This document shows, piece after piece, positions 1 to 50,046 of a stretch of 50,046 nt of DNA (position 1 is the stretch's first letter; the number at the start of each line of letters is the position of its first letter). The DNA is taken from IMG/VR virus record IMGVR_UViG_3300047994_000044, positions 1 to 50,046 of that record, one strand, 5' to 3'. The notes beneath the pieces were generated by a model. That model did not search any database, was not told the DNA's origin, and worked only from the letters and a program-made list of their open reading frames with translations. The position numbers were made by a program, and so were the translations under genes. Source of the stretch: a virus.

Positions 1-135
1 TCTATTAGCTTTACACAGATGTTTCCAGAGAGTTTGAGCGGTATCCAACTAAGCACTAAAGTAGATGCATCTACGATTATCACAGCAACAGCATCTTTCA
101 GATTTACAATGATGCAAATCAACAGACAGGTATAA
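1..135 (+). CDS. C-terminal end of a tail-tube-like structural protein (partial)
   Basis: An open frame runs from the window edge to a TAA at 133-135 and gives the last 44 residues of a protein that begins upstream. The fragment has alternating hydrophobic and polar residues (FPESLSGIQLS, then TIITATASFRF), which resembles the C-terminal strands of T4 gp19/gp54-type tail tube proteins. The family call is a resemblance only. The following gene is uvsY, and structural genes commonly end next to uvsY in T4-like phages. Confidence 0.4.
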   Translation, partial: SISFTQMFPESLSGIQLSTKVDASTIITATASFRFTMMQINRQV

Positions 136-150
136 TATTAAAGTTATTTG

Positions 151-159
151 TGATATACT
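151..159 (+). promoter_or_regulatory. Extended -10 promoter (TGaTATACT) six bases before the uvsY ATG
   Basis: The element TGaTATACT ends at 159 and the ATG of uvsY is at 166, exactly where a start at +7 from the -10 box would fall. No Shine-Dalgarno precedes the ATG. A second TATAAT at 131-136 lies where a -35 box would be. Inference: a leaderless transcript for uvsY. Confidence 0.5.
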
Positions 160-165
160 GTCTTG

Positions 166-612
166 ATGAAATGCATATCATTAGAAAAACTATTAGAAGA
201 ATGGCAAGCCGATTCAGTCATTAATACTACAGATCCACAACTAGAAATCGTAAGAATTCCTGTTCTGCATTCTAAATACGTGACTCAAATAACGGCTCAC
301 TCCGTTTCTCTTAAAATGAAGAAATTTGACTTTGATCAATTGAAGAAATTGAAAGTCGAATACTATTCAGGGCGTTTGAACGGCACTGATGTTCTTAAAG
401 AAAAAGGTTGGAAAGCTTTTCCAGCACTGGTAAACAAACCAGATCTAAGTGCCTATCTTGACGCTGATCAAGATTTGATCGATCTGAAGAAAAATATGAT
501 TGCTAACGAAGAAGCCATTTCATTTTGTACGGCTGTTTGTAAAGAGCTTAATTCAAGGACGTTCCAGCTACGTGAATACATGGCTTGGGAAAAATTTATA
601 AGGGGACAATAA
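166..612 (+). CDS. uvsY: UvsY-like recombination mediator
   Basis: The 148-aa product matches the T4 UvsY pattern along its length (T4 protein about 137 aa): an N-terminal LEKLLEEW segment, LHSKYV near residue 36, EYYSGRLNG near residue 65, an AD-D motif before a helical C-terminal half, and a KxFxxG-like end. UvsY loads the recombinase UvsX onto gp32-coated single-stranded DNA during recombination-dependent replication. A TTG at 163 could add one codon, but the ATG at 166 fits the upstream -10 spacing. It precedes uvsW, as in other T4-like phages. Confidence 0.85.
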   Translation: MKCISLEKLLEEWQADSVINTTDPQLEIVRIPVLHSKYVTQITAHSVSLKMKKFDFDQLKKLKVEYYSGRLNGTDVLKEKGWKAFPALVNKPDLSAYLDADQDLIDLKKNMIANEEAISFCTAVCKELNSRTFQLREYMAWEKFIRGQ

Positions 613-773
613 TGTTCTTACTAGGATTCGGATGCGGAGTCATATTTACACTTCTTGTGTCATTCATAATTGCAAGATTTCTTACCAATAGTTTGGGCGG
701 TGCTGCCGGTCTTAGTGATCCTCTTGATGACGAATTGGAAGTAAATGACGGACATTCAACTTCAAAAGATTAA
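612..773 (+). CDS. Small single-pass membrane protein
   Basis: This 53-aa protein starts at an ATG that overlaps the uvsY stop (TAATG) behind a strong Shine-Dalgarno (AAGGGG, 600-605). Residues 1-20 form a hydrophobic segment (MFLLGFGCGVIFTLLVSFII) followed by an acidic C-terminal tail. It is therefore probably an inner-membrane protein with its tail in the cytoplasm or periplasm. It overlaps uvsW by 29 bp. No family is recognised. Position between uvsY and uvsW suggests translational coupling rather than a known role. Confidence 0.75.
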   Translation: MFLLGFGCGVIFTLLVSFIIARFLTNSLGGAAGLSDPLDDELEVNDGHSTSKD

Positions 774-2274
774 TGAAGTTTACACGAAAGTTACAGCAGA
801 TCCAGGCATCGAAAAAGAACTCAGTGAATTCTTCAAATTTCAAAAACCAAACTTTCAATTCACACCAGGTGGAAGAAAAGGCTGGGATGGATACGTCCGT
901 CTATACAATCTTCGAACTCGATACCTCTATAGCGGATTGCTCAAATACCTGTTTGATTTTGCCAGGGAACGTAAGTATACAATTGGATTCAACCGGGAAA
1001 TATTCTTATACAACGATTTTTCAAGATTAGAAGCCAAAGAGTTTCTTAAGAGTTTGAATATCCACAGTCGTGGTGAATCACTTGAAGCCAGGGAATATCA
1101 AGAAATCGGTTTAGCCAAAGCTATTCGTTACAAACGTTTAACCATGATCAGTCCGACTCGATCCGGTAAAAGCTACATGATTTATGGTTACGTTCGATAT
1201 TTACTGGGCAGTAAATGTTCTAGGGGATTGCTCGTGGTTCCTACCACAAGCCTCGTAGAGCAGATGTACACGGACTTCGAGGATTACTCTAGCGCCAACC
1301 AATGGCCGGTACAGGACCGCGTACAGAGGCTTTACGAAGGTTATAGCAATCAGGTGCTCCCAGGCACTCAACTTTTGATATCTACGTGGCAAAGCCTCTA
1401 TAAGCTGCCTAATACGTTCTTTGAACAGTTCGACTACATTATAGGCGACGAAGCCCATACATTTTCAGCTTCCGAGATAGGTAAGGTTGCCGGAAGATGC
1501 GTCAATGCATCTTATCGATTGGCAACTACAGGTACGACCCATGAAGAGGATGTGAATAATCTTAAGGTTGAAGGTTATTTTGGTCCTATTTCAAAACTAA
1601 CCACAACCAAGAAATTAATGGATGATGGACACATTGCTACTTTATCTATTAAAAGTCTTGTTCTTAAATACCCTATCGGTACCAAAGATAAAGTCAGACT
1701 ATTGGTTTCCGGAATCAGTGCCGCTGCCGGTTATAAAGCAGAGATGGACTATATAATCAATTACCTTCCTAGGAATCGATTTATTCGAAATCTAGCCATT
1801 TCTCTCGAAGGTAATACATTGTTGATGTTTCATTATGAAAAACATGGTCGTATAATATACGATCTTATTAAGGATAAATTGAATGGAAGTGCAAGAAAAG
1901 TATACTTTGTTAATGGTACTACGGAAACCGATGTCCGAGAAGAAATCCGTAGAATCGTTGACGGTGAACGAGATGCTATTATCGTGGGATCATTTGTGTT
2001 CAGTACCGGAATTACTATCCGCAACCTACACAACATCATTCTCGCCACACCTACAAAAGCGAAGATCAGAACATTACAAAGTATTGGACGCTCTCTCGGT
2101 CTTGGAGATGGGAAAACAACCGCTACGTTGTACGATATCGCAGACGACTTTAGAGAAAATGCAAGAGACGATTTCAACTACACACTTGACCACTACGTCA
2201 AGCGAATGAAGCTTTACACCAATGAGAAGTTTAATACTTCACACTACGCAATAGAATTAAAGGACCCAAAATGA
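745..2274 (+). CDS. uvsW: UvsW-like DNA/RNA helicase
   Basis: A 509-aa superfamily 2 helicase (T4 UvsW about 503 aa). Visible motifs are an N-terminal DNA-binding region, Walker A SPTRSGKS near residues 135-142, the DEAH box GDEAH near 233-237, motif III TTGT, and motif VI QSIGRSLGLG near the C-terminus. UvsW unwinds R-loops and branched recombination intermediates and shuts off origin-dependent replication late in T4 infection. The start has a GGAAG Shine-Dalgarno inside the preceding gene. It overlaps both neighbours. Confidence 0.93.
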   Translation: MTDIQLQKINEVYTKVTADPGIEKELSEFFKFQKPNFQFTPGGRKGWDGYVRLYNLRTRYLYSGLLKYLFDFARERKYTIGFNREIFLYNDFSRLEAKEFLKSLNIHSRGESLEAREYQEIGLAKAIRYKRLTMISPTRSGKSYMIYGYVRYLLGSKCSRGLLVVPTTSLVEQMYTDFEDYSSANQWPVQDRVQRLYEGYSNQVLPGTQLLISTWQSLYKLPNTFFEQFDYIIGDEAHTFSASEIGKVAGRCVNASYRLATTGTTHEEDVNNLKVEGYFGPISKLTTTKKLMDDGHIATLSIKSLVLKYPIGTKDKVRLLVSGISAAAGYKAEMDYIINYLPRNRFIRNLAISLEGNTLLMFHYEKHGRIIYDLIKDKLNGSARKVYFVNGTTETDVREEIRRIVDGERDAIIVGSFVFSTGITIRNLHNIILATPTKAKIRTLQSIGRSLGLGDGKTTATLYDIADDFRENARDDFNYTLDHYVKRMKLYTNEKFNTSHYAIELKDPK

Positions 2275-2447
2275 CAGCCTCAATCTACATACAAAACAAA
2301 TCGACCCAAGGTGAAGTTCTTGAACTTTTGGCTTTGGACGGAATCCATATCATGGCAACTCTTACACCTGGCCAGTACGTCGAAGTGAAGGCCAAGGATG
2401 GAACTGCTATTACACCGTTCATTACGAGACAGCAAGTCAAGAAGTAA
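2271..2447 (+). CDS. Hypothetical 58-aa protein
   Basis: An ATG at 2271 overlaps the uvsW stop (ATGA) and is preceded by AAAGGACC, a good Shine-Dalgarno. The product is 58 aa, rich in beta-prone residues (VLELLALDGIHIMATLTPG), with a basic VKK end and no cysteines or membrane segment. It is the last gene before the noncoding block at 2448. No family is recognised. Confidence 0.7.
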   Translation: MTASIYIQNKSTQGEVLELLALDGIHIMATLTPGQYVEVKAKDGTAITPFITRQQVKK

Positions 2448-2476
2448 TTGACATTAAAGAAAGTGTTTGTTAAGAT
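2448..2476 (+). promoter_or_regulatory. Sigma70-type promoter TTGACA-N17-TAAGAT
   Basis: TTGACA at 2448-2453 is a perfect -35 hexamer. A 17-bp spacer leads to TAAGAT at 2471-2476, which predicts a start near 2483. It begins one base after the preceding stop codon and drives the noncoding region that follows, and perhaps the late sigma gene at 2914. Confidence 0.8.
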
Positions 2477-2482
2477 AAGTTT

Positions 2483-2890
2483 ATATTAAGCATACAACTA
2501 GCCTTTGAGCACCGGTTCATCGAACCAAACATACCTTGCCATACGACGCTCGATTGCAGATCGAGAGATTTCCAGATTATCCGTGAAAGCCGTTCGTCTG
2601 GATCTTACATGCGTGAGAAGGGTTACATACACACACGCTAGGGACTCAAGTAGACAGGAAACCCGAAGTATGTTGGTCAGAGTTCTGAAGGCCATTAAGT
2701 AGTCCTGTCGGCAGGTTGGGGGTTGTACCTAAGAACCCTAGTGAAATGTCACTCCTGGTCCTGAGATTAACTGCAATTAAGTTTGCTAGGTTAATCCTAT
2801 GACCATCAGTGAAATATAAGTGTTAATATCCTATTAGGTATTATAGTTACTTAGACGGTTTCTATTCATTATGAATTTCGTGACCACAAT
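2483..2890 (+). ncRNA. Long structured noncoding RNA region
   Basis: This 400-base stretch has no credible CDS but many local inverted repeats: GGTTC/GAACC (2514-2518, 2522-2526), CTCGAT/ATCGAG (2549-2554, 2560-2565), CCTG-TCGG-CAGG (2704-2715), GGGTT/AACCC (2720-2724, 2734-2738), GTGA/TCAC (2741-2752) and GATTAAC/GTTAATC (2765-2771, 2790-2796). It starts at a consensus promoter. There is no clear U-tailed terminator, so the RNA may run into the gp55-like gene as a long leader. Function unknown. No Rfam family is recognised by eye. Confidence 0.6.
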
Positions 2891-2913
2891 AAAAATAATA
2901 AAGGTCTTTCATA

Positions 2914-3528
2914 ATGACATCCAAGTTCATCCCAGAACTAAGCACCACATCCAAAGATACAACTCCATATGTCAACAACAAAGAAATGTTGGCAGCTATC
3001 ACTCAATATCGTAAAGAGTGTCGAGCAGCTAAGAGAGCCAAGTTACCTAAACCAAAGATTCCTGATTCTATTGGCAAACAAATTCAATTGATTGCTATTA
3101 ATCTTTCACATAAGCCTAATTTTAGTCAATACACTTTCAAAGCAGACATGATTGGTGATGCTATTGAAAATTGTATTATGTACTTTGATAACTTTGATCC
3201 TAAGAAGTCCAAGTATCCATTTGCTTACTTTTCTAAAATTACTTTTTATGCGTTTGTTCGTAGAATCCAACGTGAAAAGAAGCATCTCTACATCAAATAC
3301 AAAGCTACACAGCAAGCCGGTGTCCTTCACGATGCCGAATACAGTGATGAAGACAATCCAGGTGAACAGTTTGAGCTATACGAGAACATCACTGACTTCA
3401 TTGGTAAGTATGAAGAATCTCAGGAACGTGCTAAAGCCAAGAAGGCGCTTCCTAAAAAGAAAAAGGGATTGGAGATAGCCATGGAAGATGAAGTATCTCT
3501 GGAATCTATTGAAGAAACCAATGAGTGA
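2914..3528 (+). CDS. 55: gp55-like late sigma factor
   Basis: The 204-aa protein resembles T4 gp55 (about 185 aa), a minimal sigma factor that directs host RNA polymerase to late promoters together with gp33 and the sliding clamp. The sigma region 2 signature is visible around residues 70-130: MIGDAIENCIMYFDNFDP followed by FAYFSKITFYAFVRRIQREK. The tail is acidic and lysine-rich. The leader carries AAAGGTC as Shine-Dalgarno, flanked by GACC and GGTC that could pair. TAAATA boxes elsewhere in the window are candidate targets. Confidence 0.85.
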   Translation: MTSKFIPELSTTSKDTTPYVNNKEMLAAITQYRKECRAAKRAKLPKPKIPDSIGKQIQLIAINLSHKPNFSQYTFKADMIGDAIENCIMYFDNFDPKKSKYPFAYFSKITFYAFVRRIQREKKHLYIKYKATQQAGVLHDAEYSDEDNPGEQFELYENITDFIGKYEESQERAKAKKALPKKKKGLEIAMEDEVSLESIEETNE

Positions 3529-4102
3529 AGATTATAAGTTCGAAGAAGATTACTGGGGCAACTGTTGCAACACCTTCGATGAAGACCAGAAGCACTACGT
3601 GTATGCCAAGTACATGGGTCTTCAACGTGAACACTATTCCTTTCCTGTCCATAATAAGATCATCATGGATATCGGTGGTGGACCATCGTCAATGCTGTTA
3701 AAGACTAAAGGATTAAAGCGTGGAACGGTTGTTGATCCGATTGCCTATCCACAATGGACGGTTGATCGATACAAGCTTATGAATATCACTGTGGTTATCA
3801 TGCCAGGTGAAGATATCGCTAAAAACGGTTTAGCTTTAAGACATTATGATGAAGTCTGGATCTACAACTGCATGCAACATGCTATCGATCCAGAAAAGAT
3901 CATCAAGAATGCCTTTGCTGCTGCACCAATTTTAAGACTATTTGAATGGATCGATATTCCTGCCCATGATGGTCATCCTCATGAACTCACAGAAGCTAAT
4001 CTTAATAAATGGATTGGTGCCAAAGGTTCTACCGTCAAATTAGCCGAGCAAGGCTGCTATGGTACTGCTTACTATGGAGTTTTTACTCAATTAAGCATAT
4101 AA
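3521..4102 (+). CDS. SAM-dependent methyltransferase-like protein
   Basis: The 193-aa product has a class I methyltransferase-like glycine motif, IIMDIGGGPSSML near residues 45-57, followed by VVDPIAYP (candidate acidic ribose-binding position) and a later IYNCMQHAID segment where the catalytic region would sit. Substrate unknown. The ATG at 3521 overlaps the gp55 stop by 8 bp. A longer frame upstream exists but lacks a better ribosome site. The protein is short for the family, so a substrate-recognition domain may be missing. Confidence 0.55.
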   Translation: MSEDYKFEEDYWGNCCNTFDEDQKHYVYAKYMGLQREHYSFPVHNKIIMDIGGGPSSMLLKTKGLKRGTVVDPIAYPQWTVDRYKLMNITVVIMPGEDIAKNGLALRHYDEVWIYNCMQHAIDPEKIIKNAFAAAPILRLFEWIDIPAHDGHPHELTEANLNKWIGAKGSTVKLAEQGCYGTAYYGVFTQLSI

Positions 4103-4103
4103 T
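4098..4103 (+). promoter_or_regulatory. TATAAT box six bases before the ATG at 4110
   Basis: A perfect -10 hexamer overlaps the stop of the preceding gene and places a predicted start on the A of the ATG at 4110. The -35 region (TGGAGT, 4075-4080) is weak. No Shine-Dalgarno is visible, so the downstream mRNA may be leaderless. Confidence 0.4.
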
Positions 4104-4109
4104 GTTTGG

Positions 4110-4472
4110 ATGAAGAAAATCCGCATTGGAATAACAGGTGGTCGAGACTACGCCAACGAAGCCAAGGTTAGACATGTTTTAGACTTGGCCTATAGTCGTT
4201 TAGAAGACAAGATGTTTCTTGTGGTGGGTTGTGCTCGCGGTGCTGACAAACATGCTCGCACCTGGGCCGCTGATACTCTTCCTCCAGACCAATATGAGAT
4301 TTACAAAGCCGATTGGGACACCTACGGTAAGGCAGCTGGTCATCTCAGAAACAAAGAGATGGCAACGTCCGGATTGAAACTCTTGATTGCCTTTCCTGGC
4401 GGCACAGGTACTGCCAACATGAAAAAGCAATGCGCTGATTTAGGCATCAAGATTTTGGAGATTAAAGAATGA
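4110..4472 (+). CDS. SLOG/YspA-like Rossmann-fold protein
   Basis: A 120-aa protein with the hallmarks of the DUF2493/YspA-type SLOG family: GITGGRDY at residues 7-14, a VVGCARGADKHA motif near 37-48, and LIAFPGGTGTANM near 90-102. These loops bind nucleotide-like ligands in related proteins. In phages the family is proposed to sense or process nucleotide-derived ligands, but the exact role is not established. It precedes gp47 with an ATGA overlap. Confidence 0.75.
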   Translation: MKKIRIGITGGRDYANEAKVRHVLDLAYSRLEDKMFLVVGCARGADKHARTWAADTLPPDQYEIYKADWDTYGKAAGHLRNKEMATSGLKLLIAFPGGTGTANMKKQCADLGIKILEIKE

Positions 4473-5527
4473 AGTATGCAATCTTAGGTGATACTCACTT
4501 TGGATGTCGTAATGATAGCCAGCATTTCCACGACAACTTTGCTAAGTTCTATCAAGAAACTTTCTTTGCAACTATAGTAAAACTTGGTATTAGGGATATT
4601 ATCCAGACTGGTGATTTATTTGACCGTCGTAAATTTATTAATTTTCAAAGTTTGAATCGCGCCCGCGAGTATTTCTTTCATAGTTTATATGATCAAAATA
4701 TGCACATGATTACCTATATTGGGAATCATGATTGTTACTACAAGAATACTCTGCAAATTAATTCCCCACGGCTGCTGTTGTCCGACTACAAGAATTACAT
4801 TACCATCATTGATAAACCGACAACTATTGATGGTATGGATTTTTTCCCATGGATTTGTGCAGATAATCAAGCTGAGACGAATAAGCTTATTGCTGAGTCT
4901 AGATCTCAGATAGCTTTCGGTCATTTTGAATTGACTGGTTTCGAAATGGATGCAGGTGTTCCTTGTATTCACGGTATGAACAGAGATGAACTGAAAAAGT
5001 ATGATATGGTCATCAGCGGTCACTTTCATCACCGTTCAAGTGATGGACATATCTTTTATGTCGGTTCACCATACGAAATGACATGGGCAGACTTCGATGA
5101 TCCGCGTGGCTTCCACATCTTCGATACGGAAACGAGGACATTAGAATTTATAGAGAATCCACACAAGATGTTCTACAAAGTAGCTTATGATGATACTAAT
5201 GAAAATATCAATACGATTGATGCCAAGGACTATGCTGAATTTAAAGACAAGTATGTCAAAGTAGTCGTTAAAAAGAAAAACAGTCACATGTTGTTTGATC
5301 GATTCATCAACAACTTTTATGAACATGAACCGGCTGATTTGAACATTGTTGAAGACTTTACTGATTACAAGGTCGCGGAGACGTTGACTGATAATGTCGA
5401 TCAGGCCGAGCAAACTCATGTCCTATTGGAAAAATATGTTGATGCTGTCGATATGGCATTGGATAAAACTAAAATGAAATCTGTCATGAGACAGATATAC
5501 GACAAGGCACAGAATGGTAGTCTTTAA
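4469..5527 (+). CDS. 47: gp47-like recombination nuclease subunit (SbcD/Mre11 type)
   Basis: The 352-aa metallophosphoesterase carries GDTHFG near residue 8, GDLFDRR near 48, GNHD near 86 and GHFHH near 183, the metal-binding motifs of Mre11/SbcD nucleases. T4 gp47 is about 339 aa and forms the MR complex with gp46, which resects DNA ends for recombination-dependent replication. It overlaps the gp46 gene by 14 bp, which supports co-translation of the two subunits. Confidence 0.93.
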   Translation: MKYAILGDTHFGCRNDSQHFHDNFAKFYQETFFATIVKLGIRDIIQTGDLFDRRKFINFQSLNRAREYFFHSLYDQNMHMITYIGNHDCYYKNTLQINSPRLLLSDYKNYITIIDKPTTIDGMDFFPWICADNQAETNKLIAESRSQIAFGHFELTGFEMDAGVPCIHGMNRDELKKYDMVISGHFHHRSSDGHIFYVGSPYEMTWADFDDPRGFHIFDTETRTLEFIENPHKMFYKVAYDDTNENINTIDAKDYAEFKDKYVKVVVKKKNSHMLFDRFINNFYEHEPADLNIVEDFTDYKVAETLTDNVDQAEQTHVLLEKYVDAVDMALDKTKMKSVMRQIYDKAQNGSL

Positions 5528-7187
5528 AGTAATTAGGTGGATGAATCTGTTTTCAACAGGCAATGCCTGGAATGAAGTGGTTCTCAATAAGAACGCTACT
5601 ACGTTGATCGTTGGTAAGAATGGTCACGGCAAATCAACCCTGCTCGATGCGTTGACGTTTGCTCTGTTTGGTAAGCCGTTTCGAAATATCAACAAACCAA
5701 ATCTTGTCAACTCAATTAATGGTAAGGGTCTTAAAGTAGAACTTGAATTTTCTATTGGTCCCAAGTCATTCAAGATTATTCGTGGTATTGGACCGAATAT
5801 ATTTGAAGTCTATATTGACGGCGAACTACAGAAACAGGATGCAATCAGTGGCGACTACCAGAGTCACTTAGAGAACAACATATTGAAATTTAATCACAAG
5901 GCTTTCACTCAAATTGTGATCCTTGGATCAAAGAGTTTTGTTCCTTTCATGAAGTTGAAGAGCGCAGATCGTCGCAATATTATTGAGAATCTTTTGGATA
6001 TCGAAATATTTTCATCAATGAACAAGATTGCTAAAGATCAGTTTACTAAAGTCAAAGAAGATGTAATCAGCAACAAGTACAACATCGACAATGCTAAGTC
6101 TAAGATCTCATTGCATGAGTCTTACGTGAAAGAGGCCGAAAAGAACAATCAGGAAGAGATTAATCATTTCAATGATGAAATCAAAAAGCTAGAAATAGCT
6201 AATGCCGACTTGGCAACTAAAATTATTAACGTTGATGAACTCATTGCTAATACCAGTGTCGGTGACGTACAAGCATTGCAATCATTGGGTATGAAGATTG
6301 ATACGAAAATCAATGACAAGAAAAAAGAATTGAAGTTCTATCAGGTCAATGATAATTGTCCATCATGTAAGCAGTCTATCAGTGAAAGTTTTCGTGAAAC
6401 CACCATGAGAAATCTTCTTCAAGATATTGAGAAGCGTGAAACCGGATTGAAAGAACTCCAGGCACAATTTACTGCTATGAAAGAGAAGCAGCAGTATGTC
6501 GGTGAGCTACTTAAGCAAAAGAATGACTTACAATATCAGGTAAAGACAAACAATGATTTGATCATGAAAAACGGTAAGAAGATTCTTGCACTCCAAGCTA
6601 AGAACGTGCTAAGCGATGACATGATGAATCAAGCAAAGAAACTTCACGATGAATTGGATGCTTTCAACAATGAAAGAAATCAATTGCTGGAAGATCAGGC
6701 TTACTATCAAGCAGCGGTCGGTCTACTCAAGGATGGTGGTATCAAGGCCCAGATCATCAAGCAGTACCTTCCGGTAATCAACAGTTTGGTCAATAAGTAT
6801 CTTTCTGCCATGGATTTTCACATCTCATTTGAACTCGATGAAGAATTCAATGAAACGATCAAATCCCGCCATCGAGACGATTTTACATATGATTCTTTTT
6901 CCGAAGGGGAAAAACAAAAAATCGACATTGCTTTACTGTTCGCTTGGAGGGCTGTTGCCAAGCTTAAAAATAGCATGAATACTAACTTATTGATTATGGA
7001 CGAAATCTTTGATAGCTCTCTTGACGGTTTGGGTGCTGATCTGGTACTTTCAATCTTGGCCACTTTACCAGAAGGCACTAATGTCTTTGTTATAAGTCAT
7101 AGAGAGTTGCTTCATGACCGTTTTAATGCCACTATACGTTTTGAGAAGCGAAACAATTTTTCAGAAATAGTCGAATTGGAGACCTAA
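5514..7187 (+). CDS. 46: gp46-like recombination ATPase subunit (SbcC/Rad50 type)
   Basis: The 557-aa protein (T4 gp46 about 560 aa) has Walker A GKNGHGKST near residues 33-41, a coiled-coil middle with a CPSC zinc hook near 282-285, an ABC signature FSEGEKQKIDIA near 461 and Walker B LLIMDEIFDSSLD near 494. It drives the gp47 nuclease by ATP-dependent opening and closing. The coiled coil is short compared with cellular Rad50, as usual for phages. Confidence 0.94.
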   Translation: MVVFKVIRWMNLFSTGNAWNEVVLNKNATTLIVGKNGHGKSTLLDALTFALFGKPFRNINKPNLVNSINGKGLKVELEFSIGPKSFKIIRGIGPNIFEVYIDGELQKQDAISGDYQSHLENNILKFNHKAFTQIVILGSKSFVPFMKLKSADRRNIIENLLDIEIFSSMNKIAKDQFTKVKEDVISNKYNIDNAKSKISLHESYVKEAEKNNQEEINHFNDEIKKLEIANADLATKIINVDELIANTSVGDVQALQSLGMKIDTKINDKKKELKFYQVNDNCPSCKQSISESFRETTMRNLLQDIEKRETGLKELQAQFTAMKEKQQYVGELLKQKNDLQYQVKTNNDLIMKNGKKILALQAKNVLSDDMMNQAKKLHDELDAFNNERNQLLEDQAYYQAAVGLLKDGGIKAQIIKQYLPVINSLVNKYLSAMDFHISFELDEEFNETIKSRHRDDFTYDSFSEGEKQKIDIALLFAWRAVAKLKNSMNTNLLIMDEIFDSSLDGLGADLVLSILATLPEGTNVFVISHRELLHDRFNATIRFEKRNNFSEIVELET

Positions 7188-7913
7188 ATGCCTTTAGAAA
7201 AAATGTCAGATGGAACGGAAGTCGAATACCAGATCTATCCGCTGGTAGACAAATATGACGATGTATTGCATACGGTCACACCAGAGTTCAATTTCGAATC
7301 TCTTTCTGTCAATCCAGCCAGCTTGGCTGTTGGTCTCATTCGAACGATGATGCAACATGGTGGTGTTGGTTTGGCCGCACCTCAGTGTGGTCTACTTCAT
7401 CGTGTGTTCGTTATGGGTGCCCCTAACGGTCAAGGGTACGCTTGCTTCAATCCCAAAGTTATTTCGACAACCGGTATGGTCTCCTTTGAAGAAGGTTGCC
7501 TTAGCTTTAAAGGAATGTATCTCAAGATCAATCGTCCCGACACCATTGAAGTTGAATATCAGGACATGTTAGGGAAGATTCATCGTGAAACCTTTGGTGG
7601 TTTGACCGCTCGCACCTTTCTTCATGAGTTGGATCATTTGAACGGCATTGTCTACACTAGTCTAGTGGATCGTTACACGCTTGACAAAGCTAAGTCCAAG
7701 GTCAAGACCAATTTGAAGAAATTGGAACGTCAGCGACAGGCGCATGCAAAGCAGCAGATCATTAATCAGGCAATGCAAAAAGTCATTGAAGAGCGTCGTG
7801 TTGCGGAATTGGAGAAGCAAATCAATCTCAGCATTCCTGATCTCAAGATCGAAATTCCTAGCTATGAGTCAATGAACATTGATCTTCTTGGCACAGCGCC
7901 ATTGGGTGGCTAA
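7188..7913 (+). CDS. Peptide deformylase with C-terminal extension
   Basis: The first 170 residues carry all three deformylase motifs: GVGLAAPQ near 58-65, EGCLS near 101-105 and HELDH near 145-149, which together bind the catalytic metal. Deformylases remove formyl groups from new N-terminal methionines. Phage versions are well known in marine T4-like phages. Residues 170-241 form a charged helical tail absent from the bacterial enzyme. The stop overlaps the next start (TAATG), so the gene is coupled to the VWA/MoxR pair. Confidence 0.9.
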   Translation: MPLEKMSDGTEVEYQIYPLVDKYDDVLHTVTPEFNFESLSVNPASLAVGLIRTMMQHGGVGLAAPQCGLLHRVFVMGAPNGQGYACFNPKVISTTGMVSFEEGCLSFKGMYLKINRPDTIEVEYQDMLGKIHRETFGGLTARTFLHELDHLNGIVYTSLVDRYTLDKAKSKVKTNLKKLERQRQAHAKQQIINQAMQKVIEERRVAELEKQINLSIPDLKIEIPSYESMNIDLLGTAPLGG

Positions 7914-10291
7914 TGAAAAAGCTTGATTCTGGAAGTCGCGACAAGCCGACTCTCAGTCAAAACAAGTCCAACCTAGCCAGGTTGATGGCTACTGAAAATA
8001 TCAGTGTCCGTCACCGTCCAATCAAGACGGCTAAGTTTGATTTAAAAAATCGTGTCCTTCATTGTCCCGTTTGGCAAGAGATGGACGGCAACATTTACGA
8101 TTTGCTTATGGGTCATGAAATTAGTCATGCACTCAACACGCCGCTTTTGGGTTGGCATGACACGATCACCAATGACGCTAAGGACAAGTCTCGTCCTAAA
8201 ATTAAAAGCTTTTTGAACGTCGTTGAAGATGCTCGAATCGAGAAAATCATCAAACGTAAGTATCCAGGCTTGCGTCGTCCGTTTGCGGAAGCCTACAAGT
8301 CACTCCATGAACGCGACTTTTTCGGAGTTTCTAGGCTTAAAGGTGACTACTCAAGCTTGCGCTTGATCGACCGTATCAATCTATTTTTCAAAGTTGGTGC
8401 CCATCTACATATTTCTTTCGACAAAGAAGAAAAGGTATTTGTTGACCGTGCTGAGAACATTGAAACCTTTGAAGAAGCTGCTCAGCTTGCTCGTGATATC
8501 TATGACTATGCCAAATTCAAAGAACCTGAGAAGACGAAGAACAAGAACGATAACAAAGGCGAAAAGGACAAGTCAAAAAAAGATAAGTCCGAAAAGTCTA
8601 AAGAGAAGTCCAAAGATAAATTTAAAGATGAAGGTGACGATGATTCTGAGGATGGTGACTCTGAGGACAATGAGTCTGGAGACTCTGACGATTCTGATGA
8701 AAACGATAGTGGCTCAGGTGATGGCACCGATGAATCAGACGATTCTGACGGTGACTCTGAGGATGGAGAAGGTGAATCAGAATCTGATGATGAATCTGAA
8801 GAGAATGATAATCAAAAACCTGGTGGTAAGAATGCCGGTAAAAATGAAGATGAGATAAACGAAGAACCTACGTCTGAGACTGACGATTTTTTTCGTGAAC
8901 AGGAAAAAGATCTAGTTAATGAACATGGCGAGGGCATCCTATACCTTGATATTCCTAAGGCGAATCTCAAGACGATTATTGTCCCTCATAAGATGGTTGT
9001 CGGTAAGTATGAAACCTCTATTGTTGCTCAGTTCCAAAACAGTAATCCGCGCGGACTGACTAATGTTAAAGCACCGATGAACTACTCTGAAGTATCCAGT
9101 GGCCTCAATGCGGCTTTCCATAAGCGCAACAAAGGTTTCATTGGGATGCTCGTGAAAGAATTCGAGATGCGTAAGAATGCCAATCAATACGCTCGCCAAT
9201 TGACTGCTAAGACTGGTGAATTGGACGATAAGAAATTGTCTCGCTACAAGTTGACGATGGATGTGTTTCGCAAGGTGACCACTATTACTAAGGGTAAGTC
9301 TCACGGCATGATCATGTTTTTAGATTTTAGTGGATCTATGTCAATGCTTGTCCGTGAAATTCTTGAACAAGTGTTGATTCTTTGCACTTTCTGTCGTCGT
9401 ATTGGTATCCCGTTCGACGTATACGGCTTTGGTGATATACATAGCTACAATTTTGGTGTGAACTCTAAAATGATGTTTACACCTGTCAATGGTGGATTCA
9501 CTTTTGGTGATAGTCATTTCAATTTGAGACATTTGATTTCTTCTAGCCTTAGCGGTAATGCGTACAAGAAAGCATTTACAATGCTCAATGTCATTGCACA
9601 GATTAGTAATCATCGTGATCGTGATCCACAATCTAGCGCATGCTTTAATGAACCTACCTATCAGGGAAACATAACAGCTTGTGGTTTTGAACTAGGTGGT
9701 ACACCGTTTAACGAGACCTTGGTGGCATCTAAGTACATCATTGATGAGTTTAAGAATAAACATCACGTTGATATCACCAATGTGATTTATTTGTCCGATG
9801 GTGATGGCTATGGTGACATTCGCAATGGTGAGAATTATTCTTCTGTTCCTTACGATGAACTCACCAAGACTCGTATTGGTGTCAGAGATTTCAATTCTAA
9901 GATTGGCGTGCTAACCGACAACAAGAACATACTGTCTTACCAGACAGCACTTACCAGACTTGTTGCAGAGACCACCAATTGCCGTCACATTGGTTATTAT
10001 TTCGCCACATATAGTCATATTCGACAGAGGCTAATAGGCAATGTTGATCTGAAGAAAAATATTACTGAGCATAGTAAGTTTTTGGATGCCAATGGCTACA
10101 TTTCAGTACCTAACCTTGGTTATGATAACTATTATTATGTTAACACTGAGACGATGACTTATCGCGGTGATATGGGCTACTATCCTGGTTATTCTGCCGC
10201 TGATATGGGTAAGAATTTCATTGATCATCAGAAAAGGAAAATGAATTCAAAGATGATTATTAAAGAATTTGCAGCAGATATTGCAGAATAG
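7913..10291 (+). CDS. Large metallopeptidase-like/VWA protein (CobT-like)
   Basis: A 792-aa protein with three parts: an N-terminal region with HEISH near residues 67-71 (zinc-peptidase HExxH), a highly acidic Ser/Asp/Glu/Lys-rich linker at about 203-320, and a C-terminal von Willebrand A domain with MIDAS motif DFSGS near 471-475, a conserved Thr in GGTPF and YLSDGDG. Proteins of this design work with MoxR-type AAA+ ATPases, and the next gene is one. Phage homologues are often annotated as CobT cobaltochelatase subunits. The HExxH motif makes a VWA-linked peptidase an alternative. The target is unknown. Confidence 0.75.
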   Translation: MKKLDSGSRDKPTLSQNKSNLARLMATENISVRHRPIKTAKFDLKNRVLHCPVWQEMDGNIYDLLMGHEISHALNTPLLGWHDTITNDAKDKSRPKIKSFLNVVEDARIEKIIKRKYPGLRRPFAEAYKSLHERDFFGVSRLKGDYSSLRLIDRINLFFKVGAHLHISFDKEEKVFVDRAENIETFEEAAQLARDIYDYAKFKEPEKTKNKNDNKGEKDKSKKDKSEKSKEKSKDKFKDEGDDDSEDGDSEDNESGDSDDSDENDSGSGDGTDESDDSDGDSEDGEGESESDDESEENDNQKPGGKNAGKNEDEINEEPTSETDDFFREQEKDLVNEHGEGILYLDIPKANLKTIIVPHKMVVGKYETSIVAQFQNSNPRGLTNVKAPMNYSEVSSGLNAAFHKRNKGFIGMLVKEFEMRKNANQYARQLTAKTGELDDKKLSRYKLTMDVFRKVTTITKGKSHGMIMFLDFSGSMSMLVREILEQVLILCTFCRRIGIPFDVYGFGDIHSYNFGVNSKMMFTPVNGGFTFGDSHFNLRHLISSSLSGNAYKKAFTMLNVIAQISNHRDRDPQSSACFNEPTYQGNITACGFELGGTPFNETLVASKYIIDEFKNKHHVDITNVIYLSDGDGYGDIRNGENYSSVPYDELTKTRIGVRDFNSKIGVLTDNKNILSYQTALTRLVAETTNCRHIGYYFATYSHIRQRLIGNVDLKKNITEHSKFLDANGYISVPNLGYDNYYYVNTETMTYRGDMGYYPGYSAADMGKNFIDHQKRKMNSKMIIKEFAADIAE

Positions 10292-10292
10292 G

Positions 10293-10320
10293 TTTACATT
10301 CTTAAGAATTGTGATACACT
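10293..10320 (+). promoter_or_regulatory. Candidate promoter TTTACA-N16-TGaTACACT region
   Basis: TTTACA at 10293-10298 is followed after 16 bp by TACACT at 10315-10320, which is preceded by TG one base away (extended -10). The predicted start near 10327 would give a very short leader for the AAA+ gene at 10339. Confidence 0.45.
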
Positions 10321-10338
10321 CATAAGGTCAATTATATT

Positions 10339-11661
10339 ATGGAGAAAAAAGTGGAAGCATTAGAAATTGAGTCTGAAGCAAAAGGTCATGCGACCAAGAC
10401 TTTGGAAGATGATTTCATTCCGGAAATCGATCCTCTCTATGTTCCATTTGGCTTCTTCAATGACCTTAAAAGCATCATTGAGAAGAAGATTTTCTACAGT
10501 GTCTACATCACCGGCTTGTCTGGTAATGGCAAGACAAAGATGGTCGAACAAGCATGTGCTCAGGCTAAGCGCGAGTACATCCGTGTCAACATCACAAAAG
10601 AGACAGACGAATTCGACTTGATTGGTGCCTATGAACTGATCGAGGGTAATACGGTATGGCGCGACGGTCCTGTGTTGGTTGCCCTTCGCAGGGGCGCTCT
10701 CCTATTGCTAGACGAAGTCGATTTGGGCAGCGAGCGATTGCTTTGCCTACAGCCGATCCTTGAGGGTGTCGGCTATTTTAACAAGAAGCGTGGTGAGTTC
10801 ATTCCACCAGCACCTGGTTTCAATGTCATGGCGACTGCCAACACCAAAGGTAAGGGTTCAAACGATGGCAAATTCATTGGTGCCAACGTTTTGAATGAGG
10901 CGTTCCTTGAACGTTTTGCTATTACTGTCGAACAAGACTATCCGTCTGAAAAGACTGAACGTGTGATTCTTAATAACATGTTCAATTCATTGGAAACTAC
11001 TCCTGGTATGAATACGGCCAAGTTTTCTGCTAATCTCGTGAAATGGGCAGAACTATTAAGACAATCATACAAGCAAGGTGCTACCGACGAAGTGATCACA
11101 ACTCGTCGTTTGGTTCACATTGTCAAGGCATATTCAATCTTTAGGAATCGTCGCAAGGCAATCGAATTGTGTCTGAATCGTTTTGACGAAGAAATCAAGA
11201 CAGCTTTTATGGATTTCTATAGCAAGATCGATCCAGATTTGGACAAGAAGATTGTTGAGCCTGGTGAAGCTGATGTTAAACCACTGCCTGACGACGTATC
11301 CAATGCGTCTAATGACCTCGTAGCCAAGCGTAAGGCAGCACAGGCAGCAGCACAGGCAGCAGGAGCAAAAGCAGCCTCTGCGACCGCACAGTCCAATTTA
11401 CAGAACCCTACGGGCCTGGTTGTGTTTGCTGATGCAAGAAACATCGCTTCAGTCGTTTCTAAGCATAAAGTTGCTGTAGCTGTTAGTAAGCCAGACCCTA
11501 AGACAGGTGACCGCACCGTAACTGTCATGGGACAAAATGTTGTTGTGAGAGCCGGTGATATTATTAATGCTAAGCATGATTTGTTAGACGATATTGTTAA
11601 GAGAATAGTTGACAGCGTGAATGATATGGATAATGATGTTGATACTGGAGATGACGACTAA
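10339..11661 (+). CDS. MoxR/CobS-like AAA+ ATPase
   Basis: A 440-aa ATPase with Walker A GLSGNGKT near residues 58-65, Walker B ALLLLDEVDL near 119-128, a sensor-1-like VMATANT, and an arginine-finger region LERFAITV, typical of the MoxR/CobS clade. Residues about 330-355 form an alanine-rich linker (AAQAAAQAAGAKAAS) leading to a separate C-terminal domain and an acidic end. The partner is almost certainly the VWA protein upstream. Such pairs remodel metal-loading or multi-subunit complexes. Its own candidate promoter lies at 10293. Confidence 0.85.
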   Translation: MEKKVEALEIESEAKGHATKTLEDDFIPEIDPLYVPFGFFNDLKSIIEKKIFYSVYITGLSGNGKTKMVEQACAQAKREYIRVNITKETDEFDLIGAYELIEGNTVWRDGPVLVALRRGALLLLDEVDLGSERLLCLQPILEGVGYFNKKRGEFIPPAPGFNVMATANTKGKGSNDGKFIGANVLNEAFLERFAITVEQDYPSEKTERVILNNMFNSLETTPGMNTAKFSANLVKWAELLRQSYKQGATDEVITTRRLVHIVKAYSIFRNRRKAIELCLNRFDEEIKTAFMDFYSKIDPDLDKKIVEPGEADVKPLPDDVSNASNDLVAKRKAAQAAAQAAGAKAASATAQSNLQNPTGLVVFADARNIASVVSKHKVAVAVSKPDPKTGDRTVTVMGQNVVVRAGDIINAKHDLLDDIVKRIVDSVNDMDNDVDTGDDD

Positions 11662-11739
11662 AGGAGCAATTATGAAGTAACTCAAGTCATTTAATATTAA
11701 TGTAAATTAAAATTGCATAGGGTAAGAAAAGTGAAAACG

Positions 11740-11837
11740 GAGCATAAGAACCAGGACTTACACTGGGTGATATTGCACCGGCCCAAGAAAAGGTATTGCC
11801 AGATGCATAAAGGCGTCAGTTCCTTATAGCACTGCTC
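11740..11837 (+). ncRNA. Compact structured RNA after the AAA+ gene
   Basis: A closing helix is formed by GAGC (11740-11743) with GCTC (11834-11837), extended by ATAAG-AAC (11744-11751) with GTTcCTTAT (11819-11827). Inside lie CCAG/CTGG (11751-11766) and GGTG/CACC (11766-11779) hairpins and GCC/GGC near 11798-11814. The element sits between a stop codon and an intrinsic terminator, so it is either a 3'-UTR-derived RNA or an independent ncRNA. No ORF of note is present. The remaining bases of 11662-11956 hold only the terminator and promoter listed next. Confidence 0.55.
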
Positions 11838-11852
11838 TAAACCTAGTAGATC

Positions 11853-11887
11853 AAAACCCAGGCGCGTCCGTGCGTCCTGGGTTTTCT
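11853..11887 (+). terminator. Strong intrinsic terminator
   Basis: AAAACCCAGG (11853-11862) pairs with CCTGGGTTTT (11876-11885), extended by CGC/GCG inside. The 3' arm ends in TTTT. It closes the deformylase/VWA/AAA+ operon. Confidence 0.9.
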
Positions 11888-11889
11888 AT

Positions 11890-11918
11890 TTGACAATTAA
11901 AGCGAATTAGACAATAAT
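11890..11918 (+). promoter_or_regulatory. Sigma70-type promoter TTGACA-N17-AATAAT
   Basis: TTGACA at 11890-11895 starts five bases after the terminator stem. A 17-bp spacer leads to AATAAT at 11913-11918, and a start near 11925 would give a leader of about 32 nt for the gene at 11957. Confidence 0.75.
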
Positions 11919-11956
11919 AGTACCTAGAATTCTGACAACAATAAAAAGGTCCTATA

Positions 11957-12934
11957 ATGCAACTACAGATCAGTGTCGAACAACTAAGAAAAAATAAACT
12001 TTTCATCGCAACACCAATGTACGGTGGGCACTGTTTGGGAATGTACATGAAGGCATGCCTTGACCTACAAGGAATGTGTACCCAATACGGCATGGAGAAT
12101 AGGTTCAGCTTCATTTTCAATGAAAGCTTGATTACCAGGGCACGTAACTATCTTGTAGACGAATTTCTTCGTTCAGGTTACACGCATTTATTGTTCCTTG
12201 ATGCTGACATTCATTTTGATCCTAAAGATGTCATTGCTTTAATGGCACTCGATAAGGACATTGTAGGTGCCCCATATCCGAAGAAGTCTATCAAGTGGGG
12301 TTCAGCTATCCAGGCAATCAAGCGCCGCAATATGATCATCTCAGAGGTCGAAAAGAAGAATGCCATTATTGGTGCTGAGAATCTAGCTTTGATGGCAGAT
12401 CCTAATGCCGATCAATCTAAGTTACAAACAGCTTTGGAAGTTCCACCAGAACTAACTGTTCAGGAAATTGAACAAACAATCGGTGACTACGTATTCAATC
12501 CAGTAGCAGGAACTGCTCAATTCAATGTCGGTGAACCTTTGAAAGTAATGGAAATTGGTACCGGTTACATGTTGATCAAGAGAGAAGTGTTTGTTCGTTG
12601 GGCTAAGCAATACCCTGAGTATTCATACAAGCCTGATCATGTCGGTCAAGCACATTTTGACGGTTCACGTTATATTCACGCTTATTTCGACTGTATCATT
12701 GACCGTAAGAGATCAATTACGATAGTTGATGATCTCGGTGATTGTAAGAAAGATGATGTGATCGATGTTGGTGGCTCTGATCGTTACCTATCAGAAGATT
12801 ACTTTTTCTGCCAACAGTGGCGCAATATGGGTGGAGAAATTTGGCTGTGCCCATGGATGCGTACCTTCCATGTTGGAACCTATGCTTTCCAAGGAAACAT
12901 GGCAGCTGTCGCACAGTTGGTTGGAAATCTTTAA
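11957..12934 (+). CDS. Glycosyltransferase-like protein (GT-A fold)
   Basis: The 325-aa protein begins with LFIATPMYGG and has a DADIHF motif near residue 90 that matches the metal-binding DxD of GT-A glycosyltransferases. It follows an HLLFLDADI strand. A later VGGSDRYLSEDYFFCQQW segment contains the acidic residues expected around the acceptor site. The substrate is unknown. Phages use such enzymes to decorate DNA, virion proteins or host surface sugars. The leader shares AAGGTC and an ATAATG start context with the gp55-like gene. Confidence 0.7.
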   Translation: MQLQISVEQLRKNKLFIATPMYGGHCLGMYMKACLDLQGMCTQYGMENRFSFIFNESLITRARNYLVDEFLRSGYTHLLFLDADIHFDPKDVIALMALDKDIVGAPYPKKSIKWGSAIQAIKRRNMIISEVEKKNAIIGAENLALMADPNADQSKLQTALEVPPELTVQEIEQTIGDYVFNPVAGTAQFNVGEPLKVMEIGTGYMLIKREVFVRWAKQYPEYSYKPDHVGQAHFDGSRYIHAYFDCIIDRKRSITIVDDLGDCKKDDVIDVGGSDRYLSEDYFFCQQWRNMGGEIWLCPWMRTFHVGTYAFQGNMAAVAQLVGNL

Positions 12935-13077
12935 TGGTTGAAAAGGCGAAGACACCCGCTAAAGGACCAATTCCTGGCGACCCGCCTCGTGCTCAAACAC
13001 AAAAGGAAGTTCAGGATAGTTGGGATAAGGCTAAAAACTTTCCAGTTGCAATAGCTTCAAAGAGAGATCCTTTATGA
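12934..13077 (+). CDS. Hypothetical 47-aa basic protein
   Basis: The ATG at 12934 overlaps the glycosyltransferase stop (TAATG), and the stop overlaps the next ATG. The product is 47 aa, hydrophilic, proline- and lysine-rich, without a membrane segment or cysteines. The tight overlaps on both sides are the main support. No family is recognised. Confidence 0.6.
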   Translation: MVEKAKTPAKGPIPGDPPRAQTQKEVQDSWDKAKNFPVAIASKRDPL

Positions 13078-13727
13078 TTATAGGTTTAGTTGGTTTTGCT
13101 GGATCTGGTAAAGACACTGTTGGTGACATGTTAGTTGAAATGGGATTCAAAAAAGACAGCTTTGCCAAGCCATTAAAAGATGCTGTTTCAATCATGTTTG
13201 GTTGGGATCGAAAAAAGTTAGAAGGTACAACTAAAGAAGATCGCGCCTGGAGAGAAGTGCCGGATGAATACTGGTCTAAAGTTCTAGGTAAACCTTTTTC
13301 ACCACGTTTGGCTCTTCAGTTGATGGGCACAGAAGCCGGTCGAAATGTTTTTGGTGAACCGCTTTGGACAGCATCATGTTTGAAAAGAATTGCAGATGAT
13401 GCGCCAAATGACTATGTCGTCACTGATGTTCGATTCAAGAATGAAATAGAAGCATTGCATGCAGCCGGTGCAATCATTATGAGGATTAATCGCGGTCCTG
13501 AACCTAATTATTTCATGACAGCATATGATTGGAATTTAAATCACGATTCAAGTTCAGAGTTGCCAGAACTTCTTAAGAATGTTCACCCTAGTGAACGTGA
13601 TTGGATTGGTCATCCATTAATCAAATGGGACATTGGAAATAATGGGACTCTTATAGAACTAAAGCGTAAAATAATAGAAATAGTAAATTTAACTAGAGCA
13701 AAACAATTAAGAGAAAGTATATTATGA
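13074..13727 (+). CDS. 1: gp1-like deoxynucleoside monophosphate kinase
   Basis: A 217-aa P-loop kinase with GFAGSGKDT at residues 7-15, followed by a FAKPLKDAV segment and RLALQLMGTEAGR, both typical of T4 gp1-type dNMP kinases (T4 about 241 aa). The enzyme phosphorylates dTMP, dGMP and modified dCMP to supply dNTPs for phage replication. It lies directly before the clamp genes and overlaps the gp45 start by 4 bp. Confidence 0.85.
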   Translation: MIIGLVGFAGSGKDTVGDMLVEMGFKKDSFAKPLKDAVSIMFGWDRKKLEGTTKEDRAWREVPDEYWSKVLGKPFSPRLALQLMGTEAGRNVFGEPLWTASCLKRIADDAPNDYVVTDVRFKNEIEALHAAGAIIMRINRGPEPNYFMTAYDWNLNHDSSSELPELLKNVHPSERDWIGHPLIKWDIGNNGTLIELKRKIIEIVNLTRAKQLRESIL

Positions 13728-14404
13728 AATTAAGCGCGAACTTCATTGAGTTGCTAGGCAATTTTTCCACCATCAATACTGGTATGGCTTTTAAGCCAGG
13801 TAAGGTCCTACGTACCATGTCTAAAGATAAGGACATCTTAGCCGTAGCTGAAATCACAGAAGATTTTGAAAAAGAGTTTTGCATCTATGATTTGAATAGA
13901 ATGTTGGCTTTGATTTCTTTGAACAAGGTTAATCCGGAAGTTGAAGTCGAAGATGAGTCCCTGGTTTTTGTTGGACTGAATGGTAAGGGTCGTATACGTC
14001 AGCGTTTTACATCACCTTCTTTTATCATTTCTCCACCAGATAAAAGCATTCCAATTAAAAACATTGAAATGGAGTTCATTCTTGAACAGGATGTTTTCAA
14101 ATGGATTTTCAACGTGTCATCAATTTTAAAGTGTCCACACATCGTCATCAAAGGTGAGCCTGGTGAAAATGTCACAATCAATGCCGTTGATATCAAAGGA
14201 CAGATTGTAGATAGCGCCTACGTTACCATTGATGCAGTTGCAAACAGCAAATTTAACTTTGTATTGAGAAACGAAAATATCAAAGTTATTCCAGGTAAAT
14301 ATAAGGTCAAAATTTCTACTGGTGGGTTTGCGTTGTTTTCAAACATGGAGAGAAATCTTCAGTATTGGATTGCGCCAGATCCTAAGTACACTACGTTTGG
14401 TTAA
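13724..14404 (+). CDS. 45: gp45-like sliding clamp
   Basis: The 226-aa protein (T4 gp45 about 228 aa) shows the clamp pattern: N-terminal FIELLGNFSTINTGMAFKPG, then DLNRMLALISL, and a C-terminal IKVIPGKYKVKIS segment. The trimer tethers DNA polymerase to DNA and in T4 also activates late transcription with gp55 and gp33. The start context is AGTATATTATG, shared with several replication genes here. It is followed by the clamp-loader genes. Confidence 0.92.
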   Translation: MKLSANFIELLGNFSTINTGMAFKPGKVLRTMSKDKDILAVAEITEDFEKEFCIYDLNRMLALISLNKVNPEVEVEDESLVFVGLNGKGRIRQRFTSPSFIISPPDKSIPIKNIEMEFILEQDVFKWIFNVSSILKCPHIVIKGEPGENVTINAVDIKGQIVDSAYVTIDAVANSKFNFVLRNENIKVIPGKYKVKISTGGFALFSNMERNLQYWIAPDPKYTTFG

Positions 14405-14413
14405 GGAATAGTC

Positions 14414-14785
14414 ATGAGTTGTAATAATTGTACTTGCGCTCCTCCGGTCGATGTCGATTTGACAGCCGATAAGCTTGTTGAATTAGAGAAAGCCCTAAAG
14501 CGTGTAATAGGTTTGATCGAAAGCGTAAACAATAGTGTACTTGATGTAAATGAATTTCTTCGTAGTAAGTATCCTGAAGATCTTGGTGACGAAGATCATA
14601 ACCCAATTACTGCTTCACATTGGGTACAACGGAAATTAGAAAGAGAAAAAGAAGAACGTAAAGTTCAAAACATGATTTGGGAATTGAAGAACAGAGGATA
14701 CACAGTAGAAACCCCTGTCGTTCCTGAGCACACAATTGAAAACGCTATACGGGAAGTAGTCCGAGCGAATACCATTACTAAATAA
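14414..14785 (+). CDS. Hypothetical protein between clamp and clamp loader
   Basis: The 123-aa product has an N-terminal Cys cluster (CNNCTC), a helical segment LVELEKALKRVIGLIESVNN likely to form a coiled coil, and a charged RKLEREKEERK helix. The start has an AAGGA Shine-Dalgarno. It is an insertion relative to T4, where gene 44 follows gene 45. No family is recognised. Confidence 0.7.
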   Translation: MSCNNCTCAPPVDVDLTADKLVELEKALKRVIGLIESVNNSVLDVNEFLRSKYPEDLGDEDHNPITASHWVQRKLEREKEERKVQNMIWELKNRGYTVETPVVPEHTIENAIREVVRANTITK

Positions 14786-14795
14786 TTCGGAGAAT
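14778..14795 (+). promoter_or_regulatory. TAAATA box and short hairpin before gene 44
   Basis: CTAAATA (14778-14784) overlaps the stop of the previous gene and is followed by ATTC-gga-GAAT (14785-14795), which places the GGAG Shine-Dalgarno of gene 44 in a small hairpin. The box may be a coding coincidence, since TAA is the stop codon. Confidence 0.3.
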
Positions 14796-14800
14796 ATATT

Positions 14801-15745
14801 ATGATTGGTCAAGGTGAAATACTTTGGTCTGAGATCTATCGACCGCACAAAGTCTCCGAATGCATCATCCCCGATGCGTTAAAAGCAACATTTCAATCAT
14901 ATGTTGATAAGAAAGAGATTCCTAATCTTTTGCTAACTGGTTCTACTGGAACAGGTAAGACTTCTGTTGCCAAAGCATTGTGCGATGAAATAGGTGCAGA
15001 TTATATCTTCATCAACGGCTCGCTTGAGAACGGTGTTGATATTCTTCGCACAAGAATTCAAGGCTTTGGTTCATCTGTATCATTCACAGGTGGCCGCAAA
15101 GTCATTATCGTGGATGAGGCAGACAATTTGACGAGCGCCGCTCAGTTAGCTTTTCGTGGTGTTATTGAAGAACTAAGTGTCAACTGTTCTTTCATTTTTA
15201 CATGCAACTACAAGAATCGAATCATTGAAGCCATCCATAGTCGATGTGCTACTATCGAGTTTAAATTACAAGCTAAAGAAAAGGTTTTGATGGCACAAGC
15301 ATTTAATGCTCGTGTTGGAGAAATTTTATCCAAAGAGAAAATTGAGTTTGAGAAACCCGTTGTCGGACAACTCATTAAAAAGTATTTTCCAGACTATCGC
15401 AAAATTCTCAACGAACTTCAGAAGTTTGCATCTAAGAACGGTGCAATCACAGAAGAGATTTTGTCGCAAGTTTCAGATGCCAAGATCGATGAAATGATTG
15501 GGTATTTAAAGACTCAGAATTTTGCCGGTCTTCGTAAGTGGGTAGCTACGAATTCTGATAATGATTCACTTGTCGTGATCAGGGCACTCTACGACAAAAT
15601 GGAAGAGATATTTAAACCAAAATCACTTCCTGTTCTGGTTGTCCTTACCGGTAGGTATCTTTTTCAGGCCACATCTTGTTTAGATCAAGAAATCAATCTT
15701 GCTGCTTACTTGACAGAGGTGATGGTTGAATGTGAGGTAAAATAA
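14801..15745 (+). CDS. 44: gp44-like clamp loader large subunit
   Basis: A 314-aa AAA+ ATPase (T4 gp44 about 319 aa) with Walker A GSTGTGKTS near residues 47-55, Walker B VIIVDEADNL near 101-110, sensor 1 FTCNYKNR and the SRC motif HSRC near 146. Together with gp62 it opens and loads the gp45 clamp. The next gene begins inside its stop codon (TAATG). The start context ATTATGATT resembles the region bound by RegA in T4 gene 44. Confidence 0.93.
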   Translation: MIGQGEILWSEIYRPHKVSECIIPDALKATFQSYVDKKEIPNLLLTGSTGTGKTSVAKALCDEIGADYIFINGSLENGVDILRTRIQGFGSSVSFTGGRKVIIVDEADNLTSAAQLAFRGVIEELSVNCSFIFTCNYKNRIIEAIHSRCATIEFKLQAKEKVLMAQAFNARVGEILSKEKIEFEKPVVGQLIKKYFPDYRKILNELQKFASKNGAITEEILSQVSDAKIDEMIGYLKTQNFAGLRKWVATNSDNDSLVVIRALYDKMEEIFKPKSLPVLVVLTGRYLFQATSCLDQEINLAAYLTEVMVECEVK

Positions 15746-16128
15746 TGTCTTTGGCAAAATTATTAGGAATAAAAGAAAATCAAGAAACAAAATTTTGTCC
15801 AGAATGTAAAAGGAGTTTGTCCGTAGACTTATTCAGAAAAAGACAAGAAGGTAGGAAACAGGCTAGGGTCTACACATACTGTAGAGAATGTGAAAAGAAA
15901 CTTACTAACGTTTTATTTGATTTGAAAAAAGATATTCGTCCTAAACCTGAAGCTTGTGAATGCTGTTACAAAATTACCGATGCTTTGGTTGTCGATCACG
16001 ATCACGACACAAATAAAGTCAGAGGTTGGATTTGCACTCCCTGCAATGTCGGCATCTCAAGGTTGGGTGACAATCTACCAGGTGTTGAACTGGCTAGAGA
16101 ATATTTAAAGAGAACTCAAAATGGCTGA
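15745..16128 (+). CDS. Endonuclease VII-family HNH nuclease
   Basis: A 127-aa protein with an N-terminal CxxC/CxxC zinc ribbon (residues 17-20 and about 49-52), then the endonuclease VII core: CECC, DHDHD near 84-88, and CTPCN. T4 gp49 of this family resolves branched DNA. The gene sits between the clamp-loader genes 44 and 62, which are adjacent in T4, and it overlaps both. A free-standing homing endonuclease is therefore as likely as a true gp49. All zinc and HNH residues are intact. Confidence 0.85.
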   Translation: MSLAKLLGIKENQETKFCPECKRSLSVDLFRKRQEGRKQARVYTYCRECEKKLTNVLFDLKKDIRPKPEACECCYKITDALVVDHDHDTNKVRGWICTPCNVGISRLGDNLPGVELAREYLKRTQNG

Positions 16129-16501
16129 CCTATTCAAAGATATTATTCCTTCGCTACTTTTGACGAAAAAGTATTGCTTAGAGGACGAGAAGGATTACAA
16201 CGCATACGTTGTGAACAAGGTTGTTAGTAACCATCAGGACGGCATCTTTCTTGCCGTTGAGATGAACAAGTATCCTGACCTTCCGAAGAAGGCGCAGTAT
16301 GATTTCTATTTCAACGGATTGGTTTCTAAGCGAAGACCCTATGTGAAATGGAATAAGAATGCTAAGGAGGCAGATGTTGAATTGGTTAAAAAGTATTTTA
16401 ATTATAATGAAACCAAGGCCAGAGACGCTTTGAAGATCCTAAATACTAACCAGTTGGACATGATTAGAAAAATTTTAGAAGCGAGTGAAGAACATGGATG
16501 A
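16121..16501 (+). CDS. 62: gp62-like clamp loader small subunit
   Basis: The 126-aa protein shows the gp62 pattern of marine T4-like phages: VNKVVSNHQDGIFLAVEMNK, then a YDFYFNGLVSKRRPYVKW segment and a helical KARDALKILN end. It is shorter than T4 gp62 (about 187 aa). It binds the gp44 tetramer to form the clamp loader. It overlaps RegA by 8 bp. Confidence 0.85.
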   Translation: MADLFKDIIPSLLLTKKYCLEDEKDYNAYVVNKVVSNHQDGIFLAVEMNKYPDLPKKAQYDFYFNGLVSKRRPYVKWNKNAKEADVELVKKYFNYNETKARDALKILNTNQLDMIRKILEASEEHG

Positions 16502-16898
16502 TTTATTTAAGGGCGTGGGCCTAGAAGTGACTTTGACAAAGCCGGATAGTTTCAACATTATCCGTGAATCGTTGACCCGTATTGGTGTTGCTGCCAAGAA
16601 CGAAAACATCCTTTACCAGTCTGCACATATTCTCCATAAGCAAGGTCGCTATTCCATAGTTCATTTCAAAGAGCTATTCGCTTTGGATGGTAAGCCATCT
16701 ACAATTACCGAGAATGACTATCAACGTCGTAATACGATTGCCAAGCTTTTAGCCCAATGGGAACTATTAACAATCATTCCTGAGATTCCAGAAACCGATT
16801 TAGCTCCATTGTCTCAGATCAAGATTATCTCTTTCAAAGACAAAGCTGATTGGCAGCTTGTTGCCAAGTACAGCATAGGAACTAAGAAGAAACTTTAA
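16494..16898 (+). CDS. regA: RegA-like translational repressor
   Basis: The 134-aa product follows T4 RegA (about 122 aa) closely: EVTLTKPDSF, ESLTRIGVA, LYQSAHILHKQGRY, IVHFKELFALDGK and a final KIISFKDKADW segment. RegA binds the start regions of replication mRNAs and represses their translation. The ATG at 16494 is chosen over a GTG at 16485 because it matches the expected N-terminus. Gene order 45-44-62-regA is as in T4. Confidence 0.92.
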   Translation: MDDLFKGVGLEVTLTKPDSFNIIRESLTRIGVAAKNENILYQSAHILHKQGRYSIVHFKELFALDGKPSTITENDYQRRNTIAKLLAQWELLTIIPEIPETDLAPLSQIKIISFKDKADWQLVAKYSIGTKKKL

Positions 16899-16911
16899 TA
16901 TGCATAAACAT

Positions 16912-16930
16912 CATGTGATCCCATCACATG
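16912..16930 (+). promoter_or_regulatory. Perfect hairpin that contains the next start codon
   Basis: CATGTGAT (16912-16919), loop CCC, ATCACATG (16923-16930). The ATG of the downstream gene at 16928 is the last three bases of the 3' arm. No Shine-Dalgarno is present. It lies 14 bases after the regA stop. Confidence 0.7.
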
Positions 16931-18319
16931 TTACAGGTGGGATGGAGAAATCAAATTAAAAGTTGGGACGTATTTGATACTTTAATAGCTCGTCGCTATG
17001 TTCGATCTGATACCATTTGGAAAAAGATGGGTGAAGAGATCGATATACCTAATTTTGAATTCCATCGAAAGCAATGCAACTATGGTCCATTGCGTAATAT
17101 CTATACTCAATTAGCCAACCGTGGCGTCATTCCGCACCATTTAATTGATCAGATGATGGAGTACGAGGTTCAATATGAAGAAGATGTCTGTTTTCCGATT
17201 AAAGAAACCATGGAACAAGTCAGTCATGGTGATCTTCTCGTTAGTGATATGTACCTACCTCCTGCTGATATCCTTCGTCTTGTTCGCTCGTGTGGATTGG
17301 ACAAACAAGTCACTATTCATGCTTCCCTCGCTGACAAGCAGCATGGAGTATTCTGGAAGGCAATGAGAGGGCATCTGAGCCTAGAAAGTCACACAGGGGA
17401 TAATGGGCATGCCGACATCAAGCTAGCCGCCCAGGAAGGCTTTAAAGTCGTCCATTATGTTAAATCAGAACAGACCAAAATGGAAAAAGAACTTGAGGCT
17501 AAAGGTCTCAGGGAATTGTCCATGCTGGTGCGCGAAACCAGGCTTAGAAATCATGAGCATTTTGCCGAAATCTTCACAGTCTCTAATCAGCTAAACCTTC
17601 CTTGGATTTTCGTCTGCTGTGAGTTATTGCGTAGGAAACATCCAAACAGGAAACCCGTATTCCTGGGTCGAGACTGCCAACTGTTCTACAAGATCTTTAA
17701 TACTTACTTTAGTGAAGCATCTTATTACTTACCGTTTAGTCGTCGGGCAGCATACAAAGATCCTAAAGCGGCTGTTCAGTACATCAAGTCGCATGTTCCG
17801 GAAAATTACATTCTGGTCGATATCTCTAGTACGGGTAGGACTTGGAACATGATCGGACAACACCATGTGTTTGATATCGAGATTCTACATTTCGATCATC
17901 GCAATGACATTCCTATTCCAAAGAATTTTACTTGGTTTAACAAAGATTATAGTGGGAACGCCAGGGGTACCAATTTATTGTTGGAAATCTTTAATTGTGC
18001 TGACCACGGAATGATGGATGAGATTCGATTGGTCAACGGTTTACCTATAGCTAAATTCGATTCAAGCTATGAAATAGATCCAGAACACATCAAAGCTATT
18101 CATCAACCATTCAAGACTGCCTTAGAATTAAAGAAGCACTACCACATGTTGAAGTCTGAAATGGCACAGATCGATGAAAAGACTTTGTGGTATTTCTTCG
18201 ATGTCTTGCCTAGGTCAATATGTGTCTTTCAAGACTCTTTGAGGGATACGACATTCAAAGTTTTCTATGAAAAACATAAAGAATATCTGACAGAATTGAT
18301 GACACAATTACGTTATTAA
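16928..18319 (+). CDS. HAD-like phosphatase/surface-polysaccharide-type protein
   Basis: A 463-aa protein with an N-terminal SWDVFDTLIARR motif (residues about 12-23), the DxFDT form of HAD motif I, and LLVSDMYLP near 100, the second HAD motif. Such long HAD-like proteins occur in cell-surface glycan biosynthesis clusters. The C-terminal half is unassigned. The start is uncertain: the first ATG is inside a hairpin and lacks a Shine-Dalgarno, and a GTG at 16937 is an alternative. Confidence 0.65.
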   Translation: MLQVGWRNQIKSWDVFDTLIARRYVRSDTIWKKMGEEIDIPNFEFHRKQCNYGPLRNIYTQLANRGVIPHHLIDQMMEYEVQYEEDVCFPIKETMEQVSHGDLLVSDMYLPPADILRLVRSCGLDKQVTIHASLADKQHGVFWKAMRGHLSLESHTGDNGHADIKLAAQEGFKVVHYVKSEQTKMEKELEAKGLRELSMLVRETRLRNHEHFAEIFTVSNQLNLPWIFVCCELLRRKHPNRKPVFLGRDCQLFYKIFNTYFSEASYYLPFSRRAAYKDPKAAVQYIKSHVPENYILVDISSTGRTWNMIGQHHVFDIEILHFDHRNDIPIPKNFTWFNKDYSGNARGTNLLLEIFNCADHGMMDEIRLVNGLPIAKFDSSYEIDPEHIKAIHQPFKTALELKKHYHMLKSEMAQIDEKTLWYFFDVLPRSICVFQDSLRDTTFKVFYEKHKEYLTELMTQLRY

Positions 18320-18328
18320 GGCACCTTG

Positions 18329-18361
18329 TGCTATACTGTTAACACTTCATTAATAGGTGTT
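18329..18361 (+). promoter_or_regulatory. Extended -10 promoter fused to a hairpin before the cupin gene
   Basis: TGcTATACT (18329-18337) is an extended -10. It is followed by AACACTT (18341-18347) and AGGTGTT (18355-18361), which form a 7-bp hairpin just before the ATG at 18364 and cover the AGG. The predicted start near 18344 is inside the 5' arm. Confidence 0.55.
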
Positions 18362-18363
18362 CG

Positions 18364-18900
18364 ATGTTCCAATGGTTGCTGAACAAGCTAGAAGCTAATG
18401 GCCGAAAACTGGTGATCTACGACAGAGACGGAGTAGATCCGTATCTTACGCGCTATTACCTTGCCTATCCTGATGGCGACGCTAGGAAAGCGACTGGGGT
18501 AAGGGAAGACATCCCTTACAATACATTCCTCCATCAGTTCATACGATCAGATGATGATGTGTTTCATACACATCCTTGGGATTGGTATTTCACCGTCATT
18601 TTGAAAGGTGGTTACTGGGCGCATTCCCCATGGGGAACAAAATGGATGGGTCCAGGTACGGTTAAGTATCAAAATTGTCGAACTATGCGTCAGTGGTACA
18701 ACAAAGATCTTGGAAAGAGTTTCCTACTTCCAGCAAATTTACATTGGGTTGAGATACCAAAGCCTGGTAAAACTTGGACACTTTTTACACGCGGAAAGAC
18801 AATCAACAAAGGCTTTTGGGGTTTCTGGCCAGATAGAACAACAGCAGACATCGTTAGGCACGATATCTACTTAGAAAAACAAAGGATTAAAAATGGTTAA
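18364..18900 (+). CDS. Cupin-like phage protein
   Basis: The 178-aa protein contains DDVFHTHPWDWYFTVILKGG near residues 61-80, where the HxH and later Glu match the metal-binding motif of the cupin barrel. A second barrel strand region LPANLHWVEIP follows near 120. Cupins include oxygenases, isomerases and sugar-binding proteins, and the substrate here is unknown. It overlaps the next gene by 8 bp. Confidence 0.65.
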   Translation: MFQWLLNKLEANGRKLVIYDRDGVDPYLTRYYLAYPDGDARKATGVREDIPYNTFLHQFIRSDDDVFHTHPWDWYFTVILKGGYWAHSPWGTKWMGPGTVKYQNCRTMRQWYNKDLGKSFLLPANLHWVEIPKPGKTWTLFTRGKTINKGFWGFWPDRTTADIVRHDIYLEKQRIKNG

Positions 18901-19735
18901 TGGTTGGAGTGGAAATAACCATTCAAAAAGAAAAATACAAATTCTTACATGTGGATCTTGCGGTGATGAGTTTGAAACTAAACATCCTGTAAAATCTAAA
19001 GATGGTATATGGAGATGTAAGAATTGTAACAAAAGAAGTAATGAGTTTCATACTAAATTAACTGATGCAGAATACAATGAAATGTTTCTGAATCAGGGTG
19101 GGGTGTGTGCTATTTGTAAAAAACCTGAATTTAGAAAGATGCGTGGATCTGATGCAGTTAGAAAACTGTGCGTAGATCACGATCACGAGACTGGAAAGGT
19201 TCGAGCATTATTATGTGGTCATTGTAATACTGCTATAGGTATGTTGAAAGAAAACGTGTCAACACTAATTAATGCTAAAGTTTATTTACAAAAACATAGT
19301 GATAAAATTCCTTCTTGGGATCAATATTTTATGGATTTAGCTCTTTTGGCTTCCACTCGCTCAAAAGATCCTTCAACAAAAGTTGGTGCTATTTTGGTTA
19401 AAAATAAGAGAATAGTGTCTACAGGATACAATGGTATGCCTTTTATGGTGGACGACACCATTCCTGAAAGATGGGAAAGACCCGATAAGTATAATTTTGT
19501 AATTCATGCTGAGGCTAACGCGATAGCTTTTGCGAACGGTGTTAGGGATTTGGATGTAGTTTACACGACACTGTTTCCTTGTACCAGTTGTGCTTGTTTA
19601 TTGATACAAACTGGGGTTAAAGAGATTGTGTATGACACAAAAATCAATCCTAGATTTGAAAGAGAATTTGCAATTTCAAAACAAATGTTTGACGAATCTA
19701 ATGTTAAAGTTAGACCATTCGATAGAAGTTGTTAA
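18893..19735 (+). CDS. Endonuclease VII-like domain fused to dCMP deaminase
   Basis: A 280-aa protein of two complete domains. Residues 1-135: a zinc ribbon (CGSCG, CKNC) and an endonuclease VII HNH core with CAIC, DHDHE near 95-99 and CGHCN. Residues about 142-280: a dCMP deaminase that begins WDQYFMDLALLASTRSKDPS, with zinc motifs HAEANAI near 204 and PCTSC near 228. The deaminase makes dUMP for thymidylate synthesis and fits the ThyX in this window. No stop or frameshift separates the domains. The DNA looks more AT-rich than its neighbours, which suggests recent arrival of the first domain. Confidence 0.88.
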   Translation: MVNGWSGNNHSKRKIQILTCGSCGDEFETKHPVKSKDGIWRCKNCNKRSNEFHTKLTDAEYNEMFLNQGGVCAICKKPEFRKMRGSDAVRKLCVDHDHETGKVRALLCGHCNTAIGMLKENVSTLINAKVYLQKHSDKIPSWDQYFMDLALLASTRSKDPSTKVGAILVKNKRIVSTGYNGMPFMVDDTIPERWERPDKYNFVIHAEANAIAFANGVRDLDVVYTTLFPCTSCACLLIQTGVKEIVYDTKINPRFEREFAISKQMFDESNVKVRPFDRSC

Positions 19736-19928
19736 ATTGAAAAGTGTTTGGGATGATCCAGTACCAGAGCCAGTAAGTCCTTGCACTAACCGATGCGGTG
19801 TTAGCAGTGTGACAGGTTATTGTGGTGGTTGTTTTCGTAAACTGGATGAAATTGCTAAATGGGATCAAATGGAAAAAGATGAACAACTTGAAGTTCTTCG
19901 TCTTGTTGAAGAGCGCAAAAAGAAATGA
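19701..19928 (+). CDS. DUF1289-like small cysteine protein
   Basis: The core matches the DUF1289 pattern: SPCTNRCGV, GYCGGCFRKLDEIAKW, then a charged helix ending RLVEERKKK. Four cysteines probably bind metal. The start is unsure: the ATG at 19701 lies inside the deaminase gene, and a TTG at 19737 just after its stop would give a 63-aa form. The family is common in proteobacteria and its function is unknown. Confidence 0.7.
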   Translation: MLKLDHSIEVVKLKSVWDDPVPEPVSPCTNRCGVSSVTGYCGGCFRKLDEIAKWDQMEKDEQLEVLRLVEERKKK

Positions 19929-20761
19929 AAATACATCTAATGAGCGATCTACATCTTGAGTTTTGCCGAATGCCGCCTTTACCGAGCGGTGAGACTCTTC
20001 TTTTGTCTGGAGATATCAGTTTAGCAGCATTGTGCAATCCCAATCGAACGGATAAGAAATCCAAAAGGATTCGTAAAGAATTTGAAGATTTTTTTGGTGA
20101 ATGCTCAGTAAAGTTTAAGAACACTTATTACATCATGGGGAATCATGAGCATTACCATGGTGATTTTCAAACTACTTTTATAATTCTTCAAGATTTTTTG
20201 AATCGCTGGAAAAACGTTCGACTACTAAACAAAGAAACTGTTGCTTTGACGGATAAGACACTACTTTTTGGTGCGACATTATGGACAAATTTTAAGAACA
20301 GGAATCCTGTTTCTATGATTATTTCTAAACAAGGAATGAGTGACTTTTGTGGTTGTATTGTAAACGGTAAAACAGTCGGCCCGTATAGCAATTCTTTGAG
20401 ATTTACACCAGAAGATTCTGTTATAGAGCATGAGGATACTCTTCAGGCATTGAAAATGGCGTTGGACGCAAACCAAGAAAAAAACTTTTTGATGATGACT
20501 CATCACACACCATCATATTTGTCTATTCACCCTAAATATGGTGATAGTCCATTGAACTATGCATACAGCAGTGATCTCAGTGAATTGATTATTGATAACA
20601 CCCAAATCAAACATTGGGTTCACGGTCACACCCATGACACATTTAACTATATAGTCGGAGGATGTCAGGTTTACTGCAATCCCCGTGGGTATACAAACGA
20701 TCCGAACGTCTACCCTGAAAATAGGGCGTTCGATATCAACTTTAGCTTTGAGGTAGAATAA
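19925..20761 (+). CDS. Calcineurin-like metallophosphoesterase
   Basis: A 278-aa phosphoesterase with metal-binding motifs DLHLE (8-12), GDIS near 29, GNHEH near 72-76, a TTHHTPS-like motif (THHTPS) near 197 and GHTHD near 236-240. It is distinct from gp47 and lacks an ATPase partner. Substrates of this superfamily range from nucleic acids to cyclic nucleotides, so the role is open. It is coupled to the VWA gene by a TAATG overlap. Confidence 0.88.
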   Translation: MKIHLMSDLHLEFCRMPPLPSGETLLLSGDISLAALCNPNRTDKKSKRIRKEFEDFFGECSVKFKNTYYIMGNHEHYHGDFQTTFIILQDFLNRWKNVRLLNKETVALTDKTLLFGATLWTNFKNRNPVSMIISKQGMSDFCGCIVNGKTVGPYSNSLRFTPEDSVIEHEDTLQALKMALDANQEKNFLMMTHHTPSYLSIHPKYGDSPLNYAYSSDLSELIIDNTQIKHWVHGHTHDTFNYIVGGCQVYCNPRGYTNDPNVYPENRAFDINFSFEVE

Positions 20762-21690
20762 TGAATAAGAATTACACACACGTTTCTTTTGTTTTGGACA
20801 ATTCTGGTTCCATGGCGCATTTACGAAATGACACCATTGGTGGATTTAATACCTTTCTTGAAAAACAGAAGGAAGATCCAGGTAAGATGACGTTTTCTCT
20901 TTACCAATTCAGCGGTGAAACTAACAGAAATAACGTATGGAGATGTGGAATACTGAATGCTGTTCCTGTTACGACTCCTTCTAGTCCTATGCCAACTGGT
21001 CAAGCTAATTCTTTTTCTATTTTTACTGCAACTAGTACAGCAGCCGGTTCTGCACAACCTCAATCTGTAAGTATTGGTGTTGCTACTACTACAGAAGGAA
21101 TGATATCTGGTCCAGCTTCTATTGCATCATCTTCAGTTAATGTATCGAGCATTTTGAATTTGTCACCAACAGTGATTAGACCAGTTACAGTGATGCCAAC
21201 TTATGAATTTTTGGATTTGAAGGAAATACCAAACCTTTCTACAAGCAATTATTTTTGTGATACGAACACACCGTTGCTTGATGCAATTGGTCATGCAATT
21301 GATGAAACCGGTAGACGTTTGGCAGCAATGCCTGAAAACGAACGTCCTGAAAAAGTAATTTTTGTTATTCTTACAGATGGTGAAGAAAATTCTAGTGGAA
21401 CTTATAACCACGAGCAAATTACAGCTAAGATCAAAGAACAAACAGATACTTACAATTGGGATTTCTTGTTCTTGGGTGCAAACCAAGATGCTATTAAGAC
21501 AGGTGGTTCATATGGAATAACTCGTGGTCGCTCAATGAGTTTGTCTGCAACCGGTGCATCATTTAGTTCTGGATACAACACTGTAAGTGAAACGGTCACA
21601 ATGATGAAGTCTGCAATGAATACGAAGAATGTGAATTTTGATGAAACTATCCGAGTAGCCGTTCTAGATGGAACTTATAAGGGTAAATAA
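20761..21690 (+). CDS. VWA-domain protein with Ser/Thr-rich insertion
   Basis: The 309-aa protein opens with FVLDNSGSM, a MIDAS motif at residues 11-19. A loop of about 90 residues rich in Ser, Thr, Ala and Pro (about 70-150) interrupts the domain before NTPLLDAIG and FVILTDGEEN. A YGITRGRSMSLSATG tail follows. VWA proteins mediate metal-dependent protein contacts. A role beside the larger VWA protein at 7913 is possible but not shown. Confidence 0.8.
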   Translation: MNKNYTHVSFVLDNSGSMAHLRNDTIGGFNTFLEKQKEDPGKMTFSLYQFSGETNRNNVWRCGILNAVPVTTPSSPMPTGQANSFSIFTATSTAAGSAQPQSVSIGVATTTEGMISGPASIASSSVNVSSILNLSPTVIRPVTVMPTYEFLDLKEIPNLSTSNYFCDTNTPLLDAIGHAIDETGRRLAAMPENERPEKVIFVILTDGEENSSGTYNHEQITAKIKEQTDTYNWDFLFLGANQDAIKTGGSYGITRGRSMSLSATGASFSSGYNTVSETVTMMKSAMNTKNVNFDETIRVAVLDGTYKGK

Positions 21691-21965
21691 TGATATTTGA
21701 TAATGTAAAAGTCGGTGATAAGTTTGTTTCCAAAACAGGCACACCACCTGGGTGGATTAAGGTTACTGAACTCACCGACAATGGCTTTAAATATGAGTGT
21801 GAACCGTATAATGTATATCCATTGAGATACGGTCCCTCATTGGCTACTAGTGGTGAATTTATTTTAAATGCTGTTCCAGAAAAACTCTGGGACTGTTGGT
21901 ATAGGAAGGAGTTTTACAATGAGCAGTGGGACTGGGTTGAACAAGCGTGGAAAAGGCCGAGCTAA
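21690..21965 (+). CDS. Hypothetical 91-aa protein
   Basis: Starts at a TAATG overlap with the VWA gene. The product is soluble, with a beta-rich first half (DNVKVGDKFVSKTGTPPGWIKV) and a tryptophan-rich end (WDCWYRKEFYNEQWDWVEQAW). The last 47 bp overlap a second small gene at 21919 in another frame. No family is recognised. Confidence 0.65.
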   Translation: MIFDNVKVGDKFVSKTGTPPGWIKVTELTDNGFKYECEPYNVYPLRYGPSLATSGEFILNAVPEKLWDCWYRKEFYNEQWDWVEQAWKRPS

Positions 21966-22032
21966 GCGTGGATCTAAAAAGCGTTTGAAGAGATGGGCAG
22001 CGCATCAGCGTTCTATTCGTGGTAAATCGTAA
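21919..22032 (+). CDS. Very basic 37-aa nested protein
   Basis: An ATG at 21919 follows a strong AGGAAGGAG Shine-Dalgarno (21903-21911) and reads 37 codons to a TAA that overlaps the next ATG at 22032. The product has 14 Lys/Arg residues and ends in an R/K-rich helix, like small nucleic-acid-binding proteins. It overlaps the preceding gene by 47 bp in a different frame. It is below usual ORF size cut-offs. Support comes from the ribosome site and the coupled junction. Confidence 0.7.
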   Translation: MSSGTGLNKRGKGRAKRGSKKRLKRWAAHQRSIRGKS

Positions 22033-22805
22033 TGTATACACAAGTAACTGTTATTACTGCCTCAACGGGCCGTGAATCAATTATCAATTGTATTGAGTCT
22101 GTAGCAAAACAAACTGGCCCCAGTGTGGCTAAGATTCAGCATCTTATTTTTGCTGATGGACCGGAATCTAGTAAGAAATTATTTCAACACATTCCTTATG
22201 ACATGATTAGTGGTCGTGACAAATATTCTTTATATAAAGATGTGGAATTAATTGAGTTACCTTTCTCTGTAGGTCAAGACCGTTGGAATGGCCACCGTAT
22301 GTACGCAGCCGGAACATATCTGGCTGACGGTGAATATGTGATGTTCTTAGATGATGATAATACTATTGATGAATATCATATAAACGATTGTTTAGAAGCT
22401 ATTCATAAAAATCAAACTGGTTGGGCTTATTCGTTACGCAAGATCGTAGACAAAAATGGTGTTATTCTTTGTAATGATGATTGTGAAAGTTTAGGTCCAG
22501 ATTATCCAACAGTCATCAATGCAAATGATCGTCTGGTCGATGTGAATTGTTATTTTATTCAAAAGAAACTTGCTGTTTATGTTTCACCTATTTGGCACCG
22601 TAAAGCTCGTGAACCAGGAGTGCCAGAAGTTGATCGTGCGTTGGTTCATGTTTTGAATCAGGCTACTAAAGGTGTTGGTACAGGTAAGTACACGGTGAAT
22701 TATACTGTCGATAGTACTAATCTTTCTGTTTCTGGTGAGTTCTTTGCTCGCGGTAACGAAATTATGCAGCAACGTTACCCAAATGGATTTCCTTGGAGAA
22801 AATAA
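22032..22805 (+). CDS. Family 2-type glycosyltransferase
   Basis: The 257-aa protein has a GT2 layout: VTVITASTGR at the N-terminus (nucleotide-sugar binding strand), SVGQDRWNGHR near residue 82, and YVMFLDDDNTID near 105 with the DxD metal site. The C-terminal half carries NCYFIQKK and WHRKAREPG. The sugar and acceptor are unknown. It is followed by another GT-A-like gene with a TAATG overlap. Confidence 0.8.
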   Translation: MYTQVTVITASTGRESIINCIESVAKQTGPSVAKIQHLIFADGPESSKKLFQHIPYDMISGRDKYSLYKDVELIELPFSVGQDRWNGHRMYAAGTYLADGEYVMFLDDDNTIDEYHINDCLEAIHKNQTGWAYSLRKIVDKNGVILCNDDCESLGPDYPTVINANDRLVDVNCYFIQKKLAVYVSPIWHRKAREPGVPEVDRALVHVLNQATKGVGTGKYTVNYTVDSTNLSVSGEFFARGNEIMQQRYPNGFPWRK

Positions 22806-23557
22806 TGATCAAAGCTGGCATCTTCTCATTTTTTATGAACAATATTCCAATGGAAGCTGTTCAAAGACAGCGAGCCGTTGTAGAAAAATATAATAAAAGC
22901 GGTCACCAATTTTTTCAGTTGATGACAACATTACGTCACGGTATTTCTATGGATTGTGCATGGCATATGAACGGTGTAGATGTACGCCCAGAGTTTGCTG
23001 GTCGAATCGCCAAGAAGTATGATTTCGATGTAATGTTTTTCTTGGATATTGACGCTGTTCCATTAAACGATAAAGCCATTGATCTTTATGTGGAGCAAGC
23101 CTATAATGGAGCTATCGTTGGTAATATTCAAAGAACCAACCATATTCAAAACGGTCAACATACTTTTGTCGCACCCAGTGCAATGGCAATCAGTACGTCT
23201 ACTTTTTTGACTATCGGTAAACCTTCTGCTCTGGAAACATCAAGGTCTGATGTGGGTGAAGAATACACCTGGATTTCAGAAAAAAAGGGAATCAAGGTTA
23301 TTAAGTACATGCCACTCAAGTTTGAGGCAGCGCCAGATGAGGCACCTACTGGATGGGCACTTGCTGATGGAATGCCGCGATACGGTTTGGGTACGACGTT
23401 TGGTGATCCTGTGACAGGTGAAGAGACTTTCTGGCATAACTTCCAGGTTCGTCTACAGGGTCAACCAGAAAGATTTATGCGTAAATGTGATCAACTACTA
23501 AATGATGGAGATAAAAATGGCGAACAGGTCGAGCTTCAACAGCACACTTCCACGTAA
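22805..23557 (+). CDS. Glycosyltransferase-like protein of unknown specificity
   Basis: The 250-aa product has VMFFLDIDAVPLN near residue 75, a DxD-like motif in a GT-A-type strand-loop, and SAMAISTSTFLTIG downstream. The start ATG at 22805 overlaps the upstream stop, and an in-frame TTG at 22793 is less likely. It probably acts with the preceding glycosyltransferase on the same acceptor. Similarity is to fold only. Confidence 0.6.
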   Translation: MIKAGIFSFFMNNIPMEAVQRQRAVVEKYNKSGHQFFQLMTTLRHGISMDCAWHMNGVDVRPEFAGRIAKKYDFDVMFFLDIDAVPLNDKAIDLYVEQAYNGAIVGNIQRTNHIQNGQHTFVAPSAMAISTSTFLTIGKPSALETSRSDVGEEYTWISEKKGIKVIKYMPLKFEAAPDEAPTGWALADGMPRYGLGTTFGDPVTGEETFWHNFQVRLQGQPERFMRKCDQLLNDGDKNGEQVELQQHTST

Positions 23558-23789
23558 TTTGGGAAGGTTTATTTCTTTGAGCAAGTCACCGCTATCGACT
23601 TATAACAAAGAGCAACGTCAGATGTTTAAGGGCGCAGGCCCAGAAGGATATGAGCGTGCTCTACGCATGCTTTTTATTGACGCTCATGGTCATCACAAGG
23701 GTTTCAAGCTTCAACGTCTAGCAAGAGAAGTGGTTGCTGAATTGAAGGAAGATATTGCTAACACAACGGCAGCAGTTTCAGCTACTTAA
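23517..23789 (+). CDS. Hypothetical 90-aa basic protein
   Basis: ATG at 23517 behind GGAG (23507-23510), chosen over an ATG at 23502 that lacks spacing. It overlaps the previous gene by 41 bp and its stop overlaps the polymerase start (TAATG). The N-terminus is Ser/Arg-rich and the C-terminal half is helical and charged. No family is recognised. Coupling to DNA polymerase suggests a shared expression time. Confidence 0.6.
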   Translation: MANRSSFNSTLPRNLGRFISLSKSPLSTYNKEQRQMFKGAGPEGYERALRMLFIDAHGHHKGFKLQRLAREVVAELKEDIANTTAAVSAT

Positions 23790-26434
23790 TGAAGTCTACA
23801 AATTTCTATACAAACGTCCAGCACTACGGGAATAATGTTCTATTCCGTGGTGTCGTGGATGGGAAGCGCGTAAGGAAGCGCCTTCCATATCAACCTCGTC
23901 TATATACGGTTTCTAAGAACTATCAGTCACCGTACAAGACCCTTTCTGGTCAACCACTAGACGAGGTATCTTTTGAAGATATCAACGCACACAAAGAGTT
24001 TAGGAAAAAGTATCAGCACATTCCTGGATTCAAATTGTATGGTGATAATCGTCATGAATACTCTTTCATTTCTGATTTTTACACTAATGACATTGAGTTT
24101 AAGTTCTCTGACATTGTCGTAGCCTATATCGATATTGAGGTTGGTTCTCAAAATGGATTTCCTAAGCCTGAACAGGCCAATGAGCCTATAACAGCCATCA
24201 CTATCCATGTTGCCGGTAAGTTCTATGTGTTTGGTTATGGTAACGGTTCAGATCAAATGTTTACGACAACTCGTGAAGATGTCATTTACACTCATTGCGC
24301 AGATGAAAAAGATCTAATTCGTAAGTTCATGGAGCTATGGAAGAAGCATTATCCGGACATTGTTACTGGATGGAATGCTTGTCGTTCATTGCGTATGGGT
24401 AATCCCAGTGCAGGGTTCGACTTTACTTACATGATCAATCGTATGGAACGATTATTCATGGGTTCCGATGGTGAGGATTTAATCAAGCAATTATCACCGT
24501 GGGGTTGGGTCAGAAAACGCAATGTTAGAGTTGGCACAGACGAAATCTGTTATCACGAGATTTCCGGTGTCGCTATGATTGATTACATTGATTTGTACAT
24601 CAAGTTTTCTGCAAACCCAAGTCAAGAGTCATACAAGTTAGATTATATTGGTAGCGTGGAAGTCGGATCAAAAAAGATCGACTATTCTGAATACGAAGAT
24701 TTGTACAGCCTATTTGTTAAGAATTATCAAAAGTTCATCGATTACAACATTGGTGACGTTGAATTGGTTATGAAGATCGAAGCAAAGAATGCTTTGATCG
24801 AACAGATTGTGACTCTCGCTTACGATGCTCGCGTCAACTTCGAGGATGTGTTCTCACAGGTTCGTATGTGGGATACGATTGTCATGAACGAACTTAAGCG
24901 CAAAGGTATCATGATGCCTCCCAAGAAGGAGAATCCTAAGAGCGAACAGTTCATAGGTGGTTACGTTAAAGAGCCTAAAGCCGGTATGTACCATTGGCTC
25001 GCTTCATTCGACTTTACTAGCCTTTATCCTCATTTGATCATGATGTTTAATATCTCTCCTGAAACATTGCTTCATCCTGAAGAGTTCAGTGATCTTCTAT
25101 TGGCATGGTTTGAAAAATGTAACTTTGGTAAAAATACCGACAATATCGAGTGTATGCTAGAAAAGATCTACGACACTAATATTCTTAAAGACGAGAAAGT
25201 CACGTTGACGCCTAATGGTCAGTTCTTTAGGACGAATGTTCGTGGATTCTTGCCGGATATCATGGACCGAATGTACAAAGATCGTGCTGCTTACAAGAAG
25301 AAAATGACTGAGCAGAAAAAGCTTCTTGAAAAGACTACCGACCCTGAGGAAAGATTGAAGATTGAAGCTTTGATCACAAAGTATAACAACCTTCAGGCTT
25401 CCAAGAAGATTCAGTTGAACTCAGCTTTCGGTGCCGTTGGAAATCAATACTTCCGATTCTTTGATGTTCGTTTGGCTGAAGCCATCACTACATCTGCTCG
25501 TCTATCTGTTCAGTTCATTCAGAAGAGACTTAATGAGTTTATTAATAACCGTACAGGTCAGACCAATGGTGACTATGTCATTGCTAGTGATACCGATTCG
25601 GTCTATGTCACCTTTAAGGCGATTGTAGACGCTGCGTACACGCCTGAGCAGCAGAAAGCTATGGGGCCGGGAAAGGTCATAGAACACTTGGATAAGGTCT
25701 GCGAGAAGGTTATAGCGCCTCAGGTGAAGGCTTTTTGCCAGGAACTAGCTGACTATACCAATGCTTACGAACAGAAGCTAGAAATGAAGCGTGAAGCTTT
25801 GGTAGATCGCGCCATCTGGGTCAAGAAGAAGCATTACATGTTGAACATTTACAACATGGAGGGTGTGCAGTACGCCAAGCCAAAGCTTAAGATTACCGGC
25901 ATGGCAGCTATCAAGTCATCTACTCCAGGTGCTTGTCGTAAGGCAGCAAAAGAAGCTTTCGAACTTATTATTAATGGTGGAACTATTAAAGAACTTCGTG
26001 ATTTCAATGAGAAGTTTCGTAAGGAATTCTTTAACCTTCCGGTACAAGATATTGCTGCACCATTGGGCATGCACGGATTAGAGAAATATGATGGCTCCAA
26101 CAGTACCGAAATTATTTTTCGAAATAAGACCCCAGCACATGTGAAGGGAGCTATCGTCTTTAATCGTTGGTTAATCAGGAAAGATCTTACGAGAAAGTAC
26201 CAATCTATTAAAGAAGGTGAAAAACTTAAGTACGTTTACTTGAAAGAACCCAACAAGCTTCAATCCGATGTCGTGTCGTTTACGACAGTGATTCCTAAAG
26301 AGTTTGAAGTGGACGATAGTATTGATTATGAAGCAATGTTCAATAAGAATTATCTTGTGCAAATAGAACGTGTCACTGAGGCCATTGGGTGGGAACTAGA
26401 GGAAAGAGGATCTTTAGAGCATCTGTTCCAGTAG
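23789..26434 (+). CDS. 43: gp43-like family B DNA polymerase
   Basis: An 881-aa replicative polymerase (T4 gp43 about 898 aa). Exonuclease motifs: Exo I IDIE near 114, Exo II GWN...FDFTYM near 193-215, Exo III YNIGDVE near 322. Polymerase motifs: A DFTSLYP near 409-415, B KIQLNSAFG near 537-545 (Phe in place of the usual Tyr), C SDTDS near 600-604. A ten-residue insertion lies inside Exo II between GWN and FDF. No intein or intron interrupts the gene. The stop is followed by the uvsX promoter. Confidence 0.95.
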   Translation: MKSTNFYTNVQHYGNNVLFRGVVDGKRVRKRLPYQPRLYTVSKNYQSPYKTLSGQPLDEVSFEDINAHKEFRKKYQHIPGFKLYGDNRHEYSFISDFYTNDIEFKFSDIVVAYIDIEVGSQNGFPKPEQANEPITAITIHVAGKFYVFGYGNGSDQMFTTTREDVIYTHCADEKDLIRKFMELWKKHYPDIVTGWNACRSLRMGNPSAGFDFTYMINRMERLFMGSDGEDLIKQLSPWGWVRKRNVRVGTDEICYHEISGVAMIDYIDLYIKFSANPSQESYKLDYIGSVEVGSKKIDYSEYEDLYSLFVKNYQKFIDYNIGDVELVMKIEAKNALIEQIVTLAYDARVNFEDVFSQVRMWDTIVMNELKRKGIMMPPKKENPKSEQFIGGYVKEPKAGMYHWLASFDFTSLYPHLIMMFNISPETLLHPEEFSDLLLAWFEKCNFGKNTDNIECMLEKIYDTNILKDEKVTLTPNGQFFRTNVRGFLPDIMDRMYKDRAAYKKKMTEQKKLLEKTTDPEERLKIEALITKYNNLQASKKIQLNSAFGAVGNQYFRFFDVRLAEAITTSARLSVQFIQKRLNEFINNRTGQTNGDYVIASDTDSVYVTFKAIVDAAYTPEQQKAMGPGKVIEHLDKVCEKVIAPQVKAFCQELADYTNAYEQKLEMKREALVDRAIWVKKKHYMLNIYNMEGVQYAKPKLKITGMAAIKSSTPGACRKAAKEAFELIINGGTIKELRDFNEKFRKEFFNLPVQDIAAPLGMHGLEKYDGSNSTEIIFRNKTPAHVKGAIVFNRWLIRKDLTRKYQSIKEGEKLKYVYLKEPNKLQSDVVSFTTVIPKEFEVDDSIDYEAMFNKNYLVQIERVTEAIGWELEERGSLEHLFQ

Positions 26435-26451
26435 AGTATTAACCATATTTT

Positions 26452-26482
26452 TGCTATAATGTTCCTTCTTATTAGAAGGAAC
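26452..26482 (+). promoter_or_regulatory. Extended -10 promoter fused to a hairpin that hides the uvsX Shine-Dalgarno
   Basis: TGcTATAAT (26452-26460) is a consensus extended -10. GTTCCTTCT (26461-26469), loop TATT, AGAAGGAAC (26474-26482) make a perfect 9-bp hairpin holding the AAGGA of uvsX, whose ATG is at 26487. The predicted start near 26467 lies in the 5' arm. Confidence 0.75.
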
Positions 26483-26486
26483 GACT

Positions 26487-27578
26487 ATGGAAAACAAGCA
26501 AAATAAACCAAACAAACTCCTAGACAAAATCAAGAAGAATTCAACAATCAAAGAATCAGCCATTCTGTCTGACTCAAAGTTCTTCGATAAGAAAGATCAA
26601 ATCAAAACAGAAATTCCTATTCTTAATGTGGCACTATCAGCAGATCTTAATGGTGGTATCTCACCAGGTTTGACTCTTTGGGCCGGTCCATCTAAACATT
26701 TTAAGACGGCATTTCTTTTAATGATGGTTAAGGCTTATCAAGAAAAATATCCAGATGGTGTATGTTTGTTTTACGATTCCGAATTTGGAACGGGTAAAAC
26801 ATATTTTGATGCATTTGGTATAGATATGTCTCGTGTTGTTCATAGTCCGCTTACAGATGTTGAGCAATTGAAGTTTGATATCATGGCTCAACTTCAGGAA
26901 GTGGAACGTGGCGACAAATTATTCATTGCTATAGATTCTGTTGGTAATCTAGCTTCTAAGAAAGAAGTAGAAGATGCATTAGCCCAGAAGTCAGTCACCG
27001 ACATGACTCGCGCTAAACAAATCAAATCTTTGTTCCGTATGGTTACCCCACATTTGAATCTTAAAGATATTCCAATGCATGTAGTAATGCATATCTACAT
27101 GGAACAAGGAATGTACCCGAAGGCCATTATTAGTGGTGGTACTGGACCTTTGTATTCCGCAGATAGTGCATTCATCATTGGTCGTCAACAAGAAAAAGAA
27201 CAAGGTGAAACTGAAATTCTTGGTTACGATTTTATTATCAATGTTGAGAAGTCTAGATTCGTCAAAGAAAAATCTAAGATTCCAATTGAAGTACGTTTCG
27301 ACGGTGGCATCAGCCAATTTTCTGGACTAAAAGATCTTGCTATTGAATCAGGTCATGTAACTAAACCTAAGCCTGGTTGGTATTCGCGTGTAGACATGGA
27401 GACCGGTGAAGTTGAAGATAAGCTATGGCGCAAAGCAGACATGAATTGCGCAGAGTTTTGGACACCTATTTTGAATGATCAAAAATTCAAAGATTGGATC
27501 AAAGACACATACGCTTTGACTGGCGATTCAATGTATCAAGGCTATGAGGATCTTAATATTGAGGATGGAGACGAATAA
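26487..27578 (+). CDS. uvsX: UvsX-like RecA-family recombinase
   Basis: The 363-aa protein (T4 UvsX about 391 aa) has Walker A GPSKHFKT near residues 67-74, Walker B LFIAIDSVGNL near 145-155, the DNA-binding loop region TRAKQIKSLFRM, and HIYMEQGMYP. It forms filaments on single-stranded DNA for strand exchange with UvsY. The acidic C-terminus is typical. Its leader is a strong hairpin with the Shine-Dalgarno inside. Confidence 0.94.
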   Translation: MENKQNKPNKLLDKIKKNSTIKESAILSDSKFFDKKDQIKTEIPILNVALSADLNGGISPGLTLWAGPSKHFKTAFLLMMVKAYQEKYPDGVCLFYDSEFGTGKTYFDAFGIDMSRVVHSPLTDVEQLKFDIMAQLQEVERGDKLFIAIDSVGNLASKKEVEDALAQKSVTDMTRAKQIKSLFRMVTPHLNLKDIPMHVVMHIYMEQGMYPKAIISGGTGPLYSADSAFIIGRQQEKEQGETEILGYDFIINVEKSRFVKEKSKIPIEVRFDGGISQFSGLKDLAIESGHVTKPKPGWYSRVDMETGEVEDKLWRKADMNCAEFWTPILNDQKFKDWIKDTYALTGDSMYQGYEDLNIEDGDE

Positions 27579-28009
27579 TGAAAAGATATCTTCATAAGAA
27601 ATTAGAAGACATCCTCATTATTTTAAAGCTAAAGAAATATGAAAAAGATAAGTTCTTTAGGATTGCCGACGAGTATAATGGATTGCTTCCAATAGAGGTT
27701 TTAGAAGGTGCGTACAAGGGAACAGTCTTCACTGTAAAGGACATTAAAGTCCTGGATGATTACGGTAAGACCAAATTCGATCACGAAATAATCAAAAAGA
27801 TTCCTGGTACGCACGCTTCTTATTACGGTGAAGAGTTTTCCAAGTTAGTGGGTGAGATTTTGTTCATCTGTATTGCAGATGCACAAACCAATTTTAATGA
27901 TTTGAAGAAAGAGGTATTGAGCGATGATACGGATGGAAGTGTGTATTTTGAGGAACCTATTGAAGAACGAACCGTTTCTAAGAAAGGCCCTACCGTATCT
28001 GAAAGTTGA
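27578..28009 (+). CDS. Hypothetical protein between uvsX and the helicase
   Basis: The 143-aa product starts at a TAATG junction and overlaps the helicase gene by 86 bp. It has a lysine-rich helical N-terminus (KKLEDILIILKLKKYEKDK), a central VLEGAYKGTVFTVKDI beta segment and an acidic C-terminus. No family is recognised. A gene at this place between uvsX and 41 is common in T4-like phages, with varied content. Confidence 0.65.
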   Translation: MKRYLHKKLEDILIILKLKKYEKDKFFRIADEYNGLLPIEVLEGAYKGTVFTVKDIKVLDDYGKTKFDHEIIKKIPGTHASYYGEEFSKLVGEILFICIADAQTNFNDLKKEVLSDDTDGSVYFEEPIEERTVSKKGPTVSES

Positions 28010-29345
28010 GTATTTTAACGAGTCTCGCGCCGAACAAATTATATTCACCGAATTAGCAAACCACGTTGAAAAATACAAGATGCCTCCGTCAACGGATGCT
28101 CTTTGGATTGCTATCAATCACCGTACCGATATCTTTGAAAGTGATATCGAACAGGTAGAGTTACTTCTAGACAATATTTCTAAAAATGAAATACAAGACG
28201 ATATAGGTTGGTTAGATTTCGAAACGGAAAAGTTTTGTCAGGAGAAAGCACTCCATAATGCTATTCATGAATCTATTCAGATCATGGGTGGCAAGAGCAA
28301 AAAAGACAAAGGTAGTATTCCTCAATTATTGACTGATGCACTTGCTGTCAGCTTTGACCCAAATGTTGGTCATGATTACATTGAGGATGCTGATGAACGT
28401 TACGAATACTATCATCGTAAAAATACAAAGCTTCCTCTTTCAAACAAAAAATTCAATCTTGCTACGGGTGGCGGCTTAGAATCTAAGACTTTGAATGTCA
28501 TTTTAGCTGGGCCTAAAGTTGGCAAATCATTGATCATGTGTGACTTCGCAGCCGGTTACCTTGAGCAGGGATACAATGTTTTGTACATTACATTGGAAAT
28601 GGCTGAAGAAAAAATATCACAGCGAATCGATGCTAACCTTCTTGATATTACAATTAAGAATCTTGTGGATCTTCCTAAAGAAAACTATGATCGTAAAATA
28701 GCTAGTATGAGGGAAACTATTAAAGGTAGATTGATTGTTAAAGAGTATCCAACCGCAACAGCTAACGTGAATCATTTCCGTGCTTTGTTGAACGAACTTC
28801 TTCTTAAGAAACAATTTAGGCCACATGTGATTTTTGTCGATTATTTGAACATTTGTACTTCTTCACGTTACAAACCAGGAAACAACGTAAACAGTTATAC
28901 CTACGTTAAGAGCATAGCTGAAGAATTGCGTGGTCTTGCCGGTGAAATCAAATGTCCTATCGTTAGCGCGACTCAGATCACTCGTGCTGGCTTTAAAGAC
29001 AGTGACCCTGACATGGATGCTACTTCTGAATCGTTTGGTCTACCGGCCACTGTGGATGAATTATGGGTAGTCACAACAAATGATCAACTTCGTGCTCAAA
29101 ACCAATTAGCAGTCAAGAAGCTGGCAAGTCGATCTACTGATGTGAATGAAAATCAACGTTTCTTAGTTGGTGTTAACTATGGAAAGATGAAGCTTTACGA
29201 CATTGAAGATTCTGGTCAGACACTCAACCAAGACATTGGTTACCAGCAGGTTACACCAACTAGAACGGGTGGCAGCATGTGGGACAAGTTTAAGAATATA
29301 GGTAACAATCAAGATGTTGATACTGAGACTGGAGAAATTGTATAA
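27924..29345 (+). CDS. 41: gp41-like DnaB-type replicative helicase
   Basis: A 473-aa helicase (T4 gp41 about 475 aa). An N-terminal helical domain (ILRNLLKNEPFLRKALPYLK) is followed by the RecA-like motor: Walker A GPKVGKS near residues 195-201, ITLEMAEE (H1a-like) near 220, Walker B HVIFVDYLNI near 301-310 and SATQITR near 351. It unwinds DNA ahead of the polymerase and binds the gp61 primase. A GAGG site lies 15 nt before the ATG. Confidence 0.93.
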   Translation: MIRMEVCILRNLLKNEPFLRKALPYLKVEYFNESRAEQIIFTELANHVEKYKMPPSTDALWIAINHRTDIFESDIEQVELLLDNISKNEIQDDIGWLDFETEKFCQEKALHNAIHESIQIMGGKSKKDKGSIPQLLTDALAVSFDPNVGHDYIEDADERYEYYHRKNTKLPLSNKKFNLATGGGLESKTLNVILAGPKVGKSLIMCDFAAGYLEQGYNVLYITLEMAEEKISQRIDANLLDITIKNLVDLPKENYDRKIASMRETIKGRLIVKEYPTATANVNHFRALLNELLLKKQFRPHVIFVDYLNICTSSRYKPGNNVNSYTYVKSIAEELRGLAGEIKCPIVSATQITRAGFKDSDPDMDATSESFGLPATVDELWVVTTNDQLRAQNQLAVKKLASRSTDVNENQRFLVGVNYGKMKLYDIEDSGQTLNQDIGYQQVTPTRTGGSMWDKFKNIGNNQDVDTETGEIV

Positions 29346-29353
29346 ATCAAAGG

Positions 29354-29563
29354 ATGGAAACAGAGAAATCTAGAATCATTCTTCTTTCGGATGTTAAAGA
29401 ACAACGCGAACGCCAGTTGAAGGAGTTAGCTATGTACCTTAAGAAAAAAGAAGAGTTGGAAACAAAACTGGAGTATATCCGTAGGGATCTTCAGCTAACT
29501 GAAACTATCATCAAAATGATCCAATCTGAAAACTCAGCCAATAGTGTCAGCATACGTTCTTGA
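29354..29563 (+). CDS. Small coiled-coil protein
   Basis: The 69-aa product is almost entirely charged helix with leucine spacing consistent with a coiled coil (ERQLKELAMYLKKKEELETKL). An AAAGGATG site precedes the ATG. It is last in the helicase operon, before a late-type box at 29578. No family is recognised. Confidence 0.65.
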   Translation: METEKSRIILLSDVKEQRERQLKELAMYLKKKEELETKLEYIRRDLQLTETIIKMIQSENSANSVSIRS

Positions 29564-29577
29564 TCATATTTTAATAG

Positions 29578-29613
29578 TATAAATACGTTAGTTAATAACA
29601 AAAGGAAATTAAC
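29578..29613 (+). promoter_or_regulatory. T4-type late promoter box TATAAATA with a leader hairpin
   Basis: TATAAATA (29578-29585) is the full T4 late consensus. GTTAAT (29591-29596) and ATTAAC (29608-29613) could pair around the AAAGGA of the next gene. A start about 7 nt after the box falls at the beginning of the 5' arm. Confidence 0.7.
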
Positions 29614-29793
29614 ATGTTAGGTTTAATAATTACAGGTGTTTTGGTCCTAGCCGCTGTTGTAGCTTACAAGCTATGGAAGTCAGGTAAGGTAGTAACTGGA
29701 GCAACAGTTGTTGCTGGTGTTGAAGCTGACGTTAAGGCAGCAGCAACCGATGCAGAAAAGGCAGTTGCAAACACTGTCGTCTCAAAGCTTTAA
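29614..29793 (+). CDS. Small membrane protein with Ala/Val-rich helix
   Basis: 59 aa from ATG 29614 to TAA 29791-29793, with AAAGGA at 29602-29606. Residues 2-20 (LGLIITGVLVLAAVVAYKL) form one membrane helix. The rest is an amphipathic alanine-rich helix (GVEADVKAAATDAEKA). It stands alone between a late promoter and a hairpin, so it is probably a late-expressed one-gene unit, for example a virion or lysis accessory protein. Confidence 0.75.
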   Translation: MLGLIITGVLVLAAVVAYKLWKSGKVVTGATVVAGVEADVKAAATDAEKAVANTVVSKL

Positions 29794-29829
29794 TCGAATA
29801 ACGATAACTAAAAGACAATAACAAAATTA

Positions 29830-29854
29830 GCCGGGAAACTTGTAATCTCCCGGC
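29830..29854 (+). terminator. GC-rich hairpin, possible terminator
   Basis: GCCGGGA (29830-29836) pairs with TCCCGGC (29848-29854) around an 11-nt loop. The following bases (acttcttc) are only partly U-rich, so termination may be incomplete. Confidence 0.55.
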
Positions 29855-29876
29855 ACTTCTTCACAGAGTAGGAAGC

Positions 29877-31118
29877 ATGGAAAATTATAATGCAGTATTT
29901 CTAGTAGGCGGTCCTGGTTCCGGTAAGGATTTCCTATTACGCACGGCTCTTAAAGAGTCTGGTGCCACAGAGTTTCCTTTAGCGAAACTCATTGACGCAA
30001 TCGCCCATAACAAAAACGTTGAAACTATAGATGGTAGACCGTTGATCGTTAATGGCACGGCTGAATCTTATACTCACGTTCATACATCAAAAGCAGTCCT
30101 TGAAGCGATGGGCTATCAGACTGCCATGGTCTTCGTATACACAGACAATCAAGCATCTTTCCTACGTTCAGGAAACATCCTCGAATCTCGTCGTGCATCC
30201 AGGTACGAAGAATCCATCAAGTCAATGCACGAGTTTAAGGATCTATTCGGAGAAGGGTTCTTCCTATTCGATAATTCTAACGATTTTGTAAAAGCCAATG
30301 AAGAAACTCAGGCGCAAATTGTTTCTTGGCTCCAAGAATTGAATACGTTGGTTGAAGGGTATTTTGAAAAGCCGGTAATGGGTATCCGTTCCCCAAAAGT
30401 ACCTAAGCCAGTTGGTGGTGAACCTAAGGGTGGCCATGACGTTCCAGCTGGCTATGAACGAGTCAAAGACGGATCATTCAACGTTCTACGAAAGAAGAAA
30501 CCTGTCCCATTAGAAGGTCAAAACGATACATCTAATATTCGTGAAGATGTTGATATTTTATTTGAAAAAGAGTTTCCAACAATTGTAGACATGATTGCCC
30601 AGAAGAAAGACAAGAAAGGTGTTTCTCAGGGCGACAAGTATAAGGGTGGTATCGCTGTACCAGGAAACAAAGCAACCTCTCGTGAGGTAGTTGAAAGTGC
30701 CGAGAAACATCTTATTACTTTTAGCCACAACAACTGTTCATACCGTGTACACAAATTAGGTTGCCCAGCAGCAAAAGAAGGAAAGCATAGAACAGTTTGG
30801 GAGCATGAAGGTGACGCACATAGTGCGCTTCAAGCTTGCCATAATGACGAATCAGAGAAAGCTGGCAAGCCAACCAAAGCTAATGCTGCTATCTGTAAGT
30901 GTGCTAAACCAGTCAGTGAAAGCAATCAAGAAATTAAAGTAACTCAGACCCAAGCCAAAGGTGTGAAGTATCGTAAAGATCGTCCAGCGAAAGGTGCAAG
31001 ACCACCTGGTGATTATTTTGACGGCAGGATGGGCGCAGTTCCGAGCGGTGGTATCGGATTGACAGCTTATAAAGAAGAAACCACTCCAAAATCATTGAAA
31101 GATATTCGTAGGAAATAA
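29877..31118 (+). CDS. P-loop kinase-like N-terminus with Cys/His-containing tail
   Basis: 413 aa. Residues 1-165 form a P-loop NTPase with LVGGPGSGKDFLLR near 9-22 and resemble small kinases. The middle is basic and proline-rich (PKVPKPVGGEPKGG). Residues about 280-345 hold a Cys/His pattern (HNNCSYRVHKLGCP, then CHND and CKC) that may bind zinc. Long low-complexity tails like this occur on T4-like virion or packaging accessory proteins. The function is not assigned. Confidence 0.6.
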   Translation: MENYNAVFLVGGPGSGKDFLLRTALKESGATEFPLAKLIDAIAHNKNVETIDGRPLIVNGTAESYTHVHTSKAVLEAMGYQTAMVFVYTDNQASFLRSGNILESRRASRYEESIKSMHEFKDLFGEGFFLFDNSNDFVKANEETQAQIVSWLQELNTLVEGYFEKPVMGIRSPKVPKPVGGEPKGGHDVPAGYERVKDGSFNVLRKKKPVPLEGQNDTSNIREDVDILFEKEFPTIVDMIAQKKDKKGVSQGDKYKGGIAVPGNKATSREVVESAEKHLITFSHNNCSYRVHKLGCPAAKEGKHRTVWEHEGDAHSALQACHNDESEKAGKPTKANAAICKCAKPVSESNQEIKVTQTQAKGVKYRKDRPAKGARPPGDYFDGRMGAVPSGGIGLTAYKEETTPKSLKDIRRK

Positions 31119-31119
31119 T

Positions 31120-31293
31120 ATGACCGAAAAAACACTCCAAGAACTAGAAGCGTACCACAACAGGTTGGTTCATGACGTACAACGTGTCAATGCAATCGAT
31201 CCAGGTGGATTGAATCGTAATACACCATTGGTTCGTAACCTTAAGGCTGTAGAAGAACAAATTCGCCAGAAGAAGAATGCCAACAACACCTAA
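31120..31293 (+). CDS. Hypothetical 57-aa helical protein
   Basis: ATG at 31120 follows GGAAATAAT. The product is 57 aa with heptad-like leucines (LQELEAYHNRL) and ends inside the next gene, overlapping it by 17 bp. Both overlap and composition fit its neighbours. No family is recognised. Confidence 0.6.
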   Translation: MTEKTLQELEAYHNRLVHDVQRVNAIDPGGLNRNTPLVRNLKAVEEQIRQKKNANNT

Positions 31294-32155
31294 AAAATTA
31301 GCTGACATTCGTGGTCAAGCAATTAAAGACCAAACGACTGATCTTGACAATGTAAAATCATTCTCTGCTGAGGGAAAGGATTTTCGTGGTCTAAACAAAA
31401 CAGTCAGGGTACCTTTTCCCAAGCCAAAAGTGACTCCTGGTGATAGGACTACCTATCCCGGTTCAGCACCTGATAATGGTAGACTTAAAGAATCGTCTGA
31501 CGATTTGATGACCAATCATCGTGCAGACATGAAAAAGATCAAAGATCCTAAGGTGAAGTTGGATAACACTGTTAAAGGTTTAAAGCGTCGTATGAAGAAC
31601 TCAGGTGGTAATTCATTGTTGAAGCCACAGGCAGAAGCCTACGACGGTGGAGCACCAAACACTGGAAATAACAATTATGCTCAGTCACTTCCAGTCCCAG
31701 CAGGAACAAAGAAAACCAATATGAACAAGAAGTTACGTAGAGATACTATACCTAATGCTAGCACGACTTATGAAAGTGATGTTATAATGTCGCTTAGTGA
31801 CTTAGATTCAATTTTCGAAGAATTCATCAACGAACAAGACCCTTGTTGGAAAGGGTATAAGCAAGTTGGTGAAAAGGAAAAGAACGGCAAGAAGGTACCT
31901 AATTGCGTTCCTGTGAAAGAAGAATTGAAGGTCGGTGAAAAGGAAGATGTTGACGGCAACAATGAAGCCAAGAAGGTCCGTGGAACGAACGCTAAAGGCC
32001 CAGGAACCGGAAAGGTTGCTCGTAAGTACCTTGGCAAGGTTCGCGGTACAACGGCTACTGGAAAGCCAGCGCATAGGATTATCACTGAACCTGTTATTGG
32101 TGAGAAAGATAAAAATTGGAATAAGACGACTCCAAGCGGAGACCGTAAGAAATAA
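31277..32155 (+). CDS. Lys/Gly-rich phage protein with CWKGYKQ motif
   Basis: A 292-aa basic, low-complexity protein. Near residue 190 it has EQDPCWKGYKQVG followed by NGKKVPNCVP, a motif that recurs in proteins encoded near structural genes of large myoviruses. The N-terminal half is rich in Lys, Pro and Asn and looks disordered. A virion or prohead-internal role is plausible. No enzyme motif is visible. Confidence 0.6.
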   Translation: MPTTPKKLADIRGQAIKDQTTDLDNVKSFSAEGKDFRGLNKTVRVPFPKPKVTPGDRTTYPGSAPDNGRLKESSDDLMTNHRADMKKIKDPKVKLDNTVKGLKRRMKNSGGNSLLKPQAEAYDGGAPNTGNNNYAQSLPVPAGTKKTNMNKKLRRDTIPNASTTYESDVIMSLSDLDSIFEEFINEQDPCWKGYKQVGEKEKNGKKVPNCVPVKEELKVGEKEDVDGNNEAKKVRGTNAKGPGTGKVARKYLGKVRGTTATGKPAHRIITEPVIGEKDKNWNKTTPSGDRKK

Positions 32156-32166
32156 GAGGTTATATT

Positions 32167-32682
32167 ATGATTTTGTATGTGGATATGGATGGTGTGTTAG
32201 TGGATTTTCATAAGGAAGCTTCCAGGCGAATCGGTTACGACATCGACGGAAAGGAATTTGAAGATTTTGGGCAGAATAAGAGAAATCAAGCTTATTCTGA
32301 AGCATGTGACACAGTTGAATTTTGGTCTCAGCTTGAACCTATGCAGGACTATGATGAATTGTGGGGTTTCGTCAAATATTGGAACCCTCATATTTTGACG
32401 GCATACCCTCAATGGGGTAAATCTGCTATTGAGGTTGCTATTAAAGGAAAAAAGATTTGGAACAAGACTCACATGATGGTTCCTGATAATAGGTTTCATG
32501 TCGTGGCTCGTGTCGAGAAGCAAAAGTTTGCCCTAAATAAGACAACGATGTATCCCAATGTTTTAATTGACGATAAGGATAAAAACATCGAAGAATGGAT
32601 CAAAGCTGGTGGAATCGGAGTCCTTCACATTAGCGCAAAAGATACGATTAGACAGCTTGAGGAAATTGGATATACGAAATGA
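32167..32682 (+). CDS. 5'-nucleotidase-like HAD protein
   Basis: The 171-aa protein begins ILYVDMDGVLVDFHKEA, the HAD motif I of the 5'(3')-deoxyribonucleotidase (NT5C) type, then HILTAYP (motif II), and LIDDKDKNIEEW (motif IV). It would dephosphorylate deoxynucleotides and so adjust precursor pools, in line with the other nucleotide genes. The start context is GGTTATATTATG. It overlaps the next gene by 4 bp. Confidence 0.8.
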   Translation: MILYVDMDGVLVDFHKEASRRIGYDIDGKEFEDFGQNKRNQAYSEACDTVEFWSQLEPMQDYDELWGFVKYWNPHILTAYPQWGKSAIEVAIKGKKIWNKTHMMVPDNRFHVVARVEKQKFALNKTTMYPNVLIDDKDKNIEEWIKAGGIGVLHISAKDTIRQLEEIGYTK

Positions 32683-33206
32683 CAGAGTTTGTAAATAGTC
32701 AACCAGAATTTTATGACGAGACAACAGATGTTCATAGATTGAACACTTTGCTTGACGACATTACTGCTAAGCGTTTTGTCGCTCCGATTCTTTTTGTTCA
32801 AGCTGTTCGCGGCGCTCTAGATCTTCACGGTATTACTCTTCCTCATATTGACATTGAAGGTAAAAACGGCATGACCCCAGAAGAGGGTCCAGCTATTTTA
32901 GCCGGTGTTACTAATCCTCTTGCTCCTGACATGTATGCAGCACCTTTTGATGGTGAATACATATTTCATGTCGAGGACGCGCATGGTGATATCAGTGACA
33001 TTTATTTGTACATGGTTTGCGATAAAGATTTTGAAGGTTTGTTTGAATGTTATGCACAGTTAGTCAACGAAGATGAGTTGTCTGAAGTCATGGAAATTGC
33101 TGATGATCGAGAGTATCCAGAAATTCCTGATGAAACACCGGCTCAAGTTATAGCTCGTAAGACCAAAGGTGAACGTGGTTTAGATGATGGTCCACCAGAC
33201 GTTTAA
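32679..33206 (+). CDS. Hypothetical acidic protein
   Basis: The 175-aa product is acidic, with mixed alpha/beta character (FVAPILFVQAVRGALDLHGI and GEYIFHVEDAHGDISDIYLY) and a Pro/Asp-rich end. Coupled to the 5'-nucleotidase gene by an ATGA overlap. No motif or family is recognised. Confidence 0.65.
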   Translation: MTEFVNSQPEFYDETTDVHRLNTLLDDITAKRFVAPILFVQAVRGALDLHGITLPHIDIEGKNGMTPEEGPAILAGVTNPLAPDMYAAPFDGEYIFHVEDAHGDISDIYLYMVCDKDFEGLFECYAQLVNEDELSEVMEIADDREYPEIPDETPAQVIARKTKGERGLDDGPPDV

Positions 33207-33218
33207 GTTGAATTTTAT

Positions 33219-33650
33219 ATGATCAATGACTTGACTGACGAGAATTACATTCTTTATGCAGCTAAAGCTTACGAAAAACCGTTTGCTATACAAGCTGAGT
33301 TTGATGAAGATTTGAATAGAATTTTGTACATCAAGCGATTGTTGACTAAGTATCATTCAACAGGTTTGTTGAAAGAACGACTTTTGTTGAATCATTTGAT
33401 TATATTTTATAATGTTTTTGGGATCGAAGCATCATCCAAATTACTTTGGTTGAAGTTAGATCAAAAAGATTGGCAGGTCATTAAGCCTTTTTTGTTGTTT
33501 TTGAATTTGCTACCTAAGCAGATCCAAGGTGTTCGCGGATTGACCATTGAAACGGACACCATAGGGTTGGATCAGAAAGTAGTTGAAATTTTAAGAGCAT
33601 TAAACAATGACCGAAATAAAGCAAAAGATTCTAGGCAAGACAGCCAGTAA
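33219..33650 (+). CDS. Conserved T4-like phage protein of unknown function
   Basis: The 143-aa helical protein resembles a small family widespread in T4-like phages with the pattern YAAKAYEKP, then LLLNHLIIFYNVFG near residue 65 and PFLLFLNLLP near 103. Function unknown. It overlaps the following gene by 44 bp. The start has little Shine-Dalgarno signal. Confidence 0.7.
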   Translation: MINDLTDENYILYAAKAYEKPFAIQAEFDEDLNRILYIKRLLTKYHSTGLLKERLLLNHLIIFYNVFGIEASSKLLWLKLDQKDWQVIKPFLLFLNLLPKQIQGVRGLTIETDTIGLDQKVVEILRALNNDRNKAKDSRQDSQ

Positions 33651-34095
33651 GAATTCCTCTCCTGTTTCTAATAAACAGAAAGCACAAAATACTCAAGCCG
33701 GTGGACCTACCATTGGTGGTGTAGCTGGTGTCGGTAAGCAAAAGACTGTCACTCGTCCAAATTCTTCTCGCCGCCCTAGTGTAGTCCACGGACACACTAC
33801 TGGACCATCTCCAACTGGTATTGGTGAAGGTAAAGAGTCTGAATATTCAGCAAATCGTCAATTACAAAACACAGTAAAGTCTAAAATGCAGCACAAACTA
33901 GACCCTAAGAACAAGGGCGGTGGTGATGATTATTTTTCATACAATGCTAAGAAAACAAATGTCAAAGAAAATGTTGCTATGTCAGTAGGTGGTGGCGCAG
34001 TAGCCGGTGTTGCACCAGCAGACGCAACAACTAATTATGCTTTTCAGATCAAAAAGAAAATTAAGAAAAATTCTCTTGAGCGTTACAAGAAATGA
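33607..34095 (+). CDS. Gly/Ser/Lys-rich phage protein
   Basis: 162 aa, largely disordered, with Gly-rich (GGPTIGGVAGVGKQK) and basic segments and a C-terminal MSVGGGAVAGVAPADATTN patch. It resembles other low-complexity virion-associated proteins of this phage type and the protein at 31277. The stop overlaps the endolysin start. No catalytic motif is visible. Confidence 0.55.
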   Translation: MTEIKQKILGKTASKNSSPVSNKQKAQNTQAGGPTIGGVAGVGKQKTVTRPNSSRRPSVVHGHTTGPSPTGIGEGKESEYSANRQLQNTVKSKMQHKLDPKNKGGGDDYFSYNAKKTNVKENVAMSVGGGAVAGVAPADATTNYAFQIKKKIKKNSLERYKK

Positions 34096-34571
34096 ATAGC
34101 CCATTAGTCGTAGCTAATCTACGCTCATTAATTCAATCAACTCTTACGCCAATCGGTTTATATTCACCTAACGCCGAAGAACTTTTGTTAGCTACTTGTG
34201 CTAATGAAAGTAATTTTGGCATGTATCGCGTTCAGGGTGGTGGTGGACCGGCTCGTGGAATCTTTCAAATGGAAGCTGAAGATTTTAACGATATTTGGAC
34301 AAATTACCTTGCTTATCACGCAACTCTTGCTTTTCAAATCAAGAACTATAATGGTGGGCATCAAGGCACAGCTGACGACATGATCTATAATGATCCATAT
34401 AGTGTTTGTATGGCTCGTATCCATTACGCACGTAAACCTGGCGCATTGCCGGATGCAAACAACATAGAAGCTATTTGGGCATACTATAAACAATGGTATA
34501 ACACCCCACAAGGCGCTGCTACCCACGATACTTTCATAGCAAAGTACAACCATTACGTTCTGGGTCAGTAA
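34092..34571 (+). CDS. Lysozyme/transglycosylase-like endolysin
   Basis: The 159-aa protein has CANESNFG near residues 36-43 followed by GGPARGIFQME near 53, the catalytic-Glu and GIFQ-type motifs of lysozyme-like lytic transglycosylases. It would cleave peptidoglycan. There is no signal peptide, so release needs a holin. The next genes encode membrane proteins and spanins, which fits a lysis cassette. Confidence 0.75.
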   Translation: MNSPLVVANLRSLIQSTLTPIGLYSPNAEELLLATCANESNFGMYRVQGGGGPARGIFQMEAEDFNDIWTNYLAYHATLAFQIKNYNGGHQGTADDMIYNDPYSVCMARIHYARKPGALPDANNIEAIWAYYKQWYNTPQGAATHDTFIAKYNHYVLGQ

Positions 34572-34582
34572 GTTACGGGACC

Positions 34583-34607
34583 CTAAATAACTCCTAGATT
34601 AGGAGTT
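34583..34607 (+). promoter_or_regulatory. TAAATA late-type box fused to a hairpin that hides the Shine-Dalgarno
   Basis: CTAAATA (34583-34589) is followed by AACTCCTA (34589-34596), loop GAT and TAGGAGTT (34600-34607). The AGGAG of the membrane gene at 34611 is inside the 3' arm. A late start about 7 nt after the box would fall at 34596 and remove the 5' arm. Confidence 0.7.
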
Positions 34608-34610
34608 GTC

Positions 34611-34895
34611 ATGTTTCGTTTATCCAAGCGTGTTATTAAAGATATTGTTACCGAAAAAGACGGTATATCATTCGATCCTGCCCGCATTTTGTGGGTTATG
34701 GGCACGCTCCTATTCTTTGGGCTAGTCATTTACACCACAATTTTATTACCATCATCATTCAACATGATCAATTTTGGTATGGCATTTGGTGGCATTCTTG
34801 CCGGTGGTGGCGCATCTATTAAAATTAAAGAAACGACAGAGCAACCATTATCAAATGGTGGTGATCAGGTCACTTCTGGTACGGAGAAGACATGA
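34611..34895 (+). CDS. Two-span membrane protein, candidate holin
   Basis: 94 aa with two hydrophobic segments, about residues 27-47 (ILWVMGTLLFFGLVIYTTIL) and 52-70 (MINFGMAFGGILAGGG), and a hydrophilic C-terminal tail. Size, topology and place between an endolysin and spanins make a class II-like holin likely. It has its own late-type box with a leader hairpin, which would delay expression as expected for lysis timing. Confidence 0.6.
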   Translation: MFRLSKRVIKDIVTEKDGISFDPARILWVMGTLLFFGLVIYTTILLPSSFNMINFGMAFGGILAGGGASIKIKETTEQPLSNGGDQVTSGTEKT

Positions 34896-35458
34896 GTATC
34901 TTAACTACGCTTCTTAAGGACGGTTTTGGCGCAGCTATCAAACTGATCCCATCCTACTATTTGATCGGTGCTGGAGTTATCCTATTGGGTGGTTTGCTAC
35001 TTTGGGGTAAAATTTGGTTTCATAACAAGGTTGAAGCTGAAGCACAAAAAGAGATTAACGCTTACATCGTTCAAAAGAACAAGGACGATGCTGAATTACA
35101 TGAGATATCAACTGGCGTAAACACTAAAGTACAAATTCAATACGTGGATAGAGTCAAAGTGATCACTAAAGTGGTTCATGACAATTCCGATGTTATTACT
35201 AAGAATGTTCCAGATATCAAGACTATCCTTAGCGAAGGTTGGGTTAGTTCGTTCAATTCATCCGTTCAAGGTCTAAACATTGATCCAACGGCAGCTGCTA
35301 ACACAACACCTTCTGGAGTTTCAGCTGTTGATGCGTTGAACGTCGATAATGCCAACTATGGTATCTGTCTTCAATACAAAGCAGTCGCACAAGGCTGGCA
35401 GGATTGGTACACGAAACAACAAGCCGCTGTAGCTGCACAGAACAAGAAGGACAAATAA
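34892..35458 (+). CDS. Inner-membrane spanin-like protein (Rz type)
   Basis: 188 aa with one membrane segment near residues 22-42 (YYLIGAGVILLGGLLLWGKI), then a charged periplasmic coiled-coil region and a C-terminal YGICLQYKAVAQGWQDWYTK, like the end of Rz proteins. The next gene encodes a small lipoprotein, the expected Rz1 partner. Together they would fuse the inner and outer membranes at lysis. Confidence 0.75.
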   Translation: MSILTTLLKDGFGAAIKLIPSYYLIGAGVILLGGLLLWGKIWFHNKVEAEAQKEINAYIVQKNKDDAELHEISTGVNTKVQIQYVDRVKVITKVVHDNSDVITKNVPDIKTILSEGWVSSFNSSVQGLNIDPTAAANTTPSGVSAVDALNVDNANYGICLQYKAVAQGWQDWYTKQQAAVAAQNKKDK

Positions 35459-35459
35459 A

Positions 35460-35639
35460 ATGAAAGGTCGTATTTTTTACTGGATGGTTTTTTCAATCTT
35501 GTTTTTGAGTTCTATCACAGGTTGTCAGACAACTAAACTTGTCCCTGTGTATACGATGCCAACGGCTCCTGCCAATTTGTTAGCACCATTACCAGATCTA
35601 CAAACTATTAAAAAACCTGGTGACCCTAATGCCAAGTAA
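35460..35639 (+). CDS. Outer-membrane lipoprotein spanin-like protein (Rz1 type)
   Basis: A 59-aa protein from ATG 35460 to TAA 35637-35639. A hydrophobic signal (FYWMVFSILFLSSITGC) ends in a lipobox SITGC, so Cys22 would be lipidated. The mature part is proline-rich, as in o-spanins. It overlaps both neighbours. The lipoprotein implies a host with an outer membrane. Confidence 0.8.
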   Translation: MKGRIFYWMVFSILFLSSITGCQTTKLVPVYTMPTAPANLLAPLPDLQTIKKPGDPNAK

Positions 35640-36144
35640 TGAACTAGAACGCATTCATACTTTGGAGACAGGTGTTGCTGTTCTAAGCAAAGATAGTTCC
35701 ATTCAAACCAAATCATTGGAAAAAATGGAAGATGTAATCGATAGGGCAGAAACCCATATCGAGGCATTGAATCGTAATATCATTATCTATGAGGACCGCT
35801 TAAGGACACAGGAAAAAATAAACATGAATGTCGAACAATCTCTTAAAGATATCAACCAAAAGCTTGATAATTTCATGGTTGAAATTGAAGAGAAAATCGA
35901 TAACCAGGACGAGAAACGTAGGGAGTTCCTAGAGGAACTTAAGAAAGATCTTATTGTTGAAATTCAGGCAAGCGCACCAAAACCTGAAATAGTAGATCCT
36001 AAAGATGATGGAAAGTTCAAAGTCTTTAAATTTCTTGTGGACAATTGGAAATACATTGCTTTTGCAACGGCTATCCTTGGTGGTTTGATGTTCCACAAAT
36101 GGGGATTGCTGACATCATTGTTAGGTATAACTGCCAACGGCTAA
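35629..36144 (+). CDS. Coiled-coil protein with C-terminal membrane anchor
   Basis: 171 aa: a long charged coiled coil (about residues 1-110) and a C-terminal hydrophobic segment near 145-165 (YIAFATAILGGLMFHKWGLL). The layout is like XhlA-type phage membrane proteins that assist lysis. The ATG at 35629 is preferred over a GTG at 35620. It is the last gene of the lysis block and is followed by the primase promoter. Confidence 0.65.
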   Translation: MPSNELERIHTLETGVAVLSKDSSIQTKSLEKMEDVIDRAETHIEALNRNIIIYEDRLRTQEKINMNVEQSLKDINQKLDNFMVEIEEKIDNQDEKRREFLEELKKDLIVEIQASAPKPEIVDPKDDGKFKVFKFLVDNWKYIAFATAILGGLMFHKWGLLTSLLGITANG

Positions 36145-36173
36145 TTGAGTATTAAAGAAATTTATCATATCAT
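36145..36173 (+). promoter_or_regulatory. Promoter TTGAGT-N17-TATCAT placing +1 on the primase ATG
   Basis: TTGAGT (36145-36150) and TATCAT (36168-36173) are separated by exactly 17 bp. The predicted start is 36180, the A of the ATG. No Shine-Dalgarno is present, which suggests a leaderless mRNA. Confidence 0.6.
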
Positions 36174-36179
36174 GTTGTG

Positions 36180-37226
36180 ATGAGCCTATATCTTGATCGT
36201 AAATACCTGCTTTTAACTTCTGCAAGACTTCAACTTTTCAAAGAAAAATCTACAGACCTATACAACTTTCGTTGTCCGTTTTGTGGTGATTCTAAGAAAA
36301 ATGCGTTGAAGGCTCGCGGCTACGTATTCAAGGCTCAGGACTATAACGGGTATGGGTACAAATGTTGGAACTGTAACGTCAGTACCAACTTTCACAATTT
36401 TCTAAAATTTCTAGATCCATTGATGTACAAAGATTACGTCATGGAAAAATTTGAAGCAGATGGTAAATATAATGTAGTTGGGCAAACTCCTGTCTCTGAA
36501 CCAACAGAAGAATTGAAATTAGATCACAATCCAGTTGGATTACATCATATTGATCTTCCTAGAATAGTGGATCTTCCTGAAGATCATTTTGCTCGTGCCT
36601 ACATCGCGGCTCGTCAAATTCCAGTTGAATTTTGGGAAGAGATTTTCTTTGCTGATGATTTCAAAATGTTTTTGGATGAAACTTTTCCATGGCACGGCAA
36701 AGATAAAATAAAAGAAAATGATCCTCGTGTTGTATTTTTCTACACTGATAGGGCAGGATACATTGTGAACGTGTGTGGACGCTCATTTCAGGCCGATCCA
36801 AAACAGAGATACCTTAAAGTAAAAGTTGCCGAATATCGTAAGGTATTTAATATAAATCGAGTTGATTTTGGGAAGAAAGTTTATCTTACCGAAGGCGAGT
36901 TCGATAGTATGTTTTTGCCTAACGCAATTGCTTCTGGTGACTCTAATTTGAATGGTACAGCTAAATGGGTATACGAAACTTTTGGTGTTTATCCGGTGTT
37001 GGTATTCGATAAAGAGCCACGTAACAAACAATTGGTTAATATCATTGAAGATTCAATTGACGAAGGTTTTGATGTGTGTCTTTTACCTGAATCGTTTCCA
37101 GGCAAAGATATCAATGAAGCATTTCTTTCTGGAATGACTACTTTACAAATTCAAGAAATGATTGATGAAAACACTTTTAGAGGATTAGAAGCTCAATTAA
37201 AAATGAGTTCTTGGAAAAAATGCTAA
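36180..37226 (+). CDS. 61: gp61-like DNA primase
   Basis: The 348-aa primase (T4 gp61 about 342 aa) has an N-terminal zinc-binding module CPFC near residues 31-34 and CWNC near 61-64, and a Toprim domain with YLTEGEFDSM near 236-245 and VFDKEPR near 280. It makes RNA primers for lagging-strand synthesis with the gp41 helicase. The ATG at 36180 is chosen over a GTG one codon earlier. It overlaps the next gene by 7 bp. Confidence 0.9.
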   Translation: MSLYLDRKYLLLTSARLQLFKEKSTDLYNFRCPFCGDSKKNALKARGYVFKAQDYNGYGYKCWNCNVSTNFHNFLKFLDPLMYKDYVMEKFEADGKYNVVGQTPVSEPTEELKLDHNPVGLHHIDLPRIVDLPEDHFARAYIAARQIPVEFWEEIFFADDFKMFLDETFPWHGKDKIKENDPRVVFFYTDRAGYIVNVCGRSFQADPKQRYLKVKVAEYRKVFNINRVDFGKKVYLTEGEFDSMFLPNAIASGDSNLNGTAKWVYETFGVYPVLVFDKEPRNKQLVNIIEDSIDEGFDVCLLPESFPGKDINEAFLSGMTTLQIQEMIDENTFRGLEAQLKMSSWKKC

Positions 37227-37948
37227 AACAAATAGTCAATCCCTTTGTTTATGAAGAAGTAGAAAATCTTCAGCAAGTTGCTCCAACTATTACACCGTGG
37301 TTGCATACTACGTATTCGCAAAAATACGAGGATATAATCGTGATGTCTTTGTTAGATGCTTATGCCATGAGAAGCGGCCCACTGAGTTTTGGTTATGTGG
37401 AGATAGGTGCAAATCATCCTATAGCAACTAGTTCAACTTATCTTATAAGACAGAAATACGGTTCTCGTGGAATTTTAGTCGAACCTAATCCTAAACTTGC
37501 TGCTGATTTAAGAAAATTCAGAGAAGGTGATACGGTTGTCGAAGCAGCATGTGTTGCTGATGATTCTACTCACATGGATATGGTTATTTGTGATGAAGCT
37601 AATGAGTTATCTAGTACAGATCCAGATTTTATACAAAGATTCATGAACAAGGGTTTGAAATCTTTTGAAAGAAGAGTGAAAGCCGTTAACATTAATGAAA
37701 TTATGGAAATGGCTAATAACAGGTATCAATTGTTCTATCTGTCGATAGATGTTGAAGGTCCAGACGTAGAAATTTTGGCTGCGATAAACTATAATGCTTA
37801 TAGGCCATTCATAATTCAGATCGAAGTCAGTGAGACTATAAAACCTGGAAATGGCTTAAAAATAAGGCAAATTATGGAGAGTACTGGTTACTTGTTTATA
37901 GCTAACACCTACATCAATTATGTTTTTATTGATGCCGAAAGATTATAA
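37220..37948 (+). CDS. FkbM-family methyltransferase
   Basis: The 242-aa protein shows the FkbM fold: GYVEIGANHPIATSSTYLI near residue 55, GILVEPNPKLAADLR near 80 (SAM-binding acidic residue) and YLSIDVEGPDVEIL near 170. These enzymes usually methylate sugars or small molecules. A link to the glycosyltransferase-like genes at 11957 and 22032 is possible. The ATG at 37220 is used, and a TTG at 37211 is an alternative. Confidence 0.82.
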   Translation: MLKQIVNPFVYEEVENLQQVAPTITPWLHTTYSQKYEDIIVMSLLDAYAMRSGPLSFGYVEIGANHPIATSSTYLIRQKYGSRGILVEPNPKLAADLRKFREGDTVVEAACVADDSTHMDMVICDEANELSSTDPDFIQRFMNKGLKSFERRVKAVNINEIMEMANNRYQLFYLSIDVEGPDVEILAAINYNAYRPFIIQIEVSETIKPGNGLKIRQIMESTGYLFIANTYINYVFIDAERL

Positions 37949-37957
37949 GGAATGAAG

Positions 37958-38650
37958 ATGCAAGACAAAATTGAAGTATTGAATGGCGGTTACGTTCGTT
38001 TAGTTGATCACATGGGTAATGATTTATCTATAGTTCGTTCTGCTCGCGTATCATACGACGCTGATTGGCGTGAACCTGAAGGTGATGAAGCTATTGGTAA
38101 AGATGCTAAGCTGATTCATTATTTGATGAAGAACCACCATACATCTCCTTTTGAATCTGTGACATTTACGTTCGAAGTAAAGGCACCAATTTTTGTGTTT
38201 AGACAATGGCATCGTCATCGCACATGGTCATACAATGAAGTCAGTGCCCGATACACTGAATTAGATATGGGTTACTATGTTCCTGAATTGGAGCAGATCA
38301 CTACACAATCATCATCTAACAAACAAATGCGTACAAATGAACAAAACCCATTTGCTGAAATGGCTAGGATTATGATTGATACTCAATGTAATGCAGCTTT
38401 TGTAGCATACAAAGGTATGATCGATAGAGGCATTCCTCGTGAGTTAGCTCGTGGTGTTCTCCCTGTGAATTCTTATTCAAAAATGTTTGCTACTGTAAAT
38501 CTTCATAATCTATTAAACAATTTTATCGTTCTTCGTGATCACGATCATGCCCAACATGAAGTGAGAGTTTATGCTCAAGCTATGAAAGAATTAATTAAGC
38601 CAATTGTTCCAGTTACGATAGCTGCGTTCGATGAGTTGAGGAATCAATAA
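37958..38650 (+). CDS. thyX: ThyX flavin-dependent thymidylate synthase
   Basis: The 230-aa protein carries the ThyX motif RHRTWSYNEVSARY near residues 87-100, plus FVFRQW before it. It converts dUMP to dTMP with reduced flavin and methylenetetrahydrofolate. The ATG at 37958 is spaced correctly from AAGGA (37948-37952); an ATG at 37952 lies on top of it. It precedes the ribonucleotide reductase and fits with the deaminase fusion that supplies dUMP. Confidence 0.93.
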   Translation: MQDKIEVLNGGYVRLVDHMGNDLSIVRSARVSYDADWREPEGDEAIGKDAKLIHYLMKNHHTSPFESVTFTFEVKAPIFVFRQWHRHRTWSYNEVSARYTELDMGYYVPELEQITTQSSSNKQMRTNEQNPFAEMARIMIDTQCNAAFVAYKGMIDRGIPRELARGVLPVNSYSKMFATVNLHNLLNNFIVLRDHDHAQHEVRVYAQAMKELIKPIVPVTIAAFDELRNQ

Positions 38651-38713
38651 CTTCCATCTTAATTTTTTCACGCACCTATATAACCATCACCAAAACAATA
38701 CAAAGGAACAATC

Positions 38714-40645
38714 ATGGCGGTTGAGTTGCCTACCATTTATCAACAGTTTATTCATGTCGGTCATTACGCTCGTTACCGCGACGATTTAGGAAGAAGAGAA
38801 ACCTGGGAAGAAACTGTAGATCGCTACATAGATTTTTTTAAGGCTCGCACCAAAACAGGTTCAAGAAAGATTCCATGGGACGAACTTCGTTCAGCTATTT
38901 TGAATCTTGAAGTTATGCCATCTATGAGATCTTTGATGACTGCTGGTCCTGCTTTAGAGAAGGATCAAGTTGCTGGTTATAATTGCTCATACCTTCCAAT
39001 CGATAGTCAAAAAGCATTTGATGAAATCATGTATTTGCTTAGCTGTGGTTGCGGTGTTGGATTTAGTGTTGAATCTCGTTACACAAATAAACTTCCTGAG
39101 GTACCAGATGAACTCCACGAAACAGATACCACCGTTGTCTTTAAGGACTCCAAACTTGGATGGGCATCTGGCTTTCGTGAATTTATATCACTCCTATATT
39201 CTGGAAAGATTGCGAAATGGGATGTCAGTCTCTTGCGCCCAGCTGGTGCTAGGCTCAAAACTTTTGGAGGAAGAGCTAGCGGACCAGAACCATTAGTGGA
39301 TCTTTTGAAATTTGCGATCATTTTGTTCAACAAAGCTAAAGGTCGTAAACTGACGCCAATTGAGTGTCATGATCTTGTCTGTAAAGTTGCTGATGTAATC
39401 GTGTCCGGTGGTGTCCGTCGTTCTGCTTTGATTAGCCTCACTGATTTGAATGACGATAAAATGCGTCTATCCAAGTCAGGTAACTGGTGGCTCGATAACA
39501 ATCAGCGCGCACTTGCCAATATCAGCGCAGTCTATGAAGATAAGCCGGATATAGGTACGTTCATGGCTGAATGGTTGGCTCTTTACAATTCTCATTCTGG
39601 TGAGCGAGGAATTTTTTCTCGTAAGGCATCACAGCTTATTGCTGCACAGTATGGTCGTCGTGATCCGGATATAGACTACGGTACTAACCCATGTTCTGAA
39701 ATCATTCTTCGTCCATATCAGTTTTGTAACTTGACCGAAGTGGTTGTTCGAGCAACTGACACCAAAGAAGACTTGTCTCGTAAGGTGCGTTTGGCGACGA
39801 TCCTTGGAACATTGCAGAGTACGGTATCTGACTTTCGCTACATCAACAAGAAGTGGAAAAAGAACACCGAAGAAGAAAGATTGTTGGGTGTTAGCTTGAC
39901 TGGCATCATGGATCATTCTTTATTGAATGGTAATGATTATGGCCCGTTTCCTGGTGCTGGATTGACAGGCCGAATCAACGCAAACCTTGCTCCGACATTG
40001 AAAGATTTGCGTGAATTAGCAGTGAAGACCAACATTGAATTTGCTGATTACTTGGATATCGAACATTCAGCAGCTATTACATGCGTCAAGCCATCTGGCA
40101 CTGTCTCTCAGCTGGTTGATTCTGCATCTGGAATTCACCCACGTTACGCTCCGTACTATATACGTAGAGTAAGACTTGGAAAAACCGATCCACTGGGTCA
40201 GTTCATGATGGACAACGGTTACAAGGCTGAAGAGGATTTCTACAACAAGTCTTCATGGGTATTTTCATTCCCAATGAAAGCACCTGAAGGTAGTAGATTT
40301 GTTAAAGATATGACTGCTATTCAGCAGCTTGAACATTGGCTTGTTTTTCAAGACAACTGGTGTGAACACAAGCCATCAATAACCGTATATGTTGGTGAAG
40401 ATGAATGGCTAGAAGTTGGTTCTTGGGTTTACAAACATATTGATAGATTATCAGGTGTTTCATTCTTGCCAAGAGACACCGGTACTTACCGTCAGGCTCC
40501 GTATGAGGAAATTGATGAAGCCAAGTACAATGAATTGTTAGCTACTCAAAACGTTAATTTTGATTGGAAGCAATTCAAAGAAGAGCAAGACAATACTGAA
40601 AATACAAAAACACTTGCATGTGTAAGCGGTGTTTGCGAACTTTAA
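38714..40645 (+). CDS. nrdJ: NrdJ class II (B12-dependent) ribonucleotide reductase
   Basis: The 643-aa protein is a class II ribonucleotide reductase that uses adenosylcobalamin for its radical, so no NrdB subunit is needed. Visible are GYNCSYLP near residue 90 (redox Cys), GCGVGFSVESR near 112, VSGGVRRSALISL, NPCSEIILRPYQFCNLTE near 326 (active-site Cys), KPSGTVSQL near 458 and a C-terminal CVSGVC pair (637-642) that recycles the disulfide. It makes deoxynucleotides for phage DNA. No intron or intein interrupts it. Confidence 0.93.
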   Translation: MAVELPTIYQQFIHVGHYARYRDDLGRRETWEETVDRYIDFFKARTKTGSRKIPWDELRSAILNLEVMPSMRSLMTAGPALEKDQVAGYNCSYLPIDSQKAFDEIMYLLSCGCGVGFSVESRYTNKLPEVPDELHETDTTVVFKDSKLGWASGFREFISLLYSGKIAKWDVSLLRPAGARLKTFGGRASGPEPLVDLLKFAIILFNKAKGRKLTPIECHDLVCKVADVIVSGGVRRSALISLTDLNDDKMRLSKSGNWWLDNNQRALANISAVYEDKPDIGTFMAEWLALYNSHSGERGIFSRKASQLIAAQYGRRDPDIDYGTNPCSEIILRPYQFCNLTEVVVRATDTKEDLSRKVRLATILGTLQSTVSDFRYINKKWKKNTEEERLLGVSLTGIMDHSLLNGNDYGPFPGAGLTGRINANLAPTLKDLRELAVKTNIEFADYLDIEHSAAITCVKPSGTVSQLVDSASGIHPRYAPYYIRRVRLGKTDPLGQFMMDNGYKAEEDFYNKSSWVFSFPMKAPEGSRFVKDMTAIQQLEHWLVFQDNWCEHKPSITVYVGEDEWLEVGSWVYKHIDRLSGVSFLPRDTGTYRQAPYEEIDEAKYNELLATQNVNFDWKQFKEEQDNTENTKTLACVSGVCEL

Positions 40646-40654
40646 GGATAAATT

Positions 40655-40849
40655 ATGGCAATTGAAAAGAAAAAGAGTCTCAGCATCATCTGTGAGAATT
40701 GTGACTCAGAATACACGATTAGGTTTGCTAAGCATGGTGTCTCTGGTGACCCATCACATTGTGCATTCTGTGGTGAAACAATTGAAGAGGCAGATAACGC
40801 TGACGAAGACGAGGAATTTGATAGTTATCGTTCAGACGATGACGAATAA
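40655..40849 (+). CDS. Zinc-ribbon protein with acidic tail
   Basis: 64 aa with CENC near residues 13-16 and CAFC near 36-39, a two-CxxC zinc ribbon, then an acidic tail (EEADNADEDEEFDS). The start has an AAGGAT site. It overlaps the resolvase gene by 11 bp. Such proteins may bind nucleic acid or RNA polymerase. No target is evident. Confidence 0.75.
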   Translation: MAIEKKKSLSIICENCDSEYTIRFAKHGVSGDPSHCAFCGETIEEADNADEDEEFDSYRSDDDE

Positions 40850-41387
40850 GATATCTTTCGATTACTCTATGACTTCACCGGCAATGTGCATCGCTCCAGA
40901 TGCCACATGGGCCAATGCTAAGATCTGGTTTCTTTCTGACAAGAAAAAACATGAAGATGTGTTCTTGAACGGTAAGATTATCGGATCTCAGCATTTTGAT
41001 TGGTTTACACCAGAGCAACGTCACAACAATATCAGTAACCATTTCATCAGGATTGCTAGCAAGGAAGCTGCCAATGCTGAAACCTACATTGAAAATTACA
41101 GTATGGGTTCGAAAGGAATGGTGTTTCAAATTGGTGAAAATACAGGACTTCTAAAACACAAACTATGGACGCTTGATCACAAATTATTTTTAGTCCCACC
41201 TACAGTCTTGAAAAAATTTGCTACCGGTAAAGGCAATGCTGATAAAATCCAAATGCACGAAGCTTTCGTCAAAGAAACCGGTGCGGACTTATCAATTCTA
41301 GGAAAGCCAGGAACCAATCCAACATCTGACATAATAGACGCCTGGTACCTGATCAAATACGCCTTTACTATTAAGGAATCAAAGTAG
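40839..41387 (+). CDS. RuvC/RNase H-fold resolvase-like protein
   Basis: The 182-aa protein starts ISFDYSMTSPAMCI, the first strand with catalytic Asp of RuvC-like nucleases, and ends with SDIIDAWYLIKYAF near residue 162, the paired acidic residues of the last helix. It probably cleaves Holliday junctions. That leaves the two endonuclease VII-like proteins of this window free to be mobile elements. The start at 40839 is the ATG inside the preceding gene's end. Confidence 0.7.
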   Translation: MTNKISFDYSMTSPAMCIAPDATWANAKIWFLSDKKKHEDVFLNGKIIGSQHFDWFTPEQRHNNISNHFIRIASKEAANAETYIENYSMGSKGMVFQIGENTGLLKHKLWTLDHKLFLVPPTVLKKFATGKGNADKIQMHEAFVKETGADLSILGKPGTNPTSDIIDAWYLIKYAFTIKESK

Positions 41388-41416
41388 ATAATAGGGTGAC
41401 TTATTAAGGAGATCCT

Positions 41417-41722
41417 ATGTCCACCAAGATCAACGCTTCTCAACTCGGTCAACTCCTACGCAATGCTCAGGTAACCGTCGTATTTACGAAGCAGGACGGC
41501 TCAGAGCGGTTTATGAAGTGTACCCTACAGAACGCCTACCTTCCGGAAAAAACCGTTTCAGACAAATCTGAGGACCTTTCAGATCTTGATGCAAAAGCAA
41601 CCACATTTGTGGTCTGGGATCTTGAAGAAAATGATTGGAGATCCTTTAAGGTCAATTCGGTCAAATCCGTAATACTTGCTGGGTTCCAATATTCCCCAGC
41701 GAAATCAATGCTCTTGGGGTAA
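41417..41722 (+). CDS. DUF2693-like small phage protein
   Basis: 101 aa with a beta-rich pattern typical of this small phage family: LLRNAQVTVVFTKQDGSERFM, CTLQNAYLP, and VVWDLEENDWRSFKVNSVK. An AAGGAG site precedes the ATG. Members may be small SH3-like barrel proteins that modulate host factors, but no function is established. Confidence 0.7.
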   Translation: MSTKINASQLGQLLRNAQVTVVFTKQDGSERFMKCTLQNAYLPEKTVSDKSEDLSDLDAKATTFVVWDLEENDWRSFKVNSVKSVILAGFQYSPAKSMLLG

Positions 41723-41744
41723 TATCGTAAATAGGGTATTACCC
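41717..41744 (+). promoter_or_regulatory. GTAAATA box inside a hairpin before the SprT-like gene
   Basis: GGGTAAT (41717-41723) pairs with ATTACCC (41738-41744), and GTAAATA (41727-41733) lies in the loop. A late start about 7 nt after the box (41740) would remove the 5' arm. The ATG is at 41762. Confidence 0.45.
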
Positions 41745-41761
41745 ATACGAGGCAACCCCTG

Positions 41762-42277
41762 ATGTTAACTATTAAAGGAATAGATAATCATGAAGAGCGT
41801 GCCTATATCCGTGAGTTTGTGGCATTTACTTTAGGCCACTTGGTGTCCAAAGAAAAACTTAAAAAGGCAGATATTAAACTTACTGCTATTAATATTTCAG
41901 ATCTACCTGTTGATCAGCAAGAAGAGTTCGAAGAATGTAGTGCTTGGATGGGTGATGAAGGTCGAGTCAAGGGACGTAGAAAGTTTACAATCGACATCAA
42001 CAAATCATCTATCAAATCATCAGGAAGTTTGCGTTATAGGATGCGCGATTTTCTAGTGATGCTTTCACACGAATTGGTCCATGTGAAGCAGTATTTGAAT
42101 GGTGAATTGTTTGACTATGCGAACGGGATTCAATCTCGCTTTCACGGCAAGCTGTATCTAGTTTCAACATCCAAGACAATGGATTGGGATTATTACAATT
42201 CACCTTGGGAAGTCGAGGCATACGGTCGTTCAGAAGGTATTTACAACATGTTCTGTGCATACAGATGGGAAAATTAA
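41762..42277 (+). CDS. SprT-like zinc metallopeptidase
   Basis: The 171-aa protein has MLSHELVHVKQY near residues 100-111 (HExxH zinc site) and SPWEVEAYGRSEG near 140, where the Glu is a likely third zinc ligand. SprT-like proteases act on DNA-bound proteins in cells. The phage target is unknown. A late-type box with a hairpin lies upstream. Confidence 0.75.
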   Translation: MLTIKGIDNHEERAYIREFVAFTLGHLVSKEKLKKADIKLTAINISDLPVDQQEEFEECSAWMGDEGRVKGRRKFTIDINKSSIKSSGSLRYRMRDFLVMLSHELVHVKQYLNGELFDYANGIQSRFHGKLYLVSTSKTMDWDYYNSPWEVEAYGRSEGIYNMFCAYRWEN

Positions 42278-42287
42278 AGGAATAAAC

Positions 42288-42527
42288 GTGAAAGAATTTA
42301 GTTATGTTGCCACATCAAATACGGTGTGGACTTGTGTGAATTGTAACTGTTATATAACTTCAGAAGAAAGTACCGGCTGGTTCGACCGAAACGGTAAGCC
42401 AGTATCAATTTTTACCCCATCTAGCCGATATTGGGCACCTGGTTCTAAACCACCAATGACGACAGCAGTCTACTGTCGCGTAGAATGTGTCCCTAAAGCC
42501 AATAATGAAAATCCGGTTGGACTATGA
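42288..42527 (+). CDS. Small protein with Cys pairs, GTG start
   Basis: A GTG at 42288 follows AAAGGA (42277-42282) at good spacing, which gives 79 aa. The protein has TCVNCNCYI near residue 15 and VYCRVEC near 64, two Cys pairs likely to bind zinc. Its stop overlaps the next ATG. No family is recognised. Confidence 0.7.
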   Translation: MKEFSYVATSNTVWTCVNCNCYITSEESTGWFDRNGKPVSIFTPSSRYWAPGSKPPMTTAVYCRVECVPKANNENPVGL

Positions 42528-42859
42528 ATATAGCTCGACAATACGTTACGGCAATGTTGTCATTAGCTTTCTTTTTCATCATTGATTTTTTTATCACAAG
42601 AAACATCATTTCAATTGCTGGATTTGATGCCGAAGCCAATCCAATAGATCATTGGTTACTTACAGTGTTTCAAACTGTCTGGGTGCTATTAGCTTGGAAA
42701 ATTTTTACTTTATGGGCATTGTTTGGCGCGGTTATATTGGTTTACTACCGTTCAAATCGTAGAACTAGAGATTTTGTTGTGTATGCGCTATGGGGACTTG
42801 TTGGCATCACAATTATTGTTGATCTGTGGAGCATTCATGTTATGAATGTTGTGTCTTAA
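42524..42859 (+). CDS. Multi-span membrane protein
   Basis: 111 aa with hydrophobic segments near residues 9-27 (LSLAFFFIIDFFIT), 47-75 (FQTVWVLLAWKIFTLWALFG) and 85-105 (FVVYALWGLVGITIIVDLW), so three or four membrane helices. Starts at an ATGA overlap. No family is recognised. A role in superinfection control or lysis is only a possibility. Confidence 0.7.
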   Translation: MNIARQYVTAMLSLAFFFIIDFFITRNIISIAGFDAEANPIDHWLLTVFQTVWVLLAWKIFTLWALFGAVILVYYRSNRRTRDFVVYALWGLVGITIIVDLWSIHVMNVVS

Positions 42860-42900
42860 GAAACTATAGCGCAGAATATTGATTCAATTATGGAGATTAC

Positions 42901-43179
42901 ATGATTCACAATGCGAAAGAAGAATTGATGGAATGTTTGGCCGAGGAATGTTCAGAGGTCATTAAAGCTAAAAGCAAGATCATGCGTTTTGGTGAAACAC
43001 CTGAAAGAATTGCTCATCTCAAAGAAGAAATCATGGATGTTATAGCCGTAGTTGCTATGTTGTTTGAAGAAATGCAAATTTCTCCAGAAGAGGAAGAAAA
43101 ATTATATCGATTAGGTGAGGCCAGCATGAAGAAGCGTGATAGTTATATGAAATTCAAACCAAAGGTGCGTCACACATGA
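42901..43179 (+). CDS. MazG-like all-alpha NTP pyrophosphohydrolase (first of two)
   Basis: The 92-aa helical protein has ECLAEECSEVIKAKSK near residues 12-27 and LKEEIMDVIAV near 40-50, matching the ExxE and ExxD metal motifs of MazG-type enzymes. These hydrolyse nucleoside triphosphates, including unwanted or signalling nucleotides. It overlaps a second MazG-like gene by 4 bp. Confidence 0.75.
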   Translation: MIHNAKEELMECLAEECSEVIKAKSKIMRFGETPERIAHLKEEIMDVIAVVAMLFEEMQISPEEEEKLYRLGEASMKKRDSYMKFKPKVRHT

Positions 43180-43499
43180 AAAAAGAAATGACTCTGAATG
43201 AATACCAGGCTTGGGTCGCAAGCATGTGGACTGACAAGAAAAAGAAATTAAGTTTGGCTGATGACTTTGTCATGTCTTTAGGTCTTCCAGGTGAAGCCGG
43301 TGAAGTCACAGAACTTCTTAAAAAAGCGCAGCGTGATCAAGGATCTGTCACTAAAGTTGACAAGAAAAAGTTGATCAAGGAATTAGGTGACGTTCAATAT
43401 TATTTGATGATGATTGCTTATCGTCATGGGATCGAAGGGCAGGAAATTATTCGTGCTAATGTTAAAAAATTAGAGGAACGTTACAAGAACCGTCGATGA
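43176..43499 (+). CDS. MazG-like NTP pyrophosphohydrolase (second of two)
   Basis: The 107-aa product begins MTLNEYQ and has LGLPGEAGEVTELLKK near residues 34-49 and KELGDVQYYLMMIAY near 66-80, the typical MazG motifs. The adjacent MazG-like gene is more divergent, so the two may differ in substrate. Both lie downstream of the nucleotide genes nrdJ and thyX. Confidence 0.85.
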   Translation: MKKEMTLNEYQAWVASMWTDKKKKLSLADDFVMSLGLPGEAGEVTELLKKAQRDQGSVTKVDKKKLIKELGDVQYYLMMIAYRHGIEGQEIIRANVKKLEERYKNRR

Positions 43500-43531
43500 T
43501 CATATATACTTAATAACCCTGAGGATTCCAC

Positions 43532-44032
43532 ATGAAAACACTAGCTTTATTTGCTCTAATTTCGCTTTTTAGTTTCGGAATCGCTCAAGGTCATGTCCAG
43601 AAAGAATCTACCGCTAAGACCATCGAAGAATTGCCTAAGGATGCCGTTCCGAATGGAAACGATAAGTTCTTTCCGCTCTACACGGACTCTAATGGTGTTT
43701 TAATTATTGATGTCACAAGTATTAAGCTTGTTGATGGTAAAGCTAGTTTCTTTATTTCTCTTGTTACCAAGAGAGATGACGAAGTAGAAGTTGTAGTTAC
43801 AAAACAGCAAATTGATTGTGTTGCTATGAAGAGCACCTATTTGTACATCTACATATTTGACAGAGACGGTAAAATTTTAGCTTCAGATGTAAACCCAGAT
43901 GACACAATTGTAATTACGCCAGGAACTAGAAGTGCTAGTATTGCTAGCGTAGTTTGTAAGGCACCGGGAACGCCGACAGCCCCAGTTGCCCCTCAAAAGA
44001 AGCATTATCCTGCCGGAACAGAAACTGTTTGA
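43532..44032 (+). CDS. Secreted protein with signal peptide
   Basis: 166 aa. The N-terminus MKTLALFALISLFSFGIAQG is a classic signal peptide with likely cleavage after AQG. The mature protein is beta-rich (GVLIIDVTSIKLVDGKASFF) with a proline-rich end. It would act in the periplasm or envelope. A GAGG site and a -10-like TATACT (43505-43510) precede it. No family is recognised. Confidence 0.7.
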   Translation: MKTLALFALISLFSFGIAQGHVQKESTAKTIEELPKDAVPNGNDKFFPLYTDSNGVLIIDVTSIKLVDGKASFFISLVTKRDDEVEVVVTKQQIDCVAMKSTYLYIYIFDRDGKILASDVNPDDTIVITPGTRSASIASVVCKAPGTPTAPVAPQKKHYPAGTETV

Positions 44033-44057
44033 CTTTAGATTAGAAGTGTTTTAATAT
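44029..44057 (+). promoter_or_regulatory. Promoter TTGACT-N17-TAATAT with +1 at the ATG
   Basis: TTGACT (44029-44034), 17-bp spacer, TAATAT (44052-44057). The predicted start at 44064 is one base before the ATG at 44065. No Shine-Dalgarno is present. Confidence 0.65.
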
Positions 44058-44064
44058 ATCAACC

Positions 44065-44289
44065 ATGGAAGTTACAGACGCATCTAACCTTGTGGAAGAA
44101 CTCGGTTGTTTCTTCAGATACGATGAGACCTTAAAGGCTTATTGTGTTTATGTAGGACAATCATGGGCTTACATCAAACCAGAGAATCTGGAAAAATTGG
44201 AAGATAAGCAGTTTGTACGATTTTTAATTGGATTTATGGCTCAGGAGGCAGAAGACTTGGCTAGAATCGGAGGTCCTGTAAAGCACTAA
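44065..44289 (+). CDS. Hypothetical 74-aa acidic protein
   Basis: 74 aa, acidic and helical in its second half (DKQFVRFLIGFMAQEAEDLARI). It follows a near-consensus promoter without a ribosome site, so translation is probably leaderless. No family is recognised. Confidence 0.65.
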   Translation: MEVTDASNLVEELGCFFRYDETLKAYCVYVGQSWAYIKPENLEKLEDKQFVRFLIGFMAQEAEDLARIGGPVKH

Positions 44290-44290
44290 T

Positions 44291-44473
44291 ATGGCTTTTA
44301 GAGACGAAGACAAAGATGATTTCACTAAGCCGTCACGACAAAATCGTGGCAGCAAAAAGACCAAGACTCGTAGTAATGAGGTCCGTGTTCCAAAAGAACC
44401 ATATCGTCGTCAACGGTTTACAATGAACGACGTTCTAGGGGATCACGATTTTGATGAAGAGGATGACTATTAG
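44291..44473 (+). CDS. Hypothetical 60-aa charged protein
   Basis: 60 aa, with a basic middle (RQNRGSKKTKTRSNEV) and an acidic end (DHDFDEEDDY). It has no obvious ribosome site of its own and starts two bases after the preceding stop, so reinitiation is likely. It is the last protein gene before the tRNA island. Confidence 0.55.
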   Translation: MAFRDEDKDDFTKPSRQNRGSKKTKTRSNEVRVPKEPYRRQRFTMNDVLGDHDFDEEDDY

Positions 44474-44528
44474 AAAATAAATTTTCTTAATAGTTAGTCT
44501 TTTCGAAATTAGAAGATAAATATGAGAC

Positions 44529-44557
44529 TTGCTATTAAAGATTAAATAATCTAAGAT
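44529..44557 (+). promoter_or_regulatory. Promoter TTGCTA-N17-TAAGAT
   Basis: TTGCTA (44529-44534) and TAAGAT (44552-44557) are 17 bp apart, giving a start near 44564. The -10 hexamer is the same as that of the promoter at 2448, which also drives a structured noncoding RNA. Confidence 0.65.
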
Positions 44558-44563
44558 AGTAAG

Positions 44564-44746
44564 CATTAGAGGTAGTAGAAGTATCTCAGGCAGATAAGCC
44601 TTCGAACCGAAGAGGTTCAGCTGTATCCCCGCTTCCACTACGCAACTCGTGCAACGTTCTTGCACGCTAGGCACGCGGTCACTCCTTCCCATGGAACCGC
44701 TGGAACAAGATTACAAGGCCATCGCTTGCCAAAGCGTGGCCTTTTT
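44564..44746 (+). ncRNA. Stand-alone structured RNA with own promoter and terminator
   Basis: About 183 nt between a promoter and an intrinsic terminator. A long closing helix joins GTAGTAGAAG (44572-44581) with CTTCCACTAC (44632-44641), one mismatch. Inside are TATCT/AGATA (44582-44596) and GAACC/GGTTC (44604-44618). Downstream are CGTGCAA/TTGCACG (loop CGTTC, near 44647-44666) and GCGGT/ACCGC (near 44674-44700). It has no tRNA T-arm and no ORF. Function unknown. Confidence 0.7.
44715..44746 (+). terminator. Strong intrinsic terminator of the 44564 RNA
   Basis: AAGGCCA-t-CGCTT (44715-44727) pairs with AAGCG-TGGCCTT (44732-44743) around GCCA, followed by a U run (44742-44746). Confidence 0.92.
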
Positions 44747-45067
44747 ACTTTGGAAGCTGGAAATCCGTCGAGGAAACTCGTGAAGCCAGCATCAATTTCT
44801 CAAGCATTCTTTGGATTCCATTGAATGACCTTGGTCGCCCTCACCACCTAAATCAGGTTGGACTAAAACGTGTCCAGCATTGTTAAGTACCTATTAGGGA
44901 AACACGATGTAAAGCAGGGAAACTCTAACGCGGGGAACGTTGGTTCGAATCCAACAGGTTCATCTATACCGGCTCTCGAAAACGTACCGAGATTCAAGTG
45001 CTCACGCACGCGACCGGCGAGCCTTCGTCTAGTGGCCCAGGACACCCGCACTTTATTTTCGATTTAT
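44747..45067 (+). other. Structured tRNA-like and tRNA-remnant region
   Basis: No protein gene is seen. Visible pieces are: GCTGG/CCAGC around CGAG-gaaa-CTCG (44756-44790); TGGAC/GTCCA (near 44869-44878); a canonical T-arm GTTGG-TTCGAAT-CCAAC (44939-44955) with no matching acceptor 5' strand except a poor one at 44886; TCTCG/CGAGA (44973-44991); and a tRNA-Glu-like 5' half with TTCGTCTAGTGGCCCAGGAC at 45024-45043. I read these as decayed or rearranged tRNA genes. Confidence 0.5.
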
Positions 45068-45139
45068 TCCAGTAGACGCGCAAGGTGTGCGGGATCGCTG
45101 TTAACGATTTGTGGCAAGGTTCGATTCCTTGTGCTGGAG
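45068..45139 (+). tRNA. tRNA-Asn (GTT)
   Basis: Acceptor TCCAGTA/TGCTGGA, discriminator G. The anticodon arm GATCG-CTGTTAA-CGATT gives GTT. T-arm CAAGG-TTCGATT-CCTTG. No CCA is encoded, unlike most tRNAs of this island. The D-stem is short (CGC/GCG). Confidence 0.8.
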
Positions 45140-45270
45140 AAAATTAACGCGGAACTGTTGACTAAGGCTGACAACCTAAACATCGACTCGTCATCGTATG
45201 TGCCAACAGTTCCATTATTGAATCCTAATGTCCGAGTCCGGATCGTGAGACTAACACGTAAAAAAGATCT
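45140..45270 (+). other. Structured spacer with a 10-bp stem, no tRNA assigned
   Basis: GGAACTGTTG (from 45151) pairs perfectly with CAACAGTTCC (ending 45213), enclosing about 43 nt with a TAAGG-CTGACAA-CCTAA loop like an anticodon arm. A TCCG-AGTC-CGGA hairpin follows near 45231. There is no T-arm consensus or CCA. Possibly a degenerate tRNA. Confidence 0.4.
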
Positions 45271-45341
45271 GTCCTCGAAGACAAACGGTAAGTCGCCCGA
45301 ATTTGAATCGGGAGAAGCAGGTTCAATTCCTGTCAAGGATC
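45271..45341 (+). tRNA. tRNA-Gln (TTG), first copy
   Basis: Acceptor GTCCTCG/CAAGGAT with one C-A mismatch. The anticodon arm CCCGA-ATTTGAA-TCGGG gives TTG. T-arm GCAGG-TTCAATT-CCTGT. D-stem of 3 bp (GAC/GTC). No CCA is encoded. Confidence 0.7.
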
Positions 45342-45343
45342 TT

Positions 45344-45398
45344 GCAGGGTTTTATCCATAACATTAGAAACGCTTCACCCTGGCGCGGATTGTTATGG
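45344..45398 (+). ncRNA. Candidate H-type pseudoknot
   Basis: CAGGG (45345-45349) can pair with CCCTG (45378-45382), and CCATAAC (45356-45362) with GTTATGG (45392-45398). The two helices cross, which makes a pseudoknot directly between tRNA-Gln and tRNA-Lys. Confidence 0.4.
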
Positions 45399-45406
45399 TC
45401 TTATTC

Positions 45407-45482
45407 GGGTCTGTCGTATAACGGCTATTATATCTCCCTCTTAAGGAGCACGATCAGGGTTCAAATCCCTGCGGACCCACCA
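45407..45482 (+). tRNA. tRNA-Lys (CTT)
   Basis: Acceptor GGGTCTG/CGGACCC, discriminator A, CCA encoded. Anticodon loop CTCTTAA gives CTT. T-arm CAGGG-TTCAAAT-CCCTG. Confidence 0.85.
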
Positions 45483-45488
45483 AAATTT

Positions 45489-45562
45489 GGGCTGTTAGTT
45501 AAATGGGATAACAGTGGCCTTGCAAGTCACTATTGAGAGTTCGATTCTCTCACGGTCCACCA
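45489..45562 (+). tRNA. tRNA-Ala (TGC)
   Basis: Acceptor GGGCTGT/ACGGTCC, A, CCA encoded. Anticodon arm GTGGC-CTTGCAA-GTCAC gives TGC. T-arm GAGAG-TTCGATT-CTCTC. Confidence 0.88.
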
Positions 45563-45602
45563 AATACGTGTTGTCGGTACTAGAGTAGAGAACCGTCGTT
45601 AC

Positions 45603-45677
45603 GCTCTCAAAGCATTGTTGGCGATGCACGGGTTTTGTAAGCCTGAGAACTCAGTTCGATTCCGAGTGAGAGCACCA
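45603..45677 (+). tRNA. tRNA-Thr (TGT)
   Basis: Acceptor GCTCTCA/TGAGAGC perfect, A, CCA encoded. Anticodon arm CGGGT-TTTGTAA-GCCTG gives TGT. D-arm GCAT/ATGC. The T-stem has one mismatch. The 40 nt before it (45563-45602) hold a CGGT/ACCG hairpin only. Confidence 0.88.
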
Positions 45678-45683
45678 ATTTAT

Positions 45684-45760
45684 GGGTTGTTCGTCTACGT
45701 TGGCTAAGACCGTAGTCTCCAAAACTATCAAAGGCGGATCGTCACCGTCACAACCTGCCA
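45684..45760 (+). tRNA. tRNA-Trp (CCA)
   Basis: Acceptor GGGTTGT/ACAACCT, G, CCA encoded. Anticodon arm GTAGT-CTCCAAA-ACTAT gives CCA. The T-arm GGCGG-ATCGTCA-CCGTC has a non-standard loop instead of TTCGAAT. Confidence 0.8.
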
Positions 45761-45794
45761 CTAAATACTCCAAACAACAAAATAAGGTTTGGAG
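45761..45794 (+). promoter_or_regulatory. TAAATA late-type box fused to a hairpin that hides the HNH ribosome site
   Basis: CTAAATA (45761-45767) is followed by CTCCAAAC (45768-45775) pairing with GTTTGGAG (45787-45794), which contains the GGAG of the ORF at 45797. A late start near 45774 would remove the 5' arm. The layout is like the regulation known for the T4 homing endonuclease I-TevI. Confidence 0.65.
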
Positions 45795-45796
45795 TC

Positions 45797-46143
45797 ATGT
45801 CGATAAGAAATATAAAAAAAGTCAGACAATCTCGTAGAGATTGGTACGCTAAGAACCAACAACATGCAATCTCTAAAATCAAAGAAAGACGATCTATATT
45901 GAAAGAATGGATTCAAGAATTCAAAAAAATTTAATGTGCGCTAAATGTGGACAAAATCATCCGGCAACATTGCAATTTCATCATTCTGATCCATCACAAA
46001 AAGATATTGAAATTAGCCAAATGCATAAGCAAGGCTATTCAATTCATAGGATGAAAGAAGAAATCGCGAAGTGCGTTGTGCTGCGTGCCAATTGTCACGC
46101 TATCGTACACTACGAAGAAAGAAATAATCTCGCTGTGGTATAG
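45797..46143 (+). pseudogene. HNH endonuclease split by a frameshift
   Basis: Frame one (45797-45934) encodes the N-terminal basic helix (RRDWYAKNQQHAISKIKERR). A run of seven A (45923-45929) precedes its stop. The -1 frame continues as NLMCAKCGQNHPATLQFHH...KCVVLRANCHAIVHYEE, an HNH/zinc core, to 46143. The second zinc pair reads RxxC where CxxC is expected (one base change). Frameshift plus lost zinc ligand indicate decay, though slippage on A7 could restore the frame. It sits inside the tRNA island, and its 3' end overlaps tRNA-Arg. Confidence 0.8.
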
Positions 46144-46203
46144 AGGATGTGCCTTGAGCTTCTACCTCAATGAACGTCGGTTCGAATCCGGCCAGCGGGT
46201 CCA
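46129..46203 (+). tRNA. tRNA-Arg (TCT)
   Basis: Acceptor CTCGCTG/CAGCGGG, T, CCA encoded. Anticodon arm TTGAG-CTTCTAC-CTCAA gives TCT. T-arm GTCGG-TTCGAAT-CCGGC. Its first 15 bases are also the last codons of the HNH reading frame. Confidence 0.85.
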
Positions 46204-46210
46204 AAATTAT

Positions 46211-46301
46211 GGTGCAGTAAAACCCTTAAGGATGGGGACCGGTCTGTAAAACCGGTGAGCCTAATAAGCCTAGCCAGGATCGTTACCTGGATGCACCACC
46301 A
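46211..46301 (+). tRNA. tRNA-Tyr (GTA)
   Basis: Acceptor GGTGCAG/ATGCACC (one mismatch), A, CCA encoded. Anticodon arm CCGGT-CTGTAAA-ACCGG gives GTA. A long variable arm is present as expected for bacterial Tyr. T-loop ATCGTTA. Confidence 0.85.
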
Positions 46302-46306
46302 AATTC

Positions 46307-46402
46307 GGTCCTATAGTTTAATGGTTAAAACACCACCCTTATAAAGTGGCTTTGGCGGCAGATTACCGCATGATCCAGGTTCGAGTCCTGGTGGGACTAC
46401 CA
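46307..46402 (+). tRNA. tRNA-Ile (TAT) with an unusual long variable arm
   Basis: Acceptor GGTCCTA/TGGGACT, A, CCA encoded. Anticodon loop CTTATAA gives TAT. The variable region is about 25 nt with a GCGG/CCGC helix, a class II feature not expected for Ile. T-arm CCAGG-TTCGAGT-CCTGG. Confidence 0.7.
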
Positions 46403-46406
46403 AATC

Positions 46407-46485
46407 GCCTCTGTAGCAGAATTGGCATATGCACTGCACTTAAAACGCGGGTTACTTGCGGGTTCGACTCCCGCTGGAGGCACCA
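46407..46485 (+). tRNA. tRNA-Leu (TAA)
   Basis: Acceptor GCCTCTG/TGGAGGC, A, CCA encoded. Anticodon loop CTTAAAA gives TAA. T-arm GCGGG-TTCGACT-CCCGC. The variable region is short for Leu. Confidence 0.82.
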
Positions 46486-46491
46486 AACAAA

Positions 46492-46574
46492 GTCTCTATC
46501 TTGCGGGTAGAGACAGCCCACCACCCGGCAGGAGTGGGCATTACGGTTGCCGCAAGCAACACCGGATGACGTAA
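46492..46574 (+). ncRNA. Structured RNA with candidate kissing loops
   Basis: Hairpins GTCTCTA/TAGAGAC (46492-46514), GCCCAC/GTGGGC (46516-46539) and GTTGC-CGCAA-GCAAC (46546-46560), the last enclosed by TTACG/CGTAA (46541-46574). Loop 1 contains TTGCG (46501-46505), complementary to the CGCAA loop. No tRNA features or ORF. Confidence 0.6.
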
Positions 46575-46591
46575 CCGGTTCAATATATTTT

Positions 46592-46667
46592 CAGGGTGTC
46601 GGTTAGCGGCTATACCACATGCCTTGGGCGCATGGAATCGCGAGTTCGAGTCTCGCCACCTTGACCA
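46592..46667 (+). tRNA. tRNA-Pro (TGG), first copy
   Basis: Acceptor CAGGGTG/CACCTTG, A, CCA encoded. Anticodon arm CATGC-CTTGGGC-GCATG gives TGG. T-arm GCGAG-TTCGAGT-CTCGC. Confidence 0.88.
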
Positions 46668-46676
46668 CGATCATAC

Positions 46677-46761
46677 GATAGCAAAGATCTACAAGTAGCT
46701 ATCCAGGCTGAACCATTTCGTAGCCTCTCTCGGTTCAGTATGGTGAGAGGGTGAGTAGATC
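46677..46761 (+). ncRNA. Candidate double-pseudoknot RNA
   Basis: GATAGC/GCTATC (46677-46682, 46698-46703) encloses GATCTAC (46686-46692), which pairs with GTAGATC (46755-46761). CTGAACC/GGTTCAG (46708-46714, 46732-46738) encloses CCTCTC (46724-46729), which pairs with GAGAGG (46745-46750). All four helices are perfect and two pairs cross. No ORF or tRNA features. Confidence 0.65.
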
Positions 46762-46774
46762 ACATTTTAATTTT

Positions 46775-46861
46775 CTAGTTTTCAAAAACTAGATGGTGGA
46801 GTGGTTAGACTTAGGTCTGCCCCAAAAATGCGCTAAAGCCGACGCTAAAATATCGGATTAT
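46775..46861 (+). other. tRNA-like remnant
   Basis: Contains a D-arm-like GGTGGAGTGGTTAGACTTAG (from 46794) and a CCGA/TCGG hairpin but no T-arm or CCA. It is preceded by CTAGTTT/AAACTAG (46777-46794). Probably the 5' part of a lost Leu- or Ser-type tRNA. Confidence 0.4.
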
Positions 46862-46936
46862 GCTCTGTTAGATTACCGGCTAGATCGACGCCCTTTCAAG
46901 GCGTAGGAAGGGGATCGACACCCCTACGGAGTACCA
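46862..46936 (+). tRNA. tRNA-Glu (TTC)
   Basis: Acceptor GCTCTGT/ACGGAGT, A, CCA encoded. Anticodon arm ACGCC-CTTTCAA-GGCGT gives TTC. T-arm AGGGG-ATCGACA-CCCCT, with a non-standard loop. Confidence 0.85.
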
Positions 46937-46942
46937 ATTTAT

Positions 46943-47017
46943 GCGGATGTGGTACAAAGGCTGTGCCCCTGGCTTCCAACCAAGAGTATACGAGTTCGAG
47001 TCTCGTCTTCCGCTCCA
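46943..47017 (+). tRNA. tRNA-Gly (TCC)
   Basis: Acceptor GCGGATG/CTTCCGC (one mismatch), T, CCA encoded. Anticodon loop CTTCCAA gives TCC. T-arm ACGAG-TTCGAGT-CTCGT. Confidence 0.87.
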
Positions 47018-47022
47018 ATTTC

Positions 47023-47106
47023 GGTTCTGTAGCTCAATAGTAGAGCGTCAGGTTAGATAGCATCAAACCAGAAGGCTATGCGGTTCAAATCCCATCAGAG
47101 CCACCA
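47023..47106 (+). tRNA. tRNA of uncertain identity with enlarged anticodon arm
   Basis: Acceptor GGTTCTG/CAGAGCC, A, CCA encoded; D-arm GCTC/GAGC. The anticodon arm is 25 nt: TCAGGTT pairs with AACCAGA (one mismatch) around an 11-nt loop AGATAGCATCA that holds CAT and GCA triplets. The T-stem needs a bulged C. It could be Met, Cys or a decayed gene. Confidence 0.55.
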
Positions 47107-47113
47107 AGTTTAT

Positions 47114-47196
47114 TCTCTTGTAGCTCAATATCGAGAGCTTACTGCCGTTTTCGCGAACGGTAAGTGATGGAGGTCCGAATCCTTCCGAGAGAGCCA
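47114..47196 (+). tRNA. tRNA of uncertain identity with extended, bulged anticodon arm
   Basis: Acceptor TCTCTTG/CGAGAGA, G, CCA encoded; D-stem GCTC/GAGC but a D-loop without GG. The anticodon arm is about 25 nt: TTAC/GTAA and CGTT/AACG separated by a 3-nt bulge with loop TTCGCG. The anticodon cannot be assigned. T-arm GGAGG-TCCGAAT-CCTTC. Confidence 0.5.
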
Positions 47197-47201
47197 ATTA
47201 C

Positions 47202-47277
47202 GTCCCGGTAGCACAATGGATAATGTTTACGCCTCCTAAGCGTTAAGGTACAGGTTCGATTCCTGTTCGGGACACCA
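47202..47277 (+). tRNA. tRNA-Arg (CCT)
   Basis: Acceptor GTCCCGG/TCGGGAC, A, CCA encoded. Anticodon loop CTCCTAA gives CCT. T-arm ACAGG-TTCGATT-CCTGT. Confidence 0.87.
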
Positions 47278-47283
47278 ATTTAT

Positions 47284-47358
47284 TGACCCTTAGCTCAGAG
47301 GCAGAGCGTTGTCTTTACACGGCAAAAGTCGAGATTTCGAAATTCTCAGGGTCAACCA
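47284..47358 (+). tRNA. tRNA-Val (TAC)
   Basis: Acceptor TGACCCT/AGGGTCA perfect, A, CCA encoded. Anticodon arm TTGTC-TTTACAC-GGCAA gives TAC. T-arm GAGAT-TTCGAAA-TTCTC with one mismatch. Confidence 0.85.
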
Positions 47359-47364
47359 CTTTAT

Positions 47365-47412
47365 GCGGCACGGTTCTAGAGCTTACGACACTAACCTGTC
47401 GGTGCCGCTCCA
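47365..47412 (+). other. 48-nt mini-tRNA: acceptor stem plus T-arm-like hairpin
   Basis: GCGGCAC (47365-47371) pairs perfectly with GTGCCGC (47402-47408), followed by T and an encoded CCA. Stacked on it is CGACA-CTAACC-TGTCG. D-arm and anticodon arm are absent and replaced by a 14-nt linker. The usual island linkers flank it on both sides. Confidence 0.6.
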
Positions 47413-47416
47413 ATTC

Positions 47417-47492
47417 GGGTCCTTAACTCAAATGGAAAGAGTCACGCCTTTTAAGCGCAGAGATGTGGGATCATACCCCACAGGACCCACCA
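47417..47492 (+). tRNA. tRNA-Lys (TTT)
   Basis: Acceptor GGGTCCT/AGGACCC perfect, A, CCA encoded. Anticodon loop CTTTTAA gives TTT, with a weak stem (two mismatches). T-arm GTGGG-ATCATAC-CCCAC, with a non-standard loop. Confidence 0.8.
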
Positions 47493-47512
47493 ATCAGTAA
47501 GGAGATTTTCTC

Positions 47513-47665
47513 ATGGCTCAGATCACTAGAAAATATCCAATCGTAGTAGACGGTAAACACATCACTCGATGCACAGTCGTTGATGGTGGAAAAACTGTCC
47601 AAGTCTACTTTCTTGATGAATCAGGAAAGAGATTTAATTCTCTACGAGAATTGCTTTCACTTTAA
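47513..47665 (+). CDS. Hypothetical 50-aa protein inside the tRNA island
   Basis: ATG at 47513 behind AAGGAG (47498-47503) at proper spacing; stop TAA at 47663-47665. The product is 50 aa, beta-rich then helical (ITRKYPIVVDGKHITRCTVV and KRFNSLRELLSL). It lies between tRNA-Lys and tRNA-Ile. No family is recognised. The good ribosome site and intact frame support expression. Confidence 0.65.
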   Translation: MAQITRKYPIVVDGKHITRCTVVDGGKTVQVYFLDESGKRFNSLRELLSL

Positions 47666-47668
47666 TAT

Positions 47669-47743
47669 GCGTCTATCGTCCAATGGCAAAGACATCTGCC
47701 TGATTAGCGGAGAATCGCGGTTCGAGTCCGTGTAGACGTACCA
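47669..47743 (+). tRNA. tRNA-Ile (GAT)
   Basis: Acceptor GCGTCTA/TAGACGT, A, CCA encoded. Anticodon arm TCTGC-CTGATTA-GCGGA gives GAT. T-arm CGCGG-TTCGAGT-CCGTG. Confidence 0.87.
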
Positions 47744-47749
47744 CTTTAT

Positions 47750-47824
47750 GGTCCCATGATCTAATGGCTATGATTTCTCTCTGTCTAAGAGAAAGTAGGA
47801 GTTCGATTCTCCTTGGGATCGCCA
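47750..47824 (+). tRNA. tRNA-Asp (GTC)
   Basis: Acceptor GGTCCCA/TGGGATC, G, CCA encoded. Anticodon arm TCTCT-CTGTCTA-AGAGA gives GTC. T-arm AGGAG-TTCGATT-CTCCT. Confidence 0.9.
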
Positions 47825-47831
47825 AGTTTAT

Positions 47832-47907
47832 TCACTGTTCGTCTAATTGGTAGGACGCTTCGCTTTGAACGAGGAAAATGTACGTTCGAATCGTACACGG
47901 TGATCCA
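47832..47907 (+). tRNA. tRNA-Gln (TTG), second copy
   Basis: Acceptor TCACTGT/ACGGTGA, T, CCA encoded. Anticodon arm CTTCG-CTTTGAA-CGAGG gives TTG. T-arm GTACG-TTCGAAT-CGTAC. Confidence 0.88.
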
Positions 47908-47917
47908 ATTTAAGTTC

Positions 47918-47994
47918 GCCCAATTGATGGAATTGGCATACATACGAATCTCAAAAATTCGGTTTTGCGAGTTCGACTCTCGCATTGGGCACCA
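47918..47994 (+). tRNA. tRNA-Leu (CAA)
   Basis: Acceptor GCCCAAT/ATTGGGC perfect, A, CCA encoded. Anticodon arm CGAAT-CTCAAAA-ATTCG gives CAA. T-arm GCGAG-TTCGACT-CTCGC. Short variable region. Confidence 0.87.
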
Positions 47995-47997
47995 AAC

Positions 47998-48061
47998 GTG
48001 CGAGCCGCTAGACAAATCTAAGCGGGACACAAAAGTCGTGATTGACCCAGGTCATTCACGC
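47998..48061 (+). ncRNA. Two-hairpin structured spacer RNA
   Basis: A bulged hairpin CCGCTAG/CTAAGCGG near 48006-48031, then a long hairpin CGTGA-t-TGAC-CCAG-GTCA-t-TCACG near 48043-48061. It lies between tRNA-Leu and tRNA-Pro. No ORF or tRNA features. Confidence 0.45.
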
Positions 48062-48065
48062 ATCT

Positions 48066-48139
48066 CAGGGTAAAGCGTTACGGTAGCGTTCGAGTTTTGG
48101 AAGCTCGCGGCGCAGGTTCAACTCCTGCTATCCTGACCA
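48066..48139 (+). tRNA. tRNA-Pro (TGG), second copy
   Basis: Acceptor CAGGGTA/TATCCTG, A, CCA encoded. Anticodon arm CGAGT-TTTGGAA-GCTCG gives TGG. T-arm GCAGG-TTCAACT-CCTGC. The D-stem is poor. Confidence 0.8.
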
Positions 48140-48188
48140 TTTAGTGAAACACACCAGGCAATTAGAGCCAAAATGTCTTTCTTTATTT

Positions 48189-48295
48189 CCCGAAGTAGCT
48201 CAAAAGAAGATTGTTTGATCACATGTCCGGGTGGATCATTTAAAAGAGCGTCGTCCTTGCCGACGAAGGTGGTGCAAATCCATTCTGAGGGGCCA
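48189..48295 (+). tRNA. tRNA-like gene with a D-loop of about 44 nt
   Basis: Acceptor CCCGAAG/CTGAGGG (two mismatches), G, CCA encoded. D-stem GCTC/GAGC encloses a 44-nt loop with a TGATC/GATCA hairpin. Anticodon stem CGTCG/CGACG is perfect with loop TCCTTGC (CTT if read as standard). T-arm GGTGG-TGCAAAT-CCATT. Probably decayed or carrying an insertion. Confidence 0.45.
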
Positions 48296-48300
48296 AATTT

Positions 48301-48375
48301 GTTCCTATCTTCTAGAGGCTAGGATGTGGGTTTCTCAGTCCCACGACGAGGGTTCGATTCCCTCTAGGAACACCA
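48301..48375 (+). tRNA. tRNA-Glu (CTC)
   Basis: Acceptor GTTCCTA/TAGGAAC perfect, A, CCA encoded. Anticodon loop TTCTCAG gives CTC. The D-arm is Glu-like. T-arm GAGGG-TTCGATT-CCCTC. Confidence 0.85.
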
Positions 48376-48382
48376 AGTTTAT

Positions 48383-48456
48383 TCATCCTTCGTACAGCGG
48401 CAGTACCCTACTCTCTGAAAGTAGTGACCTAAGTTCGAATCTTAGAGGATGATCCA
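48383..48456 (+). tRNA. tRNA-Gln (CTG)
   Basis: Acceptor TCATCCT/AGGATGA perfect, T, CCA encoded. Anticodon arm CTACT-CTCTGAA-AGTAG gives CTG. T-arm CTAAG-TTCGAAT-CTTAG. Confidence 0.9.
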
Positions 48457-48462
48457 ATTTAT

Positions 48463-48538
48463 GGCGACTATAGTGTAATGGTTAGCACCACTCTCTGTGA
48501 AAGAGTCAGTACGGGTTCAAGTCCCGTTAGCCGCCCCA
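48463..48538 (+). tRNA. tRNA-His (GTG) with encoded G-1
   Basis: Acceptor GCGACTA/TAGCCGC (one mismatch) plus a G at -1 opposite discriminator C, the His signature. Anticodon arm ACTCT-CTGTGAA-AGAGT gives GTG. CCA encoded. Confidence 0.9.
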
Positions 48539-48543
48539 ATTTT

Positions 48544-48629
48544 GGAAGTGTATCTCGTCTGGGATGAGGGCAGTCTTGAAAACTGATCGCTGGTTCGCTA
48601 GTGGCGTTCGATTCGTCACACTTCCGCCA
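48544..48629 (+). tRNA. tRNA-Ser (TGA)
   Basis: Acceptor GGAAGTG/CACTTCC perfect, G, CCA encoded. Anticodon loop CTTGAAA gives TGA. Long variable arm. T-arm TGGCG-TTCGATT-CGTCA, the same as in the next tRNA. Confidence 0.87.
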
Positions 48630-48633
48630 ATTT

Positions 48634-48719
48634 GGAAAGTTATAGAGACTGGGTCTCTGAGTGTCTAGAAAGCACATCGCAGGGAAACTTGTGGCGTTCG
48701 ATTCGTCAGCTTTCCGCCA
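48634..48719 (+). tRNA. tRNA-Ser (AGA)
   Basis: Acceptor GGAAAGT/GCTTTCC, G, CCA encoded. Loop CTAGAAA gives AGA (A at position 34). Long variable arm. It shares its T-arm with the preceding Ser tRNA, which indicates duplication. A Phe GAA reading is possible but fits the stem less well. Confidence 0.72.
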
Positions 48720-48725
48720 AATTAT

Positions 48726-48802
48726 GCGCTTGTGATGAAATTGGCAAACATGTTTGGCTTAGAACCAAAATCTTGCAGGTTCGACTCCTGTCAGGCGCAC
48801 CA
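48726..48802 (+). tRNA. tRNA-Leu (TAG)
   Basis: Acceptor GCGCTTG/CAGGCGC, A, CCA encoded. Anticodon arm TTTGG-CTTAGAA-CCAAA gives TAG. T-arm GCAGG-TTCGACT-CCTGT. Confidence 0.88.
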
Positions 48803-48811
48803 ATTTTATTT

Positions 48812-48888
48812 GCCCAGTTGACGGAATTGGCATACGTACCAGTCTAAGAAGCTGGGTTTTGAGGGTTCGACTCCCTCATTGGGCACCA
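48812..48888 (+). tRNA. tRNA-Leu (AAG)
   Basis: Acceptor GCCCAGT/ATTGGGC, A, CCA encoded. Anticodon arm CCAGT-CTAAGAA-GCTGG gives AAG (A at position 34, rare in bacteria). Similar overall to tRNA-Leu (CAA) at 47918. Confidence 0.85.
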
Positions 48889-48893
48889 AATTT

Positions 48894-48969
48894 GGAACTG
48901 TAGCTGAGGTGGCTTTAGCGTGTCCCTGAAGAGGACGAGATGTAGGTTCGACTCCTACCAGTTCCACCA
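48894..48969 (+). tRNA. tRNA-Phe (GAA)
   Basis: Acceptor GGAACTG/CAGTTCC perfect, A, CCA encoded. Anticodon arm TGTCC-CTGAAGA-GGACG gives GAA. T-arm GTAGG-TTCGACT-CCTAC. Confidence 0.88.
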
Positions 48970-48977
48970 ATTACTTC

Positions 48978-49030
48978 TCAACGAGCGTCAGTGTTTGTAG
49001 AGACGAATGGTATTATTCGTAAAATACTCG
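48978..49030 (+). ncRNA. Structured spacer between tRNA-Phe and tRNA-Met
   Basis: CGAG/CTCG encloses ACGAAT-ggtatt-ATTCGT, a 6-bp hairpin. No ORF or tRNA features are seen in 48970-49060. Confidence 0.4.
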
Positions 49031-49060
49031 CACGGGCAGCGATAGGTCCCAACAATTTAC

Positions 49061-49135
49061 GGTGATATCGTCCAACGGCTAGGGCAGTGGTCTCATAAGC
49101 CATAGATCTGAGTTCGATTCTCAGTATCACCACCA
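49061..49135 (+). tRNA. tRNA-Met (CAT), first copy
   Basis: Acceptor GGTGATA/TATCACC perfect, A, CCA encoded. Anticodon loop CTCATAA gives CAT. T-arm CTGAG-TTCGATT-CTCAG. Confidence 0.88.
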
Positions 49136-49476
49136 GTTTAATGTGATGTTTGGGTTGGTTTTTTGTGACTGATAAACTGCGTTCTTCGGCAGGAAGGTAC
49201 TTCTCACGGGCTGTCGAGAAGGTTTGAGTATGATTAGGTAAGGTAATGACAGAAAGTAACAGGAAAAAGACGGAACCCGCCTGTGATCGCTGCGTAGTTG
49301 GTAGACCATAAACAGTCAGAAGACGACTACGTTGGAGGAAAATTCCTCTCATATCTGCGAAACTTTGTTGCAACAGAGTGGAGATGTGTAAGTCATAAAC
49401 CCACCGGACCTAAAAAGAAAGATAGTAGCTTGACAACTACTCGAAAAATCAGCACCAAACATCATATAAAGATTAT
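49136..49476 (+). other. 341-nt noncoding stretch with hairpins
   Basis: No protein gene is supported. Visible are CTTCTC/GAGAAG (near 49200-49223), CGTAGT/ACTACG (near 49291-49333), GAGG/CCTC (near 49336-49349), a TGTTGCAACA palindrome (near 49364) and AGTAG-CTTGACAA-CTACT (near 49425), which looks like an anticodon arm. No T-arm consensus is present. Possibly decayed tRNA genes or unprocessed structured RNA. Confidence 0.4.
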
Positions 49477-49549
49477 AGCGGGGAAGTCGAAAAAGTTGAC
49501 GACAGGCTCATAACCTGTAGAACTGGAGCATTACCAGCGACCGCTACCA
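49477..49549 (+). tRNA. tRNA-Met or tRNA-Ile2 (CAT), second CAT copy
   Basis: Acceptor AGCGGGG/GACCGCT (five pairs, two mismatches), A, CCA encoded. Anticodon arm ACAGG-CTCATAA-CCTGT gives CAT. T-arm CTGG-AGCATTA-CCAG with a non-standard loop. Initiator GGG/CCC pairs are absent, so a lysidine-modified Ile is possible. Confidence 0.65.
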
Positions 49550-49630
49550 AAATCGTCATGGCGAGTGTTTATCTGTTAGGCTTAGGCAAACCAGATGATC
49601 CTACATGAACTGGAAACGTAACCAGTATCT

Positions 49631-49706
49631 CTCCTTGTGGTGAAACCGGATATCACGAAACGCTACGAACGTTTTATTCCAGATTCGAGTTCTGGCAAGG
49701 GGACCA
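49631..49706 (+). tRNA. tRNA-Arg (ACG)
   Basis: Acceptor CTCCTTG/CAAGGGG, A, CCA encoded. Anticodon arm AAACG-CTACGAA-CGTTT gives ACG. T-arm CCAGA-TTCGAGT-TCTGG. Before it, 49550-49630 holds ACTGG/CCAGT and ATCTG/CAGAT hairpins only. Confidence 0.87.
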
Positions 49707-49739
49707 ATTTCGAACGTTTAATTTACAATGGAGAAATTT

Positions 49740-49916
49740 ATGGTGGACATTATCCACATTTTGATTGTGATTTTTGTTGCAGGTTTTTTGCTATGGCTTG
49801 TCAATAAGGCTCCTTTGCAGGAAACGTTCAAGCAAATTCTAAACGGTGTTGCCATCGTTGCGTTGGTCATATGGTTGGTAGTCCAACTGTTGCCGTATTT
49901 GCACGGCTTTCACTAA
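49740..49916 (+). CDS. Small two-span membrane protein
   Basis: 58 aa from an ATG at 49740 with GGAG (49730-49733) at good spacing; an ATG at 49728 would add four codons. Two hydrophobic segments (DIIHILIVIFVAGFLLWLV and ILNGVAIVALVIWLVVQLL) flank a short polar loop. It resembles small conserved membrane proteins found in phages and bacteria (Thivi_2564-like). It lies between tRNA-Arg and tRNA-Val. Confidence 0.75.
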   Translation: MVDIIHILIVIFVAGFLLWLVNKAPLQETFKQILNGVAIVALVIWLVVQLLPYLHGFH

Positions 49917-49924
49917 ACGGTTTT

Positions 49925-49998
49925 GGTTGTATAGTTCAATGGTAGAACACTTCTATGACATGGAAGATACCTAGGCTCGATTCCTAGTACGACCACCA
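49925..49998 (+). tRNA. tRNA-Val (GAC)
   Basis: Acceptor GGTTGTA/TACGACC, A, CCA encoded. Anticodon loop ATGACAT gives GAC. T-arm CTAGG-CTCGATT-CCTAG. Confidence 0.82.
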
Positions 49999-50002
49999 AA
50001 TC

Positions 50003-50030
50003 CATTGCGGGGGGGGGGGAAACAGTCGCA
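50003..50030 (+). repeat. G11 homopolymer inside an inverted repeat
   Basis: ATTGCG (50004-50009) and CGCAAT flank a run of 11 G (50009-50019). Homopolymers this long are unusual in an AT-rich phage. An assembly error or phase-variable tract are both possible. An AAAGGA site near the window end suggests another gene follows. Confidence 0.6.
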
Positions 50031-50046
50031 ATTAAAAGGATAATCT

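Follow-up and report, generated by a model that had tools for sequence, protein, structure and literature searches.

Several described phage elements invite comparison with the locus analyzed here. The large RNAs GOLLD and ROOL are often located near tRNA islands, according to PMC12286853. For bacteriophage T4, PMC3014915 mentions two RNAs without an assigned role (RNAC and RNAD), reports translational control by helices for genes e, soc, 49 and I-TevI, and states that no small trans-acting T4 RNA has been functionally characterized and that relatives may offer candidates. Among T4 replication origins, oriE combines an early promoter with 12-nt direct repeats, while oriF and oriG join a promoter to an A+T-rich unwinding element at which the R-loop needs no specific sequence, and shifts in base composition occur at several of the origins (PMC3016281). 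A literature search that covered few subscription papers pointed to no structured RNA between uvsW and gp55.

The DNA studied here (hereafter the window) is a virus record of 50,046 bases that represents the contig of a T4-like phage, and a stretch of about 370 bases upstream of its gp55-like gene looks like a candidate for a new structured RNA. It shares with GOLLD and ROOL the fact of being phage-encoded, large and non-coding. Unlike them, it measures only ~370 nt, lies 42 kb away from the tRNA cluster (45067-49998) and shows no sign of extensive ornate structure. That cluster is large, with 30 tRNAs according to ARAGORN and 27 plus added sites at 45271 and 47023 according to Rfam. RNAC and RNAD can be likened to the stretch by description alone, as phage RNAs lacking an assigned role, but they derive from the T4 tRNA region, which is not the case here. 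The explanation we favor, at a probability of roughly 45%, is that of a new RNA module of ~370 nt that is co-transcribed with gp55, functions independently as an RNA and has been swapped among phages.

The gap upstream of gp55 and its promoter

Scans of IMG/VR contigs identified five further clade members with a non-coding stretch at this place, so that the clade comprises the window, L002, L003, L084 (the same as L165), L005 (G002) and L004 (G001). The L084/L165 contig ends within the RNA, and the break of the G001 contig lies in the gap. The features of the locus are collected in Table 1. Leaving aside the region that begins at 44474, in which the tRNA cluster lies, the gap is the longest non-coding one of the window. 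The small gene preceding it, orf58, is 95, 67 and 48% identical in L002, L003 and L165, respectively, has no Pfam or PHROG match and was not found in 50,697 phage records.

Table 1. Features of the uvsY-gp55 region (window coordinates unless stated otherwise).
Feature	Position	Strand	Remarks
uvsY (recombination mediator)	163..612	+	Pfam PF11056 1.5e-22, phrog_231
uvsW helicase	745..2274	+	Pfam UvsW_N, phrog_16 DNA helicase
orf58, small conserved protein	2271..2447	+	stop abuts promoter
Non-coding gap	2448-2913		466 nt; between orf58 and gp55
Sigma-70-type promoter	2448..2476	+	TTGACA-N17-TAAGAT with extended -10, directly at orf58 stop
Candidate RNA core	2483..2853	+	no CDS; unrelated sequence in L002; putative 5' end ~7 nt past -10
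3' domain common to L003	2711..2820	+	includes GCAGGTTGGGGGTTGTACCTA (2711-2731); local score vs shuffles
3' hairpin	2746..2815	+	pairs 2749-2753/2808-2812, 2756-2760/2801-2805, 2765-2771/2790-2796
Stacked helices, window	2749-2753/2808-2812 and 2756-2760/2801-2805		
Stacked helices, L003 (own coordinates)	4545-4553/4613-4621 and 4555-4559/4607-4611		
TAGTTACT	2844..2851	+	identical 8-mer in L002 and L003, just past the RNA
Local hairpin over gp55 start	2865..2917	+	holds AUG; 2866-2874/2909-2917 and 2882-2885/2903-2906
gp55-like late sigma factor	2914..3528	+	phrog_234 E 2e-56; tblastn to T4-like phages

An earlier, sequence-only reading of this DNA had described a region free of coding sequence between a promoter and a gp55-like gene, and on these points it was right: the downstream gene is assigned to the late sigma factors, and no convincing coding sequence exists in the gap. 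The sole ORFs of at least 40 aa fully within the latter are a 65-aa ORF with a TTG start (2505-2702, + strand) and another of 65 aa on the opposite strand. Listings for the homologous stretch of L002 and L003 contain only short, differing ORFs, and the block common to L002 and L165 shows no conservation of reading frames in an alignment read by eye. A protein-coding origin of the gap was hence rejected for want of a conserved frame.

Such a gap is not a general property of T4-like phages. The more distant relatives examined carry a protein ORF at its position, mostly of 120-150 aa, and P-SSM2 (with T4-GC 139) and HTVC008M likewise hold one between uvsW and gp55. The ORF at 4488-4886 of L036 represents this protein, which occupies the same place in most T4-like relatives and is missing from the clade. 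ORF-free stretches reach 300 nt or more in 2 of 205 unique uvsW-gp55 intervals and 200 nt or more in 15, a count in which L002 scored just 220 owing to a 50-aa ORF that we do not believe. L308, with 388 nt, was discarded as a clade member since it looks A/T-rich and without such a promoter, and three of the five contigs retrieved with a pattern derived from L002 (L163, L164 and L166) proved unrelated. A gp55 scan of the genome collection gave no relative and the RNA pattern no match there, and comparison of the window, L002, L003 and L005 RNAs with the 50,697 phage records returned short chance pieces or nothing. Two models, R1 (L002/L165) and R2 (window/L003, sequence only), recovered their own members alone in 50 chosen sources totaling 519,262 bases.

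The promoter of the sequence-only reading is confirmed as a TTGACA -35 element (2448-2453) separated by a 17-nt spacer from TAAGAT (2471-2476), which matches the -10 consensus at four of six positions and is preceded by TG. On the + strand of the 50-kb window, the strict definition TTGAC[AT]-N16-18-TAnnnT fits two sites alone, 2448 and 44029. Five of the six clade members (window, L002, L003, L005 and L165) have the form TTGAC[A/T]-N17-TAnnnT right where the gene before it ends, G001 being the one without it there, and 19 of the 205 intervals contain such a site. A consensus promoter sits shortly upstream of gp55, no more than 90 nt from its match, in several distant relatives, among them L141, L150, L159, L226 and L310. 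These sites make it probable that the promoter at 2448 serves gp55 early, and suggest that the RNA has its place between promoter and gene. No terminator or other 3' boundary was found between the RNA core and gp55, so that transcription probably continues into the latter.

The gp55 start and the possibility of a cis-acting leader

The sequence-only reading had proposed either an independent non-coding RNA or a very long leader of gp55, and its interpretation is supported in part. A long structured 5' leader would act in cis by delaying or tuning the translation of gp55, and would thereby time the onset of late transcription. We regard this as possible but doubtful. The missing terminator and the gp55-near promoters of distant relatives speak for a leader, as does the predicted pairing of the gp55 AUG, which with an unpaired probability of 0.0 is the most paired of 52 window starts; the T4 genes controlled by start helices provide a precedent (PMC3014915). 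The energy needed to open this start is ordinary, however, since 22 of the 51 other starts have values as high. The outer helix of the start hairpin pairs perfectly in the window and in L002, but it is shorter in L003 and absent from L004 and L005, with predicted unpaired probabilities of the AUG of 0.0 in both window and L002, 0.14 in L003, 0.5 in L004 and 0.87 in L005. The hairpin is local and forms without the RNA upstream, which in the window is thus predicted to leave it unaffected: the accessibility predicted for the start of gp55 hardly differs between the full leader and one from which the 370-nt RNA was removed (0.54 and 0.54 in the window, 0.46 and 0.55 in L002). In L003 and L005, moreover, a protein ORF intervenes between the RNA and gp55, which argues that the module is not tied to this gene. 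The ORF in L005 (4586-4930, 114 aa) has a weak match to PF13588, the N-terminus of type I restriction enzyme R subunits (3.6e-05, just under the curated cut-off).

The window hairpin resembles the T4 translational-control hairpins in that the start codon of a seemingly early-transcribed gene lies within a helix; it differs from them in the 370-nt RNA that precedes it with no change in predicted accessibility, and in a 5' arm in which no late promoter was found. Inspection of 2820-2913 revealed neither CTAAATA nor TATAAAT, a further point against the leader, and TATGAAT was rejected as a late promoter in the start hairpin because it is not enriched before genes. In positions 70001-110000 of the G002 contig, CTAAATA occurs in the 90 nt before 6 of 43 ORFs, versus 0.3 expected, and is a possible late promoter of the clade.

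Folding, known families and the conserved hairpin

The region had also been described as structured, with six or more exact hairpins, a description that holds only in part. Exact inverted repeats of short length do occur (14 pairs with a seed of 6), but the global fold cannot be told from that of shuffled sequences: z is -0.93 for 2480-2913, with 19 of 100 shuffles equally stable, and -0.88 in a second run over 388 nt (38 of 200); the opposite strand reaches -2.0 (3 of 100). Since shuffle folding tests may give poor scores to large RNAs with pseudoknots, the global result speaks neither for nor against a complex fold. The 3' hairpin alone exceeds chance: its best 80-nt window has a z of -4.86, a value reached by 0 of 60 control stretches taken from the window. 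The best local folds of L002, L003, L005 and G001 are equaled by 5, 11, 7 and 24 of 60 controls, respectively, and in four of five members the best-folding 80-nt window lies about two thirds along the RNA.

Two stacked helices of this hairpin are present in both the window and L003, where they are flanked by the common strings GATTAAC and ATATAAG. All 10 comparable base pairs, counted from the letters, have changed on both sides. These counts rest on the anchor strings, MAFFT alignments of window and L003 having been left out because they leave the hairpin arms unaligned. Shuffling of the flanks yields such a helix pair in 298 (window) and 174 (L003) of 20,000 trials; as many as the 14 pairs that L003 has arise in 5 of 20,000. 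Covariation statistics call for more than the two sequences available for each RNA type. As a comparison of two sequences only, the hairpin with its two-sided changes is the best evidence for a function as RNA (or as single-stranded DNA). A lack of conserved structure among relatives would have counted against the sequence-only reading; since the 3' hairpin is kept in L003, such structure does exist, in two sequences and not in a family.

Membership in GOLLD or ROOL was not supported, as the search of Rfam 15 with the window and four relatives gave no usable match. The gap region has no match at gathering thresholds and positions 2300-3000 none at E values up to 10; L002, L003, L005 and L171 produced only sub-threshold chance matches (E up to 10), and none of 16 relatives had a match at gathering. 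ARAGORN detected no tRNA or tmRNA in L002, L003, L005, L165 or the gap region of the window. An antisense role toward other window transcripts was rejected, given that the longest complement, 11 nt, equals that of shuffles. The RNA region shows no similarity to a second non-coding region of the window (11645-11856).

This second non-coding stretch (11662-11956, 295 nt) is an observation in its own right. It follows a promoter TTGACA-17-AATGAT (11609-11637) and contains a strong intrinsic-terminator-like hairpin, AAAACCCAGG...CCTGGGTTTT, at ~11856-11887, with another promoter, TTGACA-17-AATAAT, at 11890-11918. Its Rfam matches are chance ones (E 3.5 and 8.3) and its fold z is -2.1. The segment 11609-11918 is a candidate for a small RNA gene with both ends.

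Probable exchange of RNA types among close relatives

The window and L002 are nearly identical around the gap (uvsW DNA 97.0%, or 1484/1530; orf58 92.7%; gp55-proximal flank 63/70), and a 481-base window query matches L002 in blastn at its two edges alone. The cores in between are unrelated, with a score of 27 versus 32.4 for shuffles, 868 of 1000 of which do as well. The L002 core is instead related to that of L165, with 61 of 71 bases identical and a score of 112 reached by none of 1000 shuffles, in phages whose uvsW DNA is 70.0% identical; this 86% should be read with caution, since 2.9% of the 71-column uvsW stretches in the L002-L084 comparison are as similar. Likewise, the 3' domain of the window is related to that of L003 (local score 50 against 20.6 +/- 3.9 for shuffles, attained by 0 of 1000, or by 3 of 1000 with another scoring), while the 5' domains are at best weakly so (24 of 1000 with one scoring, 965 of 1000 with the other).

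The window/L002, L003 and L084 lineages are roughly equidistant in uvsW (68-70%), and yet the L002 core resembles that of L084 and the window 3' domain that of L003. RNA type hence does not track phage kinship, which points to RNA cassettes exchanged behind a fixed promoter, a term we use because promoter and gp55-proximal flank have stayed in place. Judging from these comparisons, either at least one exchange occurred, or both types were present in an ancestor and one of them was lost in each line; the RNA lengths show no sign of a two-type ancestor with later losses. Finding an unrelated RNA in the same slot of a near-identical virus hints at a swappable RNA part, and this allelic replacement between close relatives goes beyond what the sequence-only reading had envisaged. 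Elsewhere, a YspA/SLOG-type protein of the window (4110-4472, PF10686) is only 57% identical to its L002 counterpart although other genes are close, which makes it a second variable spot.

Unrelated cores are also what one would expect if the early promoter of gp55 were followed by a mere spacer, neutral or scarred by recombination, in which hairpins arise by chance. This alternative, which we hold to be very unlikely, agrees with the ordinary global fold and with a locus that accepts inserts, such as the small ORF of L003, the restriction-like ORF of L005 and the insert of L084. It does not account for the L002/L165 block, more similar than uvsW on average, for the retention of the 3' hairpin with two-sided changes, or for the length of the gap, which is conspicuous in a compact genome. 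The L084 insert (4516-5221), whose small ORFs separate uvsW from the orf58 homolog, looks GC-richer than its surroundings and was possibly acquired recently.

The most improbable of the alternatives considered is an R-loop replication origin, where the transcript would prime leading-strand synthesis and an A/T-rich stretch behind it would unwind. The T4 origins cited above resemble the locus in having a promoter followed by a non-coding A/T-rich stretch with uvsW and uvsY nearby, and tandem repeats lie just past the RNA in two relatives, a 10-mer in L003 (4649-4681, TGTATTATAC x3.3) and a 12-mer in G001 (L004 1-57, TTTGATTTTATC x4.8, the contig end falling within its own array). The window and L002, however, have no tandem repeats at this place, and T4 oriF lies at the uvsY start and is transcribed toward a convergent uvsW, whereas here the site is downstream of uvsW. 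GC skew over 20 kb on each side rises from 0.007 to 0.052 in G001 (Mann-Whitney p 0.013) and from -0.003 to 0.034 in G002 (p 0.055), but this shift is weak: the contrast at the locus ranks just 4th and 9th of 40 in G001 and G002, respectively, and free change points in G001 fall elsewhere. In addition, an origin indifferent to sequence needs no conservation, while the L002/L165 RNA block exceeds the uvsW average.

A proposed swappable RNA module next to the late sigma gene

The RNA module is the explanation favored by the placement of the promoter, the lack of a conserved ORF, the conservation of one RNA type beyond that of coding sequence and the hairpin with two-sided changes. As we envisage it, a small clade of T4-like phages carries the module with an early-type host promoter on one side and gp55 on the other. 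RNA polymerase would start at about 2483, transcribe the module and, with no terminator in its way, read through into gp55. The RNA would probably be freed by processing near the A/T-rich stretch past the 3' hairpin, and might then act in trans at an early stage of infection. The comparison of relatives indicates that modules were swapped; the proposed route is recombination in the conserved flanks, at the promoter and at gp55, and this would be why unrelated modules sit in the same slot.

A more specific version, which we think unlikely, sees the slot as an RNA specificity locus whose unrelated structured RNAs are exchangeable alleles that act in trans, early, against a host defense, a host factor or a competing phage; in this version, the alleles would be kept because each RNA acts in trans early. 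If true, diversifying selection would be at work on an RNA that a T4-type phage employs in trans. The locus is a candidate for the kind of small trans-acting RNA that T4 relatives may offer. Two natural alleles under an unchanged promoter, in near-identical surroundings and beside the gene that switches on late transcription, provide a handle for direct comparison. Should the transcript turn out to be a leader or to belong to an origin instead, it would still mean that the late-sigma gene has a new control element beside it.

Follow-up and report, generated by a model that had tools for sequence, protein, structure and literature searches.

Endonuclease VII of bacteriophage T4 (gp49) carries its catalytic motif at the N-terminus, and helical dimerisation and C-terminal parts follow the catalytic domain. 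According to PMC6083498, most DHHRN proteins with an N-terminal endonuclease VII motif group with resolvases, while most of those with a C-terminal motif fall among the homing and restriction endonucleases. It describes F-CphI of cyanophage S-PM2 as a separate, intron-associated DHHRN homing endonuclease with CxxC, DHxH, R and CxxC-N at the C-terminal end of a small nuclease, a layout found also in putative homing endonucleases, and presents Hpy99I as a stand-alone restriction enzyme beside a methylase. Homing endonucleases occur fused to host proteins (PMC5259590) and interrupt the ribonucleotide reductase genes of phages (Aeh1, Twort, ZC03/ZC08; PMC5418858), so the general idea of a mobile nuclease joined to another gene has precedent. 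Phage dCMP deaminases (T4 cd, 1vq2; S-TIM5, 4p9c; PF00383, PHROG 174) have HAE, PCxxC and GYNGxP motifs, and the solved dCMP deaminases we compared have the length of a deaminase alone, with no nuclease ahead of it at the N-terminus. Activity on dCMP and allosteric control through dCTP/dTTP also mark this class of enzyme.

The gene examined here combines the two kinds of domain. It lies in a 50,046-nucleotide stretch of virus DNA (IMG/VR record IMGVR_UViG_3300047994_000044), the whole of which was analysed and is called the window below. A single uninterrupted frame encodes, in order, an N-terminal zinc ribbon, an endonuclease VII-type ββα-Me nuclease core, a linker of about five residues and a full dCMP deaminase with the motifs of its phage relatives (Table 1). 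Pfam places Endonuclease_7 (PF02945) at residues 52–133 (E 7.3e-19) and dCMP_cyt_deam_1 (PF00383) at residues 141–247 (E 5.8e-23). An AlphaFold model of the whole protein has two confident domains (mean pLDDT 90.6, pTM 0.68), the last nuclease helix spanning residues 122–135 and the first deaminase helix beginning at 142. Both domains are of known kinds. Their combination appears to be new: the open-licence literature searched yielded no account of a dCMP deaminase with an endonuclease VII or HNH nuclease joined to it, in agreement with the initial annotation, which knew of no described protein of this form.

The upstream gene, with its stop at 18900, extends over the ATG of the fusion, directly 5′ of which stands AAAGGA. 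No separate deaminase start is evident among the in-frame start codons of the fusion; an ATG/TTG at codons 117–118 falls within the nuclease rather than after the linker, and the first ATG beyond the linker, codon 147, already belongs to the first deaminase helix. The fusion region has no excess of promoter-like sites (two, against a shuffle mean of 4.3). With neither a suitable internal start nor such an excess, the deaminase is most likely produced only as part of the fusion.

Table 1 Features of the fused gene and of related genes in the window.
Feature	Position	Strand	Basis
Fused nuclease-deaminase gene, 280 aa	18893..19735	+	Open frame, Pfam domains, same fusion in 10 other contigs
Zinc ribbon at the N-terminus (C20/C23, C42/C45)	18950..19027	+	Sequence; four Cys in 5/8 lineages; Hpy99I profile match covers region
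Endonuclease VII-type (DHHRN) nuclease core, residues 52–133	19046..19291	+	PF02945; PDB profile matches; VIA-align
Catalytic stretch DHDH ... R ... C-x2-C-N, residues 95–112	19175..19228	+	Column conservation across 8 lineages
Linker, end of nuclease helix to deaminase (from 141)	19298..19312	+	DSSP on model
dCMP deaminase domain, residues 141–275; GYNGMP 178–183, HAE 205–207, PCTSC 229–233	19313..19717	+	PF00383; fold matches
Free-standing endonuclease VII-type gene; overlaps the clamp-loader genes on either side (gp44-like, gp62-like)	15745..16128	+	PF02945 2.3e-12; neighbours by Pfam
dNMP kinase-like gene	13074..13727	+	PF21448 2.1e-11
ThyX thymidylate synthase, dUMP consumer	37952..38650	+	PF02511 2.9e-53
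Ribonucleotide reductase, class II-like	38714..40645	+	PF02867 2.3e-11, PF21995 4.5e-06

The window comes from a virus collection built largely from metagenomes, a setting in which two genes might be joined by an assembly or sequencing artefact. We therefore give weight to recurrence. A pattern scan of IMG/VR for the nuclease DHxH together with the deaminase HAE and PCxxC at matching spacing returned 19 stretches, eight of which hold the in-frame fusion, and a scan by deaminase alignment found it in 10 of the 80 best loci, adding two contigs. Altogether 21 fused frames among 499 sequences (498 loci plus the window) reduce to 11 contigs, the window included, and to eight lineages: the window, L086, L087 (=L088), L089, L091, L094, L097 (=L103) and L421 (near-identical to L422). 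The relatives are 38–47% identical to the window protein, the junction is similar across the fusions (‘..YL..-SW(D/H)xYF’), and the contigs that carry them include some of 124 to 360 kb. Because the same type of in-frame joint recurs in 10 other contigs, which with the window make up eight lineages, we dismiss chance or assembly error, an explanation to which we attach next to no credence; the predicted protein is a real family of divergent phages. The initial annotation had inferred from the window an in-frame fusion of two domains with all visible catalytic and zinc residues and a whole deaminase after a short linker. Each of these points holds (C72, C75, D95, H96, H98, R104, C108, C111 and N112 in the nuclease; H205, E207, C230 and C233 in the deaminase), the domain pair that it had proposed to seek in databases is present in the further IMG/VR contigs, and its concern about a missed frameshift between the domains is answered by those same contigs.

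Other collections yielded little. Four fusion queries were compared by tblastn with 50,697 INPHARED phage records, counting matches with coverage of at least 80%; no such match was found for the window query (0 of 2597 matching records), the L097 query (0 of 4131) or the L087 query (0 of 3965), and the L421 query gave six among 3509. Five of these six proved to be Rhodobacter phages in which a ribonucleotide reductase and a deaminase are listed under the match, and RcIroh was set aside as a fusion carrier after inspection revealed two separate genes. Neither Rhizobium RHph_TM3_3_9 nor Synechococcus S-CBS2, Tunturi_5 or PMBT14, all considered as candidates, has a nuclease-deaminase fusion. Under the criteria applied, the fusion was found in none of the 69 matching plasmid records (72,556 searched); nor was it seen in the best 80 bacterial loci listed or in the 119 stretches listed by a further scan. 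PHROG 174 aligned to residues 24–279 and was considered as a family that holds fusions, but the nuclease half alone has no PHROG 174 match, and the idea was dropped. Two neighbouring arrangements were seen along the way: in L113 (1990–3480) an endonuclease VII-type gene and a dCMP deaminase gene lie close but separate, with about 700 bases between them, and in Pseudomonas phage Ab18 (L003, 1480–2016) a dCMP deaminase has an N-terminal CxxC...CxxC stretch without a nuclease.

The nuclease half shares its catalytic domain and residues with T4 endonuclease VII, and this likeness raises the question of whether a Holliday-junction resolvase of the gp49 type has been fused to the deaminase. Its best solved match is Hpy99I (3fc3), with a profile E-value of 3.6e-11 over residues 11–138, ribbon region included; T4 endonuclease VII follows at 1.9e-10 over residues 63–125. 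Modelled alone (pLDDT 89.1), the half best matched the folds of Hpy99I (Z 6.7; Foldseek 1.4e-5) and T4 endonuclease VII (Z 6.5), followed closely by CBASS Cap5 (Z 6.4), modest values for matches that VIA-align drew solely from Foldseek’s list, and for the class assignment the sequence-profile match outweighs them. The motif is that of endonuclease VII (DHHRN) rather than the classic HNH, and the initial label of an HNH nuclease has been dropped. It occupies residues 72–112, after the ribbon, and the nuclease ends near residue 135, which makes the motif C-terminal within the nuclease. From N112 to the deaminase there are only 28 residues, too few to hold what follows the catalytic domain in the T4 enzyme, and no dimerisation family was found among Pfam matches to the fusion at E up to 1. 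We thus place this half with the endonucleases rather than the resolvases, which is also where its layout would fall in the grouping of PMC6083498, and regard a fused resolvase as very improbable. The best reading of these motifs and matches is a putative homing-type DHHRN endonuclease resembling F-CphI and Hpy99I. It differs from both in being fused to an enzyme, and from F-CphI perhaps also in lacking a nearby intron: a search of the window and seven related loci for group I introns gave none at Rfam gathering cut-offs, below which phage introns may score. Homing endonucleases of the F-CphI kind are commonly, but need not be, associated with introns.

Across the eight lineages, C72, C75, D95, H96, H98, R104, C108 and C111 of the nuclease are invariant and N112 is kept in seven lineages, being Ser in L421/L422; the full C-x2-C, DHxH, R, C-x2-C-N motif is present in the window protein and in seven of the eight lineages in all. 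The four ribbon cysteines are found in five. L089 and L421 lack the ribbon; in the L091 lineage it is not in frame, a similar stretch being encoded upstream in a different frame through either a true frameshift or a sequencing error. L421 and L422, with Ser in place of the catalytic Asn and the ribbon gone, have an intact deaminase. Across all lineages the deaminase retains H205, E207, C230, C233 and the GYNGxP residues (G178–G181, P183), and the lineages share on average 43% pairwise identity in the nuclease domain and 49% in the deaminase. The nuclease part thus seems to decay in some lineages. In L423 a ribbon-coding stretch was observed at about 4528–4680, upstream of the fusion and in a different frame, by frameshift, slippage or sequencing error.

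Such wear could mean that the nuclease half has lost its cutting activity and is now just an N-terminal extension of the deaminase with a DNA-binding or structural role. The Asn-to-Ser change in L421/L422 and the lost or frameshifted ribbons of L089, L421 and the L091 lineage point that way. Against this, eight core residues (D95, H96, H98, R104 and the four cysteines) are unchanged everywhere and N112 nearly so despite the low mean identity of the domain, and we consider a purely non-cutting role quite improbable.

The deaminase half resembles known dCMP deaminases closely in fold, with Z values of 22.5 to the human and PBCV-1 bi-DCD enzymes, 20.0 to that of S. mutans, 19.4 to that of S-TIM5 and 18.8 to that of T4 (rmsd 1.3–1.9 over 134–140 residues). 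The fusion is the sole PF00383 match in all ten records examined, four of which measure 204–360 kb. Thymidylate synthase was found in five of the ten (ThyX in four, ThyA in one) and dUTPase in three, counts to be read with the possibility that the records are fragments. From the conserved residues, the fold, the absence of a second deaminase and the ThyX gene of the window, we infer that the C-terminal half is the phage’s working dCMP deaminase. By family knowledge it would convert dCMP to dUMP, which the phage ThyX would then convert to dTMP.

These surroundings bear on the idea that the two activities are functionally coupled, the nuclease delivering the deaminase to DNA that is cut or branched, or helping to degrade host DNA, so that dCMP is recycled into dUMP and dTMP at the point of need. 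ThyX, the dNMP kinase and ribonucleotide reductase all lie in the window, and the fusion has survived deep divergence, with most lineages still having an intact nuclease active site. However, deaminases of the dCMP kind act on free nucleotides, so that no gain from tethering is evident, and they are unfused in 70 of the 80 nearest viral loci. The in-frame ribbon is missing from three of the eight lineages, and the lineage without the catalytic Asn has retained its deaminase, which argues against any necessary coupling. We hold this explanation to be unlikely, and the initial suggestion that the fusion links cutting to local dUMP supply gained no positive support.

The genomic setting is that of a T4-like replication module, in the order UvsW, gp46/47-like, gp45, gp44, free-standing endonuclease VII, gp62, RegA, fusion, DNA polymerase, UvsX, gp41-like helicase, ThyX and the reductase; the polymerase shares about 42% identity with those of cyanophages. 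The free-standing endonuclease VII is 38% identical to residues 91–142 of the fusion and is likely a homing endonuclease insertion. In a survey of ten flanking ORFs from four related loci, a non-random sample picked because several looked nuclease-like, L423 had HNH genes above the cut-off at 3983–4528 and 6590–7036, L419 had one GIY-YIG/NUMOD3 gene, and three further HNH matches fell below the cut-off. In the 360 kb fusion-carrying record G009, ThyX is interrupted in frame by intein-like inserts with HNH and LAGLIDADG domains, as one 1052-residue frame (L501, 133–3291) with three ThyX pieces around the inserts; G008 has the same three pieces. A second endonuclease VII match in G007 (C1:33396–33628) extends over two overlapping frames and is perhaps a decayed copy.

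Taken with the class of the nuclease, this setting suggests that the fusion is probably a working dCMP deaminase that carries a DHHRN homing-type nuclease favouring inheritance of the composite gene. The nuclease would show some sequence preference in nicking or cutting DNA, and cutting of genomes that lack the fused gene would favour inheritance of the composite one. Welded in frame to a needed enzyme, it could not be removed by simple gene deletion, and this would account for the retention of the fusion by divergent phages, including those whose nuclease seems to be decaying. The F-CphI-like layout, Hpy99I as the best structure match, the mobile-nuclease surroundings and the wear of the nuclease part speak for this reading; some of the surroundings are not nuclease-rich, which speaks against it. 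Moreover, an active site kept in seven of eight deeply divergent lineages is more than one would predict if a homing module, once fixed, simply decayed. We found no pair of phages in which one carries the nuclease at a given site and the other lacks it, so homing itself is inferred. Of the initial proposal that a mobile nuclease landed upstream of the deaminase and fused with it, the mobile character fits the F-CphI/Hpy99I-like architecture, the second endonuclease VII gene and the abundance of nucleases around some of the relatives; a homing event as such was not seen.

A bolder version holds that the composite gene is a self-spreading homing unit that cuts competitors’ dCMP-deaminase loci, or sites nearby, while selection on the deaminase shields the nuclease. 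We consider this conceivable but rather doubtful. If true, a gene drive and a nucleotide enzyme that the phage needs would spread together as a single protein. On the homing-type reading in general, the family joins a homing-type nuclease domain to an enzyme of nucleotide biosynthesis in divergent, often large, phages, and so offers a concrete case in which to ask how mobile nucleases become fixed in needed phage genes and whether fusions of this sort work as gene drives in nature. The homing endonucleases of Aeh1, Twort and ZC03/ZC08 likewise place a mobile nuclease in a nucleotide-metabolism gene; as described in PMC5418858 they disrupt the reductase gene, whereas the nuclease in the window is an N-terminal in-frame extension. 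Proteins of this kind are also at risk of being annotated only as ‘endonuclease VII’ or only as ‘dCMP deaminase’.

The fusion may have arisen once, in an ancient event, or several times. In a deaminase tree of 69 rows the fused rows are clustered, requiring four changes against a shuffled mean of 7.7, with none of 500 shuffles as low; L089 stands apart from the other fused rows. This tree and the AU test were computed without five long-branch rows (L102, L454, L482, L465, L436), and with these included the fused rows need six changes rather than four. A single clade of all eight fused lineages was not rejected for the deaminase (AU p 0.116) or, in a set of 48 rows, for the nuclease (p 0.469). 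The nuclease tree of the large set, which has too few columns, required eight changes against 7.9 in shuffles. Nuclease and deaminase distances are correlated over the eight lineages (r 0.50, p 0.021) but not when L089 is left out (r 0.25, p 0.13). An origin through ‘WDxYL’ tails shared with free-standing endonuclease VII genes was discarded; such tails were seen among pattern-selected loci but in 0 of 166 endonuclease VII tails from loci not selected in that way. Composition was likewise set aside as a sign of recent nuclease acquisition, both halves being AT-rich, with GC3 of 0.20 and 0.26 against a gene-set mean of 0.36. Elsewhere in the window, a 463-residue gene at 16928–18319 has no Pfam match up to E 1, and 27 tRNA matches lie within about 4.7 kb at 45271–49995.

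Follow-up and report, generated by a model that had tools for sequence, protein, structure and literature searches.

We describe a probable cis-acting, start-site-dependent translation gate at the uvsX gene of a T4-like phage. The window analyzed is an IMG/VR record of 50,046 bases from a T4-like phage with recognizable genes for DNA polymerase, UvsX, a DnaB-like helicase, the clamp loader, a late sigma factor resembling gp55 and a RegA-like repressor, with the main genes on the + strand and approximately 30 tRNA genes clustered at positions 45067–49998. The uvsX gene (26487–27578, + strand; phrog_97, E=9e-87) encodes a RecA-like recombinase of 363 amino acids that is 62% identical to UvsX of Stenotrophomonas phage DLP6, and it lies co-directionally downstream of a T4 gp43-like DNA polymerase gene (23789–26434, + strand; phrog_262, E=2e-275), the supposed source of read-through RNA. 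From the sequence anatomy, predicted folding energies and conservation pattern presented here, we infer promoter activity, a start position, a read-through RNA and a block to translation. RNA reading through from the polymerase gene would copy both arms of a 9-bp hairpin that hides the uvsX Shine-Dalgarno (SD) and would yield little or no UvsX, and RNA started locally from an extended −10, with its first base no earlier than where the conserved 5′-arm portion stops, would lack this arm and leave the SD open. The outcome would be translational insulation, with UvsX output set by its own promoter and not by the polymerase operon.

The 52 bases between the polymerase stop and the uvsX ATG (26487–26489) hold the −10, the hairpin and the SD. 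An extended −10, TGCTATAAT, can be read at 26452–26460 (+ strand), with its TATAAT at 26455–26460, and is immediately followed by a perfect 9-bp hairpin at 26461–26482 formed by a 5′ anti-SD arm GTTCCTTCT (26461–26469), a TATT loop (26470–26473) and a 3′ arm AGAAGGAAC (26474–26482) that contains the SD AAGGA (26476–26480). These features and their coordinates confirm the anatomy proposed in an earlier sequence-only reading of this DNA, and the position of the SD within the 3′ arm of a stable leader hairpin is that of start-site-dependent ribosome-binding-site hairpins of the T4 e and I-TevI type. No terminator is predicted between the two genes, and the stem has no following T run, ruling out a terminator reading of the hairpin. 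Because the polymerase stop is located 26 nt 5′ of the hairpin, a terminating ribosome should not open it. The hairpin is the longest perfect hairpin in the window (loop 3–9), and TTTTTGNTATAAT occurs only once; however, Markov-1 controls of window length contain a mean of 1.8 perfect 9-bp hairpins, with at least one in 84%, and a 9-bp hairpin is therefore unremarkable by itself. What is unexpected by chance is its placement, flush with the −10 and over the SD.

Moving the RNA 5′ end base by base, we found that the energy predicted to be needed to release the SD and start codon is ~12–15 kcal/mol for starts at or before 26461, 7.9 kcal/mol at 26464, 2.8 kcal/mol at 26466 and ~1 kcal/mol from 26468. 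The earlier proposal that long RNAs are closed and local RNAs open is thus borne out as predicted energies (~12–15 versus at most 2.8 kcal/mol for starts at or after 26466), and since the cost falls between 26461 and 26466, the prediction requires a start at or after ~26465. As a control, we collected all TATAAT…SD…ATG leaders in 3.6 Mb of phage DNA, excluded those selected for a hairpin and reduced the remainder to 97 protein clusters. The start-dependent SD difference in these leaders has a median of 0.14 kcal/mol, with one reaching at least 6 and none reaching the similarly calculated 8.4 kcal/mol of the window, and their shuffle p-values are about uniform, with no general trend. The window uvsX leader is an outlier among these 97 phage leaders.

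A search with the polymerase C-terminus identified three close records, L394, L395 and L396, each of which has one such element, located each time at uvsX. The TATAAT and the AAGGAAC of the 3′ arm are identical in all four records, the outer six bases of the 5′ arm, GTTCCT, are conserved with one change in L394, and the loop is not conserved. L394, with a polymerase 97% identical to that of the window, carries this single 5′-arm change (GTTCGTTCT), an uncompensated C-to-G that makes the stem less stable (−13.1 kcal/mol in the window, −9.1 kcal/mol in L394), although 8 bp paired in a slipped register (−8.3 kcal/mol) still cover the SD. L395 and L396 share 68–76% protein identity with the window (UvsX 76%) and 39–53% identity at four-fold sites, mostly below 50%, and their element, TATAATGTTCCT-N10-AGGAAC, has the same −10 and the same outer six pairs GTTCCT/AGGAAC in stems of only 6–7 pairs and ~−7 kcal/mol. 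In L396, ~190 nt of extra DNA with a 64-aa frame separate the polymerase gene from the promoter, and promoter and hairpin stay with uvsX. The predicted cost of opening the SD alone in read-through versus local RNA is 6.2 versus 1.1 kcal/mol in L394 and 5.9 versus 0.8 kcal/mol in L395. Between the window and L437, the −10, the 5′ arm and the 3′ arm are each identical at 6/6 bases, with four-fold sites of the polymerase and uvsX genes 39–47% identical; the loop and inner pairs match at one of ten bases between the window and L395/L437.

Comparison of the four close sequences did not reveal the covariation of arms called for by the sequence-only reading: 0/9 pairs changed on both sides, and 4/9 are broken in at least one sequence, including the pair lost in L394. 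Invariant arms cannot covary, and the test therefore neither proves nor excludes RNA pairing; the sequence-only reading had counted arms that do not covary against the gate, and because this partly applies, our confidence in the gate is lowered. The missing covariation, the loss of the stem in wider relatives and the readiness with which chance yields perfect 9-bp hairpins in 50 kb would all fit a coincidence, in which −10 and SD are conserved separately, GTTCCT is a conserved promoter discriminator and the pairing has no role. We nevertheless consider drift of this kind improbable, as two blocks that persist at near-saturated divergence complement each other exactly over six bases (~1 in 4096 per register), conservation of AGGAAC reaches past the SD core, and the 97-leader control holds nothing comparable.

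Conserved arms around a diverged loop are also expected of a DNA operator, and we weighed whether the inverted repeat GTTCCT-N10-AGGAAC, which overlies the predicted start, a place suited to repression, could allow a phage or host repressor to block the uvsX promoter, with the RNA hairpin as a by-product. Half-site centers 16 bp apart are an unusual spacing for a dimeric repressor, however, and the repeat is found only once each in the window, L437 and L438, has one half-site altered in L394 and places its 3′ half on the SD, a coincidence that an operator does not need. An operator is thus an unlikely explanation, on a par with drift. Less likely still is that the hairpin is a translational repressor site for RegA, DNA polymerase or UvsX, with autocontrol like that of the T4 gene 43 and gene 32 leaders. 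The phage does encode RegA (16485–16895), and in T4 both gp43 and gp32 act on leader structures to repress the mRNAs that encode them (PMC3014915), but T4 RegA sites are described as A+U-rich and without RNA structure (PMC3014915), the loop, usually important in such sites, is not conserved, and the structure would be missing from local transcripts.

GTTCCT fills the gap between the −10 and a predicted start zone at 26466–26471 (+ strand), with +1 at ~26467. The earlier placement of +1 at 26467, inside the 5′ arm, agrees with the usual −10 spacing (26466–26468), but the bases there are pyrimidines, with 26467 itself a T, and in L395 and L396 the base at the equivalent +1 position, seventh after the −10, is instead an A, well suited as a start and lying directly 3′ of GTTCCT. 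In the window, the −10 abuts the 5′ arm and the predicted +1 falls after the conserved six bases. Given the A in L395 and L396, the uvsX start is better placed, probably, where the conserved portion of the 5′ arm stops or immediately beyond it, and the conserved 5′ arm would be the part absent from local RNA. Upstream, the putative promoter lacks a good −35 (TAGAGT at 26432–26437) and contains a conserved block TTAACYATATTTTTGN (26439–26454, + strand), including the TG of the extended −10, that is identical in L394 and differs in L395 and L396 only at Y and N positions. From the polymerase stop to the base before the −10, 18 of 23 bases are identical between the window and L395/L437, where four-fold sites are 39–50% identical. 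In L426 (4686–4705, minus strand), the promoter block AACNATATTTTTGNTATAAT is also present ahead of a gene resembling dNMP kinase, without a hairpin.

The mechanism class is already known, and uvsX is a further case of it, here predicted from sequence. For T4 e, soc, 49 and I-TevI, RNAs begun upstream hide the SD in a hairpin and locally begun RNAs are missing its 5′ part and stay open, with a ~100-fold effect reported for the lysozyme gene e (PMC3014915; PMC2988022). In phages, the genes so controlled are late ones carried on long RNAs along with early and middle genes (PMC2988022). The local uvsX start is likewise predicted to drop the 5′ part of an SD hairpin; in contrast to these late genes with a late TATAAATA promoter, uvsX is a recombination gene with a sigma-70-type TATAAT and extended TG, which sets it outside the T4 late-promoter subclass. 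TATAAATA, the late promoter word of the T4 type, occurs once in the window, at 29578–29585, 36 bases 5′ of a small ORF (29614, 59 aa), consistent with the gp55-like sigma encoded at 2914–3525. In Bacillus subtilis sigG, a hairpin proposed to block read-through translation cannot form in own-promoter RNA, the same logic of insulation from an upstream operon, although there the stem exceeds 20 pairs, the gene is a cellular sporulation gene and the sequence is unrelated (PMC5942855). Aeh1 mobE and T4 segB similarly sequester the SD in a leader hairpin in T4-like phages, but unlike uvsX are homing endonuclease genes, with mobE described as a promoter-less cassette (PMC2988022). T4 uvsX, like that of the window, has its own promoter, PuvsX, which differs in being a MotA-dependent middle promoter (PMC2988021), and no SD hairpin was found in the Tevenvirinae uvsX leaders examined.

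These comparisons bear on whether the element is a timed switch, since the word "switch" used in the sequence-only reading implies regulated timing. Its start-site dependence is upheld in predicted folding, but a sigma-70-type −10 fits constant insulation better than timing. A gate of the T4 gene e kind, with the local promoter active in one phase of infection and read-through RNA present in another, would follow the mode of T4 e, soc, 49 and I-TevI (PMC3014915, PMC2988022), and a gp55-like late sigma is encoded (2914–3525); the −10 is nonetheless TATAAT with extended TG, not the late TATAAATA, and T4 uvsX itself has the middle promoter PuvsX (PMC2988021), leaving a timed switch with little probability. 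Because the promoter is not late-type and the gene is a recombination gene, insulation of UvsX from polymerase-operon read-through is favored over an early/late switch and is the most likely role.

In a survey of 80 IMG/VR UvsX loci, TATAAT or TACAAT was found in many, 32–36 bases 5′ of the ATG and often with TTGCTT 17 bases upstream; 22 further distinct relatives carry one of the two hexamers 32–38 nt from the start codon, about as far as in the window. No start-dependent hairpin beyond shuffle level was detected among these wider leaders, and across 25 promoter-bearing UvsX leaders the effect is confined to the window and its close relatives, so that uvsX does not need the gate. Deep conservation of the hairpin across the UvsX family was accordingly rejected, with weak YCC-NNNN-GGAG mini-stems performing no better than shuffles. 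Since the promoter position is shared in the wider family and the hairpin is not, the gate appears to have been acquired locally, at a promoter position that predates it. Stenotrophomonas phage Moby (L084, ~1940–1985) has another, dissimilar strong hairpin, GTGCGGAG-acaac-CTCCGCAC, between the polymerase gene and uvsX, but it is placed upstream of the SD and does not cover it. BLASTN of the polymerase–uvsX intergenic region against named phages gave no significant match; the upstream promoter motif has 14 matches in bacterial genomes, none near a uvsX, and motif counts in the genomes with matches do not resolve the host.

A broader survey for TATAAT–antiSD–SD–ATG returned at least 119 stretches versus 67 for a non-complementary control, corresponding among the matches listed to 44 versus 34 protein clusters. 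One cluster accounts for 31 of the 98 matches listed, and its true −10 is probably elsewhere (TTGACA-16-TATAAA); with a 6-bp arm there are 15 matches, against 2 when the arm is displaced, and that same cluster supplies about half of the 15. With cluster counts close to control, bias from a single cluster and no trend in the 97 leaders, we do not claim that the architecture is widespread in phages. Among individual loci, L212, L187, L237 and approximately 30 more carry the conserved leader TTGACATTATAATACC-TCCTTTATAAAAGGA-GGTATG before genes of one uncharacterized family (167 aa) that matches nothing in Pfam or PHROG; the leader stem takes in the SD and part of the start codon, variants keep the pairing, and the true −10 may be a TATAAA within the stem. 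In other phages, TATAAT immediately followed by an anti-SD stem also occurs 5′ of an HNH endonuclease, a dNMP kinase, a 5′–3′ exonuclease and an endonuclease VII-like gene (L234, L248, L283, L304).

The six bases that separate −10 and start may have been kept as an anti-SD arm, a single sequence serving as both promoter and translation lock; it is a tentative proposal, somewhat short of even odds, that a core recombinase of T4-like phages would in this way depend for its expression on its own sigma-70-type promoter alone and be shielded from the replication operon for the whole of infection. The 58 nt involved form a small, easily tested construct whose translation should vary with the choice of start site and nothing else. 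If true, the gate would show a device classically known from T4 late genes at work on a prereplicative recombination gene with a promoter of host type, and would suggest that phages insulate the output of single genes in dense co-directional arrays via promoter-embedded hairpins.

Follow-up and report, generated by a model that had tools for sequence, protein, structure and literature searches.

Control of a gene by a late promoter and a hairpin over its RBS has been described for the homing endonuclease genes I-TevI, I-TevII, I-TevIII, segB, and mobE of Aeromonas phage Aeh1 (PMC2988022), and the T4 late genes e and soc also carry RBS hairpins that are part of the same control (PMC3014915). 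For I-TevI, which is encoded in the td intron of T4, the RBS is buried in the hairpin on the early and middle transcripts and becomes free on RNA from the late promoter. In addition, the late promoter of I-TevI overlaps an operator similar to the homing site, to which the enzyme binds (PMC2988022). The mobE gene encodes a free-standing HNH enzyme of a T4-like phage, a hairpin covers its RBS, and its late promoter is placed such that the late RNA cannot form the hairpin (PMC2988022). The segB gene is a free-standing homing endonuclease gene among the tRNA genes of T4, with a similar arrangement of hairpin and late promoter.

The locus analyzed here resembles all three systems in its predicted arrangement, but it also differs from each of them. 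I-TevI is of the GIY-YIG type, resides in a group I intron, and has a monomeric site, whereas the present gene encodes an HNH enzyme, lies between tRNA genes, and is preceded by an inverted repeat. SegB also belongs to the GIY-YIG family, and it targets a tRNA intergenic region. The mobE gene resides in an nrdA gene and not in a tRNA island; this comparison was made by description, and mobE lies outside the annotated Aeh1 stretch that was examined. A scan of Aeh1 for units of box, perfect stem, and RBS, intended as a positive control, yielded none, but the scan demands a perfect stem and was not validated on mobE.

The locus is part of a virus record of 50,046 bases (the whole stretch that was analyzed, below called the window) from a T4-like phage. 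Its DNA polymerase is about 42% identical to cyanophage gp43, and it encodes gp55, UvsX, the clamp loader gp44, and RegA (PHROG). A near-identity DNA search of the window against phages gave no match. The basis of the analysis is one metagenomic record and relatives that are largely fragments, with predicted start codons and late starts. The right end of the window contains an island of 30 tRNA genes (ARAGORN), in which the HNH gene is situated between tRNA-Trp (CCA; 45684–45760, plus strand) and tRNA-Arg (46129–46203). The Rfam tRNA model missed this tRNA-Trp at its gathering score, and therefore, the tRNA may be divergent or decaying; its T loop, ATCGTCA, is unusual. The HNH gene consists of an N-terminal part of 45 amino acids (45797–45934, plus strand; ORF list and alignment with homologues) and a catalytic part in the -1 frame (45907–46143, plus strand; alignments and PHROG HNH endonuclease, 6.8e-23). 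Pfam did not yield an HNH match at 0.01, whereas the PHROGs did. Elsewhere in the window, two endonuclease VII-like domains are encoded (15745–16128 and 18893–19735), one of them fused to a deaminase. Additional mobile endonucleases may thus be present beside gp44 and within the deaminase gene.

The HNH stop codon, TAG, falls inside the 5′-end of the tRNA-Arg gene (46129–46143). The same overlap, often 9 nt into the tRNA gene, recurs among unrelated phages as well as on cyanobacterial contigs (L002, L012 [KIL2], L016 [crAss001], L110 [HCTV-16], L093, L234, L238, and L241).

The original prediction had proposed that CTAAATA precedes a hairpin whose 3′ arm contains the GGAG of the HNH ORF, and sequence and folding showed this arrangement to be present as described. 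CTAAATA (45761–45767, plus strand) directly abuts the CCA end of the tRNA-Trp gene (45758–45760). It is followed by a perfect 9-bp hairpin (45767–45795) with the arms ACTCCAAAC (45767–45775) and GTTTGGAGT (45787–45795) and a loop of 11 nt, and the sequence of the 5′ arm is also that of the anticodon loop in the adjacent tRNA-Trp, CTCCAAA. The GGAG (45791–45794) lies within the 3′ arm, and the ATG follows at 45797. The predicted free energy is -9.3 kcal/mol over 43 nt, and none of 200 shuffled sequences folded equally well. The gap between the GGAG and the ATG is only 2 nt, which is unusually short, compared to 7 nt in the homologue L086 (see below) and a distance of the RBS of about 8 nt in the I-Tev genes. 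Although this distance is a supporting and not a defining feature of the control type, it weakens the claim that the HNH gene is efficiently translated in the window. Exact DNA searches with the hairpin retrieved palindromes in other contexts, one match inside an apparent coding sequence, and a match on an unrelated contig, L102.

CTAAATA is the late motif of Aeh1, where it starts at position -12 (PMC1524935). In the window, the heptamer alone occurs at chance frequency (7 copies, 8.6 expected), and all seven copies are on the plus strand. In a relative of 176,865 bases (G008), in which the genes were called by a simple purpose-written script, it was the top-enriched 7-mer upstream of genes (14 versus 0.65) with a strand bias of 26 to 3, and the genes behind it include those for tail sheath, head scaffold, and baseplate wedge proteins. 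The window encodes a gp55-type late sigma factor (2914–3528, plus strand; phrog_234, E 2e-56, and tblastn to cyanophage gp55), the expected reader of the motif. The enrichment in the relative, the presence of gp55, and the published Aeh1 motif together indicate that CTAAATA is probably the late promoter of this lineage, occupying positions -12 to -6. With the Aeh1 spacing, 45773 would be the first base of the late transcript; it falls within the 5′ arm, where the original prediction had placed the start, and this geometry fits the I-TevI type. Another sequence, TATAAATA, was rejected as the box of the phage, with one exact copy in the window and one per strand in the relative.

We consider it likely that the element is a late-expression switch of the HNH gene of the I-TevI/mobE/segB type. 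Read-through transcripts of the tRNA island would fold the 9-bp hairpin and hide the GGAG, for which folding predicts a probability of being unpaired of 0.001 and an RBS opening cost of 10.0–10.6 kcal/mol. Late in infection, a polymerase programmed by gp55 would initiate at CTAAATA and generate an RNA from about 45773 that lacks most of the 5′ arm, so that the GGAG would be largely free. The opening cost on the predicted late RNA is 2.3 kcal/mol. With longer 3′ context, the GGAG of the late RNA is mostly still paired, with other bases (probability unpaired 0.15), and therefore, only a partial release is predicted. In this scheme, the late start site, its timing, and the repression itself are inferred.

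The window contains further cases of this arrangement. The full unit, defined as the box, an adjacent stem, an RBS in the 3′ arm, and an ORF of at least 40 amino acids, was found twice, compared to 0.017 per shuffled window. The second unit was detected by scanning and folding at 34583–34609 (plus strand) and consists of CTAAATA and AACTCCTA-GAT-TAGGAGTT, with TAGGAG in the 3′ arm, directly in front of the ORF 34611–34895. For this ORF, the RBS opening cost decreases from about 10 kcal/mol on the read-through RNA to 0.6 kcal/mol on the late RNA. The ORF has no family match and is presumed to be a member of the lysis cassette from its position and a hydrophobic segment, as judged by eye; it would parallel T4 e, an ordinary late gene with the same logic. 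The third case is uvsX (UvsX identified by PHROG), where a 9-bp hairpin was predicted over the RBS (26452–26482, plus strand) and a sigma70-type extended -10 motif, TGCTATAAT, stands at the place of CTAAATA. Initiation at the predicted site would lower the opening cost from about 10–12 to 1.7 kcal/mol. Perfect stems of at least 8 bp that overlap the RBS precede 3 of 56 genes of the window (0.31 expected), and stems of at least 9 bp precede 2 genes (0.05 expected). The cases of the HNH gene, the presumed lysis ORF, and uvsX suggest that this phage repeatedly positions a promoter such that transcription begins within one arm of the hairpin over the RBS. As far as the sequence can tell, the control is thus not special to mobile genes, as the presumed lysis ORF and uvsX share it.

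The original prediction had also proposed to examine whether the box and the hairpin travel with intact HNH homologues, and the full unit was found in one case only. The homologue L086 is encoded on a 15-kb contig (L101/L086), the genes of which resemble gp44 of the window (by comparison) as well as gp62 and RegA (judged by eye). In this contig, tRNA-Trp is followed by GATAAATA, by CTCCAAAT-N11-ATTTGGAG, and by an intact HNH gene of 114 amino acids with its RBS in the hairpin. The protein shares 54% identity with the window protein after joining of its two frames, and the stem differs from that of the window at one pair (C-G in the window, T-A in L086). The RBS opening cost decreases from about 10 kcal/mol on the read-through RNA to 3.1 kcal/mol on the late RNA. 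In contrast, the near relatives L104, L105, and L107 contain HNH homologues without the inverted repeat.

The hairpin of the window turned out to be one instance of a broader inverted repeat, which has the form TCCAAA-N11-13-TTT(A)GGA and lies upstream of tRNA-Trp-linked HNH genes. It was found at seven loci (the window, L086, L011, L106, L108, L123, and L124), all of which are linked to tRNA-Trp, whereas 0.05 would be expected over 232 homologues; as the pattern was chosen after the first members had been seen and was then widened, this expectation is a guide and not a clean P value. Five perfect divergent loci have TCCAAA and TTTGGA without any variation, offset by 18–19 bases, whereas the spacers are unrelated and compensating changes occur at the flanking pairs; the other two loci have the variant TTTAGGA. 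In L123 and L124, an exact copy of TATAAATA is situated between the arms. L011, L106, and L108 have no clear RBS within the arm, and the AUG of L011 is apparently hidden in a second hairpin. Outside the window and L086, the RBS is not clearly located within the repeat, and most of the seven genes do not clearly use it to hide the RBS. In the Pseudomonas phage KIL2 (L012, 860–900), which is not known to be T4-like, the RBS of an HNH gene in a tRNA array, AGAGGTG in front of a GTG start codon, lies in the 3′ arm of a different hairpin, CACCTCTA-AGA-TAGAGGTG.

The arms of the repeat match the anticodon-loop sequence of tRNA-Trp (TCCAAA). Of the HNH homologues with scores of at least 150, 7 of 8 are situated beside tRNA-Trp, compared to 4 of 209 with scores below 120; as tRNA-linked members served as seeds of the homologue search, tRNA linkage is overestimated in the set as a whole. 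L108 carries a tRNA-Trp remnant, a 5′ half upstream of the HNH gene, the anticodon loop of which forms the 5′ arm, and an intact tRNA-Trp is present downstream. Weaker 5′-half copies, likewise ending at the anticodon loop, were found for tRNA-Gly (L230) and tRNA-Pro (L238). In L108 (490–530), L230, and L238, the half copies correspond to the adjacent tRNA on the opposite side of the HNH gene, as if the gene had been inserted together with a restored tRNA. The archaeal and bacterial homologues (L199–L278, genome contigs) are also linked to tRNA genes by subgroup. In many haloarchaea, the HNH gene is upstream of tRNA-Gln(CTG), in cyanobacteria it is at tRNA-Pro(TGG), and in Pacearchaeota, a homologue is located between tRNA-Arg(CCT) and tRNA-Gly(TCC). 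The group may home into tRNA anticodon loops, with the repeat representing a target-like site.

These results raise the question of whether the repeat is primarily a DNA site, i.e., an operator or homing-site mimic with the tRNA-Trp anticodon-loop sequence as half-site that is bound by the HNH protein, so that the RBS in the 3′ arm would be a by-product in the window and in L086. The invariance of both half-sites at a nearly constant offset at the five divergent loci and of the pattern at all seven when the TTTAGGA variant is included, the linkage to tRNA-Trp, the remnant in L108, and the I-TevI operator, which likewise overlaps a late promoter, all speak for this explanation. On the other hand, 18–19 bases are not a whole number of helical turns, the pairing with compensating changes beyond the six invariant bases is also explained by an RNA hairpin, and three near relatives lack the repeat. 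We therefore regard a primary DNA site as a possibility to be taken seriously, but somewhat doubtful. As an additional role it is probable, by inference only, because the repeat is conserved also where the RBS is not clearly hidden; the combination of a target-like site and a late promoter has a precedent in I-TevI, the operator of which resembles its homing site. A chance inverted repeat, a tRNA-processing signal, or a terminator without a role in HNH expression could be suspected from the position directly after the CCA end of a tRNA and from the palindromes with the same arms in different contexts. This is very improbable, as the stem is not followed by a T run, the RBS is in the arm, and the unit recurs in front of another gene and in L086, far above the statistical expectation; terminator and processing signal were thus rejected as the main reading.

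The late-expression switch is favored by the decrease in RBS opening cost from about 10 to 0.6–3.1 kcal/mol for four genes with the predicted starts. The recurrence of the full unit in a single homologue, the lack of CTAAATA enrichment in the window, the short gap between GGAG and ATG, the pairing of the GGAG that persists on the late RNA in longer 3′ context, and the state of the window gene count against it. The HNH frame is broken at a run of seven A (45923–45929), and the stop codon TAA overlaps an ATG at 45934 (TAATG). In addition, a near-invariant zinc cysteine is replaced by arginine (codon 46084–46086), so that the conserved KCxxLC reads KCVVLR; L086 and the further homologues in the comparison retain the zinc ligands and an unbroken frame. 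The frameshift, the altered motif, and the short distance between RBS and ATG suggest that the gene has probably been inactivated, and recently. The element could therefore be the relic of a formerly working switch, now in front of a dead gene and devoid of a present function, an explanation to which we give almost an even chance. Yet the box and the hairpin are still perfect, and the break may stem from an error in sequencing or assembly, or slippage or re-initiation at TAATG could bypass it.

The original interpretation is supported in part. That this regulation is shared among families of mobile endonucleases had already been published, for the HNH gene mobE of Aeh1 and for the GIY-YIG gene segB of T4, and the control also occurs at non-mobile genes, which include e and soc of T4. 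As mobE is an HNH gene and segB is found among tRNA genes, the present locus is not a new kind by its protein family or its location, and HNH genes within tRNA arrays are known. In a limited search of open papers, no description was found of the anticodon-loop-sequence repeat or of the pairing of HNH subgroups with tRNAs. Tentatively, and with a clear leaning toward doubt, a small HNH family can be envisaged that is specialized by subgroup for the anticodon loops of particular tRNA genes and in which the tRNA-Trp subgroup has, beside its own start, two inverted copies of the loop sequence that serve as an autorepression operator.

Taken together, the results add an uncultured lineage of T4-like phages, which apparently uses CTAAATA as its late promoter, to those with a T4-style late control of homing endonucleases, and they place the same type of switch, in one genome, also on a presumed lysis ORF and, in a sigma70 form, on uvsX. 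If the HNH proteins are specialized by subgroup, a single element of 25–27 bp would serve as target mimic, operator, and late translation switch in the T4-like members, and the operator bases would also form the RNA hairpin and the RBS. If the anticodon-loop repeat is the binding site of the HNH protein, the choice of tRNA genes by small HNH enzymes could be tested directly, and so could the way in which such genes spread through the tRNA islands of phages.
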